64,000 nt of DNA from Spartobacteria bacterium (GCA_003134785.1 PLCN01000021.1:379784-443783), one strand, 5' to 3'. Shown: positions 1 to 64,000, numbered from the stretch's first letter. A program made the numbers and translations. The notes: a model not told the origin generated them from the sequence alone.

Positions 1-2329
1 GCGTCAGATGACTGCCGTTGAAAACGCGCAGACGGATGGAGTTAAATTCGTCGTTGTACTTGCGGCAGAGACGCTCCCGCCGCGCGTCGTCTTCCCAGAT
101 CCACACTGTGAACCGCTCTTTGATCTTCTCCAGCCGGTCGCGCGCGGCTTCGGTTTCCTGCACGTTGATGACGACGGTGTCTTTCTGTCTATCGCGATCG
201 TAAACAGTCGGCGTCTTGAGATTCAGCGCGTCCTGAATCAGCTCCAGTGCCGAGTATCGCATCGTCCCCCACTCGGTTGTGTTCGCGACAGTGCCGCGCG
301 CGTTGAAGTCACCTCGGACGAACCACGTTCCGAGCGCGGCAGCATGCGAAACGCTGACGCTTTCGACGCCGATCAATGAGTTCGCGAATGCCTCTACGTC
401 GTCGGCTGGAATCCAGACTGCGCCGAGGCGCGCATCAATATCTGAAGCGGTGAGGTCCTCGGGCTGAACAGCCTCAAGGCCGGTGACGTTCTCGCGATAC
501 GCCGGATCGTTGCTAGCTGCCGCGCGAGCTTCGACGAGCTTCATGCGCACATCGCCAGAAAGGTACTGATCGTCTGTTTCCCATTCGCGTGTTTCGGGAT
601 TGCGGAAGACGAGCCCTTTCAGCTCGGGAAGAAACTCTCCGGGCGGTCTGCCGAGGAGCGCTTCCATCCGCGCGAGATCCACGCGACCAGTTTCATTGAG
701 CGAAAGAACAAGGGCATCGCGCGGTGATTCCGCCGCGCGTGCCGGCTGCAGCTGCTGGATTGTGCGTTCACGAAAGATAGCAGCCTTCGTCGCGCGCTTC
801 GTGTCTTCGTCATATTCCTCCAGTGAGCAAAGCAGCGGACAATCCGGATCACCGCGAAAGGCGCGCCGATTCGCGCTTTCGTTGATTGCGCCGAACCGCG
901 AGACGAAATGGTCGTAGAGGACGTTGAGCTGCCTGCGCGTGTCGCGCACTTCATCTTCGCCGCGATCGTCGAGCTGAGTTCGGAGAACTTCGCGAACGGC
1001 CTCGCGGACTTTGATCATTCCGCGAATGCGGCGGGCGGTTTCGTCTGGCAGATTCGCGACTGGAGTGAGCGTGCTGCCAGTACGAATGGCTATCGTGCCG
1101 TCCACGATTGTGAAGGCGTTTTCCTTTACGCTGTCAGGCGCCATGACGATTGGCGCCGATTGAAGCTGTGGTGCTTCATGCTCGGCTCTGCGGTAGATCC
1201 TTTGCGGCAGCGCAGCCACGGCCTCGGCCAGCGCGCTCGCAAGATCGCGACCGTCGGGGACCAGTGCAGGTTCGTTGCTCCGGTACATCGTGCCGGCATG
1301 CGCCATCCTTCCGAGCATCATGTGAGGATGCGCGGCGAAGTATTCGTTTATCTGAAACGCCACGCCATCGGCATTGACGTGCTCAGCAAGATTGAGCCAC
1401 GCGGGACCACTCGCTTTCTCGCCATTCGCCGGTTTCCGAAGAAACACAATGTCCGCCGTGACTTCGGTATTCGCGTTCTTCTTGAATGCGTTGTTCGGCA
1501 GCCGGATTGCGCCGACGAAATCAACCTTCTCAGCAAGGTAATCCCGCAGGCCGGAGTTGACCTTGTCGAGCGTTCCTTTCGATGTGATGAACGCGATCAA
1601 TCCACCTGGCCGAACGTGCTCGACGGTTTTGGCGAAGAAGTAGTCGTGAACCAGAAAGCTGCGGTCGTTAAACTGCGGGTCGTGCAGTTTGTAATCACCG
1701 AACGGGACGTTGGAGATCGCGAGATCGAAGGATTCGTTAGGCAAGGCAGCACTCTCGTAGCCTTGCGCGTAAATGTTCGCGTCAGGATAAAGTTGCTGTG
1801 CAATTGCGGCAGTCAGCGGATCGATTTCAATGCCGCTGAGGCGTGAGCGTGCGCTGATTTCTTCAGGCATCAGCCCGAAGAAATGTCCAATCCCGAGCGC
1901 GGGCTCGAGGATGCGCCCGCCTTCGAACCCCAGGCGATCGAGCGCTGCATAGATCGCGGAGATCACTGTCGCCGACGTGTAGTGCGCGTTGAGCGTCGTC
2001 GCGCGTGCAGCATCGTATTCAGCCGGCGTAAGCAGCGCTTTCAGTTCTTCGCCTTCGCTTCTCCATTCCGCCGGCGGCGGTGATGCGAACACCTGTGGAA
2101 TTCCGCCCCAGCCGACGTATTTCACGAGCAAGCGCTTTTCGTCGTCCGTTGCGCTGCGCTCTTCGAGCTGCAGTTGTCTAACGAGACGGATCGCCGCGAT
2201 GTTATGGCGAAACTTGTGCTTCAGTGAGCCGTCGCCGAGACGGTCCTCAGGGTCGATGCGGTAATTCCGCGGGTTTAGCTCGCGTCTTCTGGCGGGAGCA
2301 GAATGTATTTCTCCCGAATCATCTCCCAC
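1..2329 (-). CDS. N12-class adenine DNA methylase/helicase, N-terminal part (runs off left edge)
   Basis: The minus strand stays open from about 2329 to the left edge, so this is the N-terminal ~776 residues of a larger protein. It carries the early hallmark VGWGGIPQVF, then NAHYTS, the SAM-binding stretch ILEPALGIGHFFG and the catalytic N6-adenine motif NVPFG (NPPF-like). Further on come [19 protein letters not shown] and YNDEFNSIRLRVFNG, typical of the giant methylase-plus-SNF2-helicase proteins of plasmids and integrative elements; the helicase half would lie outside the window. No ATG precedes the conserved start, so a GTG near 2329, inside the upstream gene, is the likeliest start. Such proteins probably modify element DNA against host restriction. 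The family call is strong; start and exact role are inferred. Confidence 0.85.
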   Translation of the reverse strand, partial: MGDDSGEIHSAPARRRELNPRNYRIDPEDRLGDGSLKHKFRHNIAAIRLVRQLQLEERSATDDEKRLLVKYVGWGGIPQVFASPPPAEWRSEGEELKALLTPAEYDAARATTLNAHYTSATVISAIYAALDRLGFEGGRILEPALGIGHFFGLMPEEISARSRLSGIEIDPLTAAIAQQLYPDANIYAQGYESAALPNESFDLAISNVPFGDYKLHDPQFNDRSFLVHDYFFAKTVEHVRPGGLIAFITSKGTLDKVNSGLRDYLAEKVDFVGAIRLPNNAFKKNANTEVTADIVFLRKPANGEKASGPAWLNLAEHVNADGVAFQINEYFAAHPHMMLGRMAHAGTMYRSNEPALVPDGRDLASALAEAVAALPQRIYRRAEHEAPQLQSAPIVMAPDSVKENAFTIVDGTIAIRTGSTLTPVANLPDETARRIRGMIKVREAVREVLRTQLDDRGEDEVRDTRRQLNVLYDHFVSRFGAINESANRRAFRGDPDCPLLCSLEEYDEDTKRATKAAIFRERTIQQLQPARAAESPRDALVLSLNETGRVDLARMEALLGRPPGEFLPELKGLVFRNPETREWETDDQYLSGDVRMKLVEARAAASNDPAYRENVTGLEAVQPEDLTASDIDARLGAVWIPADDVEAFANSLIGVESVSVSHAAALGTWFVRGDFNARGTVANTTEWGTMRYSALELIQDALNLKTPTVYDRDRQKDTVVINVQETEAARDRLEKIKERFTVWIWEDDARRERLCRKYNDEFNSIRLRVFNGSHLT

Positions 2330-2544
2330 GCCTGGTCGTGCGCCTGCTGCGGAGTCAGCTTCTGCTCTGTTTCGAGCTGGTGGGTGAGAGCTTCCATTTC
2401 TTCCAGTGTCCTCTCCTGGGCGTCGAAGAGAGATTCCATTAACGTGCCCTTCGCCTCCAGGTCGCGAACTGTTTTCGGACGAAACTCGCGCCAATGGCGT
2501 TCGGCCATTAACCCGTATTGCGTCAGATAATTCTTCTCGCTCAT
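2275..2544 (-). CDS. TnpV-like small conserved protein
   Basis: This 89-residue, charged, mostly helical protein starts MSEKNYLTQYGLMAERHWRE and continues with LEAKGTLMESLFDAQ and a Glu-rich helix. The RHW-R core followed by L-x-x-x-G-x-L resembles the TnpV family of small proteins carried by conjugative transposons; function unknown. A longer reading from 2640 exists, but the Met at 2544 fits the homology better. Its 3' end overlaps the probable methylase start by about 55 bases, so the two are likely translationally coupled. It forms the left border of the defence cargo. The family assignment rests on pattern recognition only. Confidence 0.6.
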   Translation of the reverse strand: MSEKNYLTQYGLMAERHWREFRPKTVRDLEAKGTLMESLFDAQERTLEEMEALTHQLETEQKLTPQQAHDQAWEMIREKYILLPPEDAS

Positions 2545-2721
2545 GGCGCGGAACAAAATCAAAGAGGCTGAGTTGATCGTCGCGGTTCGCGACCTTTCCA
2601 TTGCGTTTGAGCATACACGACGTGAGAGAGTGTGAAGCAATCGTCCTAGCGGACTTGCTCTCTCACTGGTGCAGTCGACTCTCCGCAGGCGGGTCCGCTC
2701 GCCCTGAATCCAAAAAGAGAG

Positions 2722-3519
2722 TCAGCGACTATGCTGACAGAAGCGTCCGGTTGGAGTCTCGCCAATGCATCGGGCGAAATTCGCTCGAACTACGTCGGTC
2801 GCCGAGCACGATTCGGTAGCCCAGAGCTGCGCGAGTGTTGCGATAACTGAGGCCACGTTGGGAGGCTCCATAGGACCAGCAGAATCTTTGACGAACGGGC
2901 CGTCCGTCTCCGTCAAGACTCGATCGCGTGGAATGCGGCGGACGATGTCTCGACCTTTCTTTGAACTCAGCATCGCGCTATTAACCGAAAATAGGAAGCC
3001 AGCGGTTACGGCATCTTCGAGTTCGCGGAATGATCCGGAAAACCAGTGGAGTATGAGCGTCCCAGGGAATTGGTGCCCTGCGATAGCAATGACGTCGCGA
3101 GCAGCCCGGCGCGAGTGGATCGTGATAACCTTACCTCTGACCTCTGAACAACGCTCGATGATCGCCGCGAAGGCAGCGCGTTGTTTCGCATGGTCCTCCT
3201 TGTCGGGCGCGGTGTAGTCAAGACCGACTTCTCCAACGTATCGCGTCCTGTTCAGCAATGGCCACATGCTGGCCAATTCGTGCCCATGAGACCGAACGAG
3301 CTGCGGATGCAATCCGACTGCTGCACGGACAAATTTTGTCGATCCTGTTAGGGCGTCGGTGTTGGCAAAGAGTGACGGCGCATTTGTCACCGCAATCGTA
3401 TAGATACCGGCGCGCTCGCATTTATCGACGATAGTTGCAGGTGTCGGATACAAATCGATATGGCAGTGACTATCGACGTAACGACCAAGCCGGCAGTCTT
3501 GATCGTTGACGAAAGTCAC
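2722..3519 (-). CDS. qatD: QatD: TatD-like metal-dependent DNase of the Qat defence system
   Basis: This 265-residue protein is a TatD-type amidohydrolase-fold nuclease. The metal ligands are all visible: H-x-H in YVDSHCHIDLY near the N-terminus, Glu in VGEVGLDYT, His in ITIHSRRA, His in LILHWFSG and Asp in LTETDGPF. I chose the GTG whose last two bases overlap the TGA of qatC (GTGA), which starts the protein just ahead of the first metal motif. A reading from 3915 would add over 130 non-homologous residues inside qatC. It is the last of four tightly packed genes. In Qat systems QatD is the putative effector nuclease; its catalytic site looks intact here. Confidence 0.88.
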   Translation of the reverse strand: MTFVNDQDCRLGRYVDSHCHIDLYPTPATIVDKCERAGIYTIAVTNAPSLFANTDALTGSTKFVRAAVGLHPQLVRSHGHELASMWPLLNRTRYVGEVGLDYTAPDKEDHAKQRAAFAAIIERCSEVRGKVITIHSRRAARDVIAIAGHQFPGTLILHWFSGSFRELEDAVTAGFLFSVNSAMLSSKKGRDIVRRIPRDRVLTETDGPFVKDSAGPMEPPNVASVIATLAQLWATESCSATDVVRANFARCIGETPTGRFCQHSR

Positions 3520-4841
3520 GGCTCGAGAAACGCGCGGACCTCCTCCAAGCCGCGCCGGTATACACCTGCGTATTTCTGAACATCGGCAGCCGACGCGGGC
3601 AGCGGCCCCGATTTGAGTGCCTCGAACGTGTAGCGGTATGAAGGTGCGCCGCGTAATCTCCCAAGCGCCATCTGCATCGCTCGCAGGTCTTCGCCGCGTT
3701 CGCTGTTTGCAGGCGGCGGCGCTGCGATTACGTCGACGAAATACGTTTCGATATTTAAAATGCGGGCCGCCTTCAGTGATGCGCGGCGGATGAGGCAAGG
3801 CACGCAATAGCCGCAATGCTGTTTCGGATCTCCACCCACGCGGAAGCCAACGCCGGGGTGTGCACACGACATCGTTTTGGCCAAGCCGCCGCGGAGTAGC
3901 ATTGGATTGCGGCACGCATTCAGCATCTCGCCCTTGGTGCGAAAGCGGCAGGGGAGCTGCACATCAACGTCGATCCGAAGTTGAGCGAGGAGCTTTCGGT
4001 AGAGCATCACGAGATAGGGGTGTGTCGTGCGAGTGCTTGAACTGCCAGAGCGCGCCGGAGTGAGTGGAATATTCAGCGAAATCAATCCATTCTCCGGCAC
4101 CAACAGCGGTGTGCCGGGCGAACATGCAGACGCAACTATGGTGCCGAGGGCGAGGAATAGAAATGATCGCCCGCGCGTTGTCGGCTCCTGCTTTCCCTTC
4201 AGCGCCGGTGGAACAACACGAAACGCGAAATGTTCGGCAAGGTCGCCGAAGTGGTTATGCAGATAGCCGAACGATTCGTGCTGCGGGAAGCTGACGTTGC
4301 CTCCGTAGCCGTAATGCCCAACAAGCGCTGCTCGCCGGTTCGAGCCTAGCAAATCGATCGCGCCTATGAAAGAGTCTAGACCGCCTGAGAAAAGGCACAC
4401 CGCTTCTGGAAGGACTGACGCAAGCCGAGGTGTTTCAGCCTCTGGTTGACTTGGGAGACGTTGACGCCCCCGCAATTCAATCATCCACCGATCGCCCGTT
4501 AAGAATGTAAGGAGCTTGACTAGGGTCGGCCGGGCGCGCTGCCAGCGACGAAGATGCAGCACCGGCAGATGCAGCGTGAATTCTCGCGTCCAACGATCGG
4601 CACTAGCTTCTCGCGGGACAAGAAGGTCTGCGCTGTAAGTGGCGAACGCCGCGTGAAGAAGGTCGACGGCGGTATCTGTGGGATTGAGATCTCGTTCCGC
4701 CAGCGTGGCCAACACTTCTTCCCCTACGCGTCTCGGATTGCCCGTGTGCTGAACGGGAACAACTAGTATCCGCTCGTCGCTCGCTACGCGCCGGTGGAAC
4801 TCATCGTTAGGCCCGACGCGGCAAATGACGTGAAATTTCAT
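3516..4841 (-). CDS. qatC: QatC: QueC-like PP-loop protein of the Qat defence system
   Basis: This 441-residue protein resembles the 7-cyano-7-deazaguanine synthase QueC but is about twice as long. The ATP PP-loop SGGLDS is at residues 152-157, followed by VGHYGYGG. A C-terminal zinc-type cysteine cluster (CAHP, then CGYCVPC) matches the QueC zinc site. The first ~140 residues are not QueC-like and are typical of QatC. It overlaps qatB by four bases (ATGA) and qatD by four (GTGA). No other queuosine genes are nearby, which argues against a housekeeping QueC. In Qat its chemistry is thought to modify a nucleobase or a protein partner; the substrate is inferred only. Confidence 0.9.
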   Translation of the reverse strand: MKFHVICRVGPNDEFHRRVASDERILVVPVQHTGNPRRVGEEVLATLAERDLNPTDTAVDLLHAAFATYSADLLVPREASADRWTREFTLHLPVLHLRRWQRARPTLVKLLTFLTGDRWMIELRGRQRLPSQPEAETPRLASVLPEAVCLFSGGLDSFIGAIDLLGSNRRAALVGHYGYGGNVSFPQHESFGYLHNHFGDLAEHFAFRVVPPALKGKQEPTTRGRSFLFLALGTIVASACSPGTPLLVPENGLISLNIPLTPARSGSSSTRTTHPYLVMLYRKLLAQLRIDVDVQLPCRFRTKGEMLNACRNPMLLRGGLAKTMSCAHPGVGFRVGGDPKQHCGYCVPCLIRRASLKAARILNIETYFVDVIAAPPPANSERGEDLRAMQMALGRLRGAPSYRYTFEALKSGPLPASAADVQKYAGVYRRGLEEVRAFLEP

Positions 4842-5749
4842 TCGCCGGCTTCCAAGAACCCATACGCTTCCTCATAGATGCGGTCGACGATGCCCTGTCC
4901 TTCGCGCCCCTTCCAGTCGATGCGAAGAACATCGTGGCTCTGTAAATCCAGCGCAAGCGTTTCACGAACGTAATCCTTCACTTCTCGTTCGAGACGCAAT
5001 GCATCATTCGTCGTTGCGGCGCCAGTTTCGATGCATTTTCCTAAATCATCGAGCCATCGCAAATAGATCGATTGCGCAACCGAAAGAACGATCAACTCAC
5101 GAACCGCGCCTGCATCCATGGCGTCGAGGTTGTTCATCGACCCCTCCTGCAAGTCATACCTCTCGAAGAGAACGAGCAACACGTCATCTACGGCTTGACG
5201 CGCAACCGAGTCTTCGAGGAGCGCGCCATCCGGAGCAAGCGCCTCAGCGATTGCCGCGAGGATTATTTCCGCGGACTGGCCGACGACAACTGAGAGACCG
5301 AGAGCGGTAACTGCTGCCGTTGTGCCACGAGCGGCGACGTCGGTGAGGAATGCCGCCAGCCGAGCTGTCGAGCCGCGACTCGCGCCGGAAGAACTTGCCG
5401 CGCCACGAGATCCGCCGCGTGCTCGGACATAAGAGCTTCCAGCTTTCGAGAGGTTCCGCCGACCGCCGCCGCCGGCGAAACGGGTCATATTACCCTTCGC
5501 CGAATTCCAGTGGCCACTTGTTGGCCCTCGGCTTTCTCGACGCGGAGCGGTAGCAGTTAACACGAAAGGCGCGTCGCCTTCGTCATTTACAGGATCACGG
5601 TCATCGGACGGCTCTGTATTGTTATTGGTTTCGTCGTTCTCCGCTGCGGGCTCGTTCGGAACCGGCGCTGGCTCGACAGGCTGCTGCGCCCAAGGCGGCA
5701 GGAGAGGGTTACCTCCAGTTGGGCCACCGTACGAACTCGATGTGCCCAT
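4838..5749 (-). CDS. qatB: QatB: Qat defence system component of unknown activity
   Basis: This 303-residue protein begins MGTSSSYGGPTGGNPLLPPW, the Gly/Ser/Pro-rich opening I associate with QatB (MGTS...G...PL-PPW). An acidic Asn/Asp-rich linker follows (about residues 35-60), then a basic Gly/Ser/Arg-rich stretch and a helical C-terminal half with DALRLEREVKDYVRETL. No catalytic motif or membrane segment is seen. It starts two bases after the qatA stop and overlaps qatC, so all four proteins should be made from one message. Identification depends mainly on the conserved opening and on the A-B-C-D gene order. Low-complexity N-termini are poor evidence alone, but the context is unambiguous. 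Confidence 0.85.
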   Translation of the reverse strand: MGTSSSYGGPTGGNPLLPPWAQQPVEPAPVPNEPAAENDETNNNTEPSDDRDPVNDEGDAPFVLTATAPRRESRGPTSGHWNSAKGNMTRFAGGGGRRNLSKAGSSYVRARGGSRGAASSSGASRGSTARLAAFLTDVAARGTTAAVTALGLSVVVGQSAEIILAAIAEALAPDGALLEDSVARQAVDDVLLVLFERYDLQEGSMNNLDAMDAGAVRELIVLSVAQSIYLRWLDDLGKCIETGAATTNDALRLEREVKDYVRETLALDLQSHDVLRIDWKGREGQGIVDRIYEEAYGFLEAGE

Positions 5750-5751
5750 AC

Positions 5752-7719
5752 TTAATCTTTCACCGCGCCGCGCTGTCGTTTGAGTGCGTTATCCACGCCT
5801 GCAGCGAGCCGTTTGTTCGGCCCCGATTTCCAGCGTTGGAAAAGCTGCTGCATGGGGAGGTTGGCTTCGGAACCCGAACCAATGCTTTGCAGCCGCATGG
5901 GCACATTGACGGGAACACTGCTGTCGGGAATGCGACCAAACGCTGCGATCAATTGCCCCGAAAGCTCAGGGCGTGCTTTCACCCATTCGAAAAGCACAGG
6001 GAGAGAAGATCGCGTATCGGAGAGATCTTCTTCTCGTTGCACCTTATCGGTCAGCGCTTCGAAGACAGCGGCCGCCTCTGCTTCGTTTAGGTCTTTCGCT
6101 CGTTGCACTCCGAGCCGCTGTGCCGCGTCGCTTTCAGTGAGTAGTTTTTCCAGCACTTCCTGTGCTGCGGGCGTGAGGCGCTGCACGGCAACCCCAAGTG
6201 GCCCCAGAATGTCGCGGGAGAAAAAGAAGTAGGGGCGCAGGTCAATCTCCCGCAGAAAGGGCGCGCCTTTCAGCCAATCCTGCATCCATCCATCCGCGAG
6301 CCATGGCGTGATGCGCGGATCGTCCGGTTGGGTTTTCCTCGTGCTCTCGACAGGCTTACGCGCGCCCCTTCTTCGTGTAGCGAGATCTCCGTCGTTATCG
6401 TCCGAGTCCCGTGGCGCCGGGGCCGCTGAGTCGTTCGAAGATAAAAACGCTTCGGCTGCCTGAACCAGGGCGGGCCTGCCGTTCTCTTCCACCTGCATCG
6501 CAGCTAACGTTTTGAAGAATTCGGGGCGGAAATATTCGAGCAGCATCAGTTTCGCGAGAACACCCTTCTGCAGGATGATGTTGCGCGATTGCGCCATTCT
6601 GATGCGCATGAGCAGCATGTTCAGGAATCGCTTGCATTGACGCGGATTGCCGTTGAGCCCGACCGCGAGAACGCGCGACAGTTGCTCGGCTAGACTCAAA
6701 CCTTCGACCAGATCGTGAGGTAGTTCGCCGAATAGCTCCTGAGCGATGCGGCGATTGAACGTCACGTCATGAATCTGCTCCGAGTTCTTGCGCATTGCGT
6801 GAACGCGCGCTTGCTCGCATTGCTCCGACGTGAGCTGCCCAAGATTGGCGAAGAGGAGGTTGATATATGTTTCTGTCTCGGCACGGCCTAGCGGCGGGAC
6901 GCGAACCGGGAACTGCACAAGCTTTTCCAAGTAGTCTCGACCCACTTCGGCGTAATCGCCTGGCAGTTCCGGGAAGCGCCGTCGCACCGCATATTTTACC
7001 AGTCGCTCGTCCGCGCCTATCAAAAAAACGGTCTGCGGCACGAATAGGAAAAGCTTAATCGCTTCCAATGTGGCGATGATGGTGTCCGGGTTGCAGCGGT
7101 CCAGATCGTCAATGATCACAACCAGGCGTCGGATCTTTGTTTCCTTTAACAGGTCCGCGAAGTCTTTGCGGAATTCGATCACCGTCCGACGAATCTCTGC
7201 CGAATCCGCGGGCGCTTCGTGCAGGAACGTTTTGATCTTCTCGAGATCCGCCTCGCTTCCTCTATCCGCGACATGCTTCAACCAACTCATCGCGTCCATC
7301 CCGGCGGTTATCCCGAGCGCAGCCGGTCCGCCGATCGCAAAGGCGAGGGCGTGTTTGCTGGCAAAGCCCACCGTTTTCAATATATCGACGCGTTTGAAGA
7401 GCTTCTTCGCGAGTTCCTTCCCTTTCTCGGCCAGCGTTCGCTTGCCGGTGATCTCGTCTAGAATTGTTCCCATCAGCGCCGATTTGGCGTCTTCGTATCC
7501 CTCAAAAATCCAGCCGTTGAAACTGAGGCAAAGCACGTCGTCGCCCTTTTCGACCTCAATCTTGATCATCTGCAGGAGGCTCGATTTGCCGCTGCCCCAA
7601 TCTCCGAAGATGCCAATGGTGGAGGGAACAAGATGGTCGTTCGCGACGATCGTCGTCACCGCATCGACCAAATGGGAGTAGTCGAGGAGGTCCGTATTCG
7701 TTTCGTTATCAGACCACAT
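5752..7719 (-). CDS. qatA: QatA: KAP-family P-loop NTPase of the Qat defence system
   Basis: This 655-residue KAP-type STAND-like ATPase has Walker A GDWGSGKS at residues 39-46 and Walker B VVIIDDLDRC near residue 204. A short hydrophobic stretch around residues 115-140 (HALAFAIGGPAALGITAG) could be the insertion seen in KAP proteins. The C-terminal third contains an Arg/Lys/Asp-rich linker and helical repeats. KAP ATPases are thought to sense or scaffold at membranes or nucleic acid and appear in several anti-phage systems. It is the promoter-proximal gene of the four-gene operon; the 146-bp gap to the divergent RES-domain gene must contain the operon promoter. Length and order match known QatA. 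Confidence 0.9.
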   Translation of the reverse strand: MWSDNETNTDLLDYSHLVDAVTTIVANDHLVPSTIGIFGDWGSGKSSLLQMIKIEVEKGDDVLCLSFNGWIFEGYEDAKSALMGTILDEITGKRTLAEKGKELAKKLFKRVDILKTVGFASKHALAFAIGGPAALGITAGMDAMSWLKHVADRGSEADLEKIKTFLHEAPADSAEIRRTVIEFRKDFADLLKETKIRRLVVIIDDLDRCNPDTIIATLEAIKLFLFVPQTVFLIGADERLVKYAVRRRFPELPGDYAEVGRDYLEKLVQFPVRVPPLGRAETETYINLLFANLGQLTSEQCEQARVHAMRKNSEQIHDVTFNRRIAQELFGELPHDLVEGLSLAEQLSRVLAVGLNGNPRQCKRFLNMLLMRIRMAQSRNIILQKGVLAKLMLLEYFRPEFFKTLAAMQVEENGRPALVQAAEAFLSSNDSAAPAPRDSDDNDGDLATRRRGARKPVESTRKTQPDDPRITPWLADGWMQDWLKGAPFLREIDLRPYFFFSRDILGPLGVAVQRLTPAAQEVLEKLLTESDAAQRLGVQRAKDLNEAEAAAVFEALTDKVQREEDLSDTRSSLPVLFEWVKARPELSGQLIAAFGRIPDSSVPVNVPMRLQSIGSGSEANLPMQQLFQRWKSGPNKRLAAGVDNALKRQRGAVKD

Positions 7720-7865
7720 TTGATGTGAACTTAGCGCTATTCCCGGCCATCGGTCGAGCCGCGATCGGCGTTAGTCGAATCGGGCATGTGCCCGAAGAGA
7801 GTGCCTCATCGCCACCAAAGATCAGTGCTGGCGTGGCGAAGCGGAAGCAGGGAGCTTTCATTCGT
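7720..7865. promoter_or_regulatory. Divergent intergenic region between qatA and the RES-domain gene
   Basis: qatA points left and the RES-domain gene right, so this short gap must hold both promoters. A GGGAG about 10 bases before the ATG at 7866 is a credible ribosome-binding site. I could not assign clear -35/-10 boxes or an operator. An in-frame reading from 7725 crosses most of this gap but lacks family similarity. Confidence 0.4.
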
Positions 7866-9128
7866 ATGGGCCGGGCCAAAGAACTCTACATGCGCCAAAT
7901 GGAGCAAGGCTGGAGCAGCGTGGGCGAGAAATGGGTTTGTGCCAAGTGCTTCGAAGATGAGGCGATTCGCGAGTTCATAGACGAGCAGGCAATCCGGAAG
8001 CGTTGCTCCTACTGCCGCCGCTTCTCGCGCAGGGCTCTTGCCGCGCACATGGATGACGTAATCGAGTTCATCGCAGACGGGATCAACTTCGAGTACGAAG
8101 ACGCGGCAAACAGCGTTCATTGGGAGTCCGCCGAAGGCGGCTATACCCTTGCGACCATGGACTCGAGGGAGCTGCTCGAAGACATCGGTCTCGACGTTGA
8201 GAGCGACGAGCTTCGCGAAGACCTTCGGAGCGCGTTTTTCGGCTGCCCTTGGGTTCATAAAGATCCTTATGGCGATCTCTTGTGCGATGCCCTTCGTTAT
8301 AGCTGGGAATCGTTCTCCGAATTGGTGAAACACCGCACCCGATTCGTTTTCTTTCGCGTCACGACGACCGACGGCAGCATTGGTGAGAGCGAGCCATACG
8401 AATTTCTCGATTCACTGCGCCATACCGTTGACGAAACGAACTTGGTGCAGACGATCGCCCCGCGACAAACGTGGTTTCGGGCGCATCAACACCCGGCTGG
8501 GGAGACTCTGTCCGGCGCAGCCCGTCTCGGCACCCCGCCGCCGAAGTTTGCGAGCCACAATCGGATGAGCCCCGCCGGAATCTCCATGCTTTACGTCTCT
8601 GGCGATTCAGCAACCGCGCTCGAGGAAGTTCGTTCCGCGGCGGCGAGCCGGATAGCGTTTACGATCGCGGAGTTCGAGAACATTCGTCCACTGCGGATTC
8701 TCGATTTAAGCAGGATCGAAGCGGTGCCCAGCCTTTTCGACGAAGATCGGCGTCATATGCGGATGGCACTTATCTTCCTTAGCCACTTTGCGGAGGAGAT
8801 ATCGAAGCCAATCTCTGACTTCGAGAAGGCTTACGAATACGTGCCCACGCAGGTGATGACCGAATATTTCCGCCATCTGTTTCACCAGCCTCGCGAGATT
8901 CGAATCCCGTCCCTTCCGTTGCCTTTTCAGAACGCCGCAATCCCTCACCCTTCCCCTGCCACAACCTACATTGAGACCTATCTCCAGCTCGACGGCATCG
9001 CATTTCGCAGCAGCAAACGGGTCGGAGGGGTGAACTACACTCTCTTTATTGAGCCGAATATGTGCGGGGACTCCGCGACTGCGTCGGGCGTCGTGATGCT
9101 GCTTACCGGATCAGCACGGCAGCCGTGA
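7866..9128 (+). CDS. HEPN/RES N-terminal domain plus RES-domain protein (putative NAD-degrading toxin/effector)
   Basis: This 420-residue protein opens MGRAKELYMRQMEQG, a typical start for the HEPN-associated RES N-terminal domain, and has two CxxC pairs (CAKCF and CSYCRR) near residues 20-55. The C-terminal part is a RES domain: the Arg of WFRAH, the Tyr-Ser pair of MLYVSGDSATALEEVR and the following Glu are the family's catalytic-type residues. RES domains of RES-Xre toxin-antitoxin pairs degrade NAD+. No Xre antitoxin gene is adjacent, so it may act as an abortive-infection effector or a regulated partner of the divergent Qat operon. The start at 7866 is preferred over 7725 because of homology and its GGGAG site. 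The link to Qat is inference from position. Confidence 0.8.
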   Translation: MGRAKELYMRQMEQGWSSVGEKWVCAKCFEDEAIREFIDEQAIRKRCSYCRRFSRRALAAHMDDVIEFIADGINFEYEDAANSVHWESAEGGYTLATMDSRELLEDIGLDVESDELREDLRSAFFGCPWVHKDPYGDLLCDALRYSWESFSELVKHRTRFVFFRVTTTDGSIGESEPYEFLDSLRHTVDETNLVQTIAPRQTWFRAHQHPAGETLSGAARLGTPPPKFASHNRMSPAGISMLYVSGDSATALEEVRSAAASRIAFTIAEFENIRPLRILDLSRIEAVPSLFDEDRRHMRMALIFLSHFAEEISKPISDFEKAYEYVPTQVMTEYFRHLFHQPREIRIPSLPLPFQNAAIPHPSPATTYIETYLQLDGIAFRSSKRVGGVNYTLFIEPNMCGDSATASGVVMLLTGSARQP

Positions 9129-9150
9129 ATGCCCGTTGCCGGCTTTTACG

Positions 9151-10560
9151 CTAATGAAACCACGTGCAGACCTGGCCATTTGGTTCGAGCGGCGGCAGCA
9201 GTCTACGACCGTGTCCGCGCTCACAATGAACGACGACCGCGGTGTGCTTCGCCAGATTCCGCAGCTCGTGCGGTTTAATCTTGTGCTCGTCGTGCTCGCT
9301 GTAGTTGCTGGACCGTTTCCCCGCGGAGTAGCCCCACGATCGCTTGATCATCCTCGCCTTTCCGAGGAAGTCTGCGCTGTCCGTCGCGCCTTCTTCGTCG
9401 GCGGCTTTAAAGATCAGCCGATTGCGCAGGTTCAGTGTGAACACACGCGCTTTCTCCCGGCCGAGTGGCGGAATGAAGGAACTGGAGGATTGCGCGGCGG
9501 CGACAACTGTCGCCTGCGCCTCGCGAATGACGTCGATGCAGTTGTAATCGCTCATGCCGTCTTCGCTCGCGGTGACGAAACGTTGCGCTTCGTCTGCCCA
9601 CAAGATCAGCAGGTTGTCGCGACGGCGTTCCTCGGCGGGTTTGTCGAAGCGGCGCAGTGCGTGCGTGTAGAATAGCATTTTCAAAAACGTGTTCACGTAA
9701 CGGCGTTCGAGTTGAAACTTCTGCGGCATTGCCACGCAGATGATTTTGCCGCGATCGATATCGGCGAACTCGAAGGTGTTAGCGGCGGGACAAAACACCT
9801 GTGCGATGTCTGGAGTGACAAACGCCTGCAAATAATTCGCGATGGTTTCTTTCACGCCGCCGATCTGCTCGGGCGGCTGCGAGAGAAAGCGATTCGAGAA
9901 ATGTTCGGAAAGCTCGCGGCGACGGGCTGTTTGATGAGTCGAGGCGAGATCCGTCATCGCTTCATCCAAATCGCCTTGGTCCAGCAGGAGCGAATACGCA
10001 TTCTCCAGCGTCACGTCTGCGCCGATCTCGCGCAGGGTCTCCAGTGCAGCCGCGATGTGGATTTGCGCCTGATTCTTGAAGAACCCTTTGTCACCTGCCT
10101 GCCCGAGGCTGGAAGCGGTATCGACTACAGCCTTCGCGAATGTGTTGTACGGGATGCTCCGATCGGACGTGAGGTTGTAAGTGTGGCGCGGAGTCCAAAC
10201 CGCGGCTGAGACATCGTCAGGTCGCACCTGAAGGAGGATGAGATCATCCTCGCGGCCGAAATGACGCGCCATCGCTGAGAGGGTTTCCCAGTAGAGTCCC
10301 TTGTCATCGATGCAGAGGCCGCCCCATGTCGGCTGGTTCTGAAAAACCTGGAACAGCAGCGGCGTAATGCCGGAACGGGTTTTGCCTGAACCGGTGTCGC
10401 CAGTGATCAACCATCCGCGGCAGAAATCGCTACGCGTCCAGCGAAAGCCGGCAAGCTTCACGACAGTTTGGCCGGCGGTTCTGCGGAAGTGCGCGAACAT
10501 CGCGGTCGCTGCGCAAAGCCACAGCGCTCCCGCCGCAGCGTAGCCGATGACGACGGTCAT
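9151..10560 (-). CDS. VirD4/TraG-like conjugative coupling ATPase
   Basis: This 469-residue protein has one N-terminal membrane segment (about residues 4-22), Walker A GDTGSGKT near residue 55 and Walker B LLILWADEAQR, the layout of a type IV coupling protein that feeds relaxase-bound DNA to a secretion channel. It lacks a long N-terminal cytoplasmic domain and is on the short side for TraG. Its start overlaps the next gene by four bases (ATGA), so it is the last gene of a transfer operon running leftwards. It converges with the RES gene with only 22 bases between. A decayed fragment of a close relative occurs near 35285-35440. No mating-pair-formation genes are in the window. Confidence 0.88.
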   Translation of the reverse strand: MTVVIGYAAAGALWLCAATAMFAHFRRTAGQTVVKLAGFRWTRSDFCRGWLITGDTGSGKTRSGITPLLFQVFQNQPTWGGLCIDDKGLYWETLSAMARHFGREDDLILLQVRPDDVSAAVWTPRHTYNLTSDRSIPYNTFAKAVVDTASSLGQAGDKGFFKNQAQIHIAAALETLREIGADVTLENAYSLLLDQGDLDEAMTDLASTHQTARRRELSEHFSNRFLSQPPEQIGGVKETIANYLQAFVTPDIAQVFCPAANTFEFADIDRGKIICVAMPQKFQLERRYVNTFLKMLFYTHALRRFDKPAEERRRDNLLILWADEAQRFVTASEDGMSDYNCIDVIREAQATVVAAAQSSSSFIPPLGREKARVFTLNLRNRLIFKAADEEGATDSADFLGKARMIKRSWGYSAGKRSSNYSEHDEHKIKPHELRNLAKHTAVVVHCERGHGRRLLPPLEPNGQVCTWFH

Positions 10561-10913
10561 AAAATTCGCGTGAGGAGTCCGCCAATCGCGCCGCCGAGGG
10601 CAATGAGCAAAACCTGCGTAACGAGGCGCGCGCGGTTGATTCGCTGAACGTTCAGCCCGAACCGGCGCAGCTCAGCAATCAGATCGGTTGCTTGCTGAAT
10701 AAAGACTTTCGAGCGGCGGTCGAGCAGCTCGATTGTGCCGCGAAAATCCTCGAAGCTGGGGGGCGCAGCATCTGCATCATCACGATTGGCGCGGGTATGC
10801 TGAATTTGCAGCCGCACCAATTCCAGTACTGCCAGAATCGGGTCGTCGTCAGCGATGCGATGCTTGTGCTGCCACTCGGCAATCGACTTCGCAAGCGGAT
10901 CATTATCATTCAC
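10557..10913 (-). CDS. Small membrane protein of the transfer operon
   Basis: This 118-residue protein has an acidic helical N-terminal part and a single C-terminal membrane segment (LVTQVLLIALGGAIGGLLTRI). Four-base overlaps on both sides tie it to the ParA-like and coupling ATPases. I do not recognise a named family. Its position and topology suggest an accessory that docks at the inner membrane beside the coupling protein. It is very likely real because of the double ATGA overlaps and charged composition. Confidence 0.7.
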   Translation of the reverse strand: MNDNDPLAKSIAEWQHKHRIADDDPILAVLELVRLQIQHTRANRDDADAAPPSFEDFRGTIELLDRRSKVFIQQATDLIAELRRFGLNVQRINRARLVTQVLLIALGGAIGGLLTRIL

Positions 10914-11629
10914 GCTGCGAATCTCTCGGCCTGGTGCGGATCGGTCAGGAGCAGGTCAGCCGCGCGATACAACTGACGATAGAACCGAGTCTGCCATGTC
11001 TTTAGCCGCTGCCGGTCGAGCAGATTGAAGGCCGGATTCGTGAGCGCCGCGGTGACCGGGGAATTGTGCTCATTCAACGCAGTTACAAGCCAGTCGTACA
11101 TGCGCGGCATCGCGATCTCGCGGCCGTGCAGAACATCGACGACATGCCGGCGGGTCTTGCTGCCGTCGTAAATCTTGAAGGTGTCGCTGTGCGCCTCGTT
11201 CTTTACGACAACCCAATCGCAGCCATCGCGGAGTGCGTCGGATAAAATTCGCAACTGTTCCACGCTGTCTGCCTCGTGATTGACGGGACAGATGATCGTC
11301 AATCGTGCGCCTAACGAGCGCAGTACTTCCGTTAAACCGACCTCATCGAAGAAGTCGATGAACAGGTCGGTCGAGGCCGCGCGGCAGTCGATTACGAGCA
11401 GATCGTGCGTTTCCGCACTTGTGAAGACGCGGTCGATCTCGCGGCGATGTTCGAGATTGATGAACTCCGCTTCGGGGTGGAAACGCTTAAGCGTCGAGTT
11501 CTCGTGGTCGCTGTCGATGGCGCAATGAGCGACACCACAGTCTTTGAGATACTGAACGAAGTTCGTGGCGAAGAAGCTCTTTCCGACGCCGCCTTTGCCG
11601 TTAATGACGAGGTTGATTTGTTTGTTCAT
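10910..11629 (-). CDS. ParA/MinD-like P-loop ATPase, TraL-type
   Basis: This 239-residue protein has the deviant Walker A motif NGKGGVGKSFFATN at residues 11-24, the ParA-type switch AIDSDHENSTLKRF and Walker B DLLVIDCRAAS. Members beside relaxase and coupling genes (TraL of IncP and similar) help conjugative transfer, probably by positioning or by regulating the coupling complex. There is no ParB or centromere gene, so partition is less likely. It overlaps the small membrane protein by four bases and follows the TraK-like gene by 14 bases. Confidence 0.82.
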   Translation of the reverse strand: MNKQINLVINGKGGVGKSFFATNFVQYLKDCGVAHCAIDSDHENSTLKRFHPEAEFINLEHRREIDRVFTSAETHDLLVIDCRAASTDLFIDFFDEVGLTEVLRSLGARLTIICPVNHEADSVEQLRILSDALRDGCDWVVVKNEAHSDTFKIYDGSKTRRHVVDVLHGREIAMPRMYDWLVTALNEHNSPVTAALTNPAFNLLDRQRLKTWQTRFYRQLYRAADLLLTDPHQAERFAA

Positions 11630-11643
11630 GGATGGTGGGCTGA

Positions 11644-12081
11644 TCAGAGGTTGCGCGGATCGGCGACGCGTGGTCCGCGCGTGCGTGTTCGCTCGGCCGG
11701 CGCGTCGTTCGGCGGCGGTTGAATTGGCGTGCGCGCGGACGGCAACGGCTGCGTGCTTGCAGTACGATCGACGCTGCGTGCACCATTCGACGCCGGGACA
11801 GCGGGATGTCTACGCGTGGGCCGTCGTCTGCCGCGTGGCGCTGGTGGCCCGCCGTTCACGTCAGCAAGGAAGCGCGCGATGGTGTCGGTTCCGACTGCCA
11901 CGTCGACGGTTGCGAGCAATTCGCGAATCAGGCGCAGCGAGGCGCCCTTTTGCCGCAGCTCGACGATGCCTTCTTTGAGGGGCATGAGCTTGGCGTGACG
12001 TGTCGGTGACGGAGGCGTGAACGTGCGGACAGCATCATTGAAACGCTGCGTCCGCGTTGCGTTGTCGGCCGGGTTGCTCAT
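11644..12081 (-). CDS. TraK-like plasmid-transfer DNA-binding protein
   Basis: This 145-residue, strongly basic protein has an N-terminal helix-turn-helix-like core containing KLMPLKEGIVELRQKGASLR and IRELLATVDVAVGTDTIARF, followed by an Arg/Pro-rich low-complexity tail. The core resembles small proteins next to relaxases (TraK/TraJ-like) that bind the transfer origin. It is divergent from the relaxase gene, with a short region containing a candidate oriT between them, and is the first gene of the leftward transfer operon. The DNA-binding role is inferred from family likeness and place. Confidence 0.65.
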   Translation of the reverse strand: MSNPADNATRTQRFNDAVRTFTPPSPTRHAKLMPLKEGIVELRQKGASLRLIRELLATVDVAVGTDTIARFLADVNGGPPAPRGRRRPTRRHPAVPASNGARSVDRTASTQPLPSARTPIQPPPNDAPAERTRTRGPRVADPRNL

Positions 12082-12255
12082 GTCGTCGCGTGCGGTTCAG
12101 CGACGAGCCGGAATTTCCTTAGCATTGCTAAGGGGTAGGGCGTCCCTCCTTCAAAAATCCACAGCTTGTGCACGCATCCTTGTCTCAGATGGTGCGCAAA
12201 TCGCGGCTCCCAGATTGGAGCAGGAGTTGATTGTGCGAGTGCTAATTCATCGGCA
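12082..12255. other. Candidate transfer origin and divergent promoter region
   Basis: This gap separates the TraK-like gene from the relaxase gene. It contains a perfect hairpin, CCTTAGC-ATT-GCTAAGG at 12117-12133, followed closely by a smaller one (AGGG-CGT-CCCT). Hairpins next to a nick site between a TraK-like gene and a relaxase are typical of oriT. I cannot identify the nick sequence, and no mapped MobF nic consensus is obvious. An upstream in-frame ATG at 12166 exists, but the relaxase family starts at 12256. Confidence 0.35.
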
Positions 12256-15063
12256 GTGCTCTCGCCGAAGACACAGACAAACCTGAAGAACGCGAAGGGC
12301 TACTTTGAAGAGCACCTGAGCGTTGGTGATTACTATTCCGAGAACGAACGCGTCCGTGGTGAATGGGCTGGCGAAGGCGCGATAATGCTCGGTCTCGGTG
12401 GCGTAGTCACACGTGATCAGTTCCTGGCTTTATGCGACAACCTGCACCCGAAAACGGGAGAGCAACTGACGCAAAGGCGGAACACAATCCGACGAGCTGA
12501 AGACGGTGAAGCAGCGAATCGGCGCGTATTCTACGACTTCACGTTCTCGCCACCGAAGTCGGTTTCAGTTGCTGCTCTCGTCGGCGGCGACAAACGCATT
12601 GTCACTGCGCACACGGAAGCGGTGAAGGTCGCATTAGCAGAACTGGAACGCTTTGCTGCGGCTCGGATTCGAGGTGCGAAATGCAACGCCGATCGACGCA
12701 CGGGCAACATCGTGGCCGCGCTGTTCGAACATGAGATCTCGCGGGCGCTCGATCCGCACCTGCACACGCACTGCATCATCTTCAACGCGACGCACGATCC
12801 CGAAGAGAAACGTTGGAAGGCGCTGCAAAATTACGAGATGCTCGGCGCGCAGAAGTTCGTTGAGAACGTCTACTATCACGAACTCGCGCGGGTATTGGGC
12901 AGCTTCGGCTACACGATAACGAACGCTGCACGCGGTGACTTCGAACTCGCGGAGATCCCGCGTGACGTGTGTGAACGTTTCTCGAAACGACACCGAGAAA
13001 TCGACGAAAAGACGCAGGAGTTCCTGGCGTCACATCCAGACAAGCTGCCGGGAAACCAGAACGCCATTCGCGAACACATCGCGCACAAAGAACGGGCGCG
13101 AAAAGGCGAGACGGTTGCCTCCGGTTTGTTGCGGAAGCTTTGGGAAGAGCAAGTCACTCCTGAAGAATTGGCGGCGCTGCGCGAGCGACGCGTGGCTCGA
13201 TCTGCAATTGAGCGAAGCGCGACTGCCGAGAACGCGTTGGCCTGGGCCGAAGCGCATCTCTTTGAACGGCGGTCCGTCGTACGGGAGCATGAGCTTTGGC
13301 GTTATGCGTTGGAGGCCGTTCGAGGCAGCTCGGTCGGTCTTGCCGACATCAAGCAACTGAGCCGCTCACGTGATTATCTCCGGGGCGATAATGACAAGGT
13401 CGCGCATTCGGAAATGCTCGCGCGCGAGTGGGAGATTGTTCGGGCGGCAGCCGACGGCATCGGCATGCATCCTCCGCTGGCGCGAGCGACGGCAGAACTT
13501 CACCGTCAACTCGCGCCAGACCAGCAGCACGCCCTCAGTTCCATTCTGTCGTCGAGAAACTTCATCACACTTTTTCGTGGCGGCGCTGGAACGGGGAAAA
13601 GCTTCGTCCTTCAGCGCGTCCAACGTGCAATCGACAGAGATGGTCGGAACTCCGTTGTTCTCGCCCCGCAACGTCAGCAAGTGATCGACCTCACGCGCGA
13701 TGGACTGCTGGAGGCGCAAACGGTTAGCGAATGCCTCCAGCGCGGAATGTTGCCGGCTCGTGTCGTGGTCATCGTCGATGAAGCGGGGCAAATCGGCGGA
13801 CGGCAGTTGCTCGATCTCATTCGCCTGGTTCGTGGAGTGGACGGACGACTGATTCTCTCGGGCGACACACGACAGCACGGCCCGGTTGAAGCTTCCGATG
13901 CCTTACGAGCAATCGAGCGTTACGCTGGGCTTCCTGCCGCGCAGTTGGAGCAGGTTCGGCGGCAGGAGCCGAAACGCGCTCGATCGATTGAAGAACGCAA
14001 ACGCATTGAGCTGTACCGCGCCGCTGTGGAAGCAGCAGCGACTGGCGATCTGACGCAATCGGTTCGGAAGCTCGAAGGAATAAACGCGTTCGTCGAGTGC
14101 GGTCCCGCTGAGCAGAACGATCACATTCGCGACGCGTATCTCGACATCGCTGAACGCGGCGAATCAGCGCTCGTGATTTCGCAAACACGCGCTGAAGTGC
14201 GCGACATAAACAATGCGATTCGCGAGCAACTGCGCCAACGCGGAGTGCTTGGCGCCGAATCAGAAGTCACCGCTCTTGAGCAGCTCGACCTCACCGCCGC
14301 TCAGAAGTTAGATTCGCGTTACTATCCCTCTGATTGCGTTCTCGTGTTCAACCGCGATGTCGCTGGTTTCAAGCGCGGCGCGCAGGCGAAGCTAATTGGG
14401 ATTACTGCGAATCGAGTGGCATTCGAACTTGCCGGTAAGATTCGCCACATTCCGCTAACGAAACTCGATCACCTGAACGTTTGCAGAGCGACCGAACTCG
14501 CCATCGCTGCGGGAGACAAACTTCAGCTGAAAGCGAACAGCGCGACCGCTGACGGCCGGAAGCTCGCGAACGGCGAGATAGTCAACGTCGCGGCGATCAA
14601 ACGGGATGGAACGATCCGCTTGCAGGACGGTCGCGTCTTGCCGCCACAGTACCGCCAATTCGTGCGCGGGTATGCCGTCACTTCCTATGGCTCGCAAGGC
14701 AAGACAGTTGATCATGTCTTGTTCGCTGATTCCGCCGTACGCGCCGCTTCAAGCGCGCAGCAATGGTACGTCACGATCTCCCGCGGACGAAAGAGCATCC
14801 GTATTTTCACTCCCGACAAACAGGAGCTTCAGCGCGCGATCGCGCGCAGCGGAGAACGTGAGCTCGCGCTCGATCTGGTCCGGCCAAAGCGTCGCCAGCG
14901 ATTTTCGCGAGTAGTCCGATCCGCTCATCGCGGACGAGACTTCGCACGCCGGATCTGTCGCTTCGCAATGTACTTCTGGATGAACACGCAACGGAGACAG
15001 CATCATGAAATCCGACCTGAACAGGGAACCAACAACGTCCGCACCAACCTGCTGGCAGCGTGA
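12256..15063 (+). CDS. MobF (TrwC/TraI-like) conjugative relaxase-helicase
   Basis: This 935-residue, two-domain protein starts at a GTG that gives VLSPKTQTNLKNAKGYF, the family's usual N-terminus; an ATG 30 codons upstream is possible. The relaxase domain has paired tyrosines Y26-Y27 in SVGDYYSEN and the histidine triad DPHLHTH (H168, H170, H172, with H159 before it). The RecD-like helicase domain has Walker A GGAGTGKS at about 442-449 and VVVIVDEAGQIG as Walker B. It nicks oriT, stays bound to the 5' end and unwinds the transferred strand. The C-terminal 40 residues overlap the next gene and look less conserved. Confidence 0.92.
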   Translation: MLSPKTQTNLKNAKGYFEEHLSVGDYYSENERVRGEWAGEGAIMLGLGGVVTRDQFLALCDNLHPKTGEQLTQRRNTIRRAEDGEAANRRVFYDFTFSPPKSVSVAALVGGDKRIVTAHTEAVKVALAELERFAAARIRGAKCNADRRTGNIVAALFEHEISRALDPHLHTHCIIFNATHDPEEKRWKALQNYEMLGAQKFVENVYYHELARVLGSFGYTITNAARGDFELAEIPRDVCERFSKRHREIDEKTQEFLASHPDKLPGNQNAIREHIAHKERARKGETVASGLLRKLWEEQVTPEELAALRERRVARSAIERSATAENALAWAEAHLFERRSVVREHELWRYALEAVRGSSVGLADIKQLSRSRDYLRGDNDKVAHSEMLAREWEIVRAAADGIGMHPPLARATAELHRQLAPDQQHALSSILSSRNFITLFRGGAGTGKSFVLQRVQRAIDRDGRNSVVLAPQRQQVIDLTRDGLLEAQTVSECLQRGMLPARVVVIVDEAGQIGGRQLLDLIRLVRGVDGRLILSGDTRQHGPVEASDALRAIERYAGLPAAQLEQVRRQEPKRARSIEERKRIELYRAAVEAAATGDLTQSVRKLEGINAFVECGPAEQNDHIRDAYLDIAERGESALVISQTRAEVRDINNAIREQLRQRGVLGAESEVTALEQLDLTAAQKLDSRYYPSDCVLVFNRDVAGFKRGAQAKLIGITANRVAFELAGKIRHIPLTKLDHLNVCRATELAIAAGDKLQLKANSATADGRKLANGEIVNVAAIKRDGTIRLQDGRVLPPQYRQFVRGYAVTSYGSQGKTVDHVLFADSAVRAASSAQQWYVTISRGRKSIRIFTPDKQELQRAIARSGERELALDLVRPKRRQRFSRVVRSAHRGRDFARRICRFAMYFWMNTQRRQHHEIRPEQGTNNVRTNLLAA

Positions 15064-15352
15064 AGCTCCATCTGCGTGTTTGCGACTCGAGCGGTCTGCA
15101 GGGGAGGCGCACGTTTTCCCATACCAGCATTTTGTCACGGCATCGCTGAGCCGGATCGACGACTCCGAGGTTCTGCGACTCTCGTTTTCATCTCACGATG
15201 TCGAAATCGCCGGACGCAACCTCCGCCCGCTCCTCCTGGCGGTGCAGGATTTCGCGGTGAAATGGATTCGCGCAATTCCAGCGCGCTACCACGCGCTGGC
15301 CAACAGCAAGAACGGAGTCGTGGTTAGCATTCGAGTAGAGGAAGCGAAGTAA
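15005..15352 (+). CDS. Hypothetical protein downstream of relaxase
   Basis: This 115-residue ORF begins inside the relaxase 3' end (59-base overlap) with GGAGAC seven bases before its ATG. The second half (EVLRLSFSSHDVEIAGRNLR, then LLLAVQDFAVKWIRA) has the alternating pattern of a real folded domain. I recognise no family. Its position suggests an element accessory gene translated with the relaxase. Coding status is fairly convincing from the ribosome-binding site and composition. Confidence 0.55.
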   Translation: MKSDLNREPTTSAPTCWQREAPSACLRLERSAGEAHVFPYQHFVTASLSRIDDSEVLRLSFSSHDVEIAGRNLRPLLLAVQDFAVKWIRAIPARYHALANSKNGVVVSIRVEEAK

Positions 15353-15405
15353 GCCCGGCAAGAATTCGCTCGTACCGCTATTCTGGTCCGTGTATTGTCG
15401 CGCTT

Positions 15406-15750
15406 GTGAAGACGCTGGTGTGCCCGCATTGCCAGACGCAAGTGCCGCAGTCGGCAAGCGTGTGTGCTGGCTGCGGGGCCGAGATCGTCCGCGGGCTTAC
15501 TCGCCCAGGGCGGTCGCTGGTCGGTTTGGCGTGTGTCGGTCTCGCGATTCTGATCGCAGTGGTCGCCCTGCGCGCGTTTGAAATCGCCCGCGGCGGACCA
15601 CCGTTACCTTCGCCAAAAGCGCAAGACGGTTTGTTCGTCGTCGCGGCGATAATCGTTCTGCTCGTAGTGCCGTATGTTATTGGCAGCCGCGCAGCACGCT
15701 TATTGTGGCGATCACGCATTCGCTTCGTCAGGAATTACCAACACAGGTAA
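15406..15750 (+). CDS. Zinc-ribbon membrane protein
   Basis: This 114-residue protein starts at GTG. The N-terminus is a zinc ribbon with two CxxC knuckles (CPHCQ and CAGCG), followed by two hydrophobic segments, LVGLACVGLAILIAVVAL and LFVVAAIIVLLVVPYVIG. The C-terminus is basic and probably cytoplasmic. Function is unknown; zinc-ribbon/TM proteins of this build are common and not informative. It lies in the accessory stretch between relaxase and integrase. Confidence 0.6.
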   Translation: MKTLVCPHCQTQVPQSASVCAGCGAEIVRGLTRPGRSLVGLACVGLAILIAVVALRAFEIARGGPPLPSPKAQDGLFVVAAIIVLLVVPYVIGSRAARLLWRSRIRFVRNYQHR

Positions 15751-15820
15751 TTGCGGCAGATGATTCGCTCCAATGTTGGAGCGCCGGTTGTTGGCAGTGC
15801 GCCTTACGATCGGCGGCAAG

Positions 15821-16027
15821 ATGGAGGCGAACAGCACACCGGTTGTCGATCAACCCGCCGAACAAGAGCGGCTCGCCTATTCCGTAAAAGAAGCTGCCGA
15901 TCTTCTCGGAGTTGATTACTTCAGCGTTTACCGGCTGATCCAACGCGGCAAACTGCGCGCCTGTCGTGCGCTGCGCGGTAAACTTCTCGTACCGCGGACC
16001 GAGCTCCTACGGTTGCTGAAAAACTAA
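15821..16027 (+). CDS. Excisionase/MerR-type helix-turn-helix protein
   Basis: This 68-residue protein has the AlpA/Xis-type winged helix signature: YSVKEAADLLGVDYFSVYRL then IQRGKLRACRALRGKLLV. Such proteins control excision direction for tyrosine integrases or activate integrase expression. It converges on the integrase gene with a 13-base gap. An upstream ATG at 15773 would add 16 residues; I prefer the internal start because the family usually runs 60-70 residues. Confidence 0.75.
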   Translation: MEANSTPVVDQPAEQERLAYSVKEAADLLGVDYFSVYRLIQRGKLRACRALRGKLLVPRTELLRLLKN

Positions 16028-16040
16028 GCGGCGGCCAATT

Positions 16041-17147
16041 TCAAGCCGCGACGCCGAAGCTGACCCGCTGAGCCTGCGTCAGGCTGTGCTCATCACGCAG
16101 GTGGCCATACGTTTTCATACACAACGCGCCGCCATCTTTGTGGCCCAGCCAGCGCGACACGGTTGGGATATCGACGCCGCTCTCGATGCAGATGGTCGCG
16201 AACAGATGGCGAAGATCGTGATGAGTTATCCTCTTCATTCCGATCTTTGCGGCGGCGTTCGTCATGCTGTTTTGGCACTCGAAGACCCGCATGATCGTGG
16301 CGCTCGGCGATTCAGCCAATCGTTCGGCACGCAACTCGGTGAGCATTTGTTCAAGCTCGGGAATCATCGGGACGAACCGCGTCTCGCCGTTTTTCGTTGC
16401 CGTCTCAGGATCGCCACGGACGTGCAGTTGCCGGCGAACGAAATTCGCATCTGTCCAGGTGACGTGCTTTGCCTCGCCAATCCGTAAACCGCTGTAAGCG
16501 AGAAAACGCACGAGATTCGCGCAATCCTTTGACTGTCGTGCGCCGGCCGTCCGAATTTCATCAACGAATCGCAGGAACTCGTCTCGTGACGGGAGTTCGA
16601 GTTGTTTCTGGCGCACCTTCATCCGCGACAGCCCGGCGGCCGGATTGTTGAAGCGGGCGCCGGTGCTGATCGCTTCGTCGAAAACAGCCCGCAACGTTCC
16701 GATGCTGTTGTTCACGACCGTCGGCGAATAATGTTGCTGATACCGGGTGAGCCAATTCTCGCAGTCGCGCTGACTGAGCTTCCGCACATCCGTCTCGAAC
16801 AACGACGGCCATGACCGTCGAATAAAGTCGATCATCATTTCTCGGTAGTCTTTCGAGCGAGGTTTGAGTGAAACGCTCGCCTGAATCCTCTGCAGATAAA
16901 CCTCAGCGGCAGCAGCGAACGTCATCTTGCCTTTCGCGAACGCAGTCCCCGATTCCAGCTTTGCCCGATAATCCCGCATCGTGTCGGGCAACCGCTGCTT
17001 CGCGACCGAAAACGCCGTTGTCTTCAGGCTCTTCCAAACCAGCTTTCCCGCGACACGAAATCGGGCGAAATAGGTGCCGGACGGCGCATACCGGACGAGG
17101 TTCTGAACCGCCGTCGTTTGCCAAATCTTTTCGTCAGGTGTGCTCAC
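16041..17147 (-). CDS. int: Tyrosine recombinase (integrase)
   Basis: This 368-residue integrase has all the catalytic residues: R222 (SGLRIGEA), H310 and R313 (HHDLRHLF), H336 (RWLGHKDGG) and the nucleophile Y347 (MKTYGHL). The N-terminal part has an arm-binding-type region (VRYAPSGTYFARFRVAGK) and a SAM-like core-binding domain. It lies 213 bases from a tRNA-Thr gene, the presumed attachment site, and reads away from it. An N-terminal remnant of a close paralogue sits in the same relation to the second tRNA-Thr near 35441-35612. It should integrate and excise the element carrying the Qat genes. Confidence 0.93.
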   Translation of the reverse strand: MSTPDEKIWQTTAVQNLVRYAPSGTYFARFRVAGKLVWKSLKTTAFSVAKQRLPDTMRDYRAKLESGTAFAKGKMTFAAAAEVYLQRIQASVSLKPRSKDYREMMIDFIRRSWPSLFETDVRKLSQRDCENWLTRYQQHYSPTVVNNSIGTLRAVFDEAISTGARFNNPAAGLSRMKVRQKQLELPSRDEFLRFVDEIRTAGARQSKDCANLVRFLAYSGLRIGEAKHVTWTDANFVRRQLHVRGDPETATKNGETRFVPMIPELEQMLTELRAERLAESPSATIMRVFECQNSMTNAAAKIGMKRITHHDLRHLFATICIESGVDIPTVSRWLGHKDGGALCMKTYGHLRDEHSLTQAQRVSFGVAA

Positions 17148-17293
17148 ATCAATCCGCCCTCATCGTCGGGACGCGACACGATCCTGGCTCAGCCGCCCCG
17201 AGGGACCGCTCCGGCTTCGGAGCGAAGCGGCAATTCCTCAGTGTTGCCGGTTCAAGCGCAGGCCGAATTGCATCGAAAGGGCCGAATCGCAGC

Positions 17294-17316
17294 CGTATAG
17301 AAAAGGCGTATAGAAA
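17294..17316. repeat. Two direct repeats CGTATAGAAA, 13 bp apart
   Basis: CGTATAGAAA occurs at 17294-17303 and 17307-17316, between integrase start and tRNA-Thr. The 13-bp period, just over one helical turn, and the location 67 bp before the tRNA suggest arm-type sites for integrase or excisionase. A different repeat with the same spacing occupies the matching place before the second tRNA-Thr. Confidence 0.5.
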
Positions 17317-17348
17317 GGAGTTCGCAGCGGGAGAATTAGACGCTATTC

Positions 17349-17409
17349 TCCCTCGTAAATGCCGGCATAGCTCAGTTGGTAGAGCAGCTGATTTGTAATC
17401 AGCAGGTCA
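17349..17409. repeat. 61-bp direct repeat, copy 1 (candidate att site)
   Basis: This 61-bp stretch is identical to 35844-35904. It covers 12 bases before the tRNA and the tRNA through the variable loop, then identity stops sharply at the T-arm. Such repeats at a tRNA next to an integrase are typical attL/attR sites, with strand exchange usually in the anticodon region. Confidence 0.7.
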
Positions 17410-17433
17410 GGAGTTCGAGCCTCCTAGCCGGCT
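17361..17433 (+). tRNA. tRNA-Thr (anticodon TGT), copy 1
   Basis: The cloverleaf can be drawn fully: acceptor GCCGGCA, D-arm with AGTTGGTAGA, anticodon stem GCTGA/TCAGC with loop TTTGTAA (anticodon TGT at 17394-17396), and T-arm AGGAG/CTCCT around TTCGAGC. The seventh acceptor pair is an A-A mismatch, unlike the second copy, which fits a hybrid gene made by site-specific recombination. CCA is not encoded. Confidence 0.92.
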
Positions 17434-17448
17434 TTAGCTATCGTTTGC

Positions 17449-17588
17449 TAAAACAGTCGGCGTTTTGAGATTCAACGCGTCTTGAATCAGGTCGAGTGCC
17501 GAGTAGCGCATCGTTCCCCATTCGGCCGTGTTCGCGACAGTGCTGCGCGCATTGAAGTCACCGCGGACAAACGAGGTGCCGAGCGCGA
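17449..17588 (-). pseudogene. Fragment of an N12-class methylase
   Basis: This short piece encodes [18 protein letters not shown] and [19 protein letters not shown] and aligns with about 203-339 of the methylase at the left edge; I count 17 mismatches over about 137 bases. It corresponds to roughly residues 664-709 and has no start or catalytic motif. It begins about 15 bases after the tRNA and is on the same strand as the intact copy. It is a remnant of a second element of the same family. Confidence 0.8.
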
Positions 17589-17775
17589 GGATCCTCACTG
17601 GCGCGATTGCATCCAGTTCTACGAATACTTCCACGGGGACAACGGTGCGGGTCTCGGCGCCAGCCACCAGACCGGATGGACCGGAGTGATCGCCCGCGCG
17701 GTGCACTTCTTCGCCACGGTCACGCCGGAACAACTCCTCGAAGGCGTTCTTCGATTCGATTGCGGACGCGCGTGA
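17589..17775 (+). pseudogene. C-terminal fragment of a GH63-like glucosidase
   Basis: The plus strand encodes [19 protein letters not shown] followed by [11 protein letters not shown], a signature of the C-terminal catalytic domain of GH63-type (mannosyl-oligosaccharide glucosidase-like) bacterial glycosidases. Only about 55 residues remain, joined directly to the methylase remnant, and the frame ends at 17775. It is a rearrangement scar; no intact copy lies in the window. Confidence 0.7.
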
Positions 17776-18012
17776 CGGCGACGGCAAATGGACACACTGC
17801 TGTGGTCATTCGCCCGCGACGCTTCGGCCGAAGGGCTCGGTGGCAGAATAAGACTAGACTAAGGTCCAATACCCGACCGAAAGAACAGCCGACTAGAGTC
17901 GAAGTCGATATGAACCTGTCATGGTCTCATTGAGAACTCCCTTGTTGCCTTGTGCGGCCAAGATCGTGACCAGCGGCGAATCGCAAGGAAGCCCGGCCCA
18001 CTATTTGCATTC
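17776..18012. other. Intergenic stretch with no clear gene
   Basis: No coding signal is seen. It contains AGACTAAGGTCC at 17856-17867, whose inverse occurs at 35253-35264 near the other edge of the cargo. Confidence 0.4.
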
Positions 18013-18786
18013 GTGAATCCGAATCATCTCCTTCGCACTTTCAGGTTGCTTTGTGCGGTGCTTTGCCTCTCGGGCGGAGCGGCGCGGGCAGAAGACGTCG
18101 ACGCTTTGATTGCTAAAGGCGACCAATTCGACAAACAATTCCAAGCCAAAGAAGCGCTCGAAGTCTATCTGCCGGCGAACAAGCTCGAACCGAAGAATGT
18201 CTATCTTCTCGTCCGGATCGCGCGGCAATATCGCCACTTGATGAGCGACACGTCGTCGAAACAGGAAAAGCTGCGCCTTGGGAACATCTCGCTCAAATTC
18301 GCCGAGCGCGCCGCGACCCTCGCTCCGGACAATGCCGAAGCGCAACTCTCGCCGGCGATCAGCTACGGAAAAATGTCTCCCTACATGGGCAGCAGGGATC
18401 AGGTCAATGCCTCGCCTCGGATCAAGGCGGCGGTAGACCGCACCCTTCAGCTTGATCCGACCAACGACATCGCGTGGCACATTCTCGGACGCTGGAATCG
18501 CGTGCTGGCAAACATCAGCGTCGTGAAACGGCTTCTCGCCAAAGCGCTCTATGGCGACTTGCCGGTGACGACGAATGAAGCGGCGGAGAAATGTCTTTTA
18601 AAGGCCATCGCAATTAATCCCAATCGGCTCATGCACTACATCGAACTGGGCCGAGTCTATGCCCAGATGGGACGCAAAGAGGAGGCGCGGCAGTACATTC
18701 AGAAAGGGCTTGCGATGCCTAACAAAGACCACGATGACCCGGAGATGAAAGAGATCGGACAGCAGACGCTGCAAACGCTGAGATAG
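18013..18786 (+). CDS. Secreted TPR protein, RMDN-like
   Basis: This protein of about 257 residues starts at GTG with a signal peptide (LLRTFRLLCAVLCLSGGAARA, cut before EDVDAL). The mature part has TPR-like helical pairs: KGDQFDKQFQAKEALEVY, AERAATLAPDNAEAQLSPAI, LDPTNDIAWHILGRWNR and MHYIELGRVYAQMGRKEEA. The order and the central motif HILGRWN match the eukaryote-like regulator of microtubule dynamics (RMDN/FAM82) family, which has many bacterial members of unknown function. An upstream ATG at 17950 exists but would bury the signal peptide. It converges with the asparagine-synthase gene. Confidence 0.75.
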   Translation: MNPNHLLRTFRLLCAVLCLSGGAARAEDVDALIAKGDQFDKQFQAKEALEVYLPANKLEPKNVYLLVRIARQYRHLMSDTSSKQEKLRLGNISLKFAERAATLAPDNAEAQLSPAISYGKMSPYMGSRDQVNASPRIKAAVDRTLQLDPTNDIAWHILGRWNRVLANISVVKRLLAKALYGDLPVTTNEAAEKCLLKAIAINPNRLMHYIELGRVYAQMGRKEEARQYIQKGLAMPNKDHDDPEMKEIGQQTLQTLR

Positions 18787-18798
18787 TGCGCGACGGCA

Positions 18799-20784
18799 CT
18801 ACGCTGTTGGCAAAGACCTTTCGGAGCCAGACCACTCAGGCAGATCTGCCAAACCACCACCCATGAATTGATGGTGCCAAAGCTGAGTGGCGACGACCGC
18901 GGTGAGTCCCATTTCCACCGAGAGCCGTGGCAGCGAATGCGGTCTTAGTTCGCGAAAACCTTTGCGCCAGCGCGTGACCTCTTTCAGATCAAAGTAACCG
19001 GTGCGGCGCAGCGAATCTTCGCTGAGAAGCTGTGCGACAAACGGCGGTTCTGGGTCCATATGAAAACTGTCCAGCGGCGCGCGAAAGATGACTTTGCCGC
19101 GGCGCGCGATCGACTTCGGAATCCAACGTTCCGCGAGCAGGCGGAGCAGGTACTTGTCTCGGAATCCACGCAGCTTCCAGCGCGGGTGTAGTTTTGCGGT
19201 GAAATCAAAGACCTCTTCATCCAGGAACGGGTAACGAACTTCGACCGACGAGTGCATGGAGACGCGGTCGCCTTTGGCCTGCAAGAGATGGCCCGCCAAC
19301 AGAACTCGCGCCGCGATCCAAATGCCGCGATTGAGCGGTGCCCAGCGTTTGGCTTTTTCGAGTGGAAATCCCAATTCGCCCCACGGATGGCTGTCGTTCA
19401 TGACTTCGCGCATCTGCTCGGAGTAGAAACGCAGCTTCGAAATCGCGAGCAGCCCGTAGGAATCGATCCAGGCATTTTGCCCCCCGATGGACGCCTCCAC
19501 GCGCTCGCGCCATTCCGGCGGAAAATGCGGCACTTTGTTCAAGCGTAGATAGCAGCGGCGCGCCAGGTCGCTCAGATTCACTCCCGGGACGGCGTCGAGA
19601 AATCCCATGAGCTTGGCCGCCTTGTACCATGGATAACCGACCAGCCATTCGTCGGCCCCTTCGCCGGTCAGCACGACCTTCTGGCCATTGGCATGAACGC
19701 GTTCGGCAAGTTTGAGCAGGGCGCCGCAAGATGTATCGATCACCGGCGCTTCAGCGGCTTCAATGAGCCTTGGATAACTTTCGAGCGCTTCGCGATCGCC
19801 GTACTCCTGGACAATCGGTGGCTTGGCCCCGATGTGCCGGGCGGAGAGACTTGCTGCACTCAGTTCGTCAAACTCCGGCGCATTCACCCGCACGGTATAA
19901 GTGTTGATCGCCGGACCTTTGAGACGGCAGGCCAGGGCGAGGATCATACTCGAATCCACACCACCGGAAAGATAGGAGCCGACTGGCACATCCGCGCGCA
20001 GCCGTTCTTCGACGGCCTGCAAGAGGAGCCGCTCGAATTCATCTACCAACGCACTCGGATCGTCTCCCCATTCCTCTTCACCCTGCGCCGGGAAATCCAT
20101 TTCCCAGTAGGAACGTTCCGTAATGACCGGACTCCTGCCCGAGTTTCCTGGCGCAATGCGCAGGCAGTGTCCCGGCGGCAAGAGTTGCACCCCTTCAAAA
20201 CAAGTCCGCGGGCCCGGGACCGCGGAAAATGTGAAGACGTGATCGAGCCCCTTGCGGTCGGGTCGCGGCGGAACCATTCCGGACGCCAGCAGACCCTTGA
20301 TTTCCGAAGCAAAGAGCAACCAGTCACCCTGCCGGCTCCAGAAAAGTGGCGCGATCCCGAAGCGGTCGCGGCCGAGATGGAGTTGTCGTTGTCGCTCATC
20401 CCACAAAGCGATGGCAAACTGCCCGCGCAGCCGCTCCCACATCCCTTCGTGGTGATCCTCCCAAAGGTGCGGAATGATTTCCGTATCACAATGCGTGCGG
20501 AAGCGATGCCCTTGCCGAACGAGTTCTTCACGCCGTTCGACGTAATCGAATAATTCGCCGTTGAAGACCACGAAGAGGCTGCGGTCTTCATTCGTCATGG
20601 GCTGTTGCCCATCGGCCAGATCGACAATACTCAGCCGTCGAGAAGCAAGTGAGATTCCCGGTTGTTCGAGAAAACCCTCTTCATCCGGACCGCGGTGAGT
20701 GATGGCGCGCGCCATCCGTTGCACCACACCTTCCGGCGCCGGGCGTTGCCCAACCAAATCGATTATCCCCGCGATGCCGCACAT
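18799..20784 (-). CDS. asnB: Glutamine-hydrolysing asparagine synthase-like amidotransferase
   Basis: This 661-residue protein starts MCGIAG, placing the class II glutaminase nucleophile at Cys2; the ATG six codons upstream would spoil this. The N-terminal Ntn domain has HRGPDEEG and VFNGELFDY. The C-terminal synthetase has the PP-loop SYLSGGVDSSM and VVLTGEGADEWL. It transfers glutamine-derived ammonia to a carboxylate activated by ATP. The divergent position next to a PKS gene suggests it may amidate the polyketide or a precursor rather than serve asparagine supply, but a housekeeping AsnB cannot be excluded. Catalytic motifs look intact. Confidence 0.88.
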   Translation of the reverse strand: MCGIAGIIDLVGQRPAPEGVVQRMARAITHRGPDEEGFLEQPGISLASRRLSIVDLADGQQPMTNEDRSLFVVFNGELFDYVERREELVRQGHRFRTHCDTEIIPHLWEDHHEGMWERLRGQFAIALWDERQRQLHLGRDRFGIAPLFWSRQGDWLLFASEIKGLLASGMVPPRPDRKGLDHVFTFSAVPGPRTCFEGVQLLPPGHCLRIAPGNSGRSPVITERSYWEMDFPAQGEEEWGDDPSALVDEFERLLLQAVEERLRADVPVGSYLSGGVDSSMILALACRLKGPAINTYTVRVNAPEFDELSAASLSARHIGAKPPIVQEYGDREALESYPRLIEAAEAPVIDTSCGALLKLAERVHANGQKVVLTGEGADEWLVGYPWYKAAKLMGFLDAVPGVNLSDLARRCYLRLNKVPHFPPEWRERVEASIGGQNAWIDSYGLLAISKLRFYSEQMREVMNDSHPWGELGFPLEKAKRWAPLNRGIWIAARVLLAGHLLQAKGDRVSMHSSVEVRYPFLDEEVFDFTAKLHPRWKLRGFRDKYLLRLLAERWIPKSIARRGKVIFRAPLDSFHMDPEPPFVAQLLSEDSLRRTGYFDLKEVTRWRKGFRELRPHSLPRLSVEMGLTAVVATQLWHHQFMGGGLADLPEWSGSERSLPTA

Positions 20785-20988
20785 GATTTCGTTCGTTACC
20801 ATCGCAGAGAACGCCGATGCGAAAAGTTGGGAAATGAGCGCCCACCCACGCAGTTAACAAAACAGTGCAGGAAAAAATCGTAGGAGAACTCACGTCGAGC
20901 ATGTAGAAACGAATTGCTGTTAGATCAGTGAATGTCTTACCGTCCGTGAACATCATATTCCCGCATCCGGATTGGTAGCTGACTTGAC
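20785..20988. promoter_or_regulatory. Divergent promoter region between asparagine synthase and PKS genes
   Basis: Both flanking genes start here and read away. AT-rich patches (GTTAACAAAACAG and GAAAAAATCG) are the likeliest promoter positions, but I could not assign a convincing -35/-10 pair or operator. Confidence 0.35.
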
Positions 20989-23900
20989 ATGCTCACAGGC
21001 AGAGTTAAACAGTCCGCCCCGGCGGAGCAACTCACGGCCATGCCAAAAGAACGTATTGCAATTATTGGAGTCGGTTGCCGTTTTCCCGGCGGCGTGAGTT
21101 CGAAGGAATCCCTTTGGAAACTTCTCGTCGAAGGCCGGGAGGGCATCGTTGAGGTGCCGCCCGATCGCTGGAACGTGGAGCGATATTACGACGCCGAACC
21201 GGGCGTGGCCGGAAAATCCATCACCCGGCGCGGCGGATTTATTGACGCGATCGATCAATTCGATCCGCAGTTTTTTGGTATCTCGCCGCGGGAAGCTCCT
21301 TACGTGGATCCGCAACATCGGCTCCTGCTCGAGACCGCCTGGGAGGCGATCGAGGATGCCGGACTCGTGCTCGATTTCGAACGCGGAACCGATCTCGGAG
21401 TATTCGTTGGCATTTCGCATAACGATTACCAGGGAATTCAAAGCACGAGTTTTGATCATTTCACCATCGGCCCTCACACGCCGACCGGAAGCGCGCACAG
21501 CATCGCCGCCAACCGGATTTCCTATTGCTTGAATCTGCGCGGCCCGAGTGTCGCGATGGATACGGCCTGCTCCTCTGCGCTCACCGCTGTCCACGCGGCT
21601 TGCGAGCACATCCGGACCGGGCGCGGAGACGCCGCCCTGGCGGGAGGCGTCACCGTGATGATTACGCCCGGCGGGTTTATTGGATTTTCGCAGGCTGCGA
21701 TGCTCTCGCCTGAGGGCCGGTGCGCTGCATTCGACGCATCCGCCAGCGGATTTGTCCGTGGCGAAGGTGCAGGAATGGTGCTGCTCAAGCGACTTTCGCA
21801 GGCGATCGCGGATGGCGATCCGATTCAGGGCGTGATTTTGGGAACGTCGATCAATCAAGATGGACACACCAACGGCATTTCGTTGCCTAGCCCGGAGGCG
21901 CAAACACGACTGGTGCAAGACGCTTGCAAGGATGCTGGGATTGCGCCCGAAGAGATTGGCTTCGTCGAAGCCCACGGTACTGGCACGGCGGTTGGAGATC
22001 CGATTGAGGCGCATGCTCTCGCGGACGCTCTCTGCCGCAATCGATCCGCCGACACGCCACTCCCGATCGGCTCCATAAAAACTAATCTTGGCCATTTGGA
22101 AACCGCAGCGGGAATCGCAGGACTTCTCAAAGCGATGTTGGCTCTTAAGCACGGACAGATTCCGCCCAGTCTGCATTTTTCAACCCCGAATCCGCATATT
22201 GATTTTGCAAAGCTCAAGTTGCGCGTGCCGACCCAGCTCGAACCGTTCCCAAACGGGACGGCAGAGCGCATCGCTGGCGTCAACTCATTCGGATTCGGAG
22301 GAGCAAATGCGCACGTCATCCTTGCCGAACCTCCGCCGCGTCAGTCGGAAAAATCTTTTACCATTCCAAGCTGTCGGCCATGGCCGGTAATCCTTTCCGC
22401 GCGTTCGGAAGCATCGCTTCGGAATTCAGCCGCAAATCTTAGCGCGTGGGTTAAGGAACACGCCCATGCCAACGGCAGCTCGCCCATTCTGCCGGATCTT
22501 ACTTATACATTGGGCGCCCGGCGAAATCATCACCCGCATCGGTTAACTCTGGTGACTTCCGGTTGGGCCGAACTCACCGAAGAACTCGACGCGTTCGCGA
22601 AGAAAGAGGAAAGCCCGAAGATCCGCGCGGCTTTCACTGCCCGCCGAGAGCAGGCGCCGCGCATCGGTTTCATCATGAGTGGGCAGGGCCCGCAATGGTG
22701 GGGAATGGGTCGCGATTTGATGGAGCATGAGCCGGTGTTCCGCGAGGCGATTGAAAAGTGCGATGCTGCGCTCCATCCATGGGCGAGCTTCTCGCTGCTC
22801 GAAGAACTCGGCCGCTCCGAGGAAGTGTCCCAAATGCACCGGACGGAGATTGGACAGCCGTCCATCTTTGCCATGCAGGTGGCGCTCGCGGCGCTTTGGA
22901 AATCCTGGGGCGTTGAGCCTTCGGCCATTGTTGGTCATAGCGTGGGTGAGATCGCAGCTGCATGCATCGCCGGCATTTTTTCCGTCGAAGAAGCGGCCCG
23001 GATTGTTGCGCTTCGAGCGCGTCTCATGGAATCGTGCGGACGCGGTGAGGGAACGATGCTCGCCGCTGGGTTGCCCGAAGATGAAACTTTGGCTCTCATT
23101 GCGCGTCACGATCGAACGGTAACGATTTCCGCTTTCAACGGACCACGGTCGATCACACTTTCGGGCCCGCGCATTTCGCTCGAGGCGATGGCAGTCGAAC
23201 TCGAGGCGCAGGGCGCCTTTGCCCGACTCGTTAGGGTAGATCATCCGTTTCACCATCCGCTCATGCGACCGGCTTCAGAGGCATTGGAAGCTGAGCTCGC
23301 CGACATGAGGCCGCAGCCGGGCGCCATCCCATTCTTCAGCACGGTGACGGGGGAGCGTTGCGCTGGCGAATCGTGCGATGCCGCCTACTGGGCACGGGGC
23401 ATTCGCGAGCCGGTCCGTTTTGCTTCGGCGGTGGGCGCGCTCGCGGATTTCGGCGTGGACGTATGGCTGGAACTTAATGCGCATCCCGCGCTCGCGCACT
23501 CAACGCAGGAATGCCTAACGACACGTGGAACGAAAGCACCGGTAATCTCTTCGGTCCGCCGCGACCGCGAATTTGAGTCCATGCTCGAGTCGGCCATGGA
23601 TCTGCACGGCGCCGGTGTTCCGCTTGATTTTTCGGCGATGACGCCTTCGCGGCATCTTCTCTCGCTGCCCGCTTACGCATGGGAAAAGACCCGTTGGTGG
23701 AATGAAACAAGCGATTCTCGCGAAGGCCGGCTCGCACCGGGCGGACGCGGCCTGTTTGATGTCCGGCTGCCACGCGCGATGCCTACCTGGATCGTCAGGC
23801 TCGACTCCCGGCACATGGCCTTTTTGAAAGATCACAAGGTTGAAAACCACGTGATTTTTCCGGCAGCGGCATTCGTCGAGATGGCGCTGGAAGCAGGTGT

Positions 23901-26900
23901 GCAGCTGTTCGAGGGGCAACCGTTCGTCGTGGAGGATTTTGAAATTCGCAAGCCGCTCATCCTGCCGGATCCGCCGTCGGGCGTGCAGATCGAGTTCTCC
24001 TATTCGCCGAACGAGCGCACCTTTGCCATTCAAAGCCGTTTCGAGCAAAGCGTCACGTGGTCCCTCCACGTTGTCGGCTCGCTGCGTGGCGAGCGCACGG
24101 AATCTGCCTTTGCCTCTTCAAAATGGGAGCAACCTTTGAGCACTCAAACCGTCGCCGTCGACGGATTCTACCGTCACATGAGCGATCTGGGTTTGCGCTA
24201 TGGCGAGGAATTTCGACCCATTCGCGAACTGTCAGCCGGCGCCGGGCAATCGTCGGGGCAGGTAGTTTTGTCGGACGCGGTGTCTCCCCGCGCGGGTGAA
24301 TACGCTCTGCACCCGGTTCTCTTCGATGGAGCGTTGCAGGTATTCTCCGCTGGTGCCGCCACCGTTGAAGGACGTCAGGCCCGGATGAAACTCCCGGTCG
24401 GTTTCCGCCGCATTCTCTTTCTCGGTTCACCCGGATCCTCCAGCCGCGTGTGCGCAAAGGTGCGCGAGTTTGGCGACGATTTCCTCGAAGGCGACATCAC
24501 TCTTTATAATGCGGGAGGAAAACCTTGCGTGCTGGTGGATGGATTTCGGGCCATCAGCCTTTCCGGCGCGGGTCGCTCTGGCGCCCCTGGCGGCATTCGC
24601 GATTTGACGTATCACGTCGCCTGGCAACGCTTGCCTAACGAGTCGCTTAAAGCACCGCTCCCACCGCTCCCGCTGGCTCAATTAAAGGCGGCGGCACAAG
24701 GCGCCTTGGACTGTGTCTTCGCCGTTCGCGGTCCCTCCGAAATTGAGGCAGCGCTTTGCGCCGTTGACGATCTTGCCGCCTCGCAACTGACTCGCGGGCT
24801 GCGGGAAATGGCAGTGACTCCAAATATTCTCTTTGATGCAGCGACCCTGCACGTGGCGACACCGATGCGCCCCGTCTTTGAACGGTTGATGGCTGGTCTC
24901 GTTAGGCGCGGTTTGCTTCGGAAAAAAGGCGGACGATTTGGGCTGACGTCGGATTTTGCGCAGGCGGCAGATTCCGCCGACAAGGTTTTGCGCAACTACA
25001 TCGAGAAACATCCGGGACATCTTCCCGAAGCTCTTCTCTGCGTCGGCAACTGCACTGAGTTAGGATCGATTTTGCGCGGCGAAAAGGACGCTGTGCAGGT
25101 TTTGTTCTCTGGGATCGGCGCGGAGTTGCTCGATCACTTTTATGGCGACGGCCTCTTCACCAGTCACTGGCTCGCGGCCATCGCCGCAGCGGTGAGCACG
25201 GCCGCGCGAAGCCTGCCGGAAGGGCGCGGCCTGCGCATCTTGGAAATCGGCGCGGGAACCGGTGGATTGGCTTCACAAGTTTTACCGCTGCTCGAGCGTT
25301 GCTTGCATTCCTACACGTTTAGCGATGTCTCGGCCGCATTCTTTTCCGGCGCCGCGCAGAAGCTGGCGGCGTTTTCAGAGGTGGAATTTAAGATTTTCGA
25401 TCTCGAAAAACCTGGGGTTGAGCAGGAACTCGAACTGGGGACGTTCGACTTCATTATCGGCACCAATGTGCTGCACGCGGTCAAAGATGTGCGCGCCGCT
25501 TTGTGCAACTTGCATGTCCTGCTGGCACCGGGAGGCAGCCTCATCTTCATGGACACGGCGACGCCACAACTCTGGACGGAAACGGTTTTCGGCCTAACAA
25601 GTGGTTGGTGGCGGTTTACTGATCGCGATCTGCGACCAGAGCAACCATTACTCAAGAGAGCACAATGGGAAGCCGTGTTGCAGGAAACCGGTTTTGCTGA
25701 AACAGCTTCGTTGCCCGGTTTGATCGGTCCAACTGGCGGCGAAGGTCAGGTCGGCCTGCTCGCGCGTAAGTCGTATAAGGAAGAATCGGTCTTGAGCGAG
25801 ACCGAGACTCCGGGAGAGAAATCATGGCTCGTTTTCAAGGACACCTCAGGAGTGGGCGATGCGTTGATTTCGCGGCTGCGCGAGTTTGGCGCTGGATGTC
25901 GAGTCGTCGGGCGAGGAGAGAGTTTCGAGTTTGATGGCAACGATGCCTTTACTCTGCGACCGGGAACGCTGGAGGATTGGAAAAAACTCTTTGCGGCCTG
26001 CGCGGATCCGGTGCCTGAGCGGATCGTTTATCTTTGGAATCTTGAGGATGGAGCCGATATGGCGGCCAATCTCGACGCTTTGCTCCATCTTACGCAGGCG
26101 CTCGAATCCAGTCATCCGGCGGCGAAGGTTCGTCTTGATTTGGTTACGCGCAACGCGCAGCCGGCCGGCAACGATCTGCAACCGACCGCGGTCGCACAGG
26201 CCCCGAGCATTGGATTGATGCGCGTTATTTTGAACGAGCATTCCAACCTGCGTTGGCGCGCGATTGATCTGTCGCCGGAAGCTGATGCAGAATTGCTTTG
26301 GAGCGAAATAGTTCGCAAAAATGGCGAACGCGAAATCGCGTTGCGAGGTGAAGCTCGCTATGTGCTGCGACTCGATCGTGGTCGTCCAACCCGCGAACAG
26401 TGGCTCGACTCGTCGCTGCCGTTGCGTTTGGAGTCTCGCGAGCGCGGTCGTCTCGACACATTGCGCTTCTCTCCATTTGAACTGCCGCCGTGCGGACCGG
26501 GTCAGGTGCTGATCGAAGTGAAAGCGGCGGGAATCAATTTCCGCGACGTGCTCAAGGCATTGGCACTTTATCCGGGCGATGCTCCGGACGCGCGAATTTT
26601 TGGCGATGAAGTTGGCGGTATCGTTAAGGAAGTTGGCTCCGATGTCCGACACGTCGCTCCCGGAGATCGTGTGTTCGGTCTCGCCGTTTTTGGAATGGCG
26701 ACTCACGCAATCGCGCGCGCGGGCGACGTGCGACGGATTCCGGCCGATCTGACATTCGAGGCGGCAGCAACATTACCCGTCGTCTTCATGACTGCATGGC
26801 ATGCGCTGCGAAACGTCGCGCGATTGCGCGAGGGCGAGCGCGTTCTCGTGCACGCAGGCGCGGGTGGAGTTGGGATGGCTGCGATCCAGATCGCGCTGCA

Positions 26901-28668
26901 CCTCGGCGCGGAAGTCATCGCGACGGCGGGCAGCCCAAGTAAGCGTGCCCTTCTCAAGACGCTCGGAGTCGAACACGTGATCGACTCGCGCCGCGGCGAT
27001 TTTGCCGAGGCAGTGATGAAACTGACTGACGGCAAAGGAGTGGACGTAGTTTTGAACGCGCTTGCTGGGGAAGCGATCCCGATGGGTCTCTCCTGTCTCG
27101 CCGAATTCGGCCGCTTCATCGAGATCGGCAAACGGGACATTTACCAAAACGCGCGCATTCCGCTTCGGCCGCTTCGCAACAACGCGTCGTTCCACGTCGT
27201 GGCCATGGATGCGATTTTCCATGGTAACGAAGAATTGACTCGCCGGATGCTGGAGGAGATTTCCGGGTTGGTAGAAAAAGGCGCGTTGCGGCCGCTTCCC
27301 TATCGATCGTTTCCAGCCTCCCGGATCGATTCTGCTTTTCGTCTCATGTCGAGCGGAAAACATATCGGCAAAGTTGTAGTCGCATTCCCGACGGCTTTTG
27401 TTCCGCGGCGCGGTGAATTACCCGGCCCGGGATTCGAGGTAAAATCCGACGGATGCTATCTCATCACCGGCGCTTTCGGCGGATACGGCAAGGTGCTGGC
27501 TCGATGGTTGGTCGACGCCGGTGCGCGCCATCTTGTGCTCACGAGCCGCGGCGGCGCTTCGAATCCAGAAGCCGCTGAATTCGTAACAGAGCTACAGGAT
27601 CGCGGAGCGGAAGTGCGCGTCGTGTCCGCGGATATCAGTGTGCCTGACGACGTGAAGCGACTTTTTGCTGAAATTAGATCCTACGGACTGCCGCTGCGCG
27701 GTCTATTCCATCTCGCAATGGTGATTGATGATGCGCCGCTCGCGTCGCTCACTCCCGAGCGCATACGAACCGTTCTCGGACCAAAGGCACACGGCGCATG
27801 GCTGCTCCACGAAGCAACACAAGAAACGAAACTCGATTGCTTCGTGATGTTCTCTTCTGTCTCAAGCATTTTCGGCAATCCGGCGCAGGGAAATTACAGC
27901 GCAGCGAATGCGTTTCTCGACAGCCTCGCGCATCATCGTCAGGCGCTTGGCCTTTCTGCGCTTACCGTGAATTGGGGCGTCCTCGGCGGCGAAGGCTATG
28001 TGGCGCGTAACGAGCGTGTCGCCGATTTCCTTGCCCGGCAGGGAACAGTTGCAATTTCGCCCGGTGAAGCGATGGGGCTGCTTGAGTCGTTCCTTCGAGC
28101 GGGAAGTGCGCAAGCGATTTCGATCCGCGTCGATTGGAGTAAATGGCGCCAATTTTTTAGAAGCATGCAGGAGAATCCGCTTCTCGAGCGCATTTTCGCT
28201 GCGCTCGAGAATCAGGAATCAGTCGGCACGACGAGTGATTGGCGGAGTCGGATCGATGCGGCTTCGCCGGCTGAGAAACAGGCGGTGATCTGCCAGGCCG
28301 TGCGTGAAGCGGTTGGTTCCGTTCTGCGGGTCAAGCCCGACAGTTTGCGTGACGACCAGCCGCTGACGGATCTCGGCTTGGATTCGTTGATGGGAGTCGA
28401 GATCGAAACCTCGCTGGAAGCAGCGGTCGGCGTGGCCTTACCTCCAACGAGTTTAATGCGAGCACGGACCATCGGTCAGATCGCCGCCCTGATTGCCGGT
28501 CATCTCGGTGGCGCGACAACTGTCGCGGAATCCGCGCCGGTGACGGTGCAAGCGGAAGCGACCAGTGCAGTCGACCTCGATGCGATTTCCGACGAAGAAA
28601 TCGAACGTCTCCTCGGGCGTGAATCCGAATCCGAAGAGACTGAGGCGATCGAAGACGCGAAGCGTTAA
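20989..28668 (+). CDS. Fully reducing type I polyketide synthase (KS-AT-DH-cMT-ER-KR-ACP)
   Basis: This 2559-residue single-module synthase has KS Cys194 (DTACSSA), His329 (EAHGTGTAVGD) and His369 (KTNLGH); AT Ser651 (GHSVGE); DH His949 (HKVENHVIFP) with Asp1113 (HPVLFDGALQ); C-methyltransferase LEIGAGTGG at 1418-1426; ER NADPH loop VLVHAGAGGVG near 1952; KR loop near 2157 with Tyr2303 (NYSAAN); and ACP Ser2466 (LGLDSL). All reductive residues are present, so each cycle could give a saturated, optionally alpha-methylated chain. There is no loading module and no thioesterase, as in iterative fatty-acid-like PKSs. The KR has a DD pair (VIDDAPL) typical of B-type. Met at 21040 is an alternative start. 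Confidence 0.95.
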   Translation: MLTGRVKQSAPAEQLTAMPKERIAIIGVGCRFPGGVSSKESLWKLLVEGREGIVEVPPDRWNVERYYDAEPGVAGKSITRRGGFIDAIDQFDPQFFGISPREAPYVDPQHRLLLETAWEAIEDAGLVLDFERGTDLGVFVGISHNDYQGIQSTSFDHFTIGPHTPTGSAHSIAANRISYCLNLRGPSVAMDTACSSALTAVHAACEHIRTGRGDAALAGGVTVMITPGGFIGFSQAAMLSPEGRCAAFDASASGFVRGEGAGMVLLKRLSQAIADGDPIQGVILGTSINQDGHTNGISLPSPEAQTRLVQDACKDAGIAPEEIGFVEAHGTGTAVGDPIEAHALADALCRNRSADTPLPIGSIKTNLGHLETAAGIAGLLKAMLALKHGQIPPSLHFSTPNPHIDFAKLKLRVPTQLEPFPNGTAERIAGVNSFGFGGANAHVILAEPPPRQSEKSFTIPSCRPWPVILSARSEASLRNSAANLSAWVKEHAHANGSSPILPDLTYTLGARRNHHPHRLTLVTSGWAELTEELDAFAKKEESPKIRAAFTARREQAPRIGFIMSGQGPQWWGMGRDLMEHEPVFREAIEKCDAALHPWASFSLLEELGRSEEVSQMHRTEIGQPSIFAMQVALAALWKSWGVEPSAIVGHSVGEIAAACIAGIFSVEEAARIVALRARLMESCGRGEGTMLAAGLPEDETLALIARHDRTVTISAFNGPRSITLSGPRISLEAMAVELEAQGAFARLVRVDHPFHHPLMRPASEALEAELADMRPQPGAIPFFSTVTGERCAGESCDAAYWARGIREPVRFASAVGALADFGVDVWLELNAHPALAHSTQECLTTRGTKAPVISSVRRDREFESMLESAMDLHGAGVPLDFSAMTPSRHLLSLPAYAWEKTRWWNETSDSREGRLAPGGRGLFDVRLPRAMPTWIVRLDSRHMAFLKDHKVENHVIFPAAAFVEMALEAGVQLFEGQPFVVEDFEIRKPLILPDPPSGVQIEFSYSPNERTFAIQSRFEQSVTWSLHVVGSLRGERTESAFASSKWEQPLSTQTVAVDGFYRHMSDLGLRYGEEFRPIRELSAGAGQSSGQVVLSDAVSPRAGEYALHPVLFDGALQVFSAGAATVEGRQARMKLPVGFRRILFLGSPGSSSRVCAKVREFGDDFLEGDITLYNAGGKPCVLVDGFRAISLSGAGRSGAPGGIRDLTYHVAWQRLPNESLKAPLPPLPLAQLKAAAQGALDCVFAVRGPSEIEAALCAVDDLAASQLTRGLREMAVTPNILFDAATLHVATPMRPVFERLMAGLVRRGLLRKKGGRFGLTSDFAQAADSADKVLRNYIEKHPGHLPEALLCVGNCTELGSILRGEKDAVQVLFSGIGAELLDHFYGDGLFTSHWLAAIAAAVSTAARSLPEGRGLRILEIGAGTGGLASQVLPLLERCLHSYTFSDVSAAFFSGAAQKLAAFSEVEFKIFDLEKPGVEQELELGTFDFIIGTNVLHAVKDVRAALCNLHVLLAPGGSLIFMDTATPQLWTETVFGLTSGWWRFTDRDLRPEQPLLKRAQWEAVLQETGFAETASLPGLIGPTGGEGQVGLLARKSYKEESVLSETETPGEKSWLVFKDTSGVGDALISRLREFGAGCRVVGRGESFEFDGNDAFTLRPGTLEDWKKLFAACADPVPERIVYLWNLEDGADMAANLDALLHLTQALESSHPAAKVRLDLVTRNAQPAGNDLQPTAVAQAPSIGLMRVILNEHSNLRWRAIDLSPEADAELLWSEIVRKNGEREIALRGEARYVLRLDRGRPTREQWLDSSLPLRLESRERGRLDTLRFSPFELPPCGPGQVLIEVKAAGINFRDVLKALALYPGDAPDARIFGDEVGGIVKEVGSDVRHVAPGDRVFGLAVFGMATHAIARAGDVRRIPADLTFEAAATLPVVFMTAWHALRNVARLREGERVLVHAGAGGVGMAAIQIALHLGAEVIATAGSPSKRALLKTLGVEHVIDSRRGDFAEAVMKLTDGKGVDVVLNALAGEAIPMGLSCLAEFGRFIEIGKRDIYQNARIPLRPLRNNASFHVVAMDAIFHGNEELTRRMLEEISGLVEKGALRPLPYRSFPASRIDSAFRLMSSGKHIGKVVVAFPTAFVPRRGELPGPGFEVKSDGCYLITGAFGGYGKVLARWLVDAGARHLVLTSRGGASNPEAAEFVTELQDRGAEVRVVSADISVPDDVKRLFAEIRSYGLPLRGLFHLAMVIDDAPLASLTPERIRTVLGPKAHGAWLLHEATQETKLDCFVMFSSVSSIFGNPAQGNYSAANAFLDSLAHHRQALGLSALTVNWGVLGGEGYVARNERVADFLARQGTVAISPGEAMGLLESFLRAGSAQAISIRVDWSKWRQFFRSMQENPLLERIFAALENQESVGTTSDWRSRIDAASPAEKQAVICQAVREAVGSVLRVKPDSLRDDQPLTDLGLDSLMGVEIETSLEAAVGVALPPTSLMRARTIGQIAALIAGHLGGATTVAESAPVTVQAEATSAVDLDAISDEEIERLLGRESESEETEAIEDAKR

Positions 28669-28692
28669 GCACAACCTCATGCGACAATCGCG

Positions 28693-30039
28693 ATGCCGGC
28701 TGATCAACGCACTCGTCTCAAACAATGGCTCGACAGCGGTGAAGCACAGCTTCATCCGCTGACTCTCCCACAACGGGAACTTTGGGAAGTCTCGCCGGTA
28801 CCGGTCGAGGACAGCGCGAATCACATCTGCTGTCTCATCGAGGTGCAAGGACTCCTAACCGAACGCGAGTGTCGCGCCGCGATCCAGTTAGTCGTCGAGC
28901 GCGAGGAAGTTTTGCGTCTCTCGGTCCTTCCGGGTCGAGAGCGTCCCCTGCAGATGATCCGCAAAAATTGCGGGATCAATTTTGATCTTCGCGACGTTGC
29001 ACCCGGCGATGCACGGCCGGGAGCAATCGAAGAATTGGCGGCGGAGATTTTTCGCACGCCATTCGACCTCGTGCAGGGGCCGCTCTACCGCGTGGTGGAT
29101 CTGCGCCGCACGGCGAACGATCACGTGCTGGTCTTCGTGATTCATCACGCCATTGCCGACGGTTGGAGCTTGGGAATCTTCGTGGAGGAACTCTTTGCCG
29201 CTTATCTCCAAGCCATCGCGGGATCATCCGAGGCTTTGCCGCCGGTACCGCAAACTTATGCGGCGTGGGGCGCGACCGAGCGCGCTTTTTGGAAACCGGA
29301 GATGTTGGAACAGCGCATCAAGTTTTGGAAAACCAAGTTAGCCGGTTCACGTCGGCTGTGGAATCCTCCGATCACGCCTGGCCCGCCCAAGCGATGGCTT
29401 TCCGCAATTCCTGCATCTCTGACTAACGAGACGCGCGAACTGGCCCGTCAGACTAGCGTCACATTCTTCAGTGTGCTGTTTGGGGCTTTCCAACTTGCGT
29501 TCTCCGAATGGAGCGGATTCGATGATCTGGTAGTGGGAACGCCGGTCGCCAATCGCACCAAGCAAACTGCGCGAGAAACTATGGGATACTACGCGGGTAT
29601 AGTACCTCTGCGCGGGCAGATCGATCGCTCGCGCATTGCGGCCGATCATTTACGAGCGGGACATCAGCAAACGATTGACTCGTTTGCCAACGCCATCCCT
29701 TTCGTTGAGTTGGCGCGCGCGCTCGACGAGCAATCGGAACCGGGATACAATCCGCTTTTCGAGATACGCTTTGCTTTGCAGAATCATCCCATGCCGGAGA
29801 TTTCGCTGCCGAATCTTTCCGCACGTCTGAGCATGCGTTCGACGGGCACCGCGCGTTTCCAGCTTGCGTGCGAAATCACTGAAGTCTGCGAAGGCTTGGA
29901 AGTTGCCTGGCTTTTTCGCGAGAATTTGTTTTGCCGACGTGACATTGAAAGTCTCGATGGCATATTTCAACGAGTTCTGGCGGGCATCTGCCGCTCGCCG
30001 GAGAGCCGAATCTCTGAAGTGCTGAACCGACCTCAATGA
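28693..30039 (+). CDS. Free-standing condensation-domain protein
   Basis: This 448-residue protein is a single NRPS-type condensation domain with the active motif HHAIADG (H151, H152, D156) and the downstream VVGTPVANR-like latch. No adenylation or carrier domain is attached. It starts 24 bases after the PKS stop and overlaps the desaturase by four bases. Stand-alone condensation domains can release acyl-ACP chains onto an amine or alcohol, which would explain the missing thioesterase in the PKS. The acceptor is unknown; a PapA-like ester-forming role is as likely as amide formation. Confidence 0.88.
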   Translation: MPADQRTRLKQWLDSGEAQLHPLTLPQRELWEVSPVPVEDSANHICCLIEVQGLLTERECRAAIQLVVEREEVLRLSVLPGRERPLQMIRKNCGINFDLRDVAPGDARPGAIEELAAEIFRTPFDLVQGPLYRVVDLRRTANDHVLVFVIHHAIADGWSLGIFVEELFAAYLQAIAGSSEALPPVPQTYAAWGATERAFWKPEMLEQRIKFWKTKLAGSRRLWNPPITPGPPKRWLSAIPASLTNETRELARQTSVTFFSVLFGAFQLAFSEWSGFDDLVVGTPVANRTKQTARETMGYYAGIVPLRGQIDRSRIAADHLRAGHQQTIDSFANAIPFVELARALDEQSEPGYNPLFEIRFALQNHPMPEISLPNLSARLSMRSTGTARFQLACEITEVCEGLEVAWLFRENLFCRRDIESLDGIFQRVLAGICRSPESRISEVLNRPQ

Positions 30040-30983
30040 ACGAAACCTCCACCAACGAAGACTTCAGCGAGATGCATGAACCACACTGGGTCTTGCAGGG
30101 TGCGTTTCAGCTTCTTGTCTTCGGTTTAGTTTTCACTGAATTGATGCTCGCTGTAACTGTGCACCGCGGTTTGATCTGGCTGGCGGTGCCGCTCGTGCTT
30201 GTTGTCAGCCATTTGATGCACGGCACTCTCATCGGCCTGCATGAAGCGGCTCACGGGCTGCTCCGGAAAAATCGCAACTTTAATGCGTTTGATGGGGTCG
30301 TGATCGCTACGTTGAGTTTGATGAGCTTCAGTCTCTATCGCGTCGTTCATCAAACGCATCATGCCTATCTCGCCACGGAGCGAGATTGCGAATTCTGGCC
30401 ACTATCCCACACGACTACGCCCCGTTGGAGGAGGTGTCTGGCTGCATTTTTCGAGCTAAACTTCGGATTGTTTTATTCCCCGTTCCTTTTCCTGCGCGCC
30501 TTTTTATGTTCTCCTTCGCCGGTCCGAAGCAAACGCGTTCGCCAGCGCATTTGGGCGGAATTGGCGCTGACAATTGTGGCGTGGACTTTCGTCCTCTGGG
30601 CAATCGCGACATTCGGTCTGTGGAAATATTTCATTTGGATGTATCTCGCACCCGCGGTTTTGGCGGCTAATTTGCAGAGTTGGCGCAAGTACATCGAGCA
30701 CGTGGGGATGACGGGCGACACGGTAAATGGCTCAACGCGGAGCATCGTCGCGAAAAGCTGGCTGGGGCGCCTGGTTGCTTTCTCGCTGCTGCACGAACCG
30801 TTTCATGGAGTTCATCATCAACGGGCCGGCCTGCCCCACTCCGTTTTGCCCCAGCACGTGGAAGAATTGCAGCCGAAAAAACCGGGCGAGCGGACACCGT
30901 ACCCAAGTTATCGTTACGCCCTGGTTGAACTGATACGCTGCCTGGCCGATCCGCGCGTCGGGCCGCAATGGCAGACGATTTGA
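30036..30983 (+). CDS. Membrane fatty acid desaturase/hydroxylase
   Basis: This 315-residue integral membrane di-iron enzyme has the three histidine boxes HEAAH (69-73), HQTHH (105-109) and HGVHH near residue 265, with hydrophobic segments at about 23-62, 88-100 and 185-215. It would desaturate or hydroxylate an acyl chain. The four-base overlap with the condensation gene suggests that it tailors the polyketide or a co-substrate lipid. Whether it uses free, ACP-bound or lipid-bound chains cannot be told. Confidence 0.87.
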   Translation: MNETSTNEDFSEMHEPHWVLQGAFQLLVFGLVFTELMLAVTVHRGLIWLAVPLVLVVSHLMHGTLIGLHEAAHGLLRKNRNFNAFDGVVIATLSLMSFSLYRVVHQTHHAYLATERDCEFWPLSHTTTPRWRRCLAAFFELNFGLFYSPFLFLRAFLCSPSPVRSKRVRQRIWAELALTIVAWTFVLWAIATFGLWKYFIWMYLAPAVLAANLQSWRKYIEHVGMTGDTVNGSTRSIVAKSWLGRLVAFSLLHEPFHGVHHQRAGLPHSVLPQHVEELQPKKPGERTPYPSYRYALVELIRCLADPRVGPQWQTI

Positions 30984-31020
30984 TGGCGCATTTTGGCGCG
31001 GACCTAATTGGCGCAAGCAG

Positions 31021-31716
31021 GTGATTCAGCCCTCTGCCAGCGATGCCTCTCTGCTTGAGGCAAAGACTCTTACCCGCGAATTCGACGAAGGGCAGGTCAA
31101 GGCACTGCGCGGAGTCGATTTTTCCATCAAAGAGGGCGAGTTCGTTGCCATTACTGGACCGAGTGGATGCGGTAAATCGACCTTGCTGCAATTACTCGGC
31201 GCCTTGGATCGACCGACATCCGGAACTCTTCTCTACCGCGGAATATCGCTGCCGGATCATCCCAATCCCGCAGCCTACCGCGCTCGCGAGGTCGGATTTA
31301 TTTTCCAGGCCTTTCACCTTCTGCCGACTTTCACCGCGGCCGAGAACGTGCAGATTCCGATGTTCGAAATCGATCGCTCACCTTCTGAGCGCCGCGAGCG
31401 CGCCTTCGAATTGCTGAAGCTCGTTGGCCTTGAGAATCGGCTCGATCATTTCCCTTCCAAGCTTTCCGGGGGCGAGCGCCAGCGCGTCGCCATCGCGCGC
31501 AGTCTGGCTAACGGGCCATCTCTGCTCCTGGCTGATGAACCGACCGGTAATCTCGATAGCGAAAATGCACATTCAGTTCTGGAACTCCTTATCCGCCTGC
31601 AACAGGAGCAGAGTCGCACCATGGTGCTCGTCACTCATGACCCGACGATTGCCGAGCGGGCAGGAAGAATCCTTCGCATGAAAGACGGTCAAATCGTCTC
31701 GGACGGTAAGCCATGA
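31021..31716 (+). CDS. LolD/MacB-type ABC transporter ATPase
   Basis: This 231-residue ATPase starts at GTG. Walker A is GPSGCGKST, the Q-loop is FQAFHLLPT, the signature is [13 protein letters not shown], Walker B is [14 protein letters not shown], and the switch His is in VLVTHD. The family powers MacB/FtsX-like permeases that move lipids or lipoproteins from the inner membrane. It overlaps the permease gene (ATGA). Neighbours suggest that the cargo is the lipid product of the PKS locus rather than general lipoproteins. Confidence 0.92.
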
Positions 31717-32831
31717 CCTTCTTCGCCGTCGTCTTCCGTGGTCTTTGGCGTCGCCCGTTGCGCACGGGATTAACTCTCGCGGGGATTTCCATCGGCATCG
31801 CCGCAGTTGTAGCGCTTGTTGGGATGTCCCGTGGCTTTGAGAAAGGCTGGCAGGTCGGATTGAAGGCCCGCGGGACCGACATCGTCGTCAGTAACAAGAG
31901 CGGCTCGCTCACGCCGAAACCGTTCGATGCGTCCGTCCGCGATAGGATTGCGACGCTTCCGCGCATCGCCGCGACCTGTAATCTTCTCGTGCAAGTGACG
32001 AGCGTGGAGGATTCGGACTTGATGATTCTTTCCGCTCGCGAGTGGGGAGGATTTGCCTGGAACAATCTCGAACTTGTCTCCGGACGCATGCCGCGCGACG
32101 CCACGGAAGAAACTGTGGTTTTAGGTCAGACGGCAGCAGAGATACTCAGGAAAAAAGTGGGCGATCCGATCCAGATTGAAACAAAAGAATTAAAGGTCGT
32201 CGGAATCGTAAAAGGTGGGGCGCTCGTCGAAGATGGATCGGTCATTCTTTCCCTGCCGCTTTTGCAAGGAATCACCGGCTCCCCCAACCAGATCAACGCC
32301 ATCGATATTCGCGCAACGCCCGGGACGAACGAGCAACAACTCGCAGAACTCACGCGCCAAATCCAGCAGCTTGTCCCGGAAGTGCGGGCTGTGACGGTAA
32401 GCGAACACTTGAGTCACGCTCAAGGATTTCGCCTCGTTAAAGCCATGAGTTGGGGCACATCTCTCCTGGCGATACTTGTCGGTGTTCTCGGCGTGATGAA
32501 CACCATGCTCATGACCGTCTTCGAGCGTACTCATGAAATTTGCGTGCTGCTTGCAGTCGGCTGGACGCGCGGACGCATCATGCGGATGATTCTTTACGAA
32601 TCTGCGCTGCTTGGTCTTTTCGGCGGTGTCGTCGGGGTGGCTATTGGTGCGATCGGCGTGAAGGTGCTAAGTGAGGCGCCGGCCATTCGCGGACTTCTGC
32701 AACCCGATCTCAGCCTTCCATTGCTCGGACTTTCCGTCGTCATCGCGGTTGCGGTTGGAATTATCAGCGGCCTTTATCCTGCCTGGCGCAGTTCACGACT
32801 AATGCCGAGCCTTGCTTTGCAAGCAGGCTGA
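31713..32831 (+). CDS. MacB/FtsX-type ABC transporter permease
   Basis: This 372-residue protein has one N-terminal membrane helix (TGLTLAGISIGIAAVVALVG), a large periplasmic domain (about residues 45-240) and three C-terminal helices, including LLAILVGVLGVMNTMLM and LLGLFGGVVGVAIGAIGV. The stretch MTVFERTHEICVLLAVGWTR is the usual FtsX-family cytoplasmic loop. It pairs with the preceding ATPase. Mechanotransmission-type permeases of this class extract substrate from the outer leaflet of the inner membrane, consistent with handing it to the LolA-like protein encoded next. Confidence 0.9.
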   Translation: MTFFAVVFRGLWRRPLRTGLTLAGISIGIAAVVALVGMSRGFEKGWQVGLKARGTDIVVSNKSGSLTPKPFDASVRDRIATLPRIAATCNLLVQVTSVEDSDLMILSAREWGGFAWNNLELVSGRMPRDATEETVVLGQTAAEILRKKVGDPIQIETKELKVVGIVKGGALVEDGSVILSLPLLQGITGSPNQINAIDIRATPGTNEQQLAELTRQIQQLVPEVRAVTVSEHLSHAQGFRLVKAMSWGTSLLAILVGVLGVMNTMLMTVFERTHEICVLLAVGWTRGRIMRMILYESALLGLFGGVVGVAIGAIGVKVLSEAPAIRGLLQPDLSLPLLGLSVVIAVAVGIISGLYPAWRSSRLMPSLALQAG

Positions 32832-32864
32832 GGGAGCGCAAACTATTTCAACACACCCTCATCC

Positions 32865-33638
32865 ATGAAACTCAGCTTCCCATGCGCCGTTGCCGCAGCG
32901 CTCTCCATTATTTCCGTGCACGCCGCGGAGCCGGCACCGCCGGCAATGTCCGCCGCGGAACTTGCTGGTCGGATGGACGCCGTTAGTCAAGGTAACGCCT
33001 TGATTCGCACCAAGCTCGAGGTGCGATCAGGCGAGGGAACCAAGCGTGTCCTCCAGCTCCAGATCAAGCAGCACCGGACGAAAACGAGCACCGATCTTGT
33101 TTACCAAGTGCTTTGGCCTAACGAGCATAAAGGCGAGGCTGTGATTTTGCACCAGACTCAAGGTGCGTCGAAAGGCTCGATCATCGTTCCGCAGCAACCG
33201 GTTCGCACGATTAAATCCTCGCAAATGGACGATGGGTTATTCGACAGCGATCTCTCCTATCAGGACGCGGTTGAGAATTTCTTCGCCTGGAAAAAACAGG
33301 CCGTCGTTGGTGAGGAAATGATTAATAACGTGAACTGCCAGATTCTCGAATCGAAGCCGGACAGTTCTTCCGTGTCCATTTACGCCAAAGTGCGCAGCTG
33401 GATTGATCCTCACCGTTTTGTTCCGATGCGGATCGAGAAATATTCATCCTCTGGAGAACTCGTCCGCCGAATCGATATCACTCGCGTCGCTCGCGACGAA
33501 AAAGATCACCCGATTCCAGCCAATCTCACTGTCCACGGACCGCGAAAGAACAGCGTCACGGAATTCAATGGCGCGCGGATCGACCAGGGCGTGAGTTTTA
33601 CCGACGCCGATTTCACGCCGGAAGGTATTTCGAAATAG
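32865..33638 (+). CDS. LolA-like periplasmic lipid/lipoprotein-sorting protein
   Basis: This 257-residue protein has a signal peptide (MKLSFPCAVAAALSIISVHA) and a LolA/outer-membrane-lipoprotein-sorting fold of beta strands: LQLQIKQHRTK, TDLVYQVLWPNEHKGEAVI, then DLSYQDAVENFFAW and MRIEKYSSSGELVRRID. These proteins shield acyl chains during passage through the periplasm. It follows the permease by 33 bases and closes the rightward operon. It is more like the specialised carriers encoded beside lipid exporters than the housekeeping LolA. Confidence 0.83.
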   Translation: MKLSFPCAVAAALSIISVHAAEPAPPAMSAAELAGRMDAVSQGNALIRTKLEVRSGEGTKRVLQLQIKQHRTKTSTDLVYQVLWPNEHKGEAVILHQTQGASKGSIIVPQQPVRTIKSSQMDDGLFDSDLSYQDAVENFFAWKKQAVVGEEMINNVNCQILESKPDSSSVSIYAKVRSWIDPHRFVPMRIEKYSSSGELVRRIDITRVARDEKDHPIPANLTVHGPRKNSVTEFNGARIDQGVSFTDADFTPEGISK

Positions 33639-33647
33639 CCCGGGCCG

Positions 33648-34934
33648 TTACTTTTTTACAGCGTTTTCGACGAGCCGCCCCGCGTTGAGCAGGTCCGCCT
33701 CGGCCAGGCGCGGCCCAATCAATTGCAGGCTCGTCGGGGGAGTCTTCGCGCCGCGCAGGGGCACGGGCACCGCCAGCGCCGGGTTGCCCGCAAAATTGAC
33801 CGCGACCGTATTTTGCACCTGAAGGAGGTGCGCTTCCATGATGCCTATTCTCAAGTTGAGCAGCGGCAATCCGGGCGTTGTTTTTTGAAGGGTTGGCAAA
33901 GCGATGAGGTCCACCTTCTCGAAAACTTTGCTCAGCGTTCGCTGCCACGCACTCCGCCTGGCCAATGCGCTGCGGTAACCGGTAGTATAGTTTATCTGGC
34001 CGTACTGAATTACAGACTTGGTTCGAGCTGCCACGCCTGGTGCGAATTCAAATCGTCCGTCACTGATCCATGCACCCGCTGCCGCAACGGTAGTGCCGTC
34101 CTTCTTCGCCTGCTCAAATTTGTCGCTCAGGCTGTCGTCCAGCTCGACAACTTGGAATCCCGTTTTGGCGAGCGCGTCGTCAATCGCCTGATCGATTCTT
34201 GGATCAGTCCCTTTCAGCTTGAGGCGTCCGACCCGGATGCTTTGCGCGGTTGGCTTTGCTGTCTTTGCGATCGCATATTTCGCCGCAAAACCATCTTGAA
34301 GAAGATCCATCCCCTGAACGGTGTGATCGATGTCTTTCCCCATCGGGCCCACGGTGTCGAGATGAGGCTCAACCGGGTAAACACCTTCGATCGGAATCAA
34401 ACCGTACGTTGTCTTCAGGCCAACGATACCGCAACAAGCGGCCGGCACGCGGTTCGAGCCAGCCGTGTCCGTGCCGAAAGCGATGTCCGCCATTCCGGAT
34501 GCCAACGCGACGGCGTTTCCCGATGAAGATCCGCCCGGAATCAGATTCCGCTTCAACGGATTCACGGGCGTCCCGAAATATTCATTCATGCCGGAAGGCG
34601 AGATCGCGAATTCGGTCATGTTTGTTTTACCGACTATCTGCACCCTCCGCCGGCGCGCGATTGCCAGACACGGGGCATCCTTTTTCGCGGGCTTGTGGGT
34701 TTGGGAAAGGATCGCTGAACCGGCGGTTGTAACTACGCCCTTGATATCAATGTTATCCTTAACCGCGAGCCGGAGTTCCTTGCGATTCGGATCTGGCGGC
34801 CAGTAGTCGATGAAGGCGCGGTTGCCGGGTAGGACCTTGTTGAAGGGCGGCAAAATTGAGCATCCGCTGCATGCGAGGAGTGAAGCCAGCACAATCGGCA
34901 ACCATCTAAAGCCAATGCGGCCGCATTGTTTCAT
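33648..34934 (-). CDS. Lipoprotein amidase-signature hydrolase
   Basis: This 428-residue amidase-signature enzyme has Lys in AVKDNIDIKG, the Gly/Ser loop GGSSSGNAVA and the nucleophile region FGTDTAGSNRVPA, so the Ser-Ser-Lys triad looks complete. The start at 34934 gives MKQCGRIGFRWLPIVLASLL followed by ACSGC, a lipoprotein signal, so it is probably membrane-anchored in the periplasm. It is convergent with the PKS operon, nine bases after the LolA-like stop. It could hydrolyse or form an amide in the product, linking it to the asparagine-synthase-like and condensation enzymes. That link is inference. Confidence 0.83.
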   Translation of the reverse strand: MKQCGRIGFRWLPIVLASLLACSGCSILPPFNKVLPGNRAFIDYWPPDPNRKELRLAVKDNIDIKGVVTTAGSAILSQTHKPAKKDAPCLAIARRRRVQIVGKTNMTEFAISPSGMNEYFGTPVNPLKRNLIPGGSSSGNAVALASGMADIAFGTDTAGSNRVPAACCGIVGLKTTYGLIPIEGVYPVEPHLDTVGPMGKDIDHTVQGMDLLQDGFAAKYAIAKTAKPTAQSIRVGRLKLKGTDPRIDQAIDDALAKTGFQVVELDDSLSDKFEQAKKDGTTVAAAGAWISDGRFEFAPGVAARTKSVIQYGQINYTTGYRSALARRSAWQRTLSKVFEKVDLIALPTLQKTTPGLPLLNLRIGIMEAHLLQVQNTVAVNFAGNPALAVPVPLRGAKTPPTSLQLIGPRLAEADLLNAGRLVENAVKK

Positions 34935-35284
34935 GCGCGCAACGCTGGATGTCTGCGCGCTTTTTGCAAGCGCGATTGGCAAAAGCATGGTTCCCACGTC
35001 ACGGTGGATTGGAAGAAAACGGCGGAAACAATCGATGCGGCGAATCTCATAATGGTTCGGAGTCTTCTTTAGCTATTTTGTGTCACGTGTTCGCGTTTGC
35101 TCATACGGTCGATTGGTCTTTGGTGCGCCAAAGGCATCCAGGCATTTTCGATAAGGTCGCGACCCGCAAACGGGTGGCCTTCCTGAGAGCGAGAAGAGCA
35201 ATCGACTTGGCATCTGGTCGAGTTTCATGAGAAGCCGGTGCTGCGACTAGTGGGACCTTAGTCTCATCTCATCCCCGTTCAAAA
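34935..35284. other. Non-coding gap at the right edge of the cargo
   Basis: I see no credible gene. It contains the divergent upstream region of the amidase gene and, at 35253-35264, the inverse of a 12-base word found at 17856-17867. Confidence 0.4.
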
Positions 35285-35440
35285 AGATCCTGCAGGATAT
35301 ACTCGCAGCGCCGATCCTCAGCGGGTTATCGAAGCGACGAAGAGCGTGCGTGTAGAAAAGCATCTTAGGAATGTGTTCACGTAGCGGCGCTCCAACTGAA
35401 ACTTCTGCGGCATTGCCACGCAGATGATTTTGCCACGATC
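35285..35440 (-). pseudogene. Frameshifted fragment of a VirD4/TraG-like coupling protein
   Basis: The minus strand encodes DRGKIICVAMPQKFQLERRY then, after a one-base deletion, MLFYTHALRRFD, matching the coupling ATPase at 9151-10560 (around residues 268-305). Similarity fades towards 35285. It joins an integrase fragment directly at 35441, so a deletion removed everything between them in the parent element. Confidence 0.82.
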
Positions 35441-35612
35441 GCTTGTCCGGCAGCCGCTGTTTTGCTACGGAGAAGACCGCCGTATCGAGGCGCTGACGAA
35501 TCGGTTTACCGCCGACTTTGAACCGCGCGAAATACGTGCCAGCTGGCCGCCGGTACCGGAACCGGTTCTGGACGCTCGTGCTTTCCCAAAGCGGTTCTTC
35601 TGTGTTCGGCAT
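35441..35612 (-). pseudogene. N-terminal fragment of a tyrosine integrase
   Basis: About 57 residues remain: MPNTEEPLWESTSVQNRFRY, PAGTYFARFKVGGK and TAVFSVAKQRLPD, parallel to the start of the intact integrase (TAVQNLVRY, SGTYFARFRVAGK, TTAFSVAKQRLPD). The core-binding and catalytic domains are gone. It lies about 243 bases before the second tRNA-Thr in the same orientation as the intact pair, which supports a second, decayed element. Confidence 0.85.
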
Positions 35613-35787
35613 CGCGGCCCGCAATAGTCGGAGGGGCCATGAGACACGTTGCTCTGTCGGGGGAGCGAACGGCGGCCGGCGCTTCAGCTCCGAGCGCGCA
35701 AAGCGACTTGCCTGTGTATCGGAAGAGTGGAAAGTGATCCCGCCGTGGAATCCCGATCGGTCCGCTTTTTTGATGAGGTTTTGCTAA

Positions 35788-35809
35788 GGGGTACAAATCG
35801 GGGGTACAA
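35788..35809. repeat. Two direct repeats GGGGTACAA, 13 bp apart
   Basis: GGGGTACAA occurs at 35788-35796 and 35801-35809, 68 bp before the second tRNA-Thr. Position and 13-bp period match the unrelated repeat pair before the first tRNA-Thr, so these are probable arm-type sites of the lost integrase. Confidence 0.5.
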
Positions 35810-35843
35810 TGGCCCGAGAGAAGGGCGTTAATGAATGCGCTTT

Positions 35844-35904
35844 TCCCTCGTAAATGCCGGCATAGCTCAGTTGGTAGAGCAGCTGATTTGTAATCAGCAG
35901 GTCA
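35844..35904. repeat. 61-bp direct repeat, copy 2 (candidate att site)
   Basis: This is identical to 17349-17409. It spans 12 upstream bases and the tRNA to the variable loop. Together the two copies bound 18.5 kb that could be excised by site-specific or homologous recombination. Confidence 0.7.
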
Positions 35905-35928
35905 TCGGTTCGAGCCCGATTGCCGGCT
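35856..35928 (+). tRNA. tRNA-Thr (anticodon TGT), copy 2
   Basis: The acceptor stem is perfect (GCCGGCA with TGCCGGC). The anticodon arm is identical to copy 1 (TGT at 35889-35891), but the T-arm differs: ATCGG/CCGAT around TTCGAGC. CCA is not encoded. It borders the integrase remnant on the left and the glycan locus on the right. Confidence 0.95.
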
Positions 35929-36012
35929 CTCTGCGAAAGTCGTCAAAGAGTATTCGCGCATCACGTGTGCGTGCCTGGAGAGGCCGGATCTAAAGGAAGG
36001 CCTTTCGTCGTA

Positions 36013-36885
36013 ATGGAAGATATCGTCGATGTTATTGAAGGTCATCGTTTTGCTCGTTCCAACGAGGTCGGATGTCATCTTTGCGGCGAGGCGCGAAAAT
36101 CGCGCAAGATTTCAGTTCTCTTCGGCTTGAACGCGATGGTCGCGGAATGCCCGACTTGCAGGATCGCGTTCCAAACTCCGCCCCCGTCGCCGGAGGCATC
36201 CCTGGCCTATATGAACTGGCGCTGGCGCTCTCCCGATGCCTATGTGGCGGACCGGGCCAACCAGATGCAGCGGGCCCTGCGACAAATGGCCTTTGTGAGC
36301 GCCTGCGTGGAAAAGCCTTCGAGGTTAGTCGACTTCGGAGCGGGTGCCGGTGCCTTCGTGCGGGCAGCAACGGACCAGGGCTGGGAGGCTACCGGAATAG
36401 AGCAAAGCGATTCCGCCAGGGCGCGCGCGAAGGATTTTTTTAACGTGGATCTCTTAAGGGAATTTGATTCGGGGCGCTATGAAGTGGCCACATTGTGGGA
36501 TGTGGTCGAGCATCTTCGTGATCCGACAAGGATACTCGCGATGATCCGGGAACATCTCACCGACGATGGTCTCGTGTTTATTGAAACCGCTAACTTTGAA
36601 AACTGGAGAAGAGTTTTGAAAAAAGATGCGTGGGGATTGTACCTCTTCGATCATCAATTCTATTTTTCTCCGAGCAGCTTGAAACAGATTTTGCGCAAGG
36701 CTGGATATGAGGGGTTCCAGCAGCTCAACCGCGACCGGGAACTTCCCTCCCTTCACCCCGGATGGATTCTCCAGCATCCTTTGCCTGCGCTGCGTTCCTG
36801 GCTGGAATGGGCGAAAGCGAGGCTCCGCTGGCCCGCACACGGCGATCTAAGACTCTTGGTCGTGGTCGCAAAAAAAGCTTCCTGA
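36013..36885 (+). CDS. Class I SAM methyltransferase with zinc-ribbon N-terminus
   Basis: This 290-residue protein has an N-terminal zinc-ribbon pair (CHLCG and CPTC), a SAM loop (LVDFGAGAGAFVRAA) and LWDVVEHLRDP, the Methyltransf_23 pattern common in sugar or lipid O/C-methyltransferases of glycan loci. GGAAGG lies about 13 bases before the ATG, which decides this start over one at 35920 that overlaps the tRNA. It is the first gene right of the tRNA and opens the rightward run of four glycan genes. The acceptor is unknown. Confidence 0.82.
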   Translation: MEDIVDVIEGHRFARSNEVGCHLCGEARKSRKISVLFGLNAMVAECPTCRIAFQTPPPSPEASLAYMNWRWRSPDAYVADRANQMQRALRQMAFVSACVEKPSRLVDFGAGAGAFVRAATDQGWEATGIEQSDSARARAKDFFNVDLLREFDSGRYEVATLWDVVEHLRDPTRILAMIREHLTDDGLVFIETANFENWRRVLKKDAWGLYLFDHQFYFSPSSLKQILRKAGYEGFQQLNRDRELPSLHPGWILQHPLPALRSWLEWAKARLRWPAHGDLRLLVVVAKKAS

Positions 36886-36900
36886 TCGGTCCACCTTTCG

Positions 36901-37686
36901 ATGCAGATCAATCTGAAATTCTTTCAGAAATATCCAAACGCGGGTGATCAATTCTCACAAAAGCTCGCAGAACACTATTTTGGTCCTGACATCGCCGCTT
37001 GCGATCAGTCGGCCTTAACGCGTCCCAATCTGATTCTGCTCGGATCGATCCTGGAGTGGTCCGACGCCATGTCGCATATCTGCGGCGCCGGGTTTCTTTC
37101 ATCCGAATCGAAGCTTAGCGCGGCCCCCAGATCGATCCACTGCGTTAGAGGCCCGCTCACCGCTGGTTCCCTGAAAAAACAGGGAATAAATTGCCCCAAT
37201 GTTTTTGGAGATCCCGGCGCCCTGGCGCCGGTGATCTTTCCGCCAAATCAATCCCCCGATATAGAGATCGCCATTATGCCCCATTACGTGGATAAGACTT
37301 CTCCGTGGATTGAAGCTTGGAGAGAAATGCAATGGCCGATCATTGATGTCTTCTCCCCCTTGGACGAATTCTTTCAAGCCTTACAGCGATGCGAGGTGAT
37401 CCTCTCCTCGTCTCTGCATGGGATTATTTTCGCCCACGCTTATGGGAAACGGGCCCTCTGGATCGAACTCTCGGACAGGGTGATCGGCGATGGTTTTAAG
37501 TTCTTCGATTACTATTCCAGCATCGGCGTTCCTCCGGAAAAGGTAACCCGCTGGCGCATTACGGATGAGACGGATCCCGGGGAAATCGCCGGCCTTGCAA
37601 CCGCTGGAAATCAGACTCAACTTCTTGGTCCTCTGCAAATGGCGATCGCTAAAACGAAACGCGAACTCCAGGCAGCCTGCCAATGA
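36901..37686 (+). CDS. Polysaccharide pyruvyl transferase family protein
   Basis: This 261-residue protein has the family pattern YPNAGDQFSQKLAEHYFG near the N-terminus, LILLGSILEW and the conserved SSLHGIIFAHAYGKRALWIE motif near the C-terminus. Members add pyruvate ketals from PEP to sugar hydroxyls of capsules, LPS or S-layer glycans. It is shorter than typical members (about 300-400 residues) but the key central and C-terminal motifs are present. It overlaps the next glycosyltransferase (ATGA). Confidence 0.83.
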   Translation: MQINLKFFQKYPNAGDQFSQKLAEHYFGPDIAACDQSALTRPNLILLGSILEWSDAMSHICGAGFLSSESKLSAAPRSIHCVRGPLTAGSLKKQGINCPNVFGDPGALAPVIFPPNQSPDIEIAIMPHYVDKTSPWIEAWREMQWPIIDVFSPLDEFFQALQRCEVILSSSLHGIIFAHAYGKRALWIELSDRVIGDGFKFFDYYSSIGVPPEKVTRWRITDETDPGEIAGLATAGNQTQLLGPLQMAIAKTKRELQAACQ

Positions 37687-38510
37687 CAATGACGCCGACG
37701 CCCCTATCGATCTGTGCCATTATCTCAGCACGCAATGAAACTTTGTATCTGCAAAGATTACTGCCGCTCCTCGCGAAACAGCGAATTGACGTCGCGATTA
37801 TCGACAACGAATCGGATGCTGAGAGTCGCGGTCTGTATTCCATGCATTCCGGAAATCCCGTCGTCGCGGTAAAGAGCGTTCCCTATCAGGGATATCATTC
37901 GCTCACGGATCTGTTGGAGGCCGAGCGAGAACTTAGCGCGTCACTCACGCATGACTGGATTTTGCACCACGACGCGGATGAGATCATGGAGCATTCTGAG
38001 GCGGGCCCTACCCTGCGGGATGCGATCGAGGAAGCAGACGCGCAAGGATATAATGCGCTGAACTTCGATGAATTCGTCTTTCTTCCAGAACCCGGGCACG
38101 ACTATGCCGGGAGGGATTACTATGCCGAGTCGCTACGTTACTATTTTTTCGAGCCGTCAAAACACCGACTCAATCGGGCCTGGAAGCGTGCGGCAAATCT
38201 CAATAATTTCCAATCCGCCGGACACCGTTTGCAGGGCAAGGATGTGTCCATCTCGCCGATCAATCACATTTTGAGGCACTACATCACGCTCGGCCAGGAC
38301 CATGTGCGGCGGAAATATCTTGATCGCTCTTTCGATCCCCGGGATCTGAAACAGGGCTGGCACTCAAACCGACAGGGTTTTACCGACGACAATCTGAGGC
38401 TGCCCCGGGGGAACGAAACTTTGTTTCGACTGGAGCGGTCTGACTCAAAGGGATTTCGAAGGGACAGGCCGGTAACAAAGCATTTTTGGCAGTGGGAAAA
38501 CAATTCCTGA
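37683..38510 (+). CDS. Glycosyltransferase family 2-like protein
   Basis: This 275-residue protein has a GT-A-like N-terminus (LSICAIISARNETLYLQRLL, then VAIIDNESDAESRG) and a metal-site-like WILHHDADEIMEHSE. It has no membrane helix. It probably transfers a sugar to a lipid-linked glycan; donor and acceptor are unknown. Its 3' end overlaps the likely cysD start. Confidence 0.78.
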   Translation: MTMTPTPLSICAIISARNETLYLQRLLPLLAKQRIDVAIIDNESDAESRGLYSMHSGNPVVAVKSVPYQGYHSLTDLLEAERELSASLTHDWILHHDADEIMEHSEAGPTLRDAIEEADAQGYNALNFDEFVFLPEPGHDYAGRDYYAESLRYYFFEPSKHRLNRAWKRAANLNNFQSAGHRLQGKDVSISPINHILRHYITLGQDHVRRKYLDRSFDPRDLKQGWHSNRQGFTDDNLRLPRGNETLFRLERSDSKGFRRDRPVTKHFWQWENNS

Positions 38511-39337
38511 CAAGCGAAGCAAAAACGGCCACGGGGTCCCATCTAGACTCGCTGGAGAACCATAGCGTCTTCATTCTCCGCGAGGCGAATCAGGCCTTCA
38601 AGAGTATGGCCATGCCCTGGTCGATGGGGAAGGATTCCAACGTGCTCCTCTGGCTGGCGCTCAAGGCTTTCCTGGGCAAAATCCCATTTCCACTTCTGCA
38701 CATCGATACCACTTATGAGTTCCCGGAAATGCTCGAGTTCCGGGAATGGGCGGTGGCCCAGTATGGCCTCAACTTGCTCGTGAAGGTGAACCAGGAGGCG
38801 CGAGATCGCGGGATCGGGTATGAGACGCACGATCCGGTGACGGTGACGCACGAATTGAAGACGGTGGCGTTGAAACAGGCGATCGCCGAGCATGGCTGGG
38901 ATGCTTTGATCACAGGTATTCGGCGTGATGAAGATGCTACCCGGGCGAAGGAACGTTATTTCTCACCGCGCGATGCCGATTCCGAGTGGAACTACAAAGA
39001 CCAGCCGCCGCAATTCTGGGGGCAGTTCGCCATGGGGAAGGTGCCGGGCGAACACGTGCGGGTGCAGCCGTTGCTCGATTGGACCGAGATCGATATCTGG
39101 CGCTACCTGCAGCGGGAGAAGATCCCAATCCCCAAGCTCTACTTTGCGCGGGATGGGAAGCGCTTCCGCTCGTTAGGTTGTCATCCTATTACGCATCCTA
39201 TTCCCAGTAACGCAGCCAACATAGAAGAAATCATCGCCGAGCTGGAAGGCACGCATACCAGTGAGCGAGCCGGTCGCGCCCAGGATCATCACGAGCCTCA
39301 TGCGATGCAGAAGTTGCGGGCTAGAGGTTTCATGTGA
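38492..39337 (+). CDS. cysD: Sulfate adenylyltransferase subunit 2
   Basis: This 281-residue CysD has SLENHSVFILREANQAF, the ATP PP-loop in a MPWSMGKDSNVLLWLALKAF context (SMGKDS in place of SGGKDS), GIRRDEDATRAKERYFSP and the C-terminal LGCHPITHPIPS. With CysN it makes APS from sulfate. No ATG is available; a GTG at 38492 or TTG at 38486 is the start, overlapping the preceding gene. Location inside a glycan locus suggests supply of PAPS for sulfated sugars, since no cysteine-assimilation genes are near. Confidence 0.9.
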   Translation: MGKQFLTSEAKTATGSHLDSLENHSVFILREANQAFKSMAMPWSMGKDSNVLLWLALKAFLGKIPFPLLHIDTTYEFPEMLEFREWAVAQYGLNLLVKVNQEARDRGIGYETHDPVTVTHELKTVALKQAIAEHGWDALITGIRRDEDATRAKERYFSPRDADSEWNYKDQPPQFWGQFAMGKVPGEHVRVQPLLDWTEIDIWRYLQREKIPIPKLYFARDGKRFRSLGCHPITHPIPSNAANIEEIIAELEGTHTSERAGRAQDHHEPHAMQKLRARGFM

Positions 39338-39338
39338 A

Positions 39339-39401
39339 ACCGGAAAGCGGAGACCGGAAACTATTTGAAATCGGAGAGCGGAGACCCGGAAACCGGAAAC
39401 T
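39339..39401. repeat. CGGAAAC-rich repeat tract, left of the four-helix-bundle gene
   Basis: This short tract is built from units such as GGAGACCGGAAA and AAACCGGAAAC. An inverted version lies at 39808-39843 on the other side of the four-helix-bundle gene (shared inverted word GAGACCGGAAA). Confidence 0.6.
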
Positions 39402-39410
39402 GGATTATTT

Positions 39411-39770
39411 GTGAGCGATACGGTATTTCAAAAACGGACGTTCAATTTTGGTATCCGATGTGTGCGTTTGGTGGAAGCGCTTCCGAAATCGATGCCAGCA
39501 CAGACGATTGGCAACCAACTGCTCCGAGCGGCGACGAGCGTTGGAGCAAATTATCGCGCAGCAGTTCGTGGCCGATCGCGCGCCGATTTCCTTTCGAGAA
39601 TGGGCATTGTGGAGGAAGAATGCGATGAAGCGCTCCATTGGATCGACGTGTTGATCGAACTCGGCTTCGTTTCGCGAAAGCGGGCTGAACCATTGCGAAA
39701 AGAGGCGAACGAAATCATTGCGATTACCGTCTCTTCGATCAAGACGGCGCGAAAGAACTCGAAGAATTAA
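39411..39770 (+). CDS. Four-helix-bundle protein (23S rRNA IVP/Avd-like)
   Basis: This 119-residue protein starts at GTG, two codons before the typical opening. The four-helix-bundle family marks are [49 protein letters not shown] and a C-terminal I[13 protein letters not shown]. Relatives are encoded in intervening sequences of 23S rRNA genes or stand alone beside repeats; their job is unclear. It splits the cysD-cysNC pair and sits between inverted repeats, as if inserted. Confidence 0.88.
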
Positions 39771-39772
39771 TC

Positions 39773-41701
39773 ATGTCAGCGTCAAACCTCCGCGGCACAT
39801 CTTCTTCCTCTCCGGTTTCCGGTTTCCGATTTCCGGTCTCAGACGCTTCGCGACTGAAGATTGTATTCGTGGGTCATGTCGATCACGGCAAGTCCACTCT
39901 TATTGGGCGTATTCTAGTCGAGACCAATTCGCTGCCTGAGGGCAAAGTCGAAGCCATTCAGAAGACGTGCCTGGCGGAAAGGAGACCGTTCGAGTACGCC
40001 TTTGTCCTTGATGCTCTTTCTGAGGAACAGGAGCAGAACATCACCATCGACACGACGCAGATTCAGTTTCGGAGCGCGCGCCGCGACTACGTCATCATCG
40101 ACGCACCCGGCCACCAGGAATTTCTTAAGAACATGATCACCGGGGCGGCGAATGCCGATGCGGCGGTGGTGGTGATCGCAGCGGATGAAGGAGTGCGCGA
40201 GCAAAGCCGTCGCCATGGGCAGCTACTGAACTTGCTCGGGATTCGGCAGGTGATCGTGGCCGTGAACAAAATGGACCTGGCTGGTTTCCAGGAGGAAAGA
40301 TTTCGCGAGATCGAAAAGGAGTATGCGGCTTTCCTTCTAGGTCTCCGAATAACAGCGCGTGCCTTTATTCCGATCTCAGCTAACACCGGGGAGAATGTAA
40401 CCAGGGATAGTAATGGAGCGACGCCGTGGTTCAGAGAAGATAACTTGCTAAAGGCGTTGGATAGATTGGATGGGCCGGGTTCCGCTGCCGATCTGCCGTT
40501 GCGCTTTCCGATCCAGGATGTCTATCGGGTGGAGAACCGGCGCGTGTTCGCGGGAAGGATCGAGTCGGGAACACTAAAGATCGGTGATCAACTTGTCTTC
40601 TCGCCTCATAACAAAACCGCGCGGGTAGCCACCATCGAGCGGTGGGGGACAGCGCCAACAGAGCTGGCGCGCGCCGGGGAATCGATCGGGATCACCTTGA
40701 GCGATCACATCTTTATCGAGCGCGGACATGTAGCCTCACACGAAACCGACGCGCCGGTGGAATCGAACAGAGTGCACGCTAGAGTTTTCTGGATCGGACG
40801 GGAGCCGCTTCGAGCGGGCGCACGGTATCGGCTCAAGCTGGTCACGCAGGAGGTCGAGTGCCAGGTCGTATCGGTAACCAACGTGATCGACGCGGCCACC
40901 CTCGACGCGCCAACCGCCGAAAATACCGAGCTCAAAACGAATGAGGTGGCCGACGTTACCTTCCAGACGCGGGCGCCGCTGGTCTTCGATAATCACGATC
41001 GCGTCCCCAACCTGGGGCGGCTGGTCCTGGTGGATGGACGGAACCTGGTCGGGGGCGGAATTGTTTCCGGCGCGGTTTATATGAGCCGCAAGCAGATCAA
41101 GAGCGAGAATATTTTCTGGACTGAAAGCGAAATCACCGCGGCGCGGCGGACCGCGCGCAACGGCCACCGCGGCGCCGTGGTCTGGCTGACCGGCCTGTCG
41201 GGTGCCGGCAAGTCGACCATCGCGCGCGCGCTCGAGAATGAACTTTTCCAGCGGGCCATGAATACATACGTCCTGGATGGCGATAATCTTCGCCATGGCT
41301 TGAACTCGAATCTTGGATTCGCGCCGGAAGATCGAGCGGAAAACATCCGGCGTGTGAGTGAGGTCGCCAAATTAATGGCGGACGCGGGAACGGTCGTGAT
41401 TACCTCCTTCATTTCGCCTTATCGGATCGATCGGAGGCTGGCGCGCGAGATCGCGTTGCAAGCCGGCGCCGAGTTCGTGGAAATTTTCGTCAACGCTCCT
41501 TTGGCCGTCTGCGAAGAGCGAGATCCAAAGGGGCTCTACCAGAAGGCACGCGCCGGCCAGCTCAAGGGTTTTACGGGGATCGACGCCCCCTACGAGCCGC
41601 CGGAGGATCCTGACATCGTCGTGCAGACAGACGAGCTAACCGCGGCAGAATCGGTGGACCGGATTCTCAGTCACCTTCTACCGCGACTTAGATTGAAGTA
41701 A
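39773..41701 (+). CDS. cysNC: Bifunctional sulfate adenylyltransferase subunit 1/adenylylsulfate kinase
   Basis: This 642-residue fusion has a CysN GTPase half (G1 [11 protein letters not shown]3 DAPGHQEF, G4 NKMD) and a C-terminal APS kinase (P-loop [11 protein letters not shown] at about residues 480-490, then [15 protein letters not shown]). It would produce PAPS with CysD. The first ~25 residues ([14 protein letters not shown]) are encoded by the inverted repeat tract and are not part of the family; a start nearer [12 protein letters not shown] is not available as ATG, so the repeat seems to have been captured as coding sequence. Confidence 0.92.
39808..39843. repeat. CCGGTTTCC repeat tract within the cysNC 5' end
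   Basis: This is the inverted counterpart of 39339-39401. It is read in frame as part of the CysN N-terminus. Confidence 0.6.
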
Positions 41702-41804
41702 TCGTTTGAGGAGGACCCAATGAATCTGATAAAGCTACTAGGTGCCACGACAGTTTCGTCTAACTGCATCCTCTTATCTACGGCCTTGTCCGAGCTTTGC
41801 TGTC

Positions 41805-42117
41805 TATGAAAGCGAGTTCAAAGGAGCTAGCGTTCTGATTACAGGAGGGCTGGGTTTCATCGGCTCCAACCGGGCGCGGCGACTCGCAGGCTTGGGAGCG
41901 GACCTACCCCCGTTGACAGTCTCATCCCCGATTACGACGGTAATCTGTTCACGCAAAAAGAGAAGGGGACGAGAAGTCCGACCCACCATCTCGCCAAACC
42001 GCCTGGTGAAGGGAATCAGTTTATGAACTGGACGGATTTCTTGAACGGCGGCACTCGTCTGTCCGGCGGCCAGATGGCGCACGAGATTCGCACACGGGTG
42101 ATTCCCGCGTGGCCAGT
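41805..42117 (+). pseudogene. Truncated NAD-dependent sugar epimerase fragment
   Basis: The stretch encodes FKGASVLITGGLGFIGSN then ARRLAGLGAD, the Rossmann start of an extended SDR epimerase; in another frame the text continues VDSLIPDYDGNLF, so there is a frameshift. After that similarity is lost and no catalytic YxxxK remains. A non-family tail (NWTDFLNGGTRLSGGQMAHE) lies before the aminotransferase. It is a decayed sugar-nucleotide gene between cysNC and the amino-sugar module. Confidence 0.68.
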
Positions 42118-43233
42118 ATGATTCTCCAGAACGATTTCAAACGGCAATGGGCCGAGATTGGTCCTGCTGCGATCGATGCGGTCGAGCGCGTCGGTGCAAG
42201 TGCATGGTACATCCTGGGCAAGGAAGTTGACGCGTTCGAAGGCAAGCTCGCAAGGTTCTGGGGTGTCTCGCATGCAGTCGGTGTCGCAAACGGAATGGAC
42301 GCGATCGAGATCGCCTTGCGCGCGCTCGATTTGCAACCGGGGCAGAAAGTTCTCACGACGCCGTTCTCCGCGTTCGCAACGACGCTGGCGATCTTTCGCG
42401 CCGGCGGCGTGCCGGTGTTCGTCGATGTCGATGATAACGGTAACCTCGATCTCGACCAATGCAGGGAGGTCTTGTCGCGGGAGCGGCCCATCCGTTTCTT
42501 CGTTCCGGTGCATCTGTATGGCAATCCGCTCGATCTGGAGAAGCTGGCCGGCCTGAGACGGGATTTTGATCTGGTAATCGTCGAAGACTGCGCCCAGGCG
42601 ATTGGCGCGAAACACGGCGGGCGGAATGTTGGGACGGTGGGCCAGGCCGCCGCGACTAGCTTCTATCCCACAAAAAATCTTGGCGCGCTCGGCGACGGCG
42701 GCGCATTGCTAACAAACGATCCACGCACAGCGAGCCGGGCCAGAGCGCTGCGCAACTACGGGCAATCGGAGCTGTATTTGCACGATGAACTCGGTCTAAA
42801 CAGTCGCCTCGATGAGCTTCACGCGGCAGTCCTTTCAGACGCATTACTGCCGAATCTACAACGCTGGACCGAGGCGCGCCGCCAAACTGCCGCGCGATAT
42901 CTGCGCGAAATTCGTCACCATCGGACGATTAAACCTTCGCCGTCGGCAGAACCGGTATGGCATCTATTCCCGATCTTCGTTGAAGCGGCGGAGCGAGACA
43001 CCGTTCGCGAACGTCTGCGAGAGCGCGGTGTTGCCACCGGGGTTCACTATCCGCGTGTCATTCCCGAGCAAGCTGCGATGCAGTTATCGCCCGGCTACCA
43101 GGTTGCCCTCGAACCCACAAACGCTCGCCGGCTCGCAGCATCGGAGCTTTCGCTGCCGGTTCACTCATTTCTTCGAGAGGGCGAGGTCCAAGTGGTTATT
43201 ACCTGTTGTAGCGAGCTGGCGCGCCGACCGTAG
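42118..43233 (+). CDS. DegT/DnrJ-family sugar-nucleotide 3-aminotransferase (FdtB/QdtB-like)
   Basis: This 371-residue PLP enzyme starts MILQNDFKRQWAEIG, the usual start for the class making 3-amino sugars. The PLP lysine is in SFYPTKNLGALGDGGA, preceded by VIVEDCAQAIGAKHGG. Together with the neighbouring 3,4-ketoisomerase and acyltransferase it should make a dTDP-3-amino-3,6-dideoxyhexose (Fuc3N or Qui3N type). No rmlA or rmlB is in the window, so the keto-sugar must be supplied elsewhere. A GTG three codons upstream is an alternative start. Confidence 0.88.
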   Translation: MILQNDFKRQWAEIGPAAIDAVERVGASAWYILGKEVDAFEGKLARFWGVSHAVGVANGMDAIEIALRALDLQPGQKVLTTPFSAFATTLAIFRAGGVPVFVDVDDNGNLDLDQCREVLSRERPIRFFVPVHLYGNPLDLEKLAGLRRDFDLVIVEDCAQAIGAKHGGRNVGTVGQAAATSFYPTKNLGALGDGGALLTNDPRTASRARALRNYGQSELYLHDELGLNSRLDELHAAVLSDALLPNLQRWTEARRQTAARYLREIRHHRTIKPSPSAEPVWHLFPIFVEAAERDTVRERLRERGVATGVHYPRVIPEQAAMQLSPGYQVALEPTNARRLAASELSLPVHSFLREGEVQVVITCCSELARRP

Positions 43234-43312
43234 GATCACGACTGGCGTCGCGGGACGCGCCCAATCCTCCAGCTCTCCGCGCCGCAGCCGAGCGAACCAG
43301 GCGTCGTCGACT

Positions 43313-43750
43313 TCAGGTGCTGGCGCCTTGGAAAGCAGTAGCTGCCTCCCTTAAGAAGGTGCGGTAATCCCGGATGTACTCGGTAGGATCATAGTATTCA
43401 GACGCAAGCACCAGCAGCCTGGAATCGGCAGAGTGCTTATACTCCGTGGCCCAAACCATTGGAGGGACGTGGATCCCAAATGTAGGCCGATCCAAGAGAA
43501 ACTCCTCCCGGTTTACCCCGTCATCGACTATGACGGCGCAAGAACCGTAGACGCAGAGGAGGAATTGGTGGCAAGTGCGATGGGCGTGCTCGCCGCGGAC
43601 ATCGAAACTCGGTACGTCTAGTGTCATGAAAAAACGCTTCGGAGTAAACGGGAGAGTCCGTTCGAATTCGCCCACCGTGAGGTTGCCGCGCGGATCACGG
43701 AACAACGGCATTTCATACGTGGCGACGCCTCTTACTACTGACTTCTTCAC
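43313..43750 (-). CDS. dTDP-4-keto-6-deoxyhexose 3,4-ketoisomerase (FdtA/QdtA, WxcM C-terminal family)
   Basis: This 145-residue cupin has DPRGNLTVGEFERTLPF, then RFFMTLDVPSFDVRGEHAHR (the conserved R-G-x-H-A-H), and FGIHVPPMVWATEYKHS, all marks of FdtA/QdtA. It moves the keto group from C4 to C3 to give the substrate of the aminotransferase. It overlaps the acyltransferase-like gene by four bases and converges with the aminotransferase. Whether the product is the galacto or gluco epimer cannot be read. Confidence 0.9.
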   Translation of the reverse strand: MKKSVVRGVATYEMPLFRDPRGNLTVGEFERTLPFTPKRFFMTLDVPSFDVRGEHAHRTCHQFLLCVYGSCAVIVDDGVNREEFLLDRPTFGIHVPPMVWATEYKHSADSRLLVLASEYYDPTEYIRDYRTFLREAATAFQGAST

Positions 43751-44067
43751 GCGAGGATGTGGGAGGGGGGAGTCTTCAGATTATTGCCTTCGTTATCCCA
43801 CCGAAAAGTCTGCGGCAGCGCACTGGTAGCATGGGCTTCAATTGAGACTCTTTCTTCCGTAAGCGTGCCGGCGGAGATCTGGGCCGCCGTTTGAATAACG
43901 ACCCGATCACCGATCACCCCATCTCTCTCGATGCACACGTGCGGACCTGTCACGCGGTTGCTGCCTAGCTTTACGGTCTTAGCAATAAATTCGAACGCTC
44001 CCACTCGGGTCGCAGGTCCAATTTCACTGCTCTCCCACACGGCCGATGGATGAATTAACTGGCTCAC
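43747..44067 (-). CDS. Shortened left-handed beta-helix acyltransferase (FdtC/QdtC-like)
   Basis: This 106-residue protein has hexapeptide-repeat turns: IHPSAVWESSEIGPATRVGA, KLGSNRVTGPHVCIERDGVI and DRVVIQTAAQISAG. It resembles the N-terminal part of WxcM or FdtC transacetylases, which usually run about 150-200 residues. The usual central coils and the catalytic-His region are missing, and the last 30 residues are not hexapeptide-like. It may be inactive, or truncated by an old deletion. Position beside FdtA and FdtB supports its origin as the 3-amino-sugar N-acetyltransferase. Confidence 0.7.
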   Translation of the reverse strand: MSQLIHPSAVWESSEIGPATRVGAFEFIAKTVKLGSNRVTGPHVCIERDGVIGDRVVIQTAAQISAGTLTEERVSIEAHATSALPQTFRWDNEGNNLKTPPSHILA

Positions 44068-45038
44068 GATTCAATTTCCCTGGAAGCAAAGTCGACCGGC
44101 GACCTCACCACGGCCCGAACTAAAGACTGAGGCTTGCCAGACACAGTCATGTAAGCACGCCCGACGTATTCGCCAATGATCCCAAGAATAAGAAGCTGAC
44201 TGCCCGAAAACAGACTCACAGCCGACATCAGTGAGCTCCAGCCCACCTGCGGAACGCTGAAAAACAAAGCCTGAGCAACCGCGACGCCAAGCATCATGAT
44301 CCCGATGAGACAAAGAAACGCGCCGAGGAGACTCGCCACCCGCAGCGGCATGATGCTAAAATTGAAAAACATATTCAGCCATAAGCGAACCAGTCTGCGC
44401 AGATTATAAGCACTCTGCCCATCCAGCCGCGGCTCATGTCTAACGAGCAGGCGTTCGATACGGTCGGTCGAGCCAAGAATGAGCCCATCTATATACGGGT
44501 AGGGTCCTCGGTATTGAATAACGCGGTCGATGAGTTCACGGTTATGAGCCCGAAAGCTGCACAAATATAAGTCCTTTGGTTTTCCCAGAAGGAAGTTAGC
44601 GGCTGCGTTCGTCAATCGGCTGCCAACATTACGAAACAAGTGATGTTTTTTTTCTTCGTAGTAAGCATAGACCACGTCCGCTCCGGTTCCACGGATGTGA
44701 TCGAGCAGTCTAAGGGCCTCCTCCACCGGATTCTGCAAGTCATCGTCCAGGCTAATAACAAACTTCCCGCGCGCGTGGCGGAAACCTTCCAGCACGGCAG
44801 CGTGTTCCCCAAAGTTTCGTGCCAAATCAATGAGAGTCACCGGAATAGGCATGGTCGAAAGAAGGGCGTAAGCGCGTTCATAGGTGTCGTCGCGGCTACC
44901 GTCGTTGACCAGGATAAGTTCGTAACCTCCGGGAATGGGCAAATCCCGGAACGCATCGAACAGTTGTTCGATATTTTTGCCCGTGTTGTAAAGCGGCACC
45001 ACGAAGCTGGAAAGTAAATCGAATTGGCGCTGCACCAT
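44064..45038 (-). CDS. Membrane glycosyltransferase family 2 (GtrB/DPM-like)
   Basis: This 324-residue protein has a GT2 domain (SFVVPLYNTGKNIEQLFDAF, VNDGSRDDTYERA, DDDLQNP as the DxD-type site) and two C-terminal membrane helices (LLGAFLCLIGIMMLGVAVAQ and SGSQLLILGIIGEYVGRAY), the layout of polyprenyl-phosphate sugar transferases. It would load a sugar on undecaprenyl phosphate for later transfer. It overlaps the shortened acyltransferase by four bases. Confidence 0.88.
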   Translation of the reverse strand: MVQRQFDLLSSFVVPLYNTGKNIEQLFDAFRDLPIPGGYELILVNDGSRDDTYERAYALLSTMPIPVTLIDLARNFGEHAAVLEGFRHARGKFVISLDDDLQNPVEEALRLLDHIRGTGADVVYAYYEEKKHHLFRNVGSRLTNAAANFLLGKPKDLYLCSFRAHNRELIDRVIQYRGPYPYIDGLILGSTDRIERLLVRHEPRLDGQSAYNLRRLVRLWLNMFFNFSIMPLRVASLLGAFLCLIGIMMLGVAVAQALFFSVPQVGWSSLMSAVSLFSGSQLLILGIIGEYVGRAYMTVSGKPQSLVRAVVRSPVDFASREIES

Positions 45039-45044
45039 GACGCA

Positions 45045-45797
45045 CTAGAACTTTCTCGCCACAGTGTAAACAGACGTGCCGAAAGGCGGGTGGAGTTTGC
45101 GGCAGGCTGCAAAATCTAATCTTCCGAGAGTAGTAAGCAGGGCATTGATCCCGGGAGGAACTTGGGAGAGATCGCCTTTTGTGCTAATTTCCTCCCGCGG
45201 CCTCCCTAACCGCGTCAGCAGTCGCCAGACGAGGACCGGCACGAAGAGCCATGCGTTCCAATAGAAAATTGTTTCTGCCTTAAGGCCGACTGCTTCAAGT
45301 AGTTTTCGCACCCGCTTAATCGTATATCGCCGAGTTGAGTGGACCGCAACATCATGCCTTCCTCTCAGCACGTCGAATGCTGGAAGATTGAGAATGACGT
45401 ATCCGCCTGGCTTCATGACCCGAGCCATCTCAGAGACTGAGCGCTCCTCAGCCACGTCCTTGTGATACAGGACATCCAGACTAAGGACCAGGTCAAAGGT
45501 TGCATCGGGAAAAGGCATTCGATCGACAGAGCCGTTAATCACGTCAGCGAACCCACGTTCACGGCAACATTCGACGGCAATAGTAGAAACATCCAGACCC
45601 GTCATTTCGGCGTCCGGACAAGTCTCACGCAGCGCATTCAACATACCGCCTGTGCCGCAACCGGCGTCCAGGAGCCGGCACGGCTTGCCCGCCCCGAAGC
45701 GACAGGACAGATCGCTCGCCACCTCCGTTCGCAACACCTGATACCACCAATAGGTGCCTTCCAATCGGCGCATCGTGTCGTATTCATGCGGCAGCAC
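45045..45797 (-). CDS. Class I SAM methyltransferase
   Basis: This 250-residue methyltransferase has LLDAGCGTGGMLNAL for SAM, LDVLYHKDVAEE and MKPGGYVILNLPAFDVL. The start MLPHEYDTMRRLEGTYWWYQ is typical of glycan-locus Methyltransf_11 proteins. It has a hydrophobic stretch near residue 195 (NAWLFVPVLVWRLL), suggesting membrane association. It lies six bases after the glycosyltransferase in transcription order upstream; the target is unknown. Confidence 0.8.
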   Translation of the reverse strand: MLPHEYDTMRRLEGTYWWYQVLRTEVASDLSCRFGAGKPCRLLDAGCGTGGMLNALRETCPDAEMTGLDVSTIAVECCRERGFADVINGSVDRMPFPDATFDLVLSLDVLYHKDVAEERSVSEMARVMKPGGYVILNLPAFDVLRGRHDVAVHSTRRYTIKRVRKLLEAVGLKAETIFYWNAWLFVPVLVWRLLTRLGRPREEISTKGDLSQVPPGINALLTTLGRLDFAACRKLHPPFGTSVYTVARKF

Positions 45798-46162
45798 TGT
45801 TTCGCGTATTTAGTGACTTTGCTTGCTTAACCTATAGCTCGCCGGCTCCAGGGCAATAAACTGCCATGTCCGTGACGACATGACAAGCTGCCTGCTCGCG
45901 AATCCACCGCGATCCCAGTTCATGACACACTTTGGTTGCGTGATGGGACATTTGGCCCCAGCTTGAAAGTCCAGGCCGTTTTTGCGCTGGTGGCGAACGC
46001 ACAAACAACATGGCCAAGCAGTTTTTAGTTTTCAAACATCGCTCCACCTTGAAGAACTTCCTGATCGCTGAAAAATGGGAGAGGTGAGCATTCGCGTCGG
46101 TTTCAGCAACGGTGTTTCAACTGAAGACTTCAATCGTCGGACATAATGAAGGAGTTAAGGTC
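45798..46162. other. Divergent intergenic region, no gene seen
   Basis: This gap lies between a leftward methyltransferase and the rightward oxidoreductase and must carry two promoters. Short minus-strand frames here lack family features. GGAG precedes the next gene's ATG by about 10 bases. Confidence 0.4.
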
Positions 46163-47362
46163 ATGAGTTCGACCGACTTCTTGATTTTGGGTGGCGGCAT
46201 TATCGGGCTCAATGTAGCCCGCGAGTTGAAGCGTCGCTTTCCTGGCACTCGCGTAACCTTGTTAGAGAAGGAGGCTGCGTGTGGGCTGCATGCCAGCGGC
46301 CGGAACAGCGGCGTAATCCATGCCGGTTTCTACTACTCGGCCGATAGCCTGAAGGCAAAGTTAACACGGGCCGGGAACCAGGCGATGACCAGTTATTGCG
46401 AAGCTAAGAAGATTCCACTTAATTGCTGTGGCAAGCTTGTGGTGGCAAAGGATGGCGCGGATCTCGCGCAACTGGACGAACTCCTGCGCCGCGGGAAAGC
46501 CAACGACGTCCCTCTGGAAAATCTCACGGAAGAAGAAGCTCGTCAGATCGAGCCGCGAGTGAAGACACAGGAGCGCGCCATTTTCTCGCCCACTACTTCG
46601 TCGGCCGATCCGCGACGGGTGATCGAAGCGATGACAGAAGACGCGCTGAACGAGGGTGTCATCATGCATGCCGGGGCGCCTTATTTGCGTCGCAAGAATG
46701 GGCTCGTCATAACGCCGCGAGGCAGCTTCGCCGCAGGGCACATAGTTAACGCCGCCGGGCTTTACGCCGATAAGATCGCGCTCGATTTCGGATTTTCCGA
46801 AAGATATCGCATCCTTCCGTTCAAGGGACTTTATCTTTACTCGAACGAGCCTCCGAACGCATTCCGCACCAATATTTATCCCGTGCCGGATCTGCGGAAT
46901 CCGTTTCTAGGCGTCCATTTCACCGTGAAAGACGATGGCCACGTCAAGATCGGTCCAACCGCTATTCCGGCCTTGTGGCGCGAGCAGTACCGTGGATTCG
47001 ACAATTTCAAATTTGGCGAGTTCGTGGAGGTATTGTTTCGCGAAGCGGGTCTGATGCTGTCATCGAGTTTTGATTTCAAGAAACTTGCGGTGGAAGAGGT
47101 GCAAAAGTATTCACGGCCACATTTGGTTGGTCTCGCTTCGCGACTGGCTCACGGCGTCCGGCCACAGGATTACACGCGGTGGGGGGAGCCCGGGATTCGC
47201 GCGCAACTGCTCGACATCAAGGCGCGCAAGCTCGAGATGGATTTCGTTATCGAGGGCGACGAACACTCGACACATTTGCTAAATGCCGTCTCACCTGGGT
47301 GGACCTGCGCCATTCCGTTTGCGCGCTACGTCGTGGATCGGATTGAGACATCGGCTAAGTAG
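46163..47362 (+). CDS. lhgO: FAD-dependent L-2-hydroxyglutarate oxidase-like protein
   Basis: This 399-residue DAO-fold oxidoreductase has the dinucleotide site DFLILGGGIIGLNVARELKR, then HASGRNSGVIHAGFYY (LhgO-like) and the C-terminal HLLNAVSPGWTCAIPFARYV. LhgO oxidises L-2-hydroxyglutarate to 2-oxoglutarate at the membrane. In glycan loci related proteins may act on other 2-hydroxyacids. An ATG at 46112 is in frame, but the GGAG-preceded start fits the Rossmann fold. It converges with a broken YbhN-like gene. Confidence 0.82.
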   Translation: MSSTDFLILGGGIIGLNVARELKRRFPGTRVTLLEKEAACGLHASGRNSGVIHAGFYYSADSLKAKLTRAGNQAMTSYCEAKKIPLNCCGKLVVAKDGADLAQLDELLRRGKANDVPLENLTEEEARQIEPRVKTQERAIFSPTTSSADPRRVIEAMTEDALNEGVIMHAGAPYLRRKNGLVITPRGSFAAGHIVNAAGLYADKIALDFGFSERYRILPFKGLYLYSNEPPNAFRTNIYPVPDLRNPFLGVHFTVKDDGHVKIGPTAIPALWREQYRGFDNFKFGEFVEVLFREAGLMLSSSFDFKKLAVEEVQKYSRPHLVGLASRLAHGVRPQDYTRWGEPGIRAQLLDIKARKLEMDFVIEGDEHSTHLLNAVSPGWTCAIPFARYVVDRIETSAK

Positions 47363-47770
47363 CATGGACTCGTTCGACTTGCGTCTTTGGTCTGTAAAAA
47401 ACATAAAGCAATCCACCAAGGAGGCAGACGGCGAGTATCATGGCAAAGGTGACGAGGGAGGCGGCCAAGGCGCGTTCGCTTTCCACCTGCGCGGTTACTC
47501 CCAGGAAGAGAACCAGGAGATATTCGCGAACTCCGAGACCAGCGATCGTGATCGGCAGCGCGTTTGCCGCCAGCACGATCGGGACAAACGTGAGCAACGA
47601 GAATCATGGCGCATGAATGCCAACGGAGAGACCGGTAAAGTAAAAAAGCATGCACAGGAGTAGTTGCTTATTACGCCTCCCCCGATAACTTGAGAGAATG
47701 GCTTCTTTTTCATGCATAGCAATCGCCATATTCTAGCTACTTCATCGCGAAGCGACTGTGCCAGGAAGGC
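47355..47770 (-). pseudogene. Truncated duplicate of the YbhN-like membrane protein gene
   Basis: The minus strand encodes SLRDEVARIWRLLCMKKKP in one frame, then, after a frameshift, VPIVLAANALPITIAGLGVR and EYLLVLFLGVTAQVESERAL. This matches the last ~135 residues of the intact gene at 48679-49668. The N-terminal two thirds are absent. Intact and broken copies have the same orientation and flank the FkbM gene. Confidence 0.85.
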
Positions 47771-47807
47771 GAGGGAAGGTGCTTTGTGAGCCAAAGAGGG
47801 TTCATTA

Positions 47808-48626
47808 ATGCGACGGATGCTCGGCCTTCTTAAAAACATCGCCGTTCGCGTCCTTGAATCCCACCCCATCGGGTACATTCTCGGCGTCGAGATGATCACC
47901 CGCCTGGATTTTCTTCTTCCCCACGAAGAGGACTACTGGGGATTTCGTCGCTTGGCCGCTGGACGCTCAGAGGGCTTATTCCTCGACCTCGGCGCCAACC
48001 TAGGACACTCGGCCCGGGGTTTTCACAAAGTGGTGCCTGGCTGGCAAATTTTTTCCGTGGAGGCCAATCCCGCTCATCGACCGCGTCTGGAAAAGGTAAA
48101 AAGGAAAATCCCGGGTTTTGATTTTCGAATCGCCGCGGTCGATTCGGAGAGCGGGCAGCCTATGACCTTCTTCGTCCCCTACTACCGCGGGTGGCTGTCG
48201 TTGCACAGCTCGGCCGCGACGACCCTTGCCGAAGCTAGAAAAGGAATAGTCCTTTCATTTCCACGACAGGAAAAATGGGTTCGTTACGTTGAGACGCGGG
48301 TTGAGACCATAAAGATCGACGACCTCGGCTTGGCACCAGGCATCATTAAGATGGACATCCAAGGCAAGGAATTCAGCGCACTTCAAGGGGCGAAAAAGGT
48401 GATTGAGCAGTACTCGCCTGATCTTCTCGTCGAAATTTCTTTCGAGTCGGCTCCCATCATTGACTACCTGAAAAACCTCGGCTACGTCCCTTATGCTTAC
48501 GAAAAAGCGACGGACGATTTTATTCGATTCGAAGGAAGACAATTGAAGGCCGGGGCGAGAAATCTGTTCTTCTCGCGACGCGCCTTGGAAGACAAGCCAA
48601 GAGGGCCCATTAGCTATTTAGCCTGA
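47808..48626 (+). CDS. FkbM-family SAM methyltransferase
   Basis: This 272-residue protein has FLDLGANLGHSARGFHKVV (SAM loop), IFSVEANPAHRPRLEKV, then VETIKIDDLG and GIIKMDIQGKEFSALQGAKK, the FkbM signature (family usual D-[IVG]-EG-x-E; here IQGKE). It would O-methylate a sugar. It is plus-strand between two minus-strand copies of a YbhN-like gene, suggesting arrival together with the duplication. Confidence 0.85.
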   Translation: MRRMLGLLKNIAVRVLESHPIGYILGVEMITRLDFLLPHEEDYWGFRRLAAGRSEGLFLDLGANLGHSARGFHKVVPGWQIFSVEANPAHRPRLEKVKRKIPGFDFRIAAVDSESGQPMTFFVPYYRGWLSLHSSAATTLAEARKGIVLSFPRQEKWVRYVETRVETIKIDDLGLAPGIIKMDIQGKEFSALQGAKKVIEQYSPDLLVEISFESAPIIDYLKNLGYVPYAYEKATDDFIRFEGRQLKAGARNLFFSRRALEDKPRGPISYLA

Positions 48627-48678
48627 AGGTAAATCAATCGGTTCTGGATGCCGGGTTTGAACTACGCTGCGAGACCCA

Positions 48679-49668
48679 TCACTCAACGGGATCGCGCTTT
48701 GCGGGAGCGCGTTTGGGCCGGTAGAAAATGTAAACAACCCCTCCGAACAGGCAGACAGTGAGCATGATCGAGAATACAATCAGTGAAGCGGCCAGGGCGT
48801 GCTCGCTATCGACCTGCGCTGTTACTCCCAGGAATAATACGAGCAGGTATTCGCGCACCCCCAACCCGGCAATTGTGATGGGCAGCGCGTTGGCCGCCAG
48901 CACGATGGGGACAGACGTTAGCCACGAACGCAACGGCGCGTTGATCCCGACCGAAAGACCGGCCAGGTAAAAAATCAAGCAGAGGAGGAGCTGCGTGACG
49001 ACCGCCGCGGCAATGACTTGTGCGAGCGCCTTCTTGTTGACGCATAACAGTCCCCATATCCGAGCGGCTTCATCGCGAAGAGAATGCGCCGGCAAGGAAC
49101 GAAGAAGCTTTTCAAACCATTGGTGCGTCGGATGACCGGCCATAAAGAATAGCGCACCGAAAATGGATACGGCGCTACTGGCGGTAAGAATAACGAGAGC
49201 CAGCCAATGAGTTTGATGAGATGTCGATAGGATATGCCATTGCCAGGGGACGCAGACCACAGCCAGCGCGAGGACGCTCGCCAGACCAAGGCACCGATCG
49301 AGCAGCACAGTGGTGCAGGATTCACCTACTCGCCCAGGCGCGAGGCGGGAGATGTAAAGCATGCGCGTGAGATCATCTCCGGTCGGACCCGGCAGGAACA
49401 TCAGGAAGAATTGACCGATTTGGGCGATGCAGATTAGCGCGGGGAGCGGAATCGCGATTTGAAACATTTGGAGAAGACGATGCCAGCGCCAACCGCTGAT
49501 GATCACTGTCCCGAAACCCAAGACGATGCCAGCTAGGATGGGCCAGCGCGCCGCGTCGCGCATTCTATTCCAAACGAGCTGAATATCCACCTTGTGGAAG
49601 AGCCAGACAATGACCGCGGCGGCAAATGCAGTCTTCAGGCAAAGAATGATGATCTGGCGTTTATTCAA
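48679..49668 (-). CDS. YbhN/AglD-like flippase-domain membrane protein
   Basis: This 329-residue integral membrane protein has about eight helices. It belongs to the lysylphosphatidylglycerol-synthase transmembrane (UPF0104) family, with the marks RMRDAARWPILAGIVLGFGT, GPTGDDLTRMLYISR and ANALPITIAGLGVREYLLVL near the C-terminus. Members occur in glycan loci and are suspected to move or regulate lipid-linked sugars. It is transcribed with the two small membrane proteins upstream (3-base gap to the next). A truncated duplicate lies about 0.9 kb away. Confidence 0.85.
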   Translation of the reverse strand: MNKRQIIILCLKTAFAAAVIVWLFHKVDIQLVWNRMRDAARWPILAGIVLGFGTVIISGWRWHRLLQMFQIAIPLPALICIAQIGQFFLMFLPGPTGDDLTRMLYISRLAPGRVGESCTTVLLDRCLGLASVLALAVVCVPWQWHILSTSHQTHWLALVILTASSAVSIFGALFFMAGHPTHQWFEKLLRSLPAHSLRDEAARIWGLLCVNKKALAQVIAAAVVTQLLLCLIFYLAGLSVGINAPLRSWLTSVPIVLAANALPITIAGLGVREYLLVLFLGVTAQVDSEHALAASLIVFSIMLTVCLFGGVVYIFYRPKRAPAKRDPVE

Positions 49669-49671
49669 GAG

Positions 49672-50187
49672 CTAATCAAACTCGCTCTTCTTTCGGAGCA
49701 AGAAGTGTTTCGCGGCAAAGATAACGTTAGCGATATGGAGGAGTCTTGTGCGGCCGATAAAATGGTTCCCATCTCGCTCGATGACGTCACCGCTTTCGCG
49801 CAATCGTTGCAGCCGGACCTCGGTAAGGCCCTTCTCATCATATTCGCGCTCTATTTCGGATATCATAACGCCCGCCGCGTGCGCCATGATCTCCGAGTAA
49901 ATCCGCAGCCGAATGGACGTTTGGCCGAGTTGGACGAAATTGAAGTAGCAATAGGAAAGGCCAAGGTAAATCGGCAGGTTAACTGCCAGGGCGAGAAAAA
50001 GCCGCTCGGAAACGGCCGCGCTCGAACTGATAAAGAAGGCCTCGCCGATTAGAAGTGTTACCGCGCCCAGGAGGAACGCCTGGATAATTGAACCAAAATA
50101 TTGAGTGCCACGACGGCCGCGAAACAGAATGATTTGCGCAAGGACGTTGACGACCATGGCAGCAATGGGGCCGATGAAGCTGCTCAT
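49672..50187 (-). CDS. Membrane protein with winged-helix-like tail, unknown
   Basis: This 171-residue protein has three or four membrane helices (AMVVNVLAQIILF, AFLLGAVTLLIGEAFF, LALAVNLPIYLGLSYCYFNF) followed by a soluble region resembling a winged helix (EIEREYDEKGLTEVRLQRLR, GDVIERDGNHFI). It resembles its operon neighbour in layout but not closely in sequence. I do not recognise a named family. It may tie membrane glycan steps to regulation or polymerisation. The gap to the upstream gene is 12 bases. Confidence 0.6.
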   Translation of the reverse strand: MSSFIGPIAAMVVNVLAQIILFRGRRGTQYFGSIIQAFLLGAVTLLIGEAFFISSSAAVSERLFLALAVNLPIYLGLSYCYFNFVQLGQTSIRLRIYSEIMAHAAGVMISEIEREYDEKGLTEVRLQRLRESGDVIERDGNHFIGRTRLLHIANVIFAAKHFLLRKKSEFD

Positions 50188-50199
50188 ATGCTTTCGGCG

Positions 50200-50691
50200 T
50201 CAGCCTCCGCGGGATATCGGTCCATAGAGCTTGCGAAACCCGAGGATGACCCGGAACGATAAGGGTTGCGGACCGACCGCAATAAACCGGGAGCCTTCCT
50301 CCCGGATGAGTCCCGACAAAGCAAGAGCAGAGAGACGGGCTCTAACGAATGGGCGTTGGGCCATGAACTGACTTACTTCGCTCACCGTCCGGCCGTTGCC
50401 TTTCGCTTCTGCTAGAAATCGAATCAAGCTCAACGTAGGGCTGTCCGCCTCGATCGCCGAGTAAGTAATCACATAGGAAAGAGTCATCGAGCCATAGAAG
50501 AGACCAATGTGAACCGTTTCCAACAATCCCCATGAATAGATGATCGCGCCAAAGACCCAGAGACAGAAAACGATAGCGAAAATCACCAAAAGGGACTTGA
50601 TGTGATGCTTTGGCAGTTTATACCTCCAAACGATGAGGTGAACCGCAAAAGAGAATAGGAATAACCCCACGGATGTTAGGAATATCTTCAT
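50200..50691 (-). CDS. Membrane protein with winged-helix-like tail, unknown (second)
   Basis: This 163-residue protein has four hydrophobic segments (FLTSVGLFLFSFAVHLIVW, LLVIFAIVFCLWVFGAIIYS, GLFYGSMTLSYVITYSA) and a soluble C-terminal winged-helix-like part (GRTVSEVSQFMAQRPFVRAR, LALSGLIREEGSRFIAVGPQ). The same topology as the next gene suggests a pair acting together. It overlaps the upstream glycosyltransferase gene by four bases. Function is unknown. Confidence 0.6.
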   Translation of the reverse strand: MKIFLTSVGLFLFSFAVHLIVWRYKLPKHHIKSLLVIFAIVFCLWVFGAIIYSWGLLETVHIGLFYGSMTLSYVITYSAIEADSPTLSLIRFLAEAKGNGRTVSEVSQFMAQRPFVRARLSALALSGLIREEGSRFIAVGPQPLSFRVILGFRKLYGPISRGG

Positions 50692-51470
50692 TCCGTTATT
50701 TCCCGGGGTTTGGGGAGGGTCCGGTCATATAACAATCGTCGAAAGCGGCGGATAGCGAGTTCCAGGAACGTATGGCCCACGGATAGGAAGTTACGGAGGG
50801 TCATGGCGGAGCTGCTTCCACCCTTGCGATCGATCGACGATGACGGAATCTGGAGGTAGGAGGCGCCTTGATCCAATAACCGCGTAATCATGTCCGCCTG
50901 AAAACCGAACCCATAACTACCTGGGTGCCATCTCATCACATTGTATCGAAGATGGATGGCCAACCCGTTGTAGTATTTGATGTTGTAGCCGCTCATAATA
51001 TTGACCAGAAAGGTGAAGCTGTTTGAGAGCAACCTTCTAAAAAAGCTCTTTCCCCGAACTTCGTGTTGACTCTGGTAGGGAATGACAATGTCAGCCCGGC
51101 CGATATGTCGAAAAACCTCGGCCAGAACTTCTTTGGGTTCGGCGTCGTCGCCGCAGCACAGCCGGTAATACTTGCCTCTCGCTTCGAAAGCCGTATCAAC
51201 GTAATTGGTCGCAAGGCCCCGGTTCTTGTGGTTAGCCTTTAACCTTATGGGACACGACGGATGCGCCAGCATGTACTCGCGAACCCTGGCGACAGAGTTG
51301 TCGGTGGAGAGGTCGTCGACCACGATTACTTCATAGGAACAAGTGACCGCTTCGAGAGCACCAGTCACATTCGCCAGGGTGGCAGCGATGAGCGCCTCTT
51401 CATTATAGCAGGTCACGACCACCGTGATATCCGGATCGTGATCGGTGACGGCGTTACCAGCGATAGTCAT
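50688..51470 (-). CDS. Glycosyltransferase family 2
   Basis: This 260-residue GT2 has DITVVVTCYNEEALIAATLA, EVIVVDDLSTDNSVARVREY and the acidic site RLCCGDDAEPKEVLAEV in place of DxD. The C-terminus YGFGFQADMITRLLDQGASY matches the dolichol-phosphate-type QAD motif. It probably adds a sugar to lipid carrier or glycan. It overlaps the small membrane protein gene by four bases and so heads a four-gene unit ending with the YbhN-like gene. Confidence 0.87.
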   Translation of the reverse strand: MTIAGNAVTDHDPDITVVVTCYNEEALIAATLANVTGALEAVTCSYEVIVVDDLSTDNSVARVREYMLAHPSCPIRLKANHKNRGLATNYVDTAFEARGKYYRLCCGDDAEPKEVLAEVFRHIGRADIVIPYQSQHEVRGKSFFRRLLSNSFTFLVNIMSGYNIKYYNGLAIHLRYNVMRWHPGSYGFGFQADMITRLLDQGASYLQIPSSSIDRKGGSSSAMTLRNFLSVGHTFLELAIRRFRRLLYDRTLPKPREITE

Positions 51471-51511
51471 GACTGAAAGGCGTTTGTTCCACGATGGTCG
51501 CGCCAGTGCGG

Positions 51512-52693
51512 TTACTCGGCAAAAACAGGCGGTAGAATTAACTTGAATATTAAAGAGTGCTTTTCGAGCCTTGCTTTCACAGGTTCCGCGAAGTCTGGCG
51601 GAAGGGCGACAAGTACCCGGCTGCCGGCGGGCACATCGTTCGGAAGATAAACCGGCCGGTCCATATACGTACGGCCCGCGCGGTTGGGATCTTCATCGAC
51701 AAAGAACTCTACCCGACCCGCCAGTTCATCGAAGAGCCAGGTAGCGGCGATGGAAGTCCCGAACAGGCCAAACCGCGAAGACTTGGAATGTCGGTTCGCC
51801 ATCGTCACCACGGCCCTCAGCCAGTCTAGACGCATGAGCAAGGGATGGACTTCAGAACTGGTAACAGAATCCCCTGGAGAGGCAGATCGGTCGCCCTTGC
51901 GCGCTACAATAGTTAGTTCTTTCGGCACCCAATCTTCAGTCGCGGTAATCACATCGTAACCCGCGCCGCGAACCGTGCGAAGGAACGTCTCTTTACTAAA
52001 ATGAGTTATGTGATCGGCGATAAGTAGATCAAAGGGATTACGCTTGAATGATGGCACTTCGACTACGAGGTGCCCGCCGAGATCGAGTTTATCCCAGAGT
52101 TGACTCAACAATTGACCTGGCTCCGGAATGTGTTCCAAAACGTGGATTAGTGTTATTATGCTAAAACATCCCGGAACGTCGGTCGGTCCTCCCACGTACA
52201 ACGCTACGACACCGGGAATGTCCTCGACCACTTTTTTATACTTGGCATTAAGTTCTGTCCCACAAAGCGACCAGCCTCGCATAACCGAGCTAAAAGCGCG
52301 CAAAAAAGCGCCGTTGCCGCAGCCGACATCCAATAATCGGCCGGTCTCAGGCAAGTTGATCTGAGAACGCAACTGTTCGAGTAAGTGCCCCGAACGAGAG
52401 CTAACACCTCCCGAGATTTCATCGAAAACCGATTGCTCGGCACCTTCGCTTTGATGATAGATTGAGTAGGAGCCGTAAATTTGTTCTACTTCTGATTCCC
52501 ATTCAGCGTCGACGGTCTTCTGCACGCCGGCACAAGACGGGCAAATGAAAAGGCGACCTCCTTTGGGCCAGGGCTTGCTATCAGAGGTTACCCGCGAAAA
52601 CCTCGCGTAATCGGCCACAGGGTCGAGCGGAGAGAACTCGCAAACATGGCATCGTTGCGCGAGGGCAGACGCGGATTCTTGCTTAGCAGTCAT
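51512..52693 (-). CDS. Class I SAM methyltransferase of the sugar C-methyltransferase type
   Basis: This 393-residue three-part protein has an N-terminal zinc-binding region (CHVCEF and CPSC), a central SAM domain (GRLLDVGCGNGAFLRAF, LIHVLEHIPEPGQLL) and a C-terminal nucleotide-binding-like domain (RFGLFGTSIAATWLFDELAG). This layout is that of NDP-keto-sugar C-methyltransferases (TylC3/NovU class) and relatives. It would branch or methylate a sugar. It overlaps the reductase-like gene by four bases. Confidence 0.83.
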   Translation of the reverse strand: MTAKQESASALAQRCHVCEFSPLDPVADYARFSRVTSDSKPWPKGGRLFICPSCAGVQKTVDAEWESEVEQIYGSYSIYHQSEGAEQSVFDEISGGVSSRSGHLLEQLRSQINLPETGRLLDVGCGNGAFLRAFSSVMRGWSLCGTELNAKYKKVVEDIPGVVALYVGGPTDVPGCFSIITLIHVLEHIPEPGQLLSQLWDKLDLGGHLVVEVPSFKRNPFDLLIADHITHFSKETFLRTVRGAGYDVITATEDWVPKELTIVARKGDRSASPGDSVTSSEVHPLLMRLDWLRAVVTMANRHSKSSRFGLFGTSIAATWLFDELAGRVEFFVDEDPNRAGRTYMDRPVYLPNDVPAGSRVLVALPPDFAEPVKARLEKHSLIFKLILPPVFAE

Positions 52694-53562
52694 GGTTGTA
52701 AGACTGATTCGATCGCAAACCAGACATCGGGGGGAGCCATGCCGAACTCGGTTTGGAGACGACTTGCATCCAATGTTGTGTTTAAAGGAAGCGATTCCGG
52801 AAAGGGCCCGCTTGCAGCGGTTCGGATTGGCTGAACAAGATCTTGGCCGACGCTAAGGCGTCTTGCAAGATTACGCGCTGCTTGCTCGTAAGTAATGTCC
52901 TTGTTCGCCGACATCTGAAAGACACCGGGCGAACGGGCTTGAGCGACACGTCGAAGTCCGTCGACGGCGAGAGCGAGTGGCACGGGAGCCATGACCATGT
53001 CAGAAAATGGATGAATCTCGCTTCCTTTCCGGAAGGCTTCTATCCAGCTCAGGAAAAGCGGCGGTTTTGGTTCGAGCACTTTGGTAAAACGCACAATCGC
53101 AATCGAGTTGCCGTATGGGCCTATCCGTCGTTCCGCTTCAGCTTTCTGGCGACCATACTCAGTTTCGGGTGACAGTGGATCGTTGGCTAATCGAAACGGC
53201 TTGGAGCCATCGAAAACCTGATTTGTTGATAGGTAGATGACAAAGACTCCAGCGGCCACGAGGTTTTTTGCCAAGGCTGAAACTCCTTCTACATTGATTC
53301 TCGCGCTGACTACGGGGTCGCTTTGGCACGCCTGGAGCCTGGTCACGCCTGCACACACAATGGCGACGCTTACTGCCAGAGGCGGTCGCCACCTATCTGG
53401 AGCGTCCGCTAAGTCGAGGTAAAGGCAGCGCTCGTCCACCCTCCGGCGGCGGCGGGTTGTGCCTACCACGCGTTCCCCACCGTCACGAAGTGTACGAAAC
53501 AGCGCACCTCCGATAAGGCTATCCGCTCCCACTACAAGATAAACTGGCTCATCACCTGGCAT
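52690..53562 (-). CDS. RmlD-like NDP-sugar reductase
   Basis: This 290-residue SDR has YLVVGADSLIGGALFRTL, CAGVTRLQACQSDP, YLSTNQVFDG and the catalytic pair in TEYGRQKAEAE (YxxxK). It resembles dTDP-4-dehydrorhamnose reductase RmlD, with the N-terminal glycine motif slightly off (GADSLIG). The ATG at 53562 shares a base with the upstream stop (TGATG), a better start than 53586. It probably reduces a 4-keto sugar in the locus. Confidence 0.8.
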   Translation of the reverse strand: MPGDEPVYLVVGADSLIGGALFRTLRDGGERVVGTTRRRRRVDERCLYLDLADAPDRWRPPLAVSVAIVCAGVTRLQACQSDPVVSARINVEGVSALAKNLVAAGVFVIYLSTNQVFDGSKPFRLANDPLSPETEYGRQKAEAERRIGPYGNSIAIVRFTKVLEPKPPLFLSWIEAFRKGSEIHPFSDMVMAPVPLALAVDGLRRVAQARSPGVFQMSANKDITYEQAARNLARRLSVGQDLVQPIRTAASGPFPESLPLNTTLDASRLQTEFGMAPPDVWFAIESVLQP

Positions 53563-54248
53563 CAGAGCGAGCGCTGGCCCACGCACAAGGCAAACAGATA
53601 ATGCGCCATCGGGTAGAAGCCGGTGTGGACCAGCTCATCATTCATGGAAAAAATAAAAACGTTATGGAAGTGTCGTAAAAGCAATTTCTTGAGTTCTGGT
53701 TGATTCTTGCAGTTGATATGGCCTTCTTTGCTAGGCGGGGAAGCGTAAGTCTGCGATTGTAAGGATGGAGTGCCAATAATCAGCACGCCATTTTCGGAGA
53801 GAGAGTGGGCAAGATTGGAAACAAAAGTGTCCTCGTGTTCTGCCGGGATGTGCTCGATCACGTCCAGGGAGTAGGCCGCATCGAATACTCCCTCGTCGAC
53901 CGGACCTGAGAGCATGTCATGGACTTTGCAATCGAACTTCCATTGTTCCTCCATTCGCTCGCAAACATCTCTGACAAAAACTGGATCGAAATCCACCGCG
54001 CAAATCTCTCCCACTTCCTGAAGTACAATTCGAGTGCCGAAGGCGTCGCCACATCCAACCTCGAGCACCTTTTGTTTTCCACTCAACATCTTCGAAACAA
54101 ACTTGTAGCGGGCGAGGATAAAGAGAAGCCGCCGCGGGTCATCATGCCAGACCTGATTCGTAACCAGACCCAGGCGGGTGAGGCCCTTGGTCTCACGGAG
54201 ATTGACCTGGACTTGGTATTGCCGTTCCTTTGTCTGCTCCGTTTCCAT
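53562..54248 (-). CDS. Class I SAM methyltransferase
   Basis: This 228-residue protein has VLEVGCGDAFGTRIVLQEVG, AAYSLDVIEHIPAEHED and NGVLIIGTPSLQSQ, a Methyltransf_11/23 pattern usual for glycan modification. It overlaps the reductase (TGATG) and follows the alcohol dehydrogenase by three bases, so this run is one operon. The target is unknown. Confidence 0.82.
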   Translation of the reverse strand: METEQTKERQYQVQVNLRETKGLTRLGLVTNQVWHDDPRRLLFILARYKFVSKMLSGKQKVLEVGCGDAFGTRIVLQEVGEICAVDFDPVFVRDVCERMEEQWKFDCKVHDMLSGPVDEGVFDAAYSLDVIEHIPAEHEDTFVSNLAHSLSENGVLIIGTPSLQSQTYASPPSKEGHINCKNQPELKKLLLRHFHNVFIFSMNDELVHTGFYPMAHYLFALCVGQRSL

Positions 54249-54251
54249 AAC

Positions 54252-55301
54252 TCAAGCGTTCGCCGCTGCGCGCAGATGGAGGACGCACCGTCCGGCCGCG
54301 CCACTCCGAACGGCGTCAAGCGCTTCGTTAATTTGGTCAAACTCGAAGCGATGGGTCACCAATCCATCGAGCTTGAGTTTTCCATTTCGATAGAGGCTTA
54401 GATAACGTGGAATGTCGGTGGTTGGATTCGTGTGCCCGCCTTCGCAGCCCTTCAGGATCTTGCCGAAATGAAGGGGAAGCGAATGAATCGTGACATCCTG
54501 GTCGTGGCGCGGCACGCCAACAAGGATTGTGCGACCGGTCTTGGCCGTTAGTTCATAGGCTTGTTCGATCAGCCGCACCAGGCCGGTATTCTCGATGAAG
54601 ACGTCGGCGCCGTTTGATCCTACGATTTTGCGCACCTCCTCGCGCAAGTCAGTTTGCGAGGAATTAATCCGATGAGTGGCACCGAACTTCTGCGCCATCT
54701 CCAGTTTGTGGTCATGGATATCGATCGCGATGATGGGGTCAGCGGAAACCATTGCCGCGCCCTGGACAACGTTGAGTCCTACGCCTCCGCAACCGAGGAC
54801 AGCTACCGATTGGCCGATCTTGACTTGGGCATCGTTGTTGATCAGGCCGAGAGCAGTCGTCACCGCGCAACCCATCAGGGCTGCGATCTCAAAATCCACA
54901 TCGTCAGGAATGACCGTGAGCCGATTCTCGGAAACCACCGCGTGTTCGTTGAAAGTAGTAACCCATCCGGAGTTAACGGTGCGTCCCTTCCAAGTATAGC
55001 TGGCCGGGTTAGCCTGGATGCCGGCACCTTTACGCCAGTGCATGACCACGCGATCACCCTTACGGACAGCGGTGACGCCTGGACCTGTTTCTAGGACAAT
55101 GGCGCCGCCTTCGTGACCCATCAGGTGAGGCAGAAACTTATCCGGCCCTTTCACGCCCGCGATCTCGCCGAGCTGCGCGCCGCAGATGCCGCTACAATAC
55201 ACCTCGACCAGGACCTGGCCGCACTCCAGCTTTGGAACATCGATCTCATCGATGACCAGGGGCGAGTTCAACTCCGTGAGGATGGCGGCTTTCGTTTTCA
55301 A
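54252..55301 (-). CDS. Zinc-type alcohol dehydrogenase (MDR family)
   Basis: This 349-residue MDR protein has CSGICGAQLGEIAG, GHEGGAIVLETGPGVT and the NAD loop AVLGCGGVGLNVVQGAA. The catalytic zinc Cys and GHE are present, but the four-Cys structural zinc lobe is absent: the stretch after KGDRVVMHWRKGAG lacks the usual CxxCxxC. It may oxidise a sugar alcohol or heptose intermediate, given neighbouring transketolase genes. The substrate is inferred. Confidence 0.85.
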   Translation of the reverse strand: MKTKAAILTELNSPLVIDEIDVPKLECGQVLVEVYCSGICGAQLGEIAGVKGPDKFLPHLMGHEGGAIVLETGPGVTAVRKGDRVVMHWRKGAGIQANPASYTWKGRTVNSGWVTTFNEHAVVSENRLTVIPDDVDFEIAALMGCAVTTALGLINNDAQVKIGQSVAVLGCGGVGLNVVQGAAMVSADPIIAIDIHDHKLEMAQKFGATHRINSSQTDLREEVRKIVGSNGADVFIENTGLVRLIEQAYELTAKTGRTILVGVPRHDQDVTIHSLPLHFGKILKGCEGGHTNPTTDIPRYLSLYRNGKLKLDGLVTHRFEFDQINEALDAVRSGAAGRCVLHLRAAANA

Positions 55302-55316
55302 TTTGATGCTACTATT

Positions 55317-55982
55317 CTACTCGAAGTAGATGAACTCGTAATCGCCGGTGTAACCAAAATGGCGGTAGAGCCAGATCCATTCGGCTGTATCGAAGAAGGA
55401 CTCGCAGGTCAGCGCCCAGCACTGGAGGTTGAACTGTTCGAGCTCGTTGCGGTAACTCTCCAACATTACGTAGCCTTGCTTGCCGACACGCTCGATCTCG
55501 CCGAGCGCGGTCTTTAGCTCGAAGATGCGGAGGTTGTGAAGACAGCCGAGCGAGATAACTAGGTCGAAATGGTCGTCGCCAAAAGGATAGGCATCCTGCG
55601 CGCGGTAACGGAACAGCGAGGCTTTCAGTTCGGGCCGCGCGCTCGCCAGTCCGTGCGCCGAGATATCGAAGCCGACTAGCTCAAGGCCCGGCTCGATGAG
55701 CTGCATCTCGTAAAGGAGAAAGCCTTTGCCGCACCCAACGTCGAGAACGCGCGAGCCGGCCTTGAGTTCGTAGGTCTCTATAAGTGCTTGCGCGACCGGT
55801 TTCCACCGGCCGGGAAGATACTTGTATCCCCCGTAACCGTAACGACGATCGCCATCCCAGTAATCCTGCTCGTATTCCTTGGCCTTATGCATGCACACGA
55901 CCTTGTCGTCGATCATCCGCGCGAGGTAATCCCGCTTCGTGGCCTGATGCAGCGGGGTAACCAAATTCATTAGCTTACTCAC
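55317..55982 (-). CDS. Class I SAM methyltransferase
   Basis: This 221-residue methyltransferase has SRVLDVGCGKGFLLYEMQLI, LVGFDISAHGLASARPE and LVISLGCLHNL. The first 50 residues have aromatic and charged motifs (QDYWDGDRRYGYGGYKYLP) seen in methyltransferases of capsule and LPS loci. It lies 15 bases downstream of nothing coding and is followed by the dehydrogenase gene, so it belongs to the same leftward operon. Confidence 0.8.
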   Translation of the reverse strand: MSKLMNLVTPLHQATKRDYLARMIDDKVVCMHKAKEYEQDYWDGDRRYGYGGYKYLPGRWKPVAQALIETYELKAGSRVLDVGCGKGFLLYEMQLIEPGLELVGFDISAHGLASARPELKASLFRYRAQDAYPFGDDHFDLVISLGCLHNLRIFELKTALGEIERVGKQGYVMLESYRNELEQFNLQCWALTCESFFDTAEWIWLYRHFGYTGDYEFIYFE

Positions 55983-56000
55983 TGGTTCTCCTTCTAGCCG

Positions 56001-56933
56001 TTAGGCGGTCTTACCGCGTAATTCCTTAACCGCCGCTGTCAAATGCTCCGCCGTGATACCGTATCGCGCCATCAGGCTCGCCTGGGATCCGTATTGGTCG
56101 GGGAAAACGTCCGGGATCCCCAGGCGCTTGAAACGCTTGGCTGGATTGAAACCGGCTTCCGCGATGATCTCAGCAACCGCGCTGCCCAGACCGCCCACGA
56201 TCGTATGTTCCTCGATGGTCACGACTATCGGCACGCGCGCAGTGTTTTCATAAACTGCGGTAGCATCGAGCGGTTTCAGGGTGTGCATGTGCAGCACGCT
56301 AGCGGAGATACTTTGCTTTTCCAATTCGCCGGCGGCGGCGAGTGCGACCTGCAAACAAATCCCAGTGCAAACAATCAAGGCGTCCTTGCCTTCACGCATC
56401 AAGATCGCTTTTCCGATTTCGCAGGGCAAGTCCGCGCGGCTCACGATCGGGTCGCCGCCTTTTCCGAGGCGGATATAAACCGGCCCCTCCACCTCGAGGG
56501 TCTGCAACATAAGGCGTCGCATCTCATCAGCGTCGGCCGGCGCGAGAATGGTCATGTTTGGAATGGCGCGGAGAATCGCGATGTCATCGATGGCGAGATG
56601 CGTCGGCCCAAGCGGTGCGTAAACCACGCCGCCGCCGCTGGCGATGAGTCGCACCTTGGTGTTATGCAAACCCAGGTCGAGCACGATCTGCTCGAAGCAG
56701 CGGCGCGTGAGGAACGTCGCGATGGTATTGATGTAAGGAATTTTTCCCTCCATCGCCAGGCCGGCAGCCATGGTGACGAGGTTCGCTTCGCTCACGCCTT
56801 CCATCAAAAACTGGCGGGGAAACTCGGCTTTGAGTTGCTTCAAGGTATCGGGCCCAAGATCGGAGCCGATGAAGACGACACGCGGATCGCGTTTCGCCAA
56901 TTCGTAAACCATGTCCAGCGAAGTCTTGCGCAT
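56001..56933 (-). CDS. Transketolase-like C-terminal subunit
   Basis: This 310-residue protein covers the pyrimidine-binding and C-terminal domains of transketolase/DXS. The catalytic Glu lies in FLMEGVSEANLVTMAAGLA, followed by VYAPLGPTHLAIDDIAILRA and the C-terminal IVVTIEEHTIVGGLGSAVAE. It needs the N-terminal subunit encoded directly upstream (the two abut with zero gap). Split transketolases in glycan loci may make sedoheptulose phosphate or branched sugars locally. Confidence 0.9.
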   Translation of the reverse strand: MRKTSLDMVYELAKRDPRVVFIGSDLGPDTLKQLKAEFPRQFLMEGVSEANLVTMAAGLAMEGKIPYINTIATFLTRRCFEQIVLDLGLHNTKVRLIASGGGVVYAPLGPTHLAIDDIAILRAIPNMTILAPADADEMRRLMLQTLEVEGPVYIRLGKGGDPIVSRADLPCEIGKAILMREGKDALIVCTGICLQVALAAAGELEKQSISASVLHMHTLKPLDATAVYENTARVPIVVTIEEHTIVGGLGSAVAEIIAEAGFNPAKRFKRLGIPDVFPDQYGSQASLMARYGITAEHLTAAVKELRGKTA

Positions 56934-57779
56934 TTACTCGGCGTCCAGTGAGGCGAAAAGGGAGGCGACTTCGGTTTCGCTGACTTTGGACTTGTGATGC
57001 CAGGCGAGATTCCGCTCGGTCAGGCTAGTGCCTTTGCCTTTGACGGTGTGGCAAATAATTACGCTCGGCTTGCTTGAATCGAAGGGCACGTTTCTGAGCG
57101 CGTCTCTCAATTCATCGATATCGTGGCCGTTCACTTCGCGAACGGCGAAGCCGAAAGAGGCCCACTTCTCTTTCAGCGGTTCCAGTCCCTGCACCTCGGC
57201 GATTGTGCCGTAGGTCTGTTGTTTGTTGTAATCGACCAGGACCGTGAGCTGGGAGAGATGGTGTTTGGCCGCGCATAATGCCGCCTCCCAGATGCTGCCC
57301 TCGCTGCATTCGCCGTCCCCGACGATGACAAAAACGCGATGTTTTTCTCCCTCGAGTTTCGCGTTGAGCGCAAACCCGACCCCGAATGACAAGCCATGCC
57401 CGAGGCTGCCCGTCGATGCTTCGACTCCCGGCACTTTTCCGAATTCGGGATGGCCACCGAGAATGCCATCGCTCGCGCAGAATTTCCAAAGTTCCGCTTC
57501 CGGAAAAAAGCCCTTCTCCGCCAGCAAAACATAGAGCGCAATGCAACCGTGGCCTTTGCTGAGAATGCAGCGGTCGCGCTCGGGCCAGCGGGGATTCTGC
57601 GCGTCAAATTTCAAGACGTCGTCGTAAAGCACACGTAAGATTTCCACGACGGAAAAAGCCGCGCCCACATGCCCGCGCTTGCCTGCTTCGATCGTGCGCA
57701 CAATCATTTTGCGCAGCTCCTTGGAGCGGCGATCCAGAACGATGTCGTCAGATGTGATAGGGGAAATTGCGGTAGTCAT
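56934..57779 (-). CDS. Transketolase-like N-terminal subunit (ThDP-binding)
   Basis: This 281-residue protein has the ThDP motif GDGECSEGSIWEAALCAAKH then LTVLVDYNKQQTYG, and RCILSKGHGCIALYVLL plus GSLGHGLSFGVGFALN of the transketolase N-terminal domain. I chose MTTAISPITSDD at 57779, which overlaps the kinase-like gene by 32 bases; 57881 would add an unrelated 34 residues. With the next gene it forms one enzyme. It should exchange two-carbon units between sugar phosphates, feeding GmhA with sedoheptulose 7-phosphate (inferred). Confidence 0.9.
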   Translation of the reverse strand: MTTAISPITSDDIVLDRRSKELRKMIVRTIEAGKRGHVGAAFSVVEILRVLYDDVLKFDAQNPRWPERDRCILSKGHGCIALYVLLAEKGFFPEAELWKFCASDGILGGHPEFGKVPGVEASTGSLGHGLSFGVGFALNAKLEGEKHRVFVIVGDGECSEGSIWEAALCAAKHHLSQLTVLVDYNKQQTYGTIAEVQGLEPLKEKWASFGFAVREVNGHDIDELRDALRNVPFDSSKPSVIICHTVKGKGTSLTERNLAWHHKSKVSETEVASLFASLDAE

Positions 57780-58794
57780 CCATTGCTTGCCCGAGAAGAC
57801 GGCGAGCCTTTTCGAGCTGGGCGGTCTGGCTCCAGACCCCGGAAGCGCCGACAGCAAAGCTTCGCCTCGCCCCATGGTCAAGTGTAAATTCGTTCAGCAA
57901 AATCGTGCACCACTTCAAGGCGAAGAGAGGATAGACGGCGCGGACACGGGCCTCGATGTTCGGCGCAGGGGAAAAGATGGGAACCGCGCGGGCAAAGAAG
58001 CGTTGTTTCAGTGCAAGCGGCAGTTGCATTCCTGGATGGAGAAGAAAATCGGCGATCGTTTTCGCCGGATCGTCCCAGCCGAAGTATTCAAAATCGAGGA
58101 AGATGAGATGGCCGTCGGCACGGCGCAGGGTGTTGTGAAATCCGAAATCGGACGGACTAAGTGTGCGTTCCGTGATGGGAATTTCGTTGCTGGGATCGAT
58201 GCCCTGGGTGCGGCAGAAATCACGGCACCATTCCTCCGCGGTCTTTCGAAAGGGGATGAATTTCTCTCGTAAGAATTGGGCCAAATCCTGTTCGCCAGCG
58301 GCCGCGCGTTCCAAGCCTTGGAATCTGCCGTCCAGGTTTGCAAATATTGCCTCGATAGAGAAGCAAGCTTCCGACGCCGCCGGGAAATGAGTGGCCGTTC
58401 CGCCATCGGCGATCTCTTTTAGCGAGCGCAGGAAATCACCGGCCTGATCAATCTCTTCGGAATTGATCTCTTCGGAGCGCATCTGTTGCCCTTCAATGAA
58501 TTCGTAGATCGCGACATGTCGCTCGTCATTCGCTGTCAGCGGACGCGGAGTCTTGCCCGAACCTTCCTTTTCCAACAACTGGAGCGCGCGAAATTCGCAG
58601 CCCATCCGATCCCGGCGATCCTGAGCGGAGCGGAAATACGCTTTCACCGCCACGGCATCTCCGTCGGCGCAATCGACGCGAAAGACTCTGCTGTTGCGTC
58701 CTCCTTTCAGTTGCTGGAACGCGCGCGGTTCCTTATTCAGATCGCGCCGCACGATGTCGCGAATGTTCTCCTCCAGTTCAGTGTCGCTGGTCAT
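57748..58794 (-). CDS. APH-like small-molecule kinase
   Basis: This 348-residue protein is of the aminoglycoside-phosphotransferase fold: FQQLKGGRNSRVFRVDC with AVKAYF (ATP Lys), SPSDFGFHNTLRRADG (the catalytic HxD-like loop, here S-D-F-G-F-H-N) and LIFLDFEYFGWDDPAKTIAD (DFE/D metal motif). Such kinases in glycan loci may phosphorylate sugars at C1. The start at 58794 (MTSDTELEEN) is preferred; the longer frame to 59040 is shadow sequence of the HAD gene. It overlaps its neighbours on both sides. Confidence 0.82.
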   Translation of the reverse strand: MTSDTELEENIRDIVRRDLNKEPRAFQQLKGGRNSRVFRVDCADGDAVAVKAYFRSAQDRRDRMGCEFRALQLLEKEGSGKTPRPLTANDERHVAIYEFIEGQQMRSEEINSEEIDQAGDFLRSLKEIADGGTATHFPAASEACFSIEAIFANLDGRFQGLERAAAGEQDLAQFLREKFIPFRKTAEEWCRDFCRTQGIDPSNEIPITERTLSPSDFGFHNTLRRADGHLIFLDFEYFGWDDPAKTIADFLLHPGMQLPLALKQRFFARAVPIFSPAPNIEARVRAVYPLFALKWCTILLNEFTLDHGARRSFAVGASGVWSQTAQLEKARRLLGQAMDDYRNFPYHI

Positions 58795-59452
58795 GGAAAA
58801 AAAATTCGTCGAGCTCGCGCCAGGTCCGGAAGACTTCGATGTCTTGCCTCGGCGGGTTCGCGCCGTGGGGCGCGAAGAGCAACTGTCCGACGTCGCGCGG
58901 AAAACTGCGCTCGGCGAAAACCTCCGCCAGATCGTCGATGAAGTGGGTGCAGCCCAGCGAGCGAATGCGCTCGATTTTTTCCGCGCGAGTTGATTCGAAA
59001 AAAACGTCGTCGGGCGAAAGCCCGCAGCCGTTCGGGTCAAAAAATTTCTTCGCTTTCATCCAGGAGAGCGCAGCCTTTCGCAAATCAACCTGCTGCCCGT
59101 CGAGGGAAGCGAATTGCGTCTTGTGGCTAACGATCAGCGCTCGCGCGCCTGATTCGGCGCAATGGCGCAGAAAATCTTCGCTCCCGTCGAACGCCGTAGC
59201 GGAAGACATTCGCGGCCCATAGACGATGGCTTGAAGGCGGGTCCACTGGCTTTCGCCTTGTGGCAAAAGCCGGATCGTGTCGCGAATTTTTTCTTTGTTC
59301 CTGGGCAATGACGGTTCAATCAGGCCTTCCTGGTGCGCGGCGAAATGAAAGAGCTCGTCATAACAAGCGAGTGTGTTATCGAGGTCGACGCCGATCACGA
59401 TGCGGCCGTCAGATTTTCGAGACTGTCTCCCCGTCGGGCGCTGTTCATTCAT
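58778..59452 (-). CDS. HAD-superfamily hydrolase
   Basis: This 224-residue HAD protein has the nucleophile motif VIGVDLDNTLACYDEL (DxDNT), ALIVSHKTQFA as motif II-like and THFIDDLAEVFAE (motif IV DD). It lacks the zinc-loop cysteines of GmhB. Because it lies between the GmhA-like and kinase-like genes it may replace GmhB in removing the C7 phosphate of a heptose bisphosphate; that role is inferred. It overlaps the isomerase gene by eight bases and the kinase-like gene by 17. Confidence 0.78.
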   Translation of the reverse strand: MNEQRPTGRQSRKSDGRIVIGVDLDNTLACYDELFHFAAHQEGLIEPSLPRNKEKIRDTIRLLPQGESQWTRLQAIVYGPRMSSATAFDGSEDFLRHCAESGARALIVSHKTQFASLDGQQVDLRKAALSWMKAKKFFDPNGCGLSPDDVFFESTRAEKIERIRSLGCTHFIDDLAEVFAERSFPRDVGQLLFAPHGANPPRQDIEVFRTWRELDEFFFHDQRH

Positions 59453-60014
59453 CCTTCAGCGCGTCGGTCAGAAACTGACTCAACGCCGCGTGAGCGAGTT
59501 CGACGTGACCGTAGCTGTCGGAGCGAACGTAGAAATTCACGTCGCCCAGGCTCCGCAACGGATTGTCCGGCGCAAAACCTGAGAGCGTGATAATCCGGCA
59601 ACCGGCTTTGCGCGCAGCCCCCGCGCAACGCAGGATATTTTCCGACCGCCCTGAGCTGCTGATCGCGATGAGCAGGTCCTGCGCATCGGCCCACAAATTC
59701 ATGAGCGTCTCATAGGCGGTCTGGTAGCCGTCGTCATTGGCGAGCGCGGTAAGGAGCGATTGTTCGGTGAAGACGATCGATCGCATTTTCACAGCCTTGC
59801 AGAGATCGTTTTGCATGTGGCTGGCAATCGCCGCACTTCCGCCGTTGCCGACTACGACCGCCTTGGCCTTTGCCATTTTGGTCTCTCGAATCAGGTCGAG
59901 CGCCACCCCCCCGCCCTGATCGAGCGAAAGATTCTCCGCCGCGAGATCGCTGATTTCCATCGCGGAAAGAAGACGGGTCAATTCACTGAGGTAGCTGGAG
60001 GCAGTGCTCATCAT
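59445..60014 (-). CDS. gmhA: Sedoheptulose-7-phosphate isomerase-like SIS protein
   Basis: This 189-residue SIS-domain protein has AVVVGNGGSAAIASHMQND and LLIAISSSGRSENILR, typical of GmhA/DiaA. GmhA converts sedoheptulose 7-phosphate to D-glycero-D-manno-heptose 7-phosphate. The four-base overlap with the HldE-like gene strongly supports the heptose role over DiaA. Its start is the ATG at 60014. Confidence 0.87.
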   Translation of the reverse strand: MMSTASSYLSELTRLLSAMEISDLAAENLSLDQGGGVALDLIRETKMAKAKAVVVGNGGSAAIASHMQNDLCKAVKMRSIVFTEQSLLTALANDDGYQTAYETLMNLWADAQDLLIAISSSGRSENILRCAGAARKAGCRIITLSGFAPDNPLRSLGDVNFYVRSDSYGHVELAHAALSQFLTDALKDE

Positions 60015-61540
60015 TTTAGAATGGTCTCGATGTGTTTCATCAATGGGATTCGATCAACCGGTCGCTGATTGGCGACCACGCTCACGGCGTGCGCGCCGAC
60101 CACGTTCGCGGTGAAGCCGACAATTTCCATCGGCGCCTTCTGTACCACACACATGGCGGTGACAGCAAAGACCGCGTCTCCCGCGCCGACGCGATCGACA
60201 ATGTGGGTGGTGAATGCCGGCACTTCGAAAAACCCTGCTTCTTTGTCGTAGCAAAGACAACCTTGCTGCCCGCGCGTCACGGTCGCCCGGGTGCAGCCCA
60301 GTTTCTCGGCGACCATGCCGGTCAGATGCCGAAGGTCTTGCTGCCGCGTCCTGCAGTCGAGGCGGATTTCGTTTTCCGAAATGCAAATGTAATCCGCGCG
60401 CGGATATTTCGAGATGGTGTTGAAGCCGCGATTGTGCGCGTTCACCTGAGTGTTTACGGCGAGGAACGGGGCCTTGCTCGTGAGAAGCTGAACGGCTCGT
60501 GGATCGAGCATGCCGTGGCCGTAATCCAGCGCGAGAACGAGATCATAATCGCCCAACGTTTTTTCGAGCTCCATGCAGAGCAGATTAGAACCCGTTTCAT
60601 GCGTTTCCTTTTCGCTAATCACATAGACCTCGAACATTTTTTGAAATGGATACTGCTCGACGAAGCGACGCTTCACGATGGTCGGCTCATCTTCGAGGTA
60701 AAGAAAAGTCGGCGAGATTTTCGGATTCAACCCGGAGCGAATGAATTCCTCATGCGAGTTGGTCGTGCCCAGGAAAGTAAGCAGATGCACATTGTCGCAA
60801 AAGGACGCGAGGTGATTAGCTACGGCGACCGACCCGCCGGCGGAACGCTCCGTGCGAAGGTGGCGAGCGGCGAGGATGGGTTCCTTGCCCGACTTGCCCA
60901 TCGTCTCGCAGTATTCGTATTCGTCGATGATCGTTTCGCCGACGAGAAGGACCTTTAGATCCTTGGCGCCTTTGAGGTAACTGAGCACCTCATCGGTGGG
61001 GTGACGCACCGAGAAGGCGGCAAGGTACTCGCTGACTTCCTTGGGAAAACTGGGAAAGTGGCGGTTGAGAAGATTCGAAGAGCTGAAAGTGATGTCTTCC
61101 GTGAAAACAATCTTGCCGCCACCCGCCTCGACGGCTTCTTGTTCCTCGATAATTCCCCCGCTGATATCTTTCGCGGCGTCGATGTAATCGGAGCCTTTGA
61201 CGTAGAAATCAGGGCGCAGGAGCTTGATCGCTTCTATCGCGGTCGGCCAATGATTGATCGCGACAAAGTCTACGCATTCCAGCATCGCGAGCGCTTCCGC
61301 GCGCAGAGTTTCGGTGAAAGCCGGACGGCCCGGTCCTTTGTTGACCAGATGATCGGGGGTGATCGTGACCACAAGAATTTCGCCGAGCGCCCGAGCGCCG
61401 TTCAAGTGACGCAGATGGCCGATGTGCAAAAGATCGAAGACGCCGTGGCAATGGACCGTTTTTTTGCCGGCCGCGCGCAAGGCTTTCACCTCATCGGCGA
61501 CTTCTTCCAGGCTCTTTATTTTCTGGGTGGGTGCAATCAT
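60011..61540 (-). CDS. HldE-like bifunctional heptose enzyme with reversed domain order
   Basis: This 509-residue fusion begins with a nucleotidyltransferase domain (HCHGVFDLLHIGHLRHLNGA, residues ~31-50) and ends with a PfkB/ribokinase-like kinase (LLVGETIIDEYEYC near 222, RTERSAGGSVAVANHLASF, and the catalytic DRVGAGDAVFAVTA near 465). Canonical HldE has kinase first and transferase second. It should phosphorylate heptose 7-phosphate and transfer a nucleotide to heptose 1-phosphate. It overlaps gmhA by four bases. Residues look complete in both halves. Confidence 0.88.
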   Translation of the reverse strand: MIAPTQKIKSLEEVADEVKALRAAGKKTVHCHGVFDLLHIGHLRHLNGARALGEILVVTITPDHLVNKGPGRPAFTETLRAEALAMLECVDFVAINHWPTAIEAIKLLRPDFYVKGSDYIDAAKDISGGIIEEQEAVEAGGGKIVFTEDITFSSSNLLNRHFPSFPKEVSEYLAAFSVRHPTDEVLSYLKGAKDLKVLLVGETIIDEYEYCETMGKSGKEPILAARHLRTERSAGGSVAVANHLASFCDNVHLLTFLGTTNSHEEFIRSGLNPKISPTFLYLEDEPTIVKRRFVEQYPFQKMFEVYVISEKETHETGSNLLCMELEKTLGDYDLVLALDYGHGMLDPRAVQLLTSKAPFLAVNTQVNAHNRGFNTISKYPRADYICISENEIRLDCRTRQQDLRHLTGMVAEKLGCTRATVTRGQQGCLCYDKEAGFFEVPAFTTHIVDRVGAGDAVFAVTAMCVVQKAPMEIVGFTANVVGAHAVSVVANQRPVDRIPLMKHIETILK

Positions 61541-61561
61541 GGGTTCGGAAGAAACAGGAGG

Positions 61562-62551
61562 CTAGGATTGCAAATACTTAAACCATTCGCTGGTCGCCTG
61601 CGCGATGGAAGATTCGTCCCAAACCGGCGCCTGCCGCCAGTAGTCAATATTTTTCAGCATTCGCGCCACACCTTCCTCGAAACTGACCTGCGGTGTCCAA
61701 CCAAGTTCGGACGAAATCTTGGAAATATCGGCCCAGGTGCAATCGGGTTCGCCGGGCCGTTTCGGCAAATGGACGATTTCGCCGCCGCCGAGCAATTCGA
61801 CCAGACGATTGACTGATTGCGGAGCCCCGGCGGCTGCATTGTAAATCGCGGAGGCGCCGCCAGACTGCGCGGCGAGCAGGAAGGCGCGCGCCAGATCGGT
61901 CACATACAAAAAATCCCGCCGTTGCGTGCCATCGCCCACCACGGTGAAAGGTTTGCCCGCCAGCTTTTGCGCCAGGAAAACCCCGAAGACCGCGCCGTAA
62001 GCGCCCGAGGTCCGGGAGCGCGTGCCATACGCATTAAAAATACGGATGGAGACTACGGGCAGCTTGTAAACTCTTCCCCAATGAAGCGCGGCCTCCTCGC
62101 CCATATATTTGCTTAGCGCATAGGGATATTGCGGGCTGATGGGCGCATCCTCCCGCGTCGGCACCTCCGCGAATCCGTAACAGGTCGAGGACGCCGCGTA
62201 GACGAACTTTCGCACCCGCGCTCGGCGCGCCGCTTCCAGCACGCGCACGGTCCCCATCGTGTTCGTGGAAACGTAATCGACCGGCTGCTCGATCGACGGG
62301 ACGAGATCGCCAATACCAGCAAAGTGGAAAACATATTGAGCGTCCTTGAAAAGCGGATCGCTCGCGTCCAGCTCGCGGATGTCGCGCACTTCTACGGCGA
62401 GGTTGGGATCGCTCTTGTGCTGCTCCAGATTCTGGAGCCGCCCCCCACTCAAATTATCGATGACATGAACCCGGTGCCCCTCCGCCAGCAACAGATCGAC
62501 CATGTGGCTTCCGATGAAGCCCGCACCCCCGGTAACCACCGCGATGCTCAT
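61562..62551 (-). CDS. NAD-dependent sugar-nucleotide epimerase (extended SDR)
   Basis: This 329-residue SDR has [35 protein letters not shown] and the catalytic [12 protein letters not shown] (YxxxK). It resembles WbpP/GalE-like UDP-sugar or GDP-heptose epimerases. It lies 21 bases upstream of the HldE-like gene and overlaps the next SDR by four, so it probably acts on the nucleotide-activated heptose or a related sugar. Exact substrate unknown. Confidence 0.87.
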
Positions 62552-63546
62552 CGAAGCTGGAGCTTTTTCACCGCGCGAACATTGACGTAGTTGTCATCGC
62601 TCATGCTGTCGCGGAATTTTCCTTCCTTGAAGGCGCGGCAAAGATCCCGCACCGCGTCTTCAATTGTGCGCTTCGGTTTCCAGCCCAGCTTTTCCGCGAT
62701 CTTTCGCGATGAAACATGATAGGAGCGGTTGTCGTCCGAAGTTGTCGTCTCCAATCGGATAGGAGCTTTTTCAGGGAACTCATCTTCGACCACCTTGCGC
62801 ACGAACTCCGCCAACTGCGCGACCGTGTGGTTTTCGTAGCCGGCATTGAATGCTTCGCCGGCAATAAGCTCTTTCGGTGTTTCCAAAAGCTCGACGTAAA
62901 GATCGGTCACGTCCTCGATGTGCACATTGGGCCGTTTTTGCGCGCCGCCGAAAATTGTAATGACGCCCTTGTTGACCGCATGATTGGTCAAAATGTTAAC
63001 GGTTAAATCGAAGCGCATTCGCGGCGAATAGCCGCACACCGTGGCCGGGCGGATGACGGTCGTCGTAAACTCAGGCGATTGGTATTGAAACAAGATCGGC
63101 TCACATAGCCCTTTGTATTTGTTGTAATCGGTCAGCGGAACGAACGGATGCTCCTCGGTCACTTCGGGCGCATCACTCACGCCATAGACCGAGCTGGTGG
63201 AAACGTAGAGGAACCTCTCGACCCCGGCGTCTCTGCTGGCCTGGACCATTGGCTCGAAGCATTCGTAATTGATCGTTCGGCTGAGCGACGGGTCGAGATC
63301 GAAACTGGGATCGTTTGAAATGCAAGCCATGTGAATGACGTATTTTACTCCCGCGAGCGCCCGGGAAAAATCCTCAGTGTTTCGAATGTCGCCCTTCACC
63401 ACTTTCAGGTTTGGATGTGATGGCAGCCCATCCGCCCCGAACAGCATCAAGTCGTAGGCCACGACCGCATAGCCTGCCTTCAGGAGCTTGGGGACCAGGA
63501 CGCACCCCTTGTAGCCAGCACCGCCGGTCACGAGGACAGTTTTCAT
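62548..63546 (-). CDS. NAD-dependent sugar-nucleotide epimerase/dehydratase with GYKG motif
   Basis: This 332-residue extended SDR has [21 protein letters not shown], where the usual I in GxxGxxG is replaced by K, then [25 protein letters not shown] and [12 protein letters not shown] (YxxxK). This variant matches SDRs of heptose and deoxysugar loci. It overlaps the second epimerase gene by four bases. It may set a different stereocentre of the same sugar (inferred). Confidence 0.87.
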
Positions 63547-63684
63547 AAGGATCGGAAATGAATCACTAAGTTTGCTTCTGGCCAGTCATTTCTTGAGCAA
63601 GCAAGATCGGCTGCACTTCCGGATATTGAACCTCCCGGGAACTTCAGGTCACCCGGAAGTACCGGCAAAATATTCGCGCTCGCC
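63547..63684. other. Short intergenic gap
   Basis: Between the epimerase start and the partial gene's stop; the promoter of the leftward heptose operon is likely here. No box is convincing. Confidence 0.3.
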
Positions 63685-64000
63685 TTACTCGAACGAAAAA
63701 TCGCGCAGGCCGACCCAATCTGCCGTTGGATCGCCGCTTTTTGAAAGAACATGCAATTGCACTTTTTCAGTGCCAACCGGCAGGGCCAACTCATATTTCC
63801 GCCACACGGGAAAATCGTTGTTAGGCAAAGGGGGAATCTGTCTTGCCAGAAGCGTCGCCGAGCTACTGGCGGAAATCGCGTCGATTTCAACGTCGACGCC
63901 ATCGCCTAACGCGTAGACATGCGACAGGCAGACACGCAGCGTTCTTGTCCCCGTGGGCGGTGCAACCGTGATTTCGAGGGGCGCCACGGCCACCATGCAC
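63685..64000 (-). CDS. C-terminal part of an unidentified protein (cut by right edge)
   Basis: About 104 residues of a beta-rich C-terminal domain: LRVCLSHVYALGDGVDVEID, PLPNNDFPVWRKYELALPVG and the end WVGLRDFSFE. It resembles carbohydrate-binding-like tails of large membrane or secreted proteins, but I do not recognise the family. An in-frame ATG near 63996 exists, yet the domain probably continues past the edge. Confidence 0.5.
   Translation of the reverse strand, partial: CMVAVAPLEITVAPPTGTRTLRVCLSHVYALGDGVDVEIDAISASSSATLLARQIPPLPNNDFPVWRKYELALPVGTEKVQLHVLSKSGDPTADWVGLRDFSFE

What the first reader, a model, noticed from the sequence alone, without database searches (positions are those of the whole stretch)
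20989..30983. Thioesterase-less, fully reducing methylating PKS with stand-alone condensation release and desaturase
A single KS-AT-DH-cMT-ER-KR-ACP protein, with all active residues, is followed by a free condensation domain and a His-box desaturase in one overlapping operon. The set predicts a methyl-branched, desaturated acyl chain joined to an unknown amine or alcohol, possibly a new membrane lipid.
Basis: partly seen in the sequence, partly recalled or inferred. Interest (0 to 1): 0.8.

Follow-up and report, generated by a model that had tools for sequence, protein, structure and literature searches.

The report
Conserved polyketide-lipid synthesis and export cluster

Summary
20989-28668 encodes one KS-AT-DH-cMT-ER-KR-ACP protein without a thioesterase; 28693-30039 a free-standing condensation (C) domain; 30036-30983 a three-His-box FA_desaturase. 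Three further same-strand genes follow: a LolD-like ATPase, a MacB/LolC-like permease and a LolA-like secreted protein. Divergent AsnB and TPR genes flank the PKS, and a lipoprotein amidase is linked.

In 20 relatives PKS-C-desaturase are contiguous; the exporter follows intact in 15. Catalytic motifs are conserved (19 PKS, 22 C). Ten relatives with the stand-alone C domain have no other C-domain match, so it need not feed an NRPS and probably ends the chain on a free acceptor. AT motifs indicate malonyl, so branches would come from the cMT.

The core genes' distance matrices agree with each other, not with rpoB; the window's copy lies between duplicated tRNA-Thr genes beside integrase and relaxase genes. 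The cluster appears horizontally transferred.

Most likely product: an exported methyl-branched lipoamide (inferred). Analogues: MAS/PapA, OaaC, VibH, zeamine Zmn18-21. Product, acceptor, desaturase chemistry and "membrane lipid" are unproven. Known parts, new combination.

The parts
20989..28668 (+). Type I PKS, KS-AT-DH-cMT-ER-KR-ACP, 2559 aa, no TE; conserved acidic C-terminal tail motif (VDLDAISDEEIERLLG)
   Evidence: Pfam; catalytic motifs conserved in 19 orthologues; tail; best solved relative MAS
28693..30039 (+). Stand-alone condensation domain, HHAIADG, 448 aa: proposed chain-release enzyme
   Evidence: PF00668 202.8 bits; motif conserved in 22; Foldseek matches NRPS C domains
30036..30983 (+). 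Membrane FA_desaturase-family protein (desaturase or hydroxylase), three His boxes, 315 aa
   Evidence: PF00487 107 bits; His boxes conserved in 24
31021..31716 (+). ABC ATPase, LolD/MacB-like (below LolD equivalog cut-off)
   Evidence: downstream in intact order in 15 of 20 loci
31713..32831 (+). MacB_PCD/FtsX permease (LolC/E-like)
   Evidence: 4-bp overlap with the ATPase
32865..33638 (+). LolA-like protein with N-terminal signal-like stretch (PF17131)
   Evidence: 83.8 bits; N-termini of orthologues
18799..20784 (-). AsnB-type glutamine amidotransferase, divergent from the PKS; true start probably the MCGIAG methionine (ORF opens at 20802)
   Evidence: TIGR01536 407.5 bits, cut-off 267.1; orthologues of 73% identity or more only in genomes holding cluster genes
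17950..18786 (+). TPR protein with N-terminal signal-like stretch
   Evidence: next to AsnB in most relatives
33648..34997 (-). Amidase-signature hydrolase with lipobox-like N-terminus (probable lipoprotein); linked to the cluster but placed at its other end, beside TPR, in most relatives
   Evidence: PF01425; Ser-cisSer-Lys motifs in 15
17361..17433 (+). tRNA-Thr(TGT), left border of the segment carrying the cluster
   Evidence: 88-nt repeat shared with 35841-35928 at 91%, including about 60 identical bases
35856..35929 (+). second tRNA-Thr(TGT), right border
35303..35600 (-). remnants of a coupling-protein gene (35303-35441) and an integrase N-terminus (35445-35600) at the right edge of the cluster segment

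Best explanation
A conserved, horizontally moving synthesis-and-export cluster. Shown by sequence: one KS-AT-DH-cMT-ER-KR-ACP protein, a free C domain, a desaturase-family protein, a Lol/MacB-type ABC pair with a LolA-like protein, and a linked AsnB, TPR protein and amidase, most of them inherited together. Inferred mechanism: after activation of its ACP by a phosphopantetheinyl transferase encoded elsewhere, the PKS works iteratively, using malonyl units, methylating some alpha-carbons with its own cMT and reducing fully. The C protein docks on the ACP and transfers the finished acyl chain to a free small molecule, most likely an amine, giving a lipoamide and freeing the enzyme without a thioesterase. 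The desaturase-family protein introduces a double bond or hydroxyl; AsnB adds or supplies an amide group. The ABC ATPase, permease and LolA-like protein take the product from the inner membrane across the periplasm; the lipoprotein amidase may trim it outside.
For: Domain content and order; catalytic motifs conserved in all families. PKS-C-DES contiguous in 20/20 loci, exporter in intact order in 15/20, short gaps or 4-bp overlaps. Ten genomes with this C domain have no other C-domain match, so the acceptor there is not a C-containing NRPS. AsnB orthologues of 73% identity or more occur only in genomes holding cluster genes, then a drop to 40% or less. AT: hPFH where methylmalonyl ATs have YASH, GHSV where they have GHSQ. 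cMT closest to CurJ C-MT, keeping GTNVLHA. Distance matrices of PKS, C, DES, AsnB, ABC, PERM, LolA and TPR correlate with each other (r 0.51-0.78), not with rpoB (about 0). PPTase genes in the genome. Better LolC/E matches exist elsewhere in the genome, so this exporter is additional. Precedents: Zmn18-Zmn19-Zmn20-Zmn21 (PKS, stand-alone C proposed to form an amide, ABC, permease; PMC3547906), OaaC (PMC13142362).
Against: No product, acceptor or expression data. The C domain has the canonical HHxxxDG, not the motif usual in fatty-acid-amide C domains, so the OaaC analogy is functional only. Three relatives (G002, G007, G025) keep PKS-C-DES but lost the exporter there, and three (G077, G090, VFJQ) lack AsnB beside the PKS, so neither is needed in every form. 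The amidase does not share the PKS distance pattern (r 0.10). The desaturase model was poor and has no solved homologue.
Confidence: 0.5

Rival explanations
1. The C protein esterifies a hydroxyl (a diol, sugar or lipid head group), making a branched-chain ester lipid of the outer membrane, as PapA proteins do with MAS-type PKS products.
For: MAS is the closest solved relative of the PKS; C-domain-superfamily enzymes release MAS/Pks products as esters (established knowledge of PapA5); the LolA-like protein and Lol-type pair suit outer-membrane delivery.
Against: The C protein resembles NRPS C domains and PapA5 only weakly (19 bits). AsnB and amidase genes point to amide chemistry. No glycosyltransferase, diol-forming or phospholipid gene is in the conserved set.
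Confidence: 0.25
2. The PKS makes a lipid starter that the C domain hands to the NRPS/PKS encoded elsewhere in the genome (contig C22), giving a lipopeptide.
For: This genome has NRPS C-domain proteins and a KS protein on contig C22.
Against: Ten genomes with the same C domain show no other C-domain match; the cluster moves as a unit with its own exporter.
Confidence: 0.07
3. The product is a secreted small-molecule weapon or signal (zeamine-like or fatty-acid-amide-like), and the ABC/permease/LolA-like set is an export or self-protection pump rather than a route to the outer membrane.
For: The zeamine cluster has PKS, free C, ABC ATPase and permease in the same order (PMC3547906); the permease is MacB-like; patchy distribution and mobile context are usual for bioactive-compound clusters.
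Against: MacB-type pumps usually work with MacA/TolC-type partners, which are not part of the conserved set; a LolA-like carrier is.
Confidence: 0.3
4. AsnB, TPR and amidase are only neighbours, and the working unit is PKS-C-DES alone.
For: The amidase distance pattern does not match the PKS and its position changes; AsnB is not found beside the PKS in G077, G090 and VFJQ.
Against: AsnB and TPR match the PKS pattern best of all (r 0.76 and 0.78), and AsnB orthologues are absent where no cluster gene is found.
Confidence: 0.15

Closest known systems
Mycocerosic acid synthase (MAS) with PapA-type release (Mycobacterium)
   Same: Single-module, fully reducing, thioesterase-less PKS; release by a separate protein of the C-domain superfamily; MAS is the best solved relative.
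   Different: MAS uses methylmalonyl-CoA; here the AT motifs are of malonyl type and there is a cMT domain. The C protein is NRPS-like, not PapA-like.
Fungal highly reducing PKS of LovB type
   Same: KS-AT-DH-cMT-ER-KR-ACP order followed by a C domain; LovB and its C domain appear among the matches.
   Different: Here the ER keeps its motifs and the C domain is a separate protein closer to bacterial NRPS C domains; bacterial export genes follow.
Zeamine genes zmn18-zmn21 (Serratia plymuthica, PMC3547906)
   Same: PKS, free-standing C domain proposed to form an amide, ABC ATPase, permease, in that order.
   Different: Zmn18 has KS, AT, KR and ACP only and follows NRPS genes; Zmn19 has PHxxxDG; no LolA-like gene or desaturase is reported.
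OaaC and related stand-alone fatty-acid-amide C domains (PMC13142362); VibH
   Same: Free C domain taking an ACP-bound acyl chain and a free amine; release without thioesterase.
   Different: Those chains come from fatty acids through an A domain; their usual motif is (D/H)HxxxDS, here HHxxxDG.
Sup-type mono-modular PKSs of sponge symbionts (PMC4245539)
   Same: Small mono-modular PKSs proposed to make mid-chain-branched fatty acids.
   Different: No Sup sequence was available to compare; no C/desaturase/Lol set is mentioned in the papers read.
Deinococcus plasmid PKS cluster (NZ_CP092189, L086)
   Same: One PKS of similar length directly followed by a separate Condensation-family gene.
   Different: PKS 38% identical, no cMT Pfam match at 1e-10, C protein only 288 aa; neighbours are SagB, thioester reductase, aminotransferase and radical SAM genes.

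Membership tests
Iterative highly reducing type I PKS | KS, AT, DH, ER, KR, ACP on one protein with active residues | tested here: met
Iterative highly reducing type I PKS | Same module used repeatedly | not testable with these tools
   inferred from one module and no second PKS in the cluster
MAS-type PKS | Methylmalonyl-specific AT (YASH, GHSQG) | tested here: not met
   hPFH and GHSVGE in 19 orthologues
MAS-type PKS | No C-methyltransferase domain | tested here: not met
   Methyltransf_12 61 bits; CurJ C-MT E 4.6e-45
LovB-type PKS-C | C domain fused behind the ACP | tested here: not met
   separate ORF in the window and all relatives
Sup-type PKS | Sequence membership of the sup clade | not testable with these tools
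   no Sup sequences held
Stand-alone amide-forming C domain | PF00668 domain alone, HHxxxDG | tested here: met
   fold match
Stand-alone amide-forming C domain | Transfers acyl-ACP to a free amine | not testable with these tools
   needs assay; 10 genomes have no other C-domain match
Fatty-acid-amide C clade (OaaC) | (D/H)HxxxD[S/A] motif (usual, not universal: G in 17%) | tested here: not met
   HHaiADG in the window and conserved as ADG in 22; clade motif from PMC13142362
Canonical LolCDE | LolD and LolC/E equivalog scores | tested here: not met
   242 vs 307.75 and 58.6 vs 362.45 bits; better LolC/E matches on C9 and C25
LolA-like carrier (PF17131) | Pfam gathering score | tested here: met
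   83.8 vs 30 bits
Fatty-acid desaturase superfamily (PF00487) | Gathering score and three His boxes | tested here: met
Fatty-acid desaturase superfamily (PF00487) | Desaturation rather than hydroxylation | not testable with these tools
   weak hits to a hydroxylase and a ketolase; poor model
AsnB glutamine amidotransferase (TIGR01536) | Curated cut-off and MCG N-terminus | tested here: met
   407.5 vs 267.1 bits; MCGIAG in 16 aligned sequences

The most novel reading that the evidence does not exclude
A Lol-type route specialised for a polyketide lipid: a lipoamide made by a methylating iterative PKS and a free C domain is extracted by a dedicated LolCD-like pair and carried by a LolA-like protein to the outer membrane, as a mobile envelope-lipid system spread among Verrucomicrobiota.
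Probability: 0.25. Interest if true: 0.75.

Novelty: new variant of a known kind. Interest (0 to 1): 0.5.

Why it matters
The named relatives are Spartobacteria, Chthoniobacter and other Verrucomicrobia MAGs; few natural products of this phylum are known (own knowledge). A recurrent cluster with clear enzyme logic and its own exporter is a compact target: a few genes could be expressed to find a new lipid class, and they would test whether a Lol-like shuttle can carry a lipid rather than a lipoprotein. If the product is only one more secreted acyl amide, the finding is useful but ordinary.

Tried and rejected
AlphaFold model of the desaturase: pLDDT 49.7, not used. The C model (pLDDT 60, four sequences) was used only to confirm the fold. 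A solved homologue of the desaturase: none, even with a 14-sequence profile. Plasmid collection for outside relatives: only generic C domains at about 32% identity or less and PKSs under 40%. The one genome-contig scan found four loci, all Verrucomicrobiota; other phyla were not scanned. Fieseler 2007 on sup clusters is not held. Literature searches found no paper on this cluster. Simple promoter/terminator scan of the AsnB-PKS gap gave nothing. I considered that the C protein serves the NRPS on contig C22 and rejected it because ten relatives lack any other C-domain match.

Full report
WHAT IS THERE. The window lies in a 4.39-Mb genome of the Verrucomicrobiota: the four named relatives are Spartobacteria, Chthoniobacter and other Verrucomicrobia MAGs. 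The three ORFs of the finding exist at the stated coordinates. The 2559-aa protein carries KS, AT, DH, methyltransferase, ER, KR and ACP domains and no thioesterase. Next come a 448-aa protein that is a condensation domain and little else, and a 315-aa FA_desaturase-family membrane protein. The gap between PKS and C is 24 bp; C and desaturase overlap by 4 bp.

THE OPERON IS LONGER. The same strand continues with an ABC ATPase (31021-31716; best LolD, below its cut-off), a MacB_PCD/FtsX permease (31713-32831) and a LolA-like protein (PF17131) with an N-terminal signal-like stretch (32865-33638). Upstream and divergent is an AsnB-type amidotransferase above the TIGR01536 cut-off, then a TPR protein; an amidase-signature hydrolase with a lipobox-like N-terminus lies at 33648-34997.

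CONSERVATION. A search of 98 relatives with the C protein gave 15 genomes including this one with orthologues at 44-100% identity and E below 1e-100, then a drop to ordinary NRPS C domains at about 22-32%. A sample of 288 genomes of the phylum added four from another family of the class. In 20 loci read by tblastn, PKS-C-desaturase are contiguous in every one; the ABC, permease and LolA-like genes follow in intact order in 15, are broken in one (L004), rearranged in one (L046) and lost or remnant in three (L029, L030, L031). The amidase-TPR-AsnB block precedes the PKS in most. Gaps are short, with 4-bp overlaps recurring. AsnB orthologues of 73% identity or more occur only in genomes that hold cluster genes, with nothing between 73% and about 40%. 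Two loci look like deletion products: L048 has amidase-TPR-desaturase and L052 amidase-TPR-half desaturase-ABC-permease-LolA, both without PKS, C and AsnB.

CATALYTIC RESIDUES. Across 19 PKSs the KS Cys/His/His, AT GHSVGE, DH His...Pro and Asp, cMT motif I and GTNVxHA, ER NADPH motif, KR Ser/Tyr/Asn and ACP DSL motifs are kept; 22 C proteins keep HHxxxDG; 24 desaturases keep three His boxes; AsnB keeps MCGIAG; the amidase keeps its Lys and GGSSSG motifs. The AT reads hPFH and GHSVGE where methylmalonyl-specific ATs read YASH and GHSQGE in the alignments; an AFH ending is taken as malonyl type (PMC3908369). The cMT aligns best with the CurJ C-methyltransferase. The PKS ends in a variable linker and a conserved acidic motif, VDLDALSDEEIDRLLG-like, which resembles a short docking motif; this is inference, since the C protein has no room for the N-terminal beta-hairpin docking domain described for Bamb_5915 (PMC9113145).

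MECHANISM. Shown: the gene set, its conservation, the residues. Inferred: iterative malonyl extension with SAM methylation; ACP activation by a PPTase encoded elsewhere (two PF01648 matches); release by the C protein onto a free acceptor. The release step rests on four points: no thioesterase; a free C domain in every locus; ten relatives (G003, G005, G010, G025, G029, G037, G077, G080, G087, G090) with this C domain and no other C-domain match (several are draft genomes of 84-96% completeness); and precedents for stand-alone C domains taking carrier-bound acyl groups to free amines (OaaC, PMC13142362; VibH and Zmn19, PMC3547906). The zeamine genes zmn18-21 even share the order PKS, free C, ABC, permease. 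Amide is preferred over ester because AsnB and an amidase accompany the cluster, but this is circumstantial. Whether the FA_desaturase-family protein desaturates or hydroxylates cannot be told. Export is inferred from the ABC/permease/LolA-like genes; the genome has better LolC/E matches elsewhere, so this pair is additional.

EVOLUTION AND MOBILITY. Distance matrices of PKS against C, DES, AsnB, ABC, permease, LolA-like and TPR correlate (r 0.51-0.78, permutation p 0.002), but not against rpoB (r about 0, nine or ten genomes) or the amidase (r 0.10). G029, another genus, has rpoB 93% but PKS 88% and AsnB 94% identical; same-genus G002, G005 and G007 have rpoB 98-99% but PKS 67-70%. In the window the cluster lies between two tRNA-Thr genes with an 88-nt repeat. 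To the left are an integrase, a TrwC relaxase and a coupling-protein gene; at the right edge of the cluster segment are remnants of the same coupling protein and of an integrase N-terminus, and sequence just after the left tRNA is repeated at 202-338. The simplest reading is that the cluster arrived on an element related to the one on the left, now decayed. The segment's mobility today is untested.

COMPARISON AND VERDICT. It works like MAS/PapA (single-module PKS plus separate acyltransferase) but fails MAS membership (malonyl AT, cMT present). It shares the domain order of LovB but not the fusion. It fails the usual motif of the OaaC clade. It scores below the Lol cut-offs. I found no description of this cluster in the papers searched. 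I file it as a new variant of a known kind: known enzyme types in a recurrent combination not described in the papers searched. Interest 0.5: real, widespread and testable, but the product is unknown and each step has precedent.

Noticed in passing
window 9151-17147: Integrative mobile element genes: coupling protein (9151-10560), ParA-like (10910-11629), TrwC relaxase (12166-15063), tyrosine integrase (16041-17147) beside tRNA-Thr; RES-domain and KAP NTPase genes nearby.
   Followed up: partly
window 35303-35600, 202-338 and 17451-17587: Remnants of coupling protein and integrase at the right edge of the PKS segment, and an 88%-identical stretch repeated behind the left tRNA, suggest two related elements lying in tandem at tRNA-Thr.
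   Followed up: yes
L052 (G016:C13) and L048 (G019:C11): Second or relic copies of the cluster that lost PKS, C and AsnB but kept flanking genes; in G016 the main copy has broken ABC/permease genes while the relic copy has intact ones.
   Followed up: partly
G000 contig C22, about 162557-176002: A separate NRPS/PKS locus with C domains, a KS and a PPTase match.
   Followed up: no
window 20989-28668, last 50 codons: Conserved acidic C-terminal PKS motif (LSDEEIDRLLG-like) after a variable linker; possible docking motif.
   Followed up: partly
L027 12791 and L028 4038: Extra ORF (179-223 aa) between desaturase and ABC genes in the two closest relatives, not in the window.
   Followed up: no
window 47386-47667 and 48713-48994: 282-nt direct repeat pair, 73% identical.
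   Followed up: no
L086 (Deinococcus sp. KNUC1210 plasmid): A similar-length PKS followed directly by a shortened Condensation-family gene, with SagB, thioester reductase, aminotransferase and radical SAM genes.
   Followed up: partly
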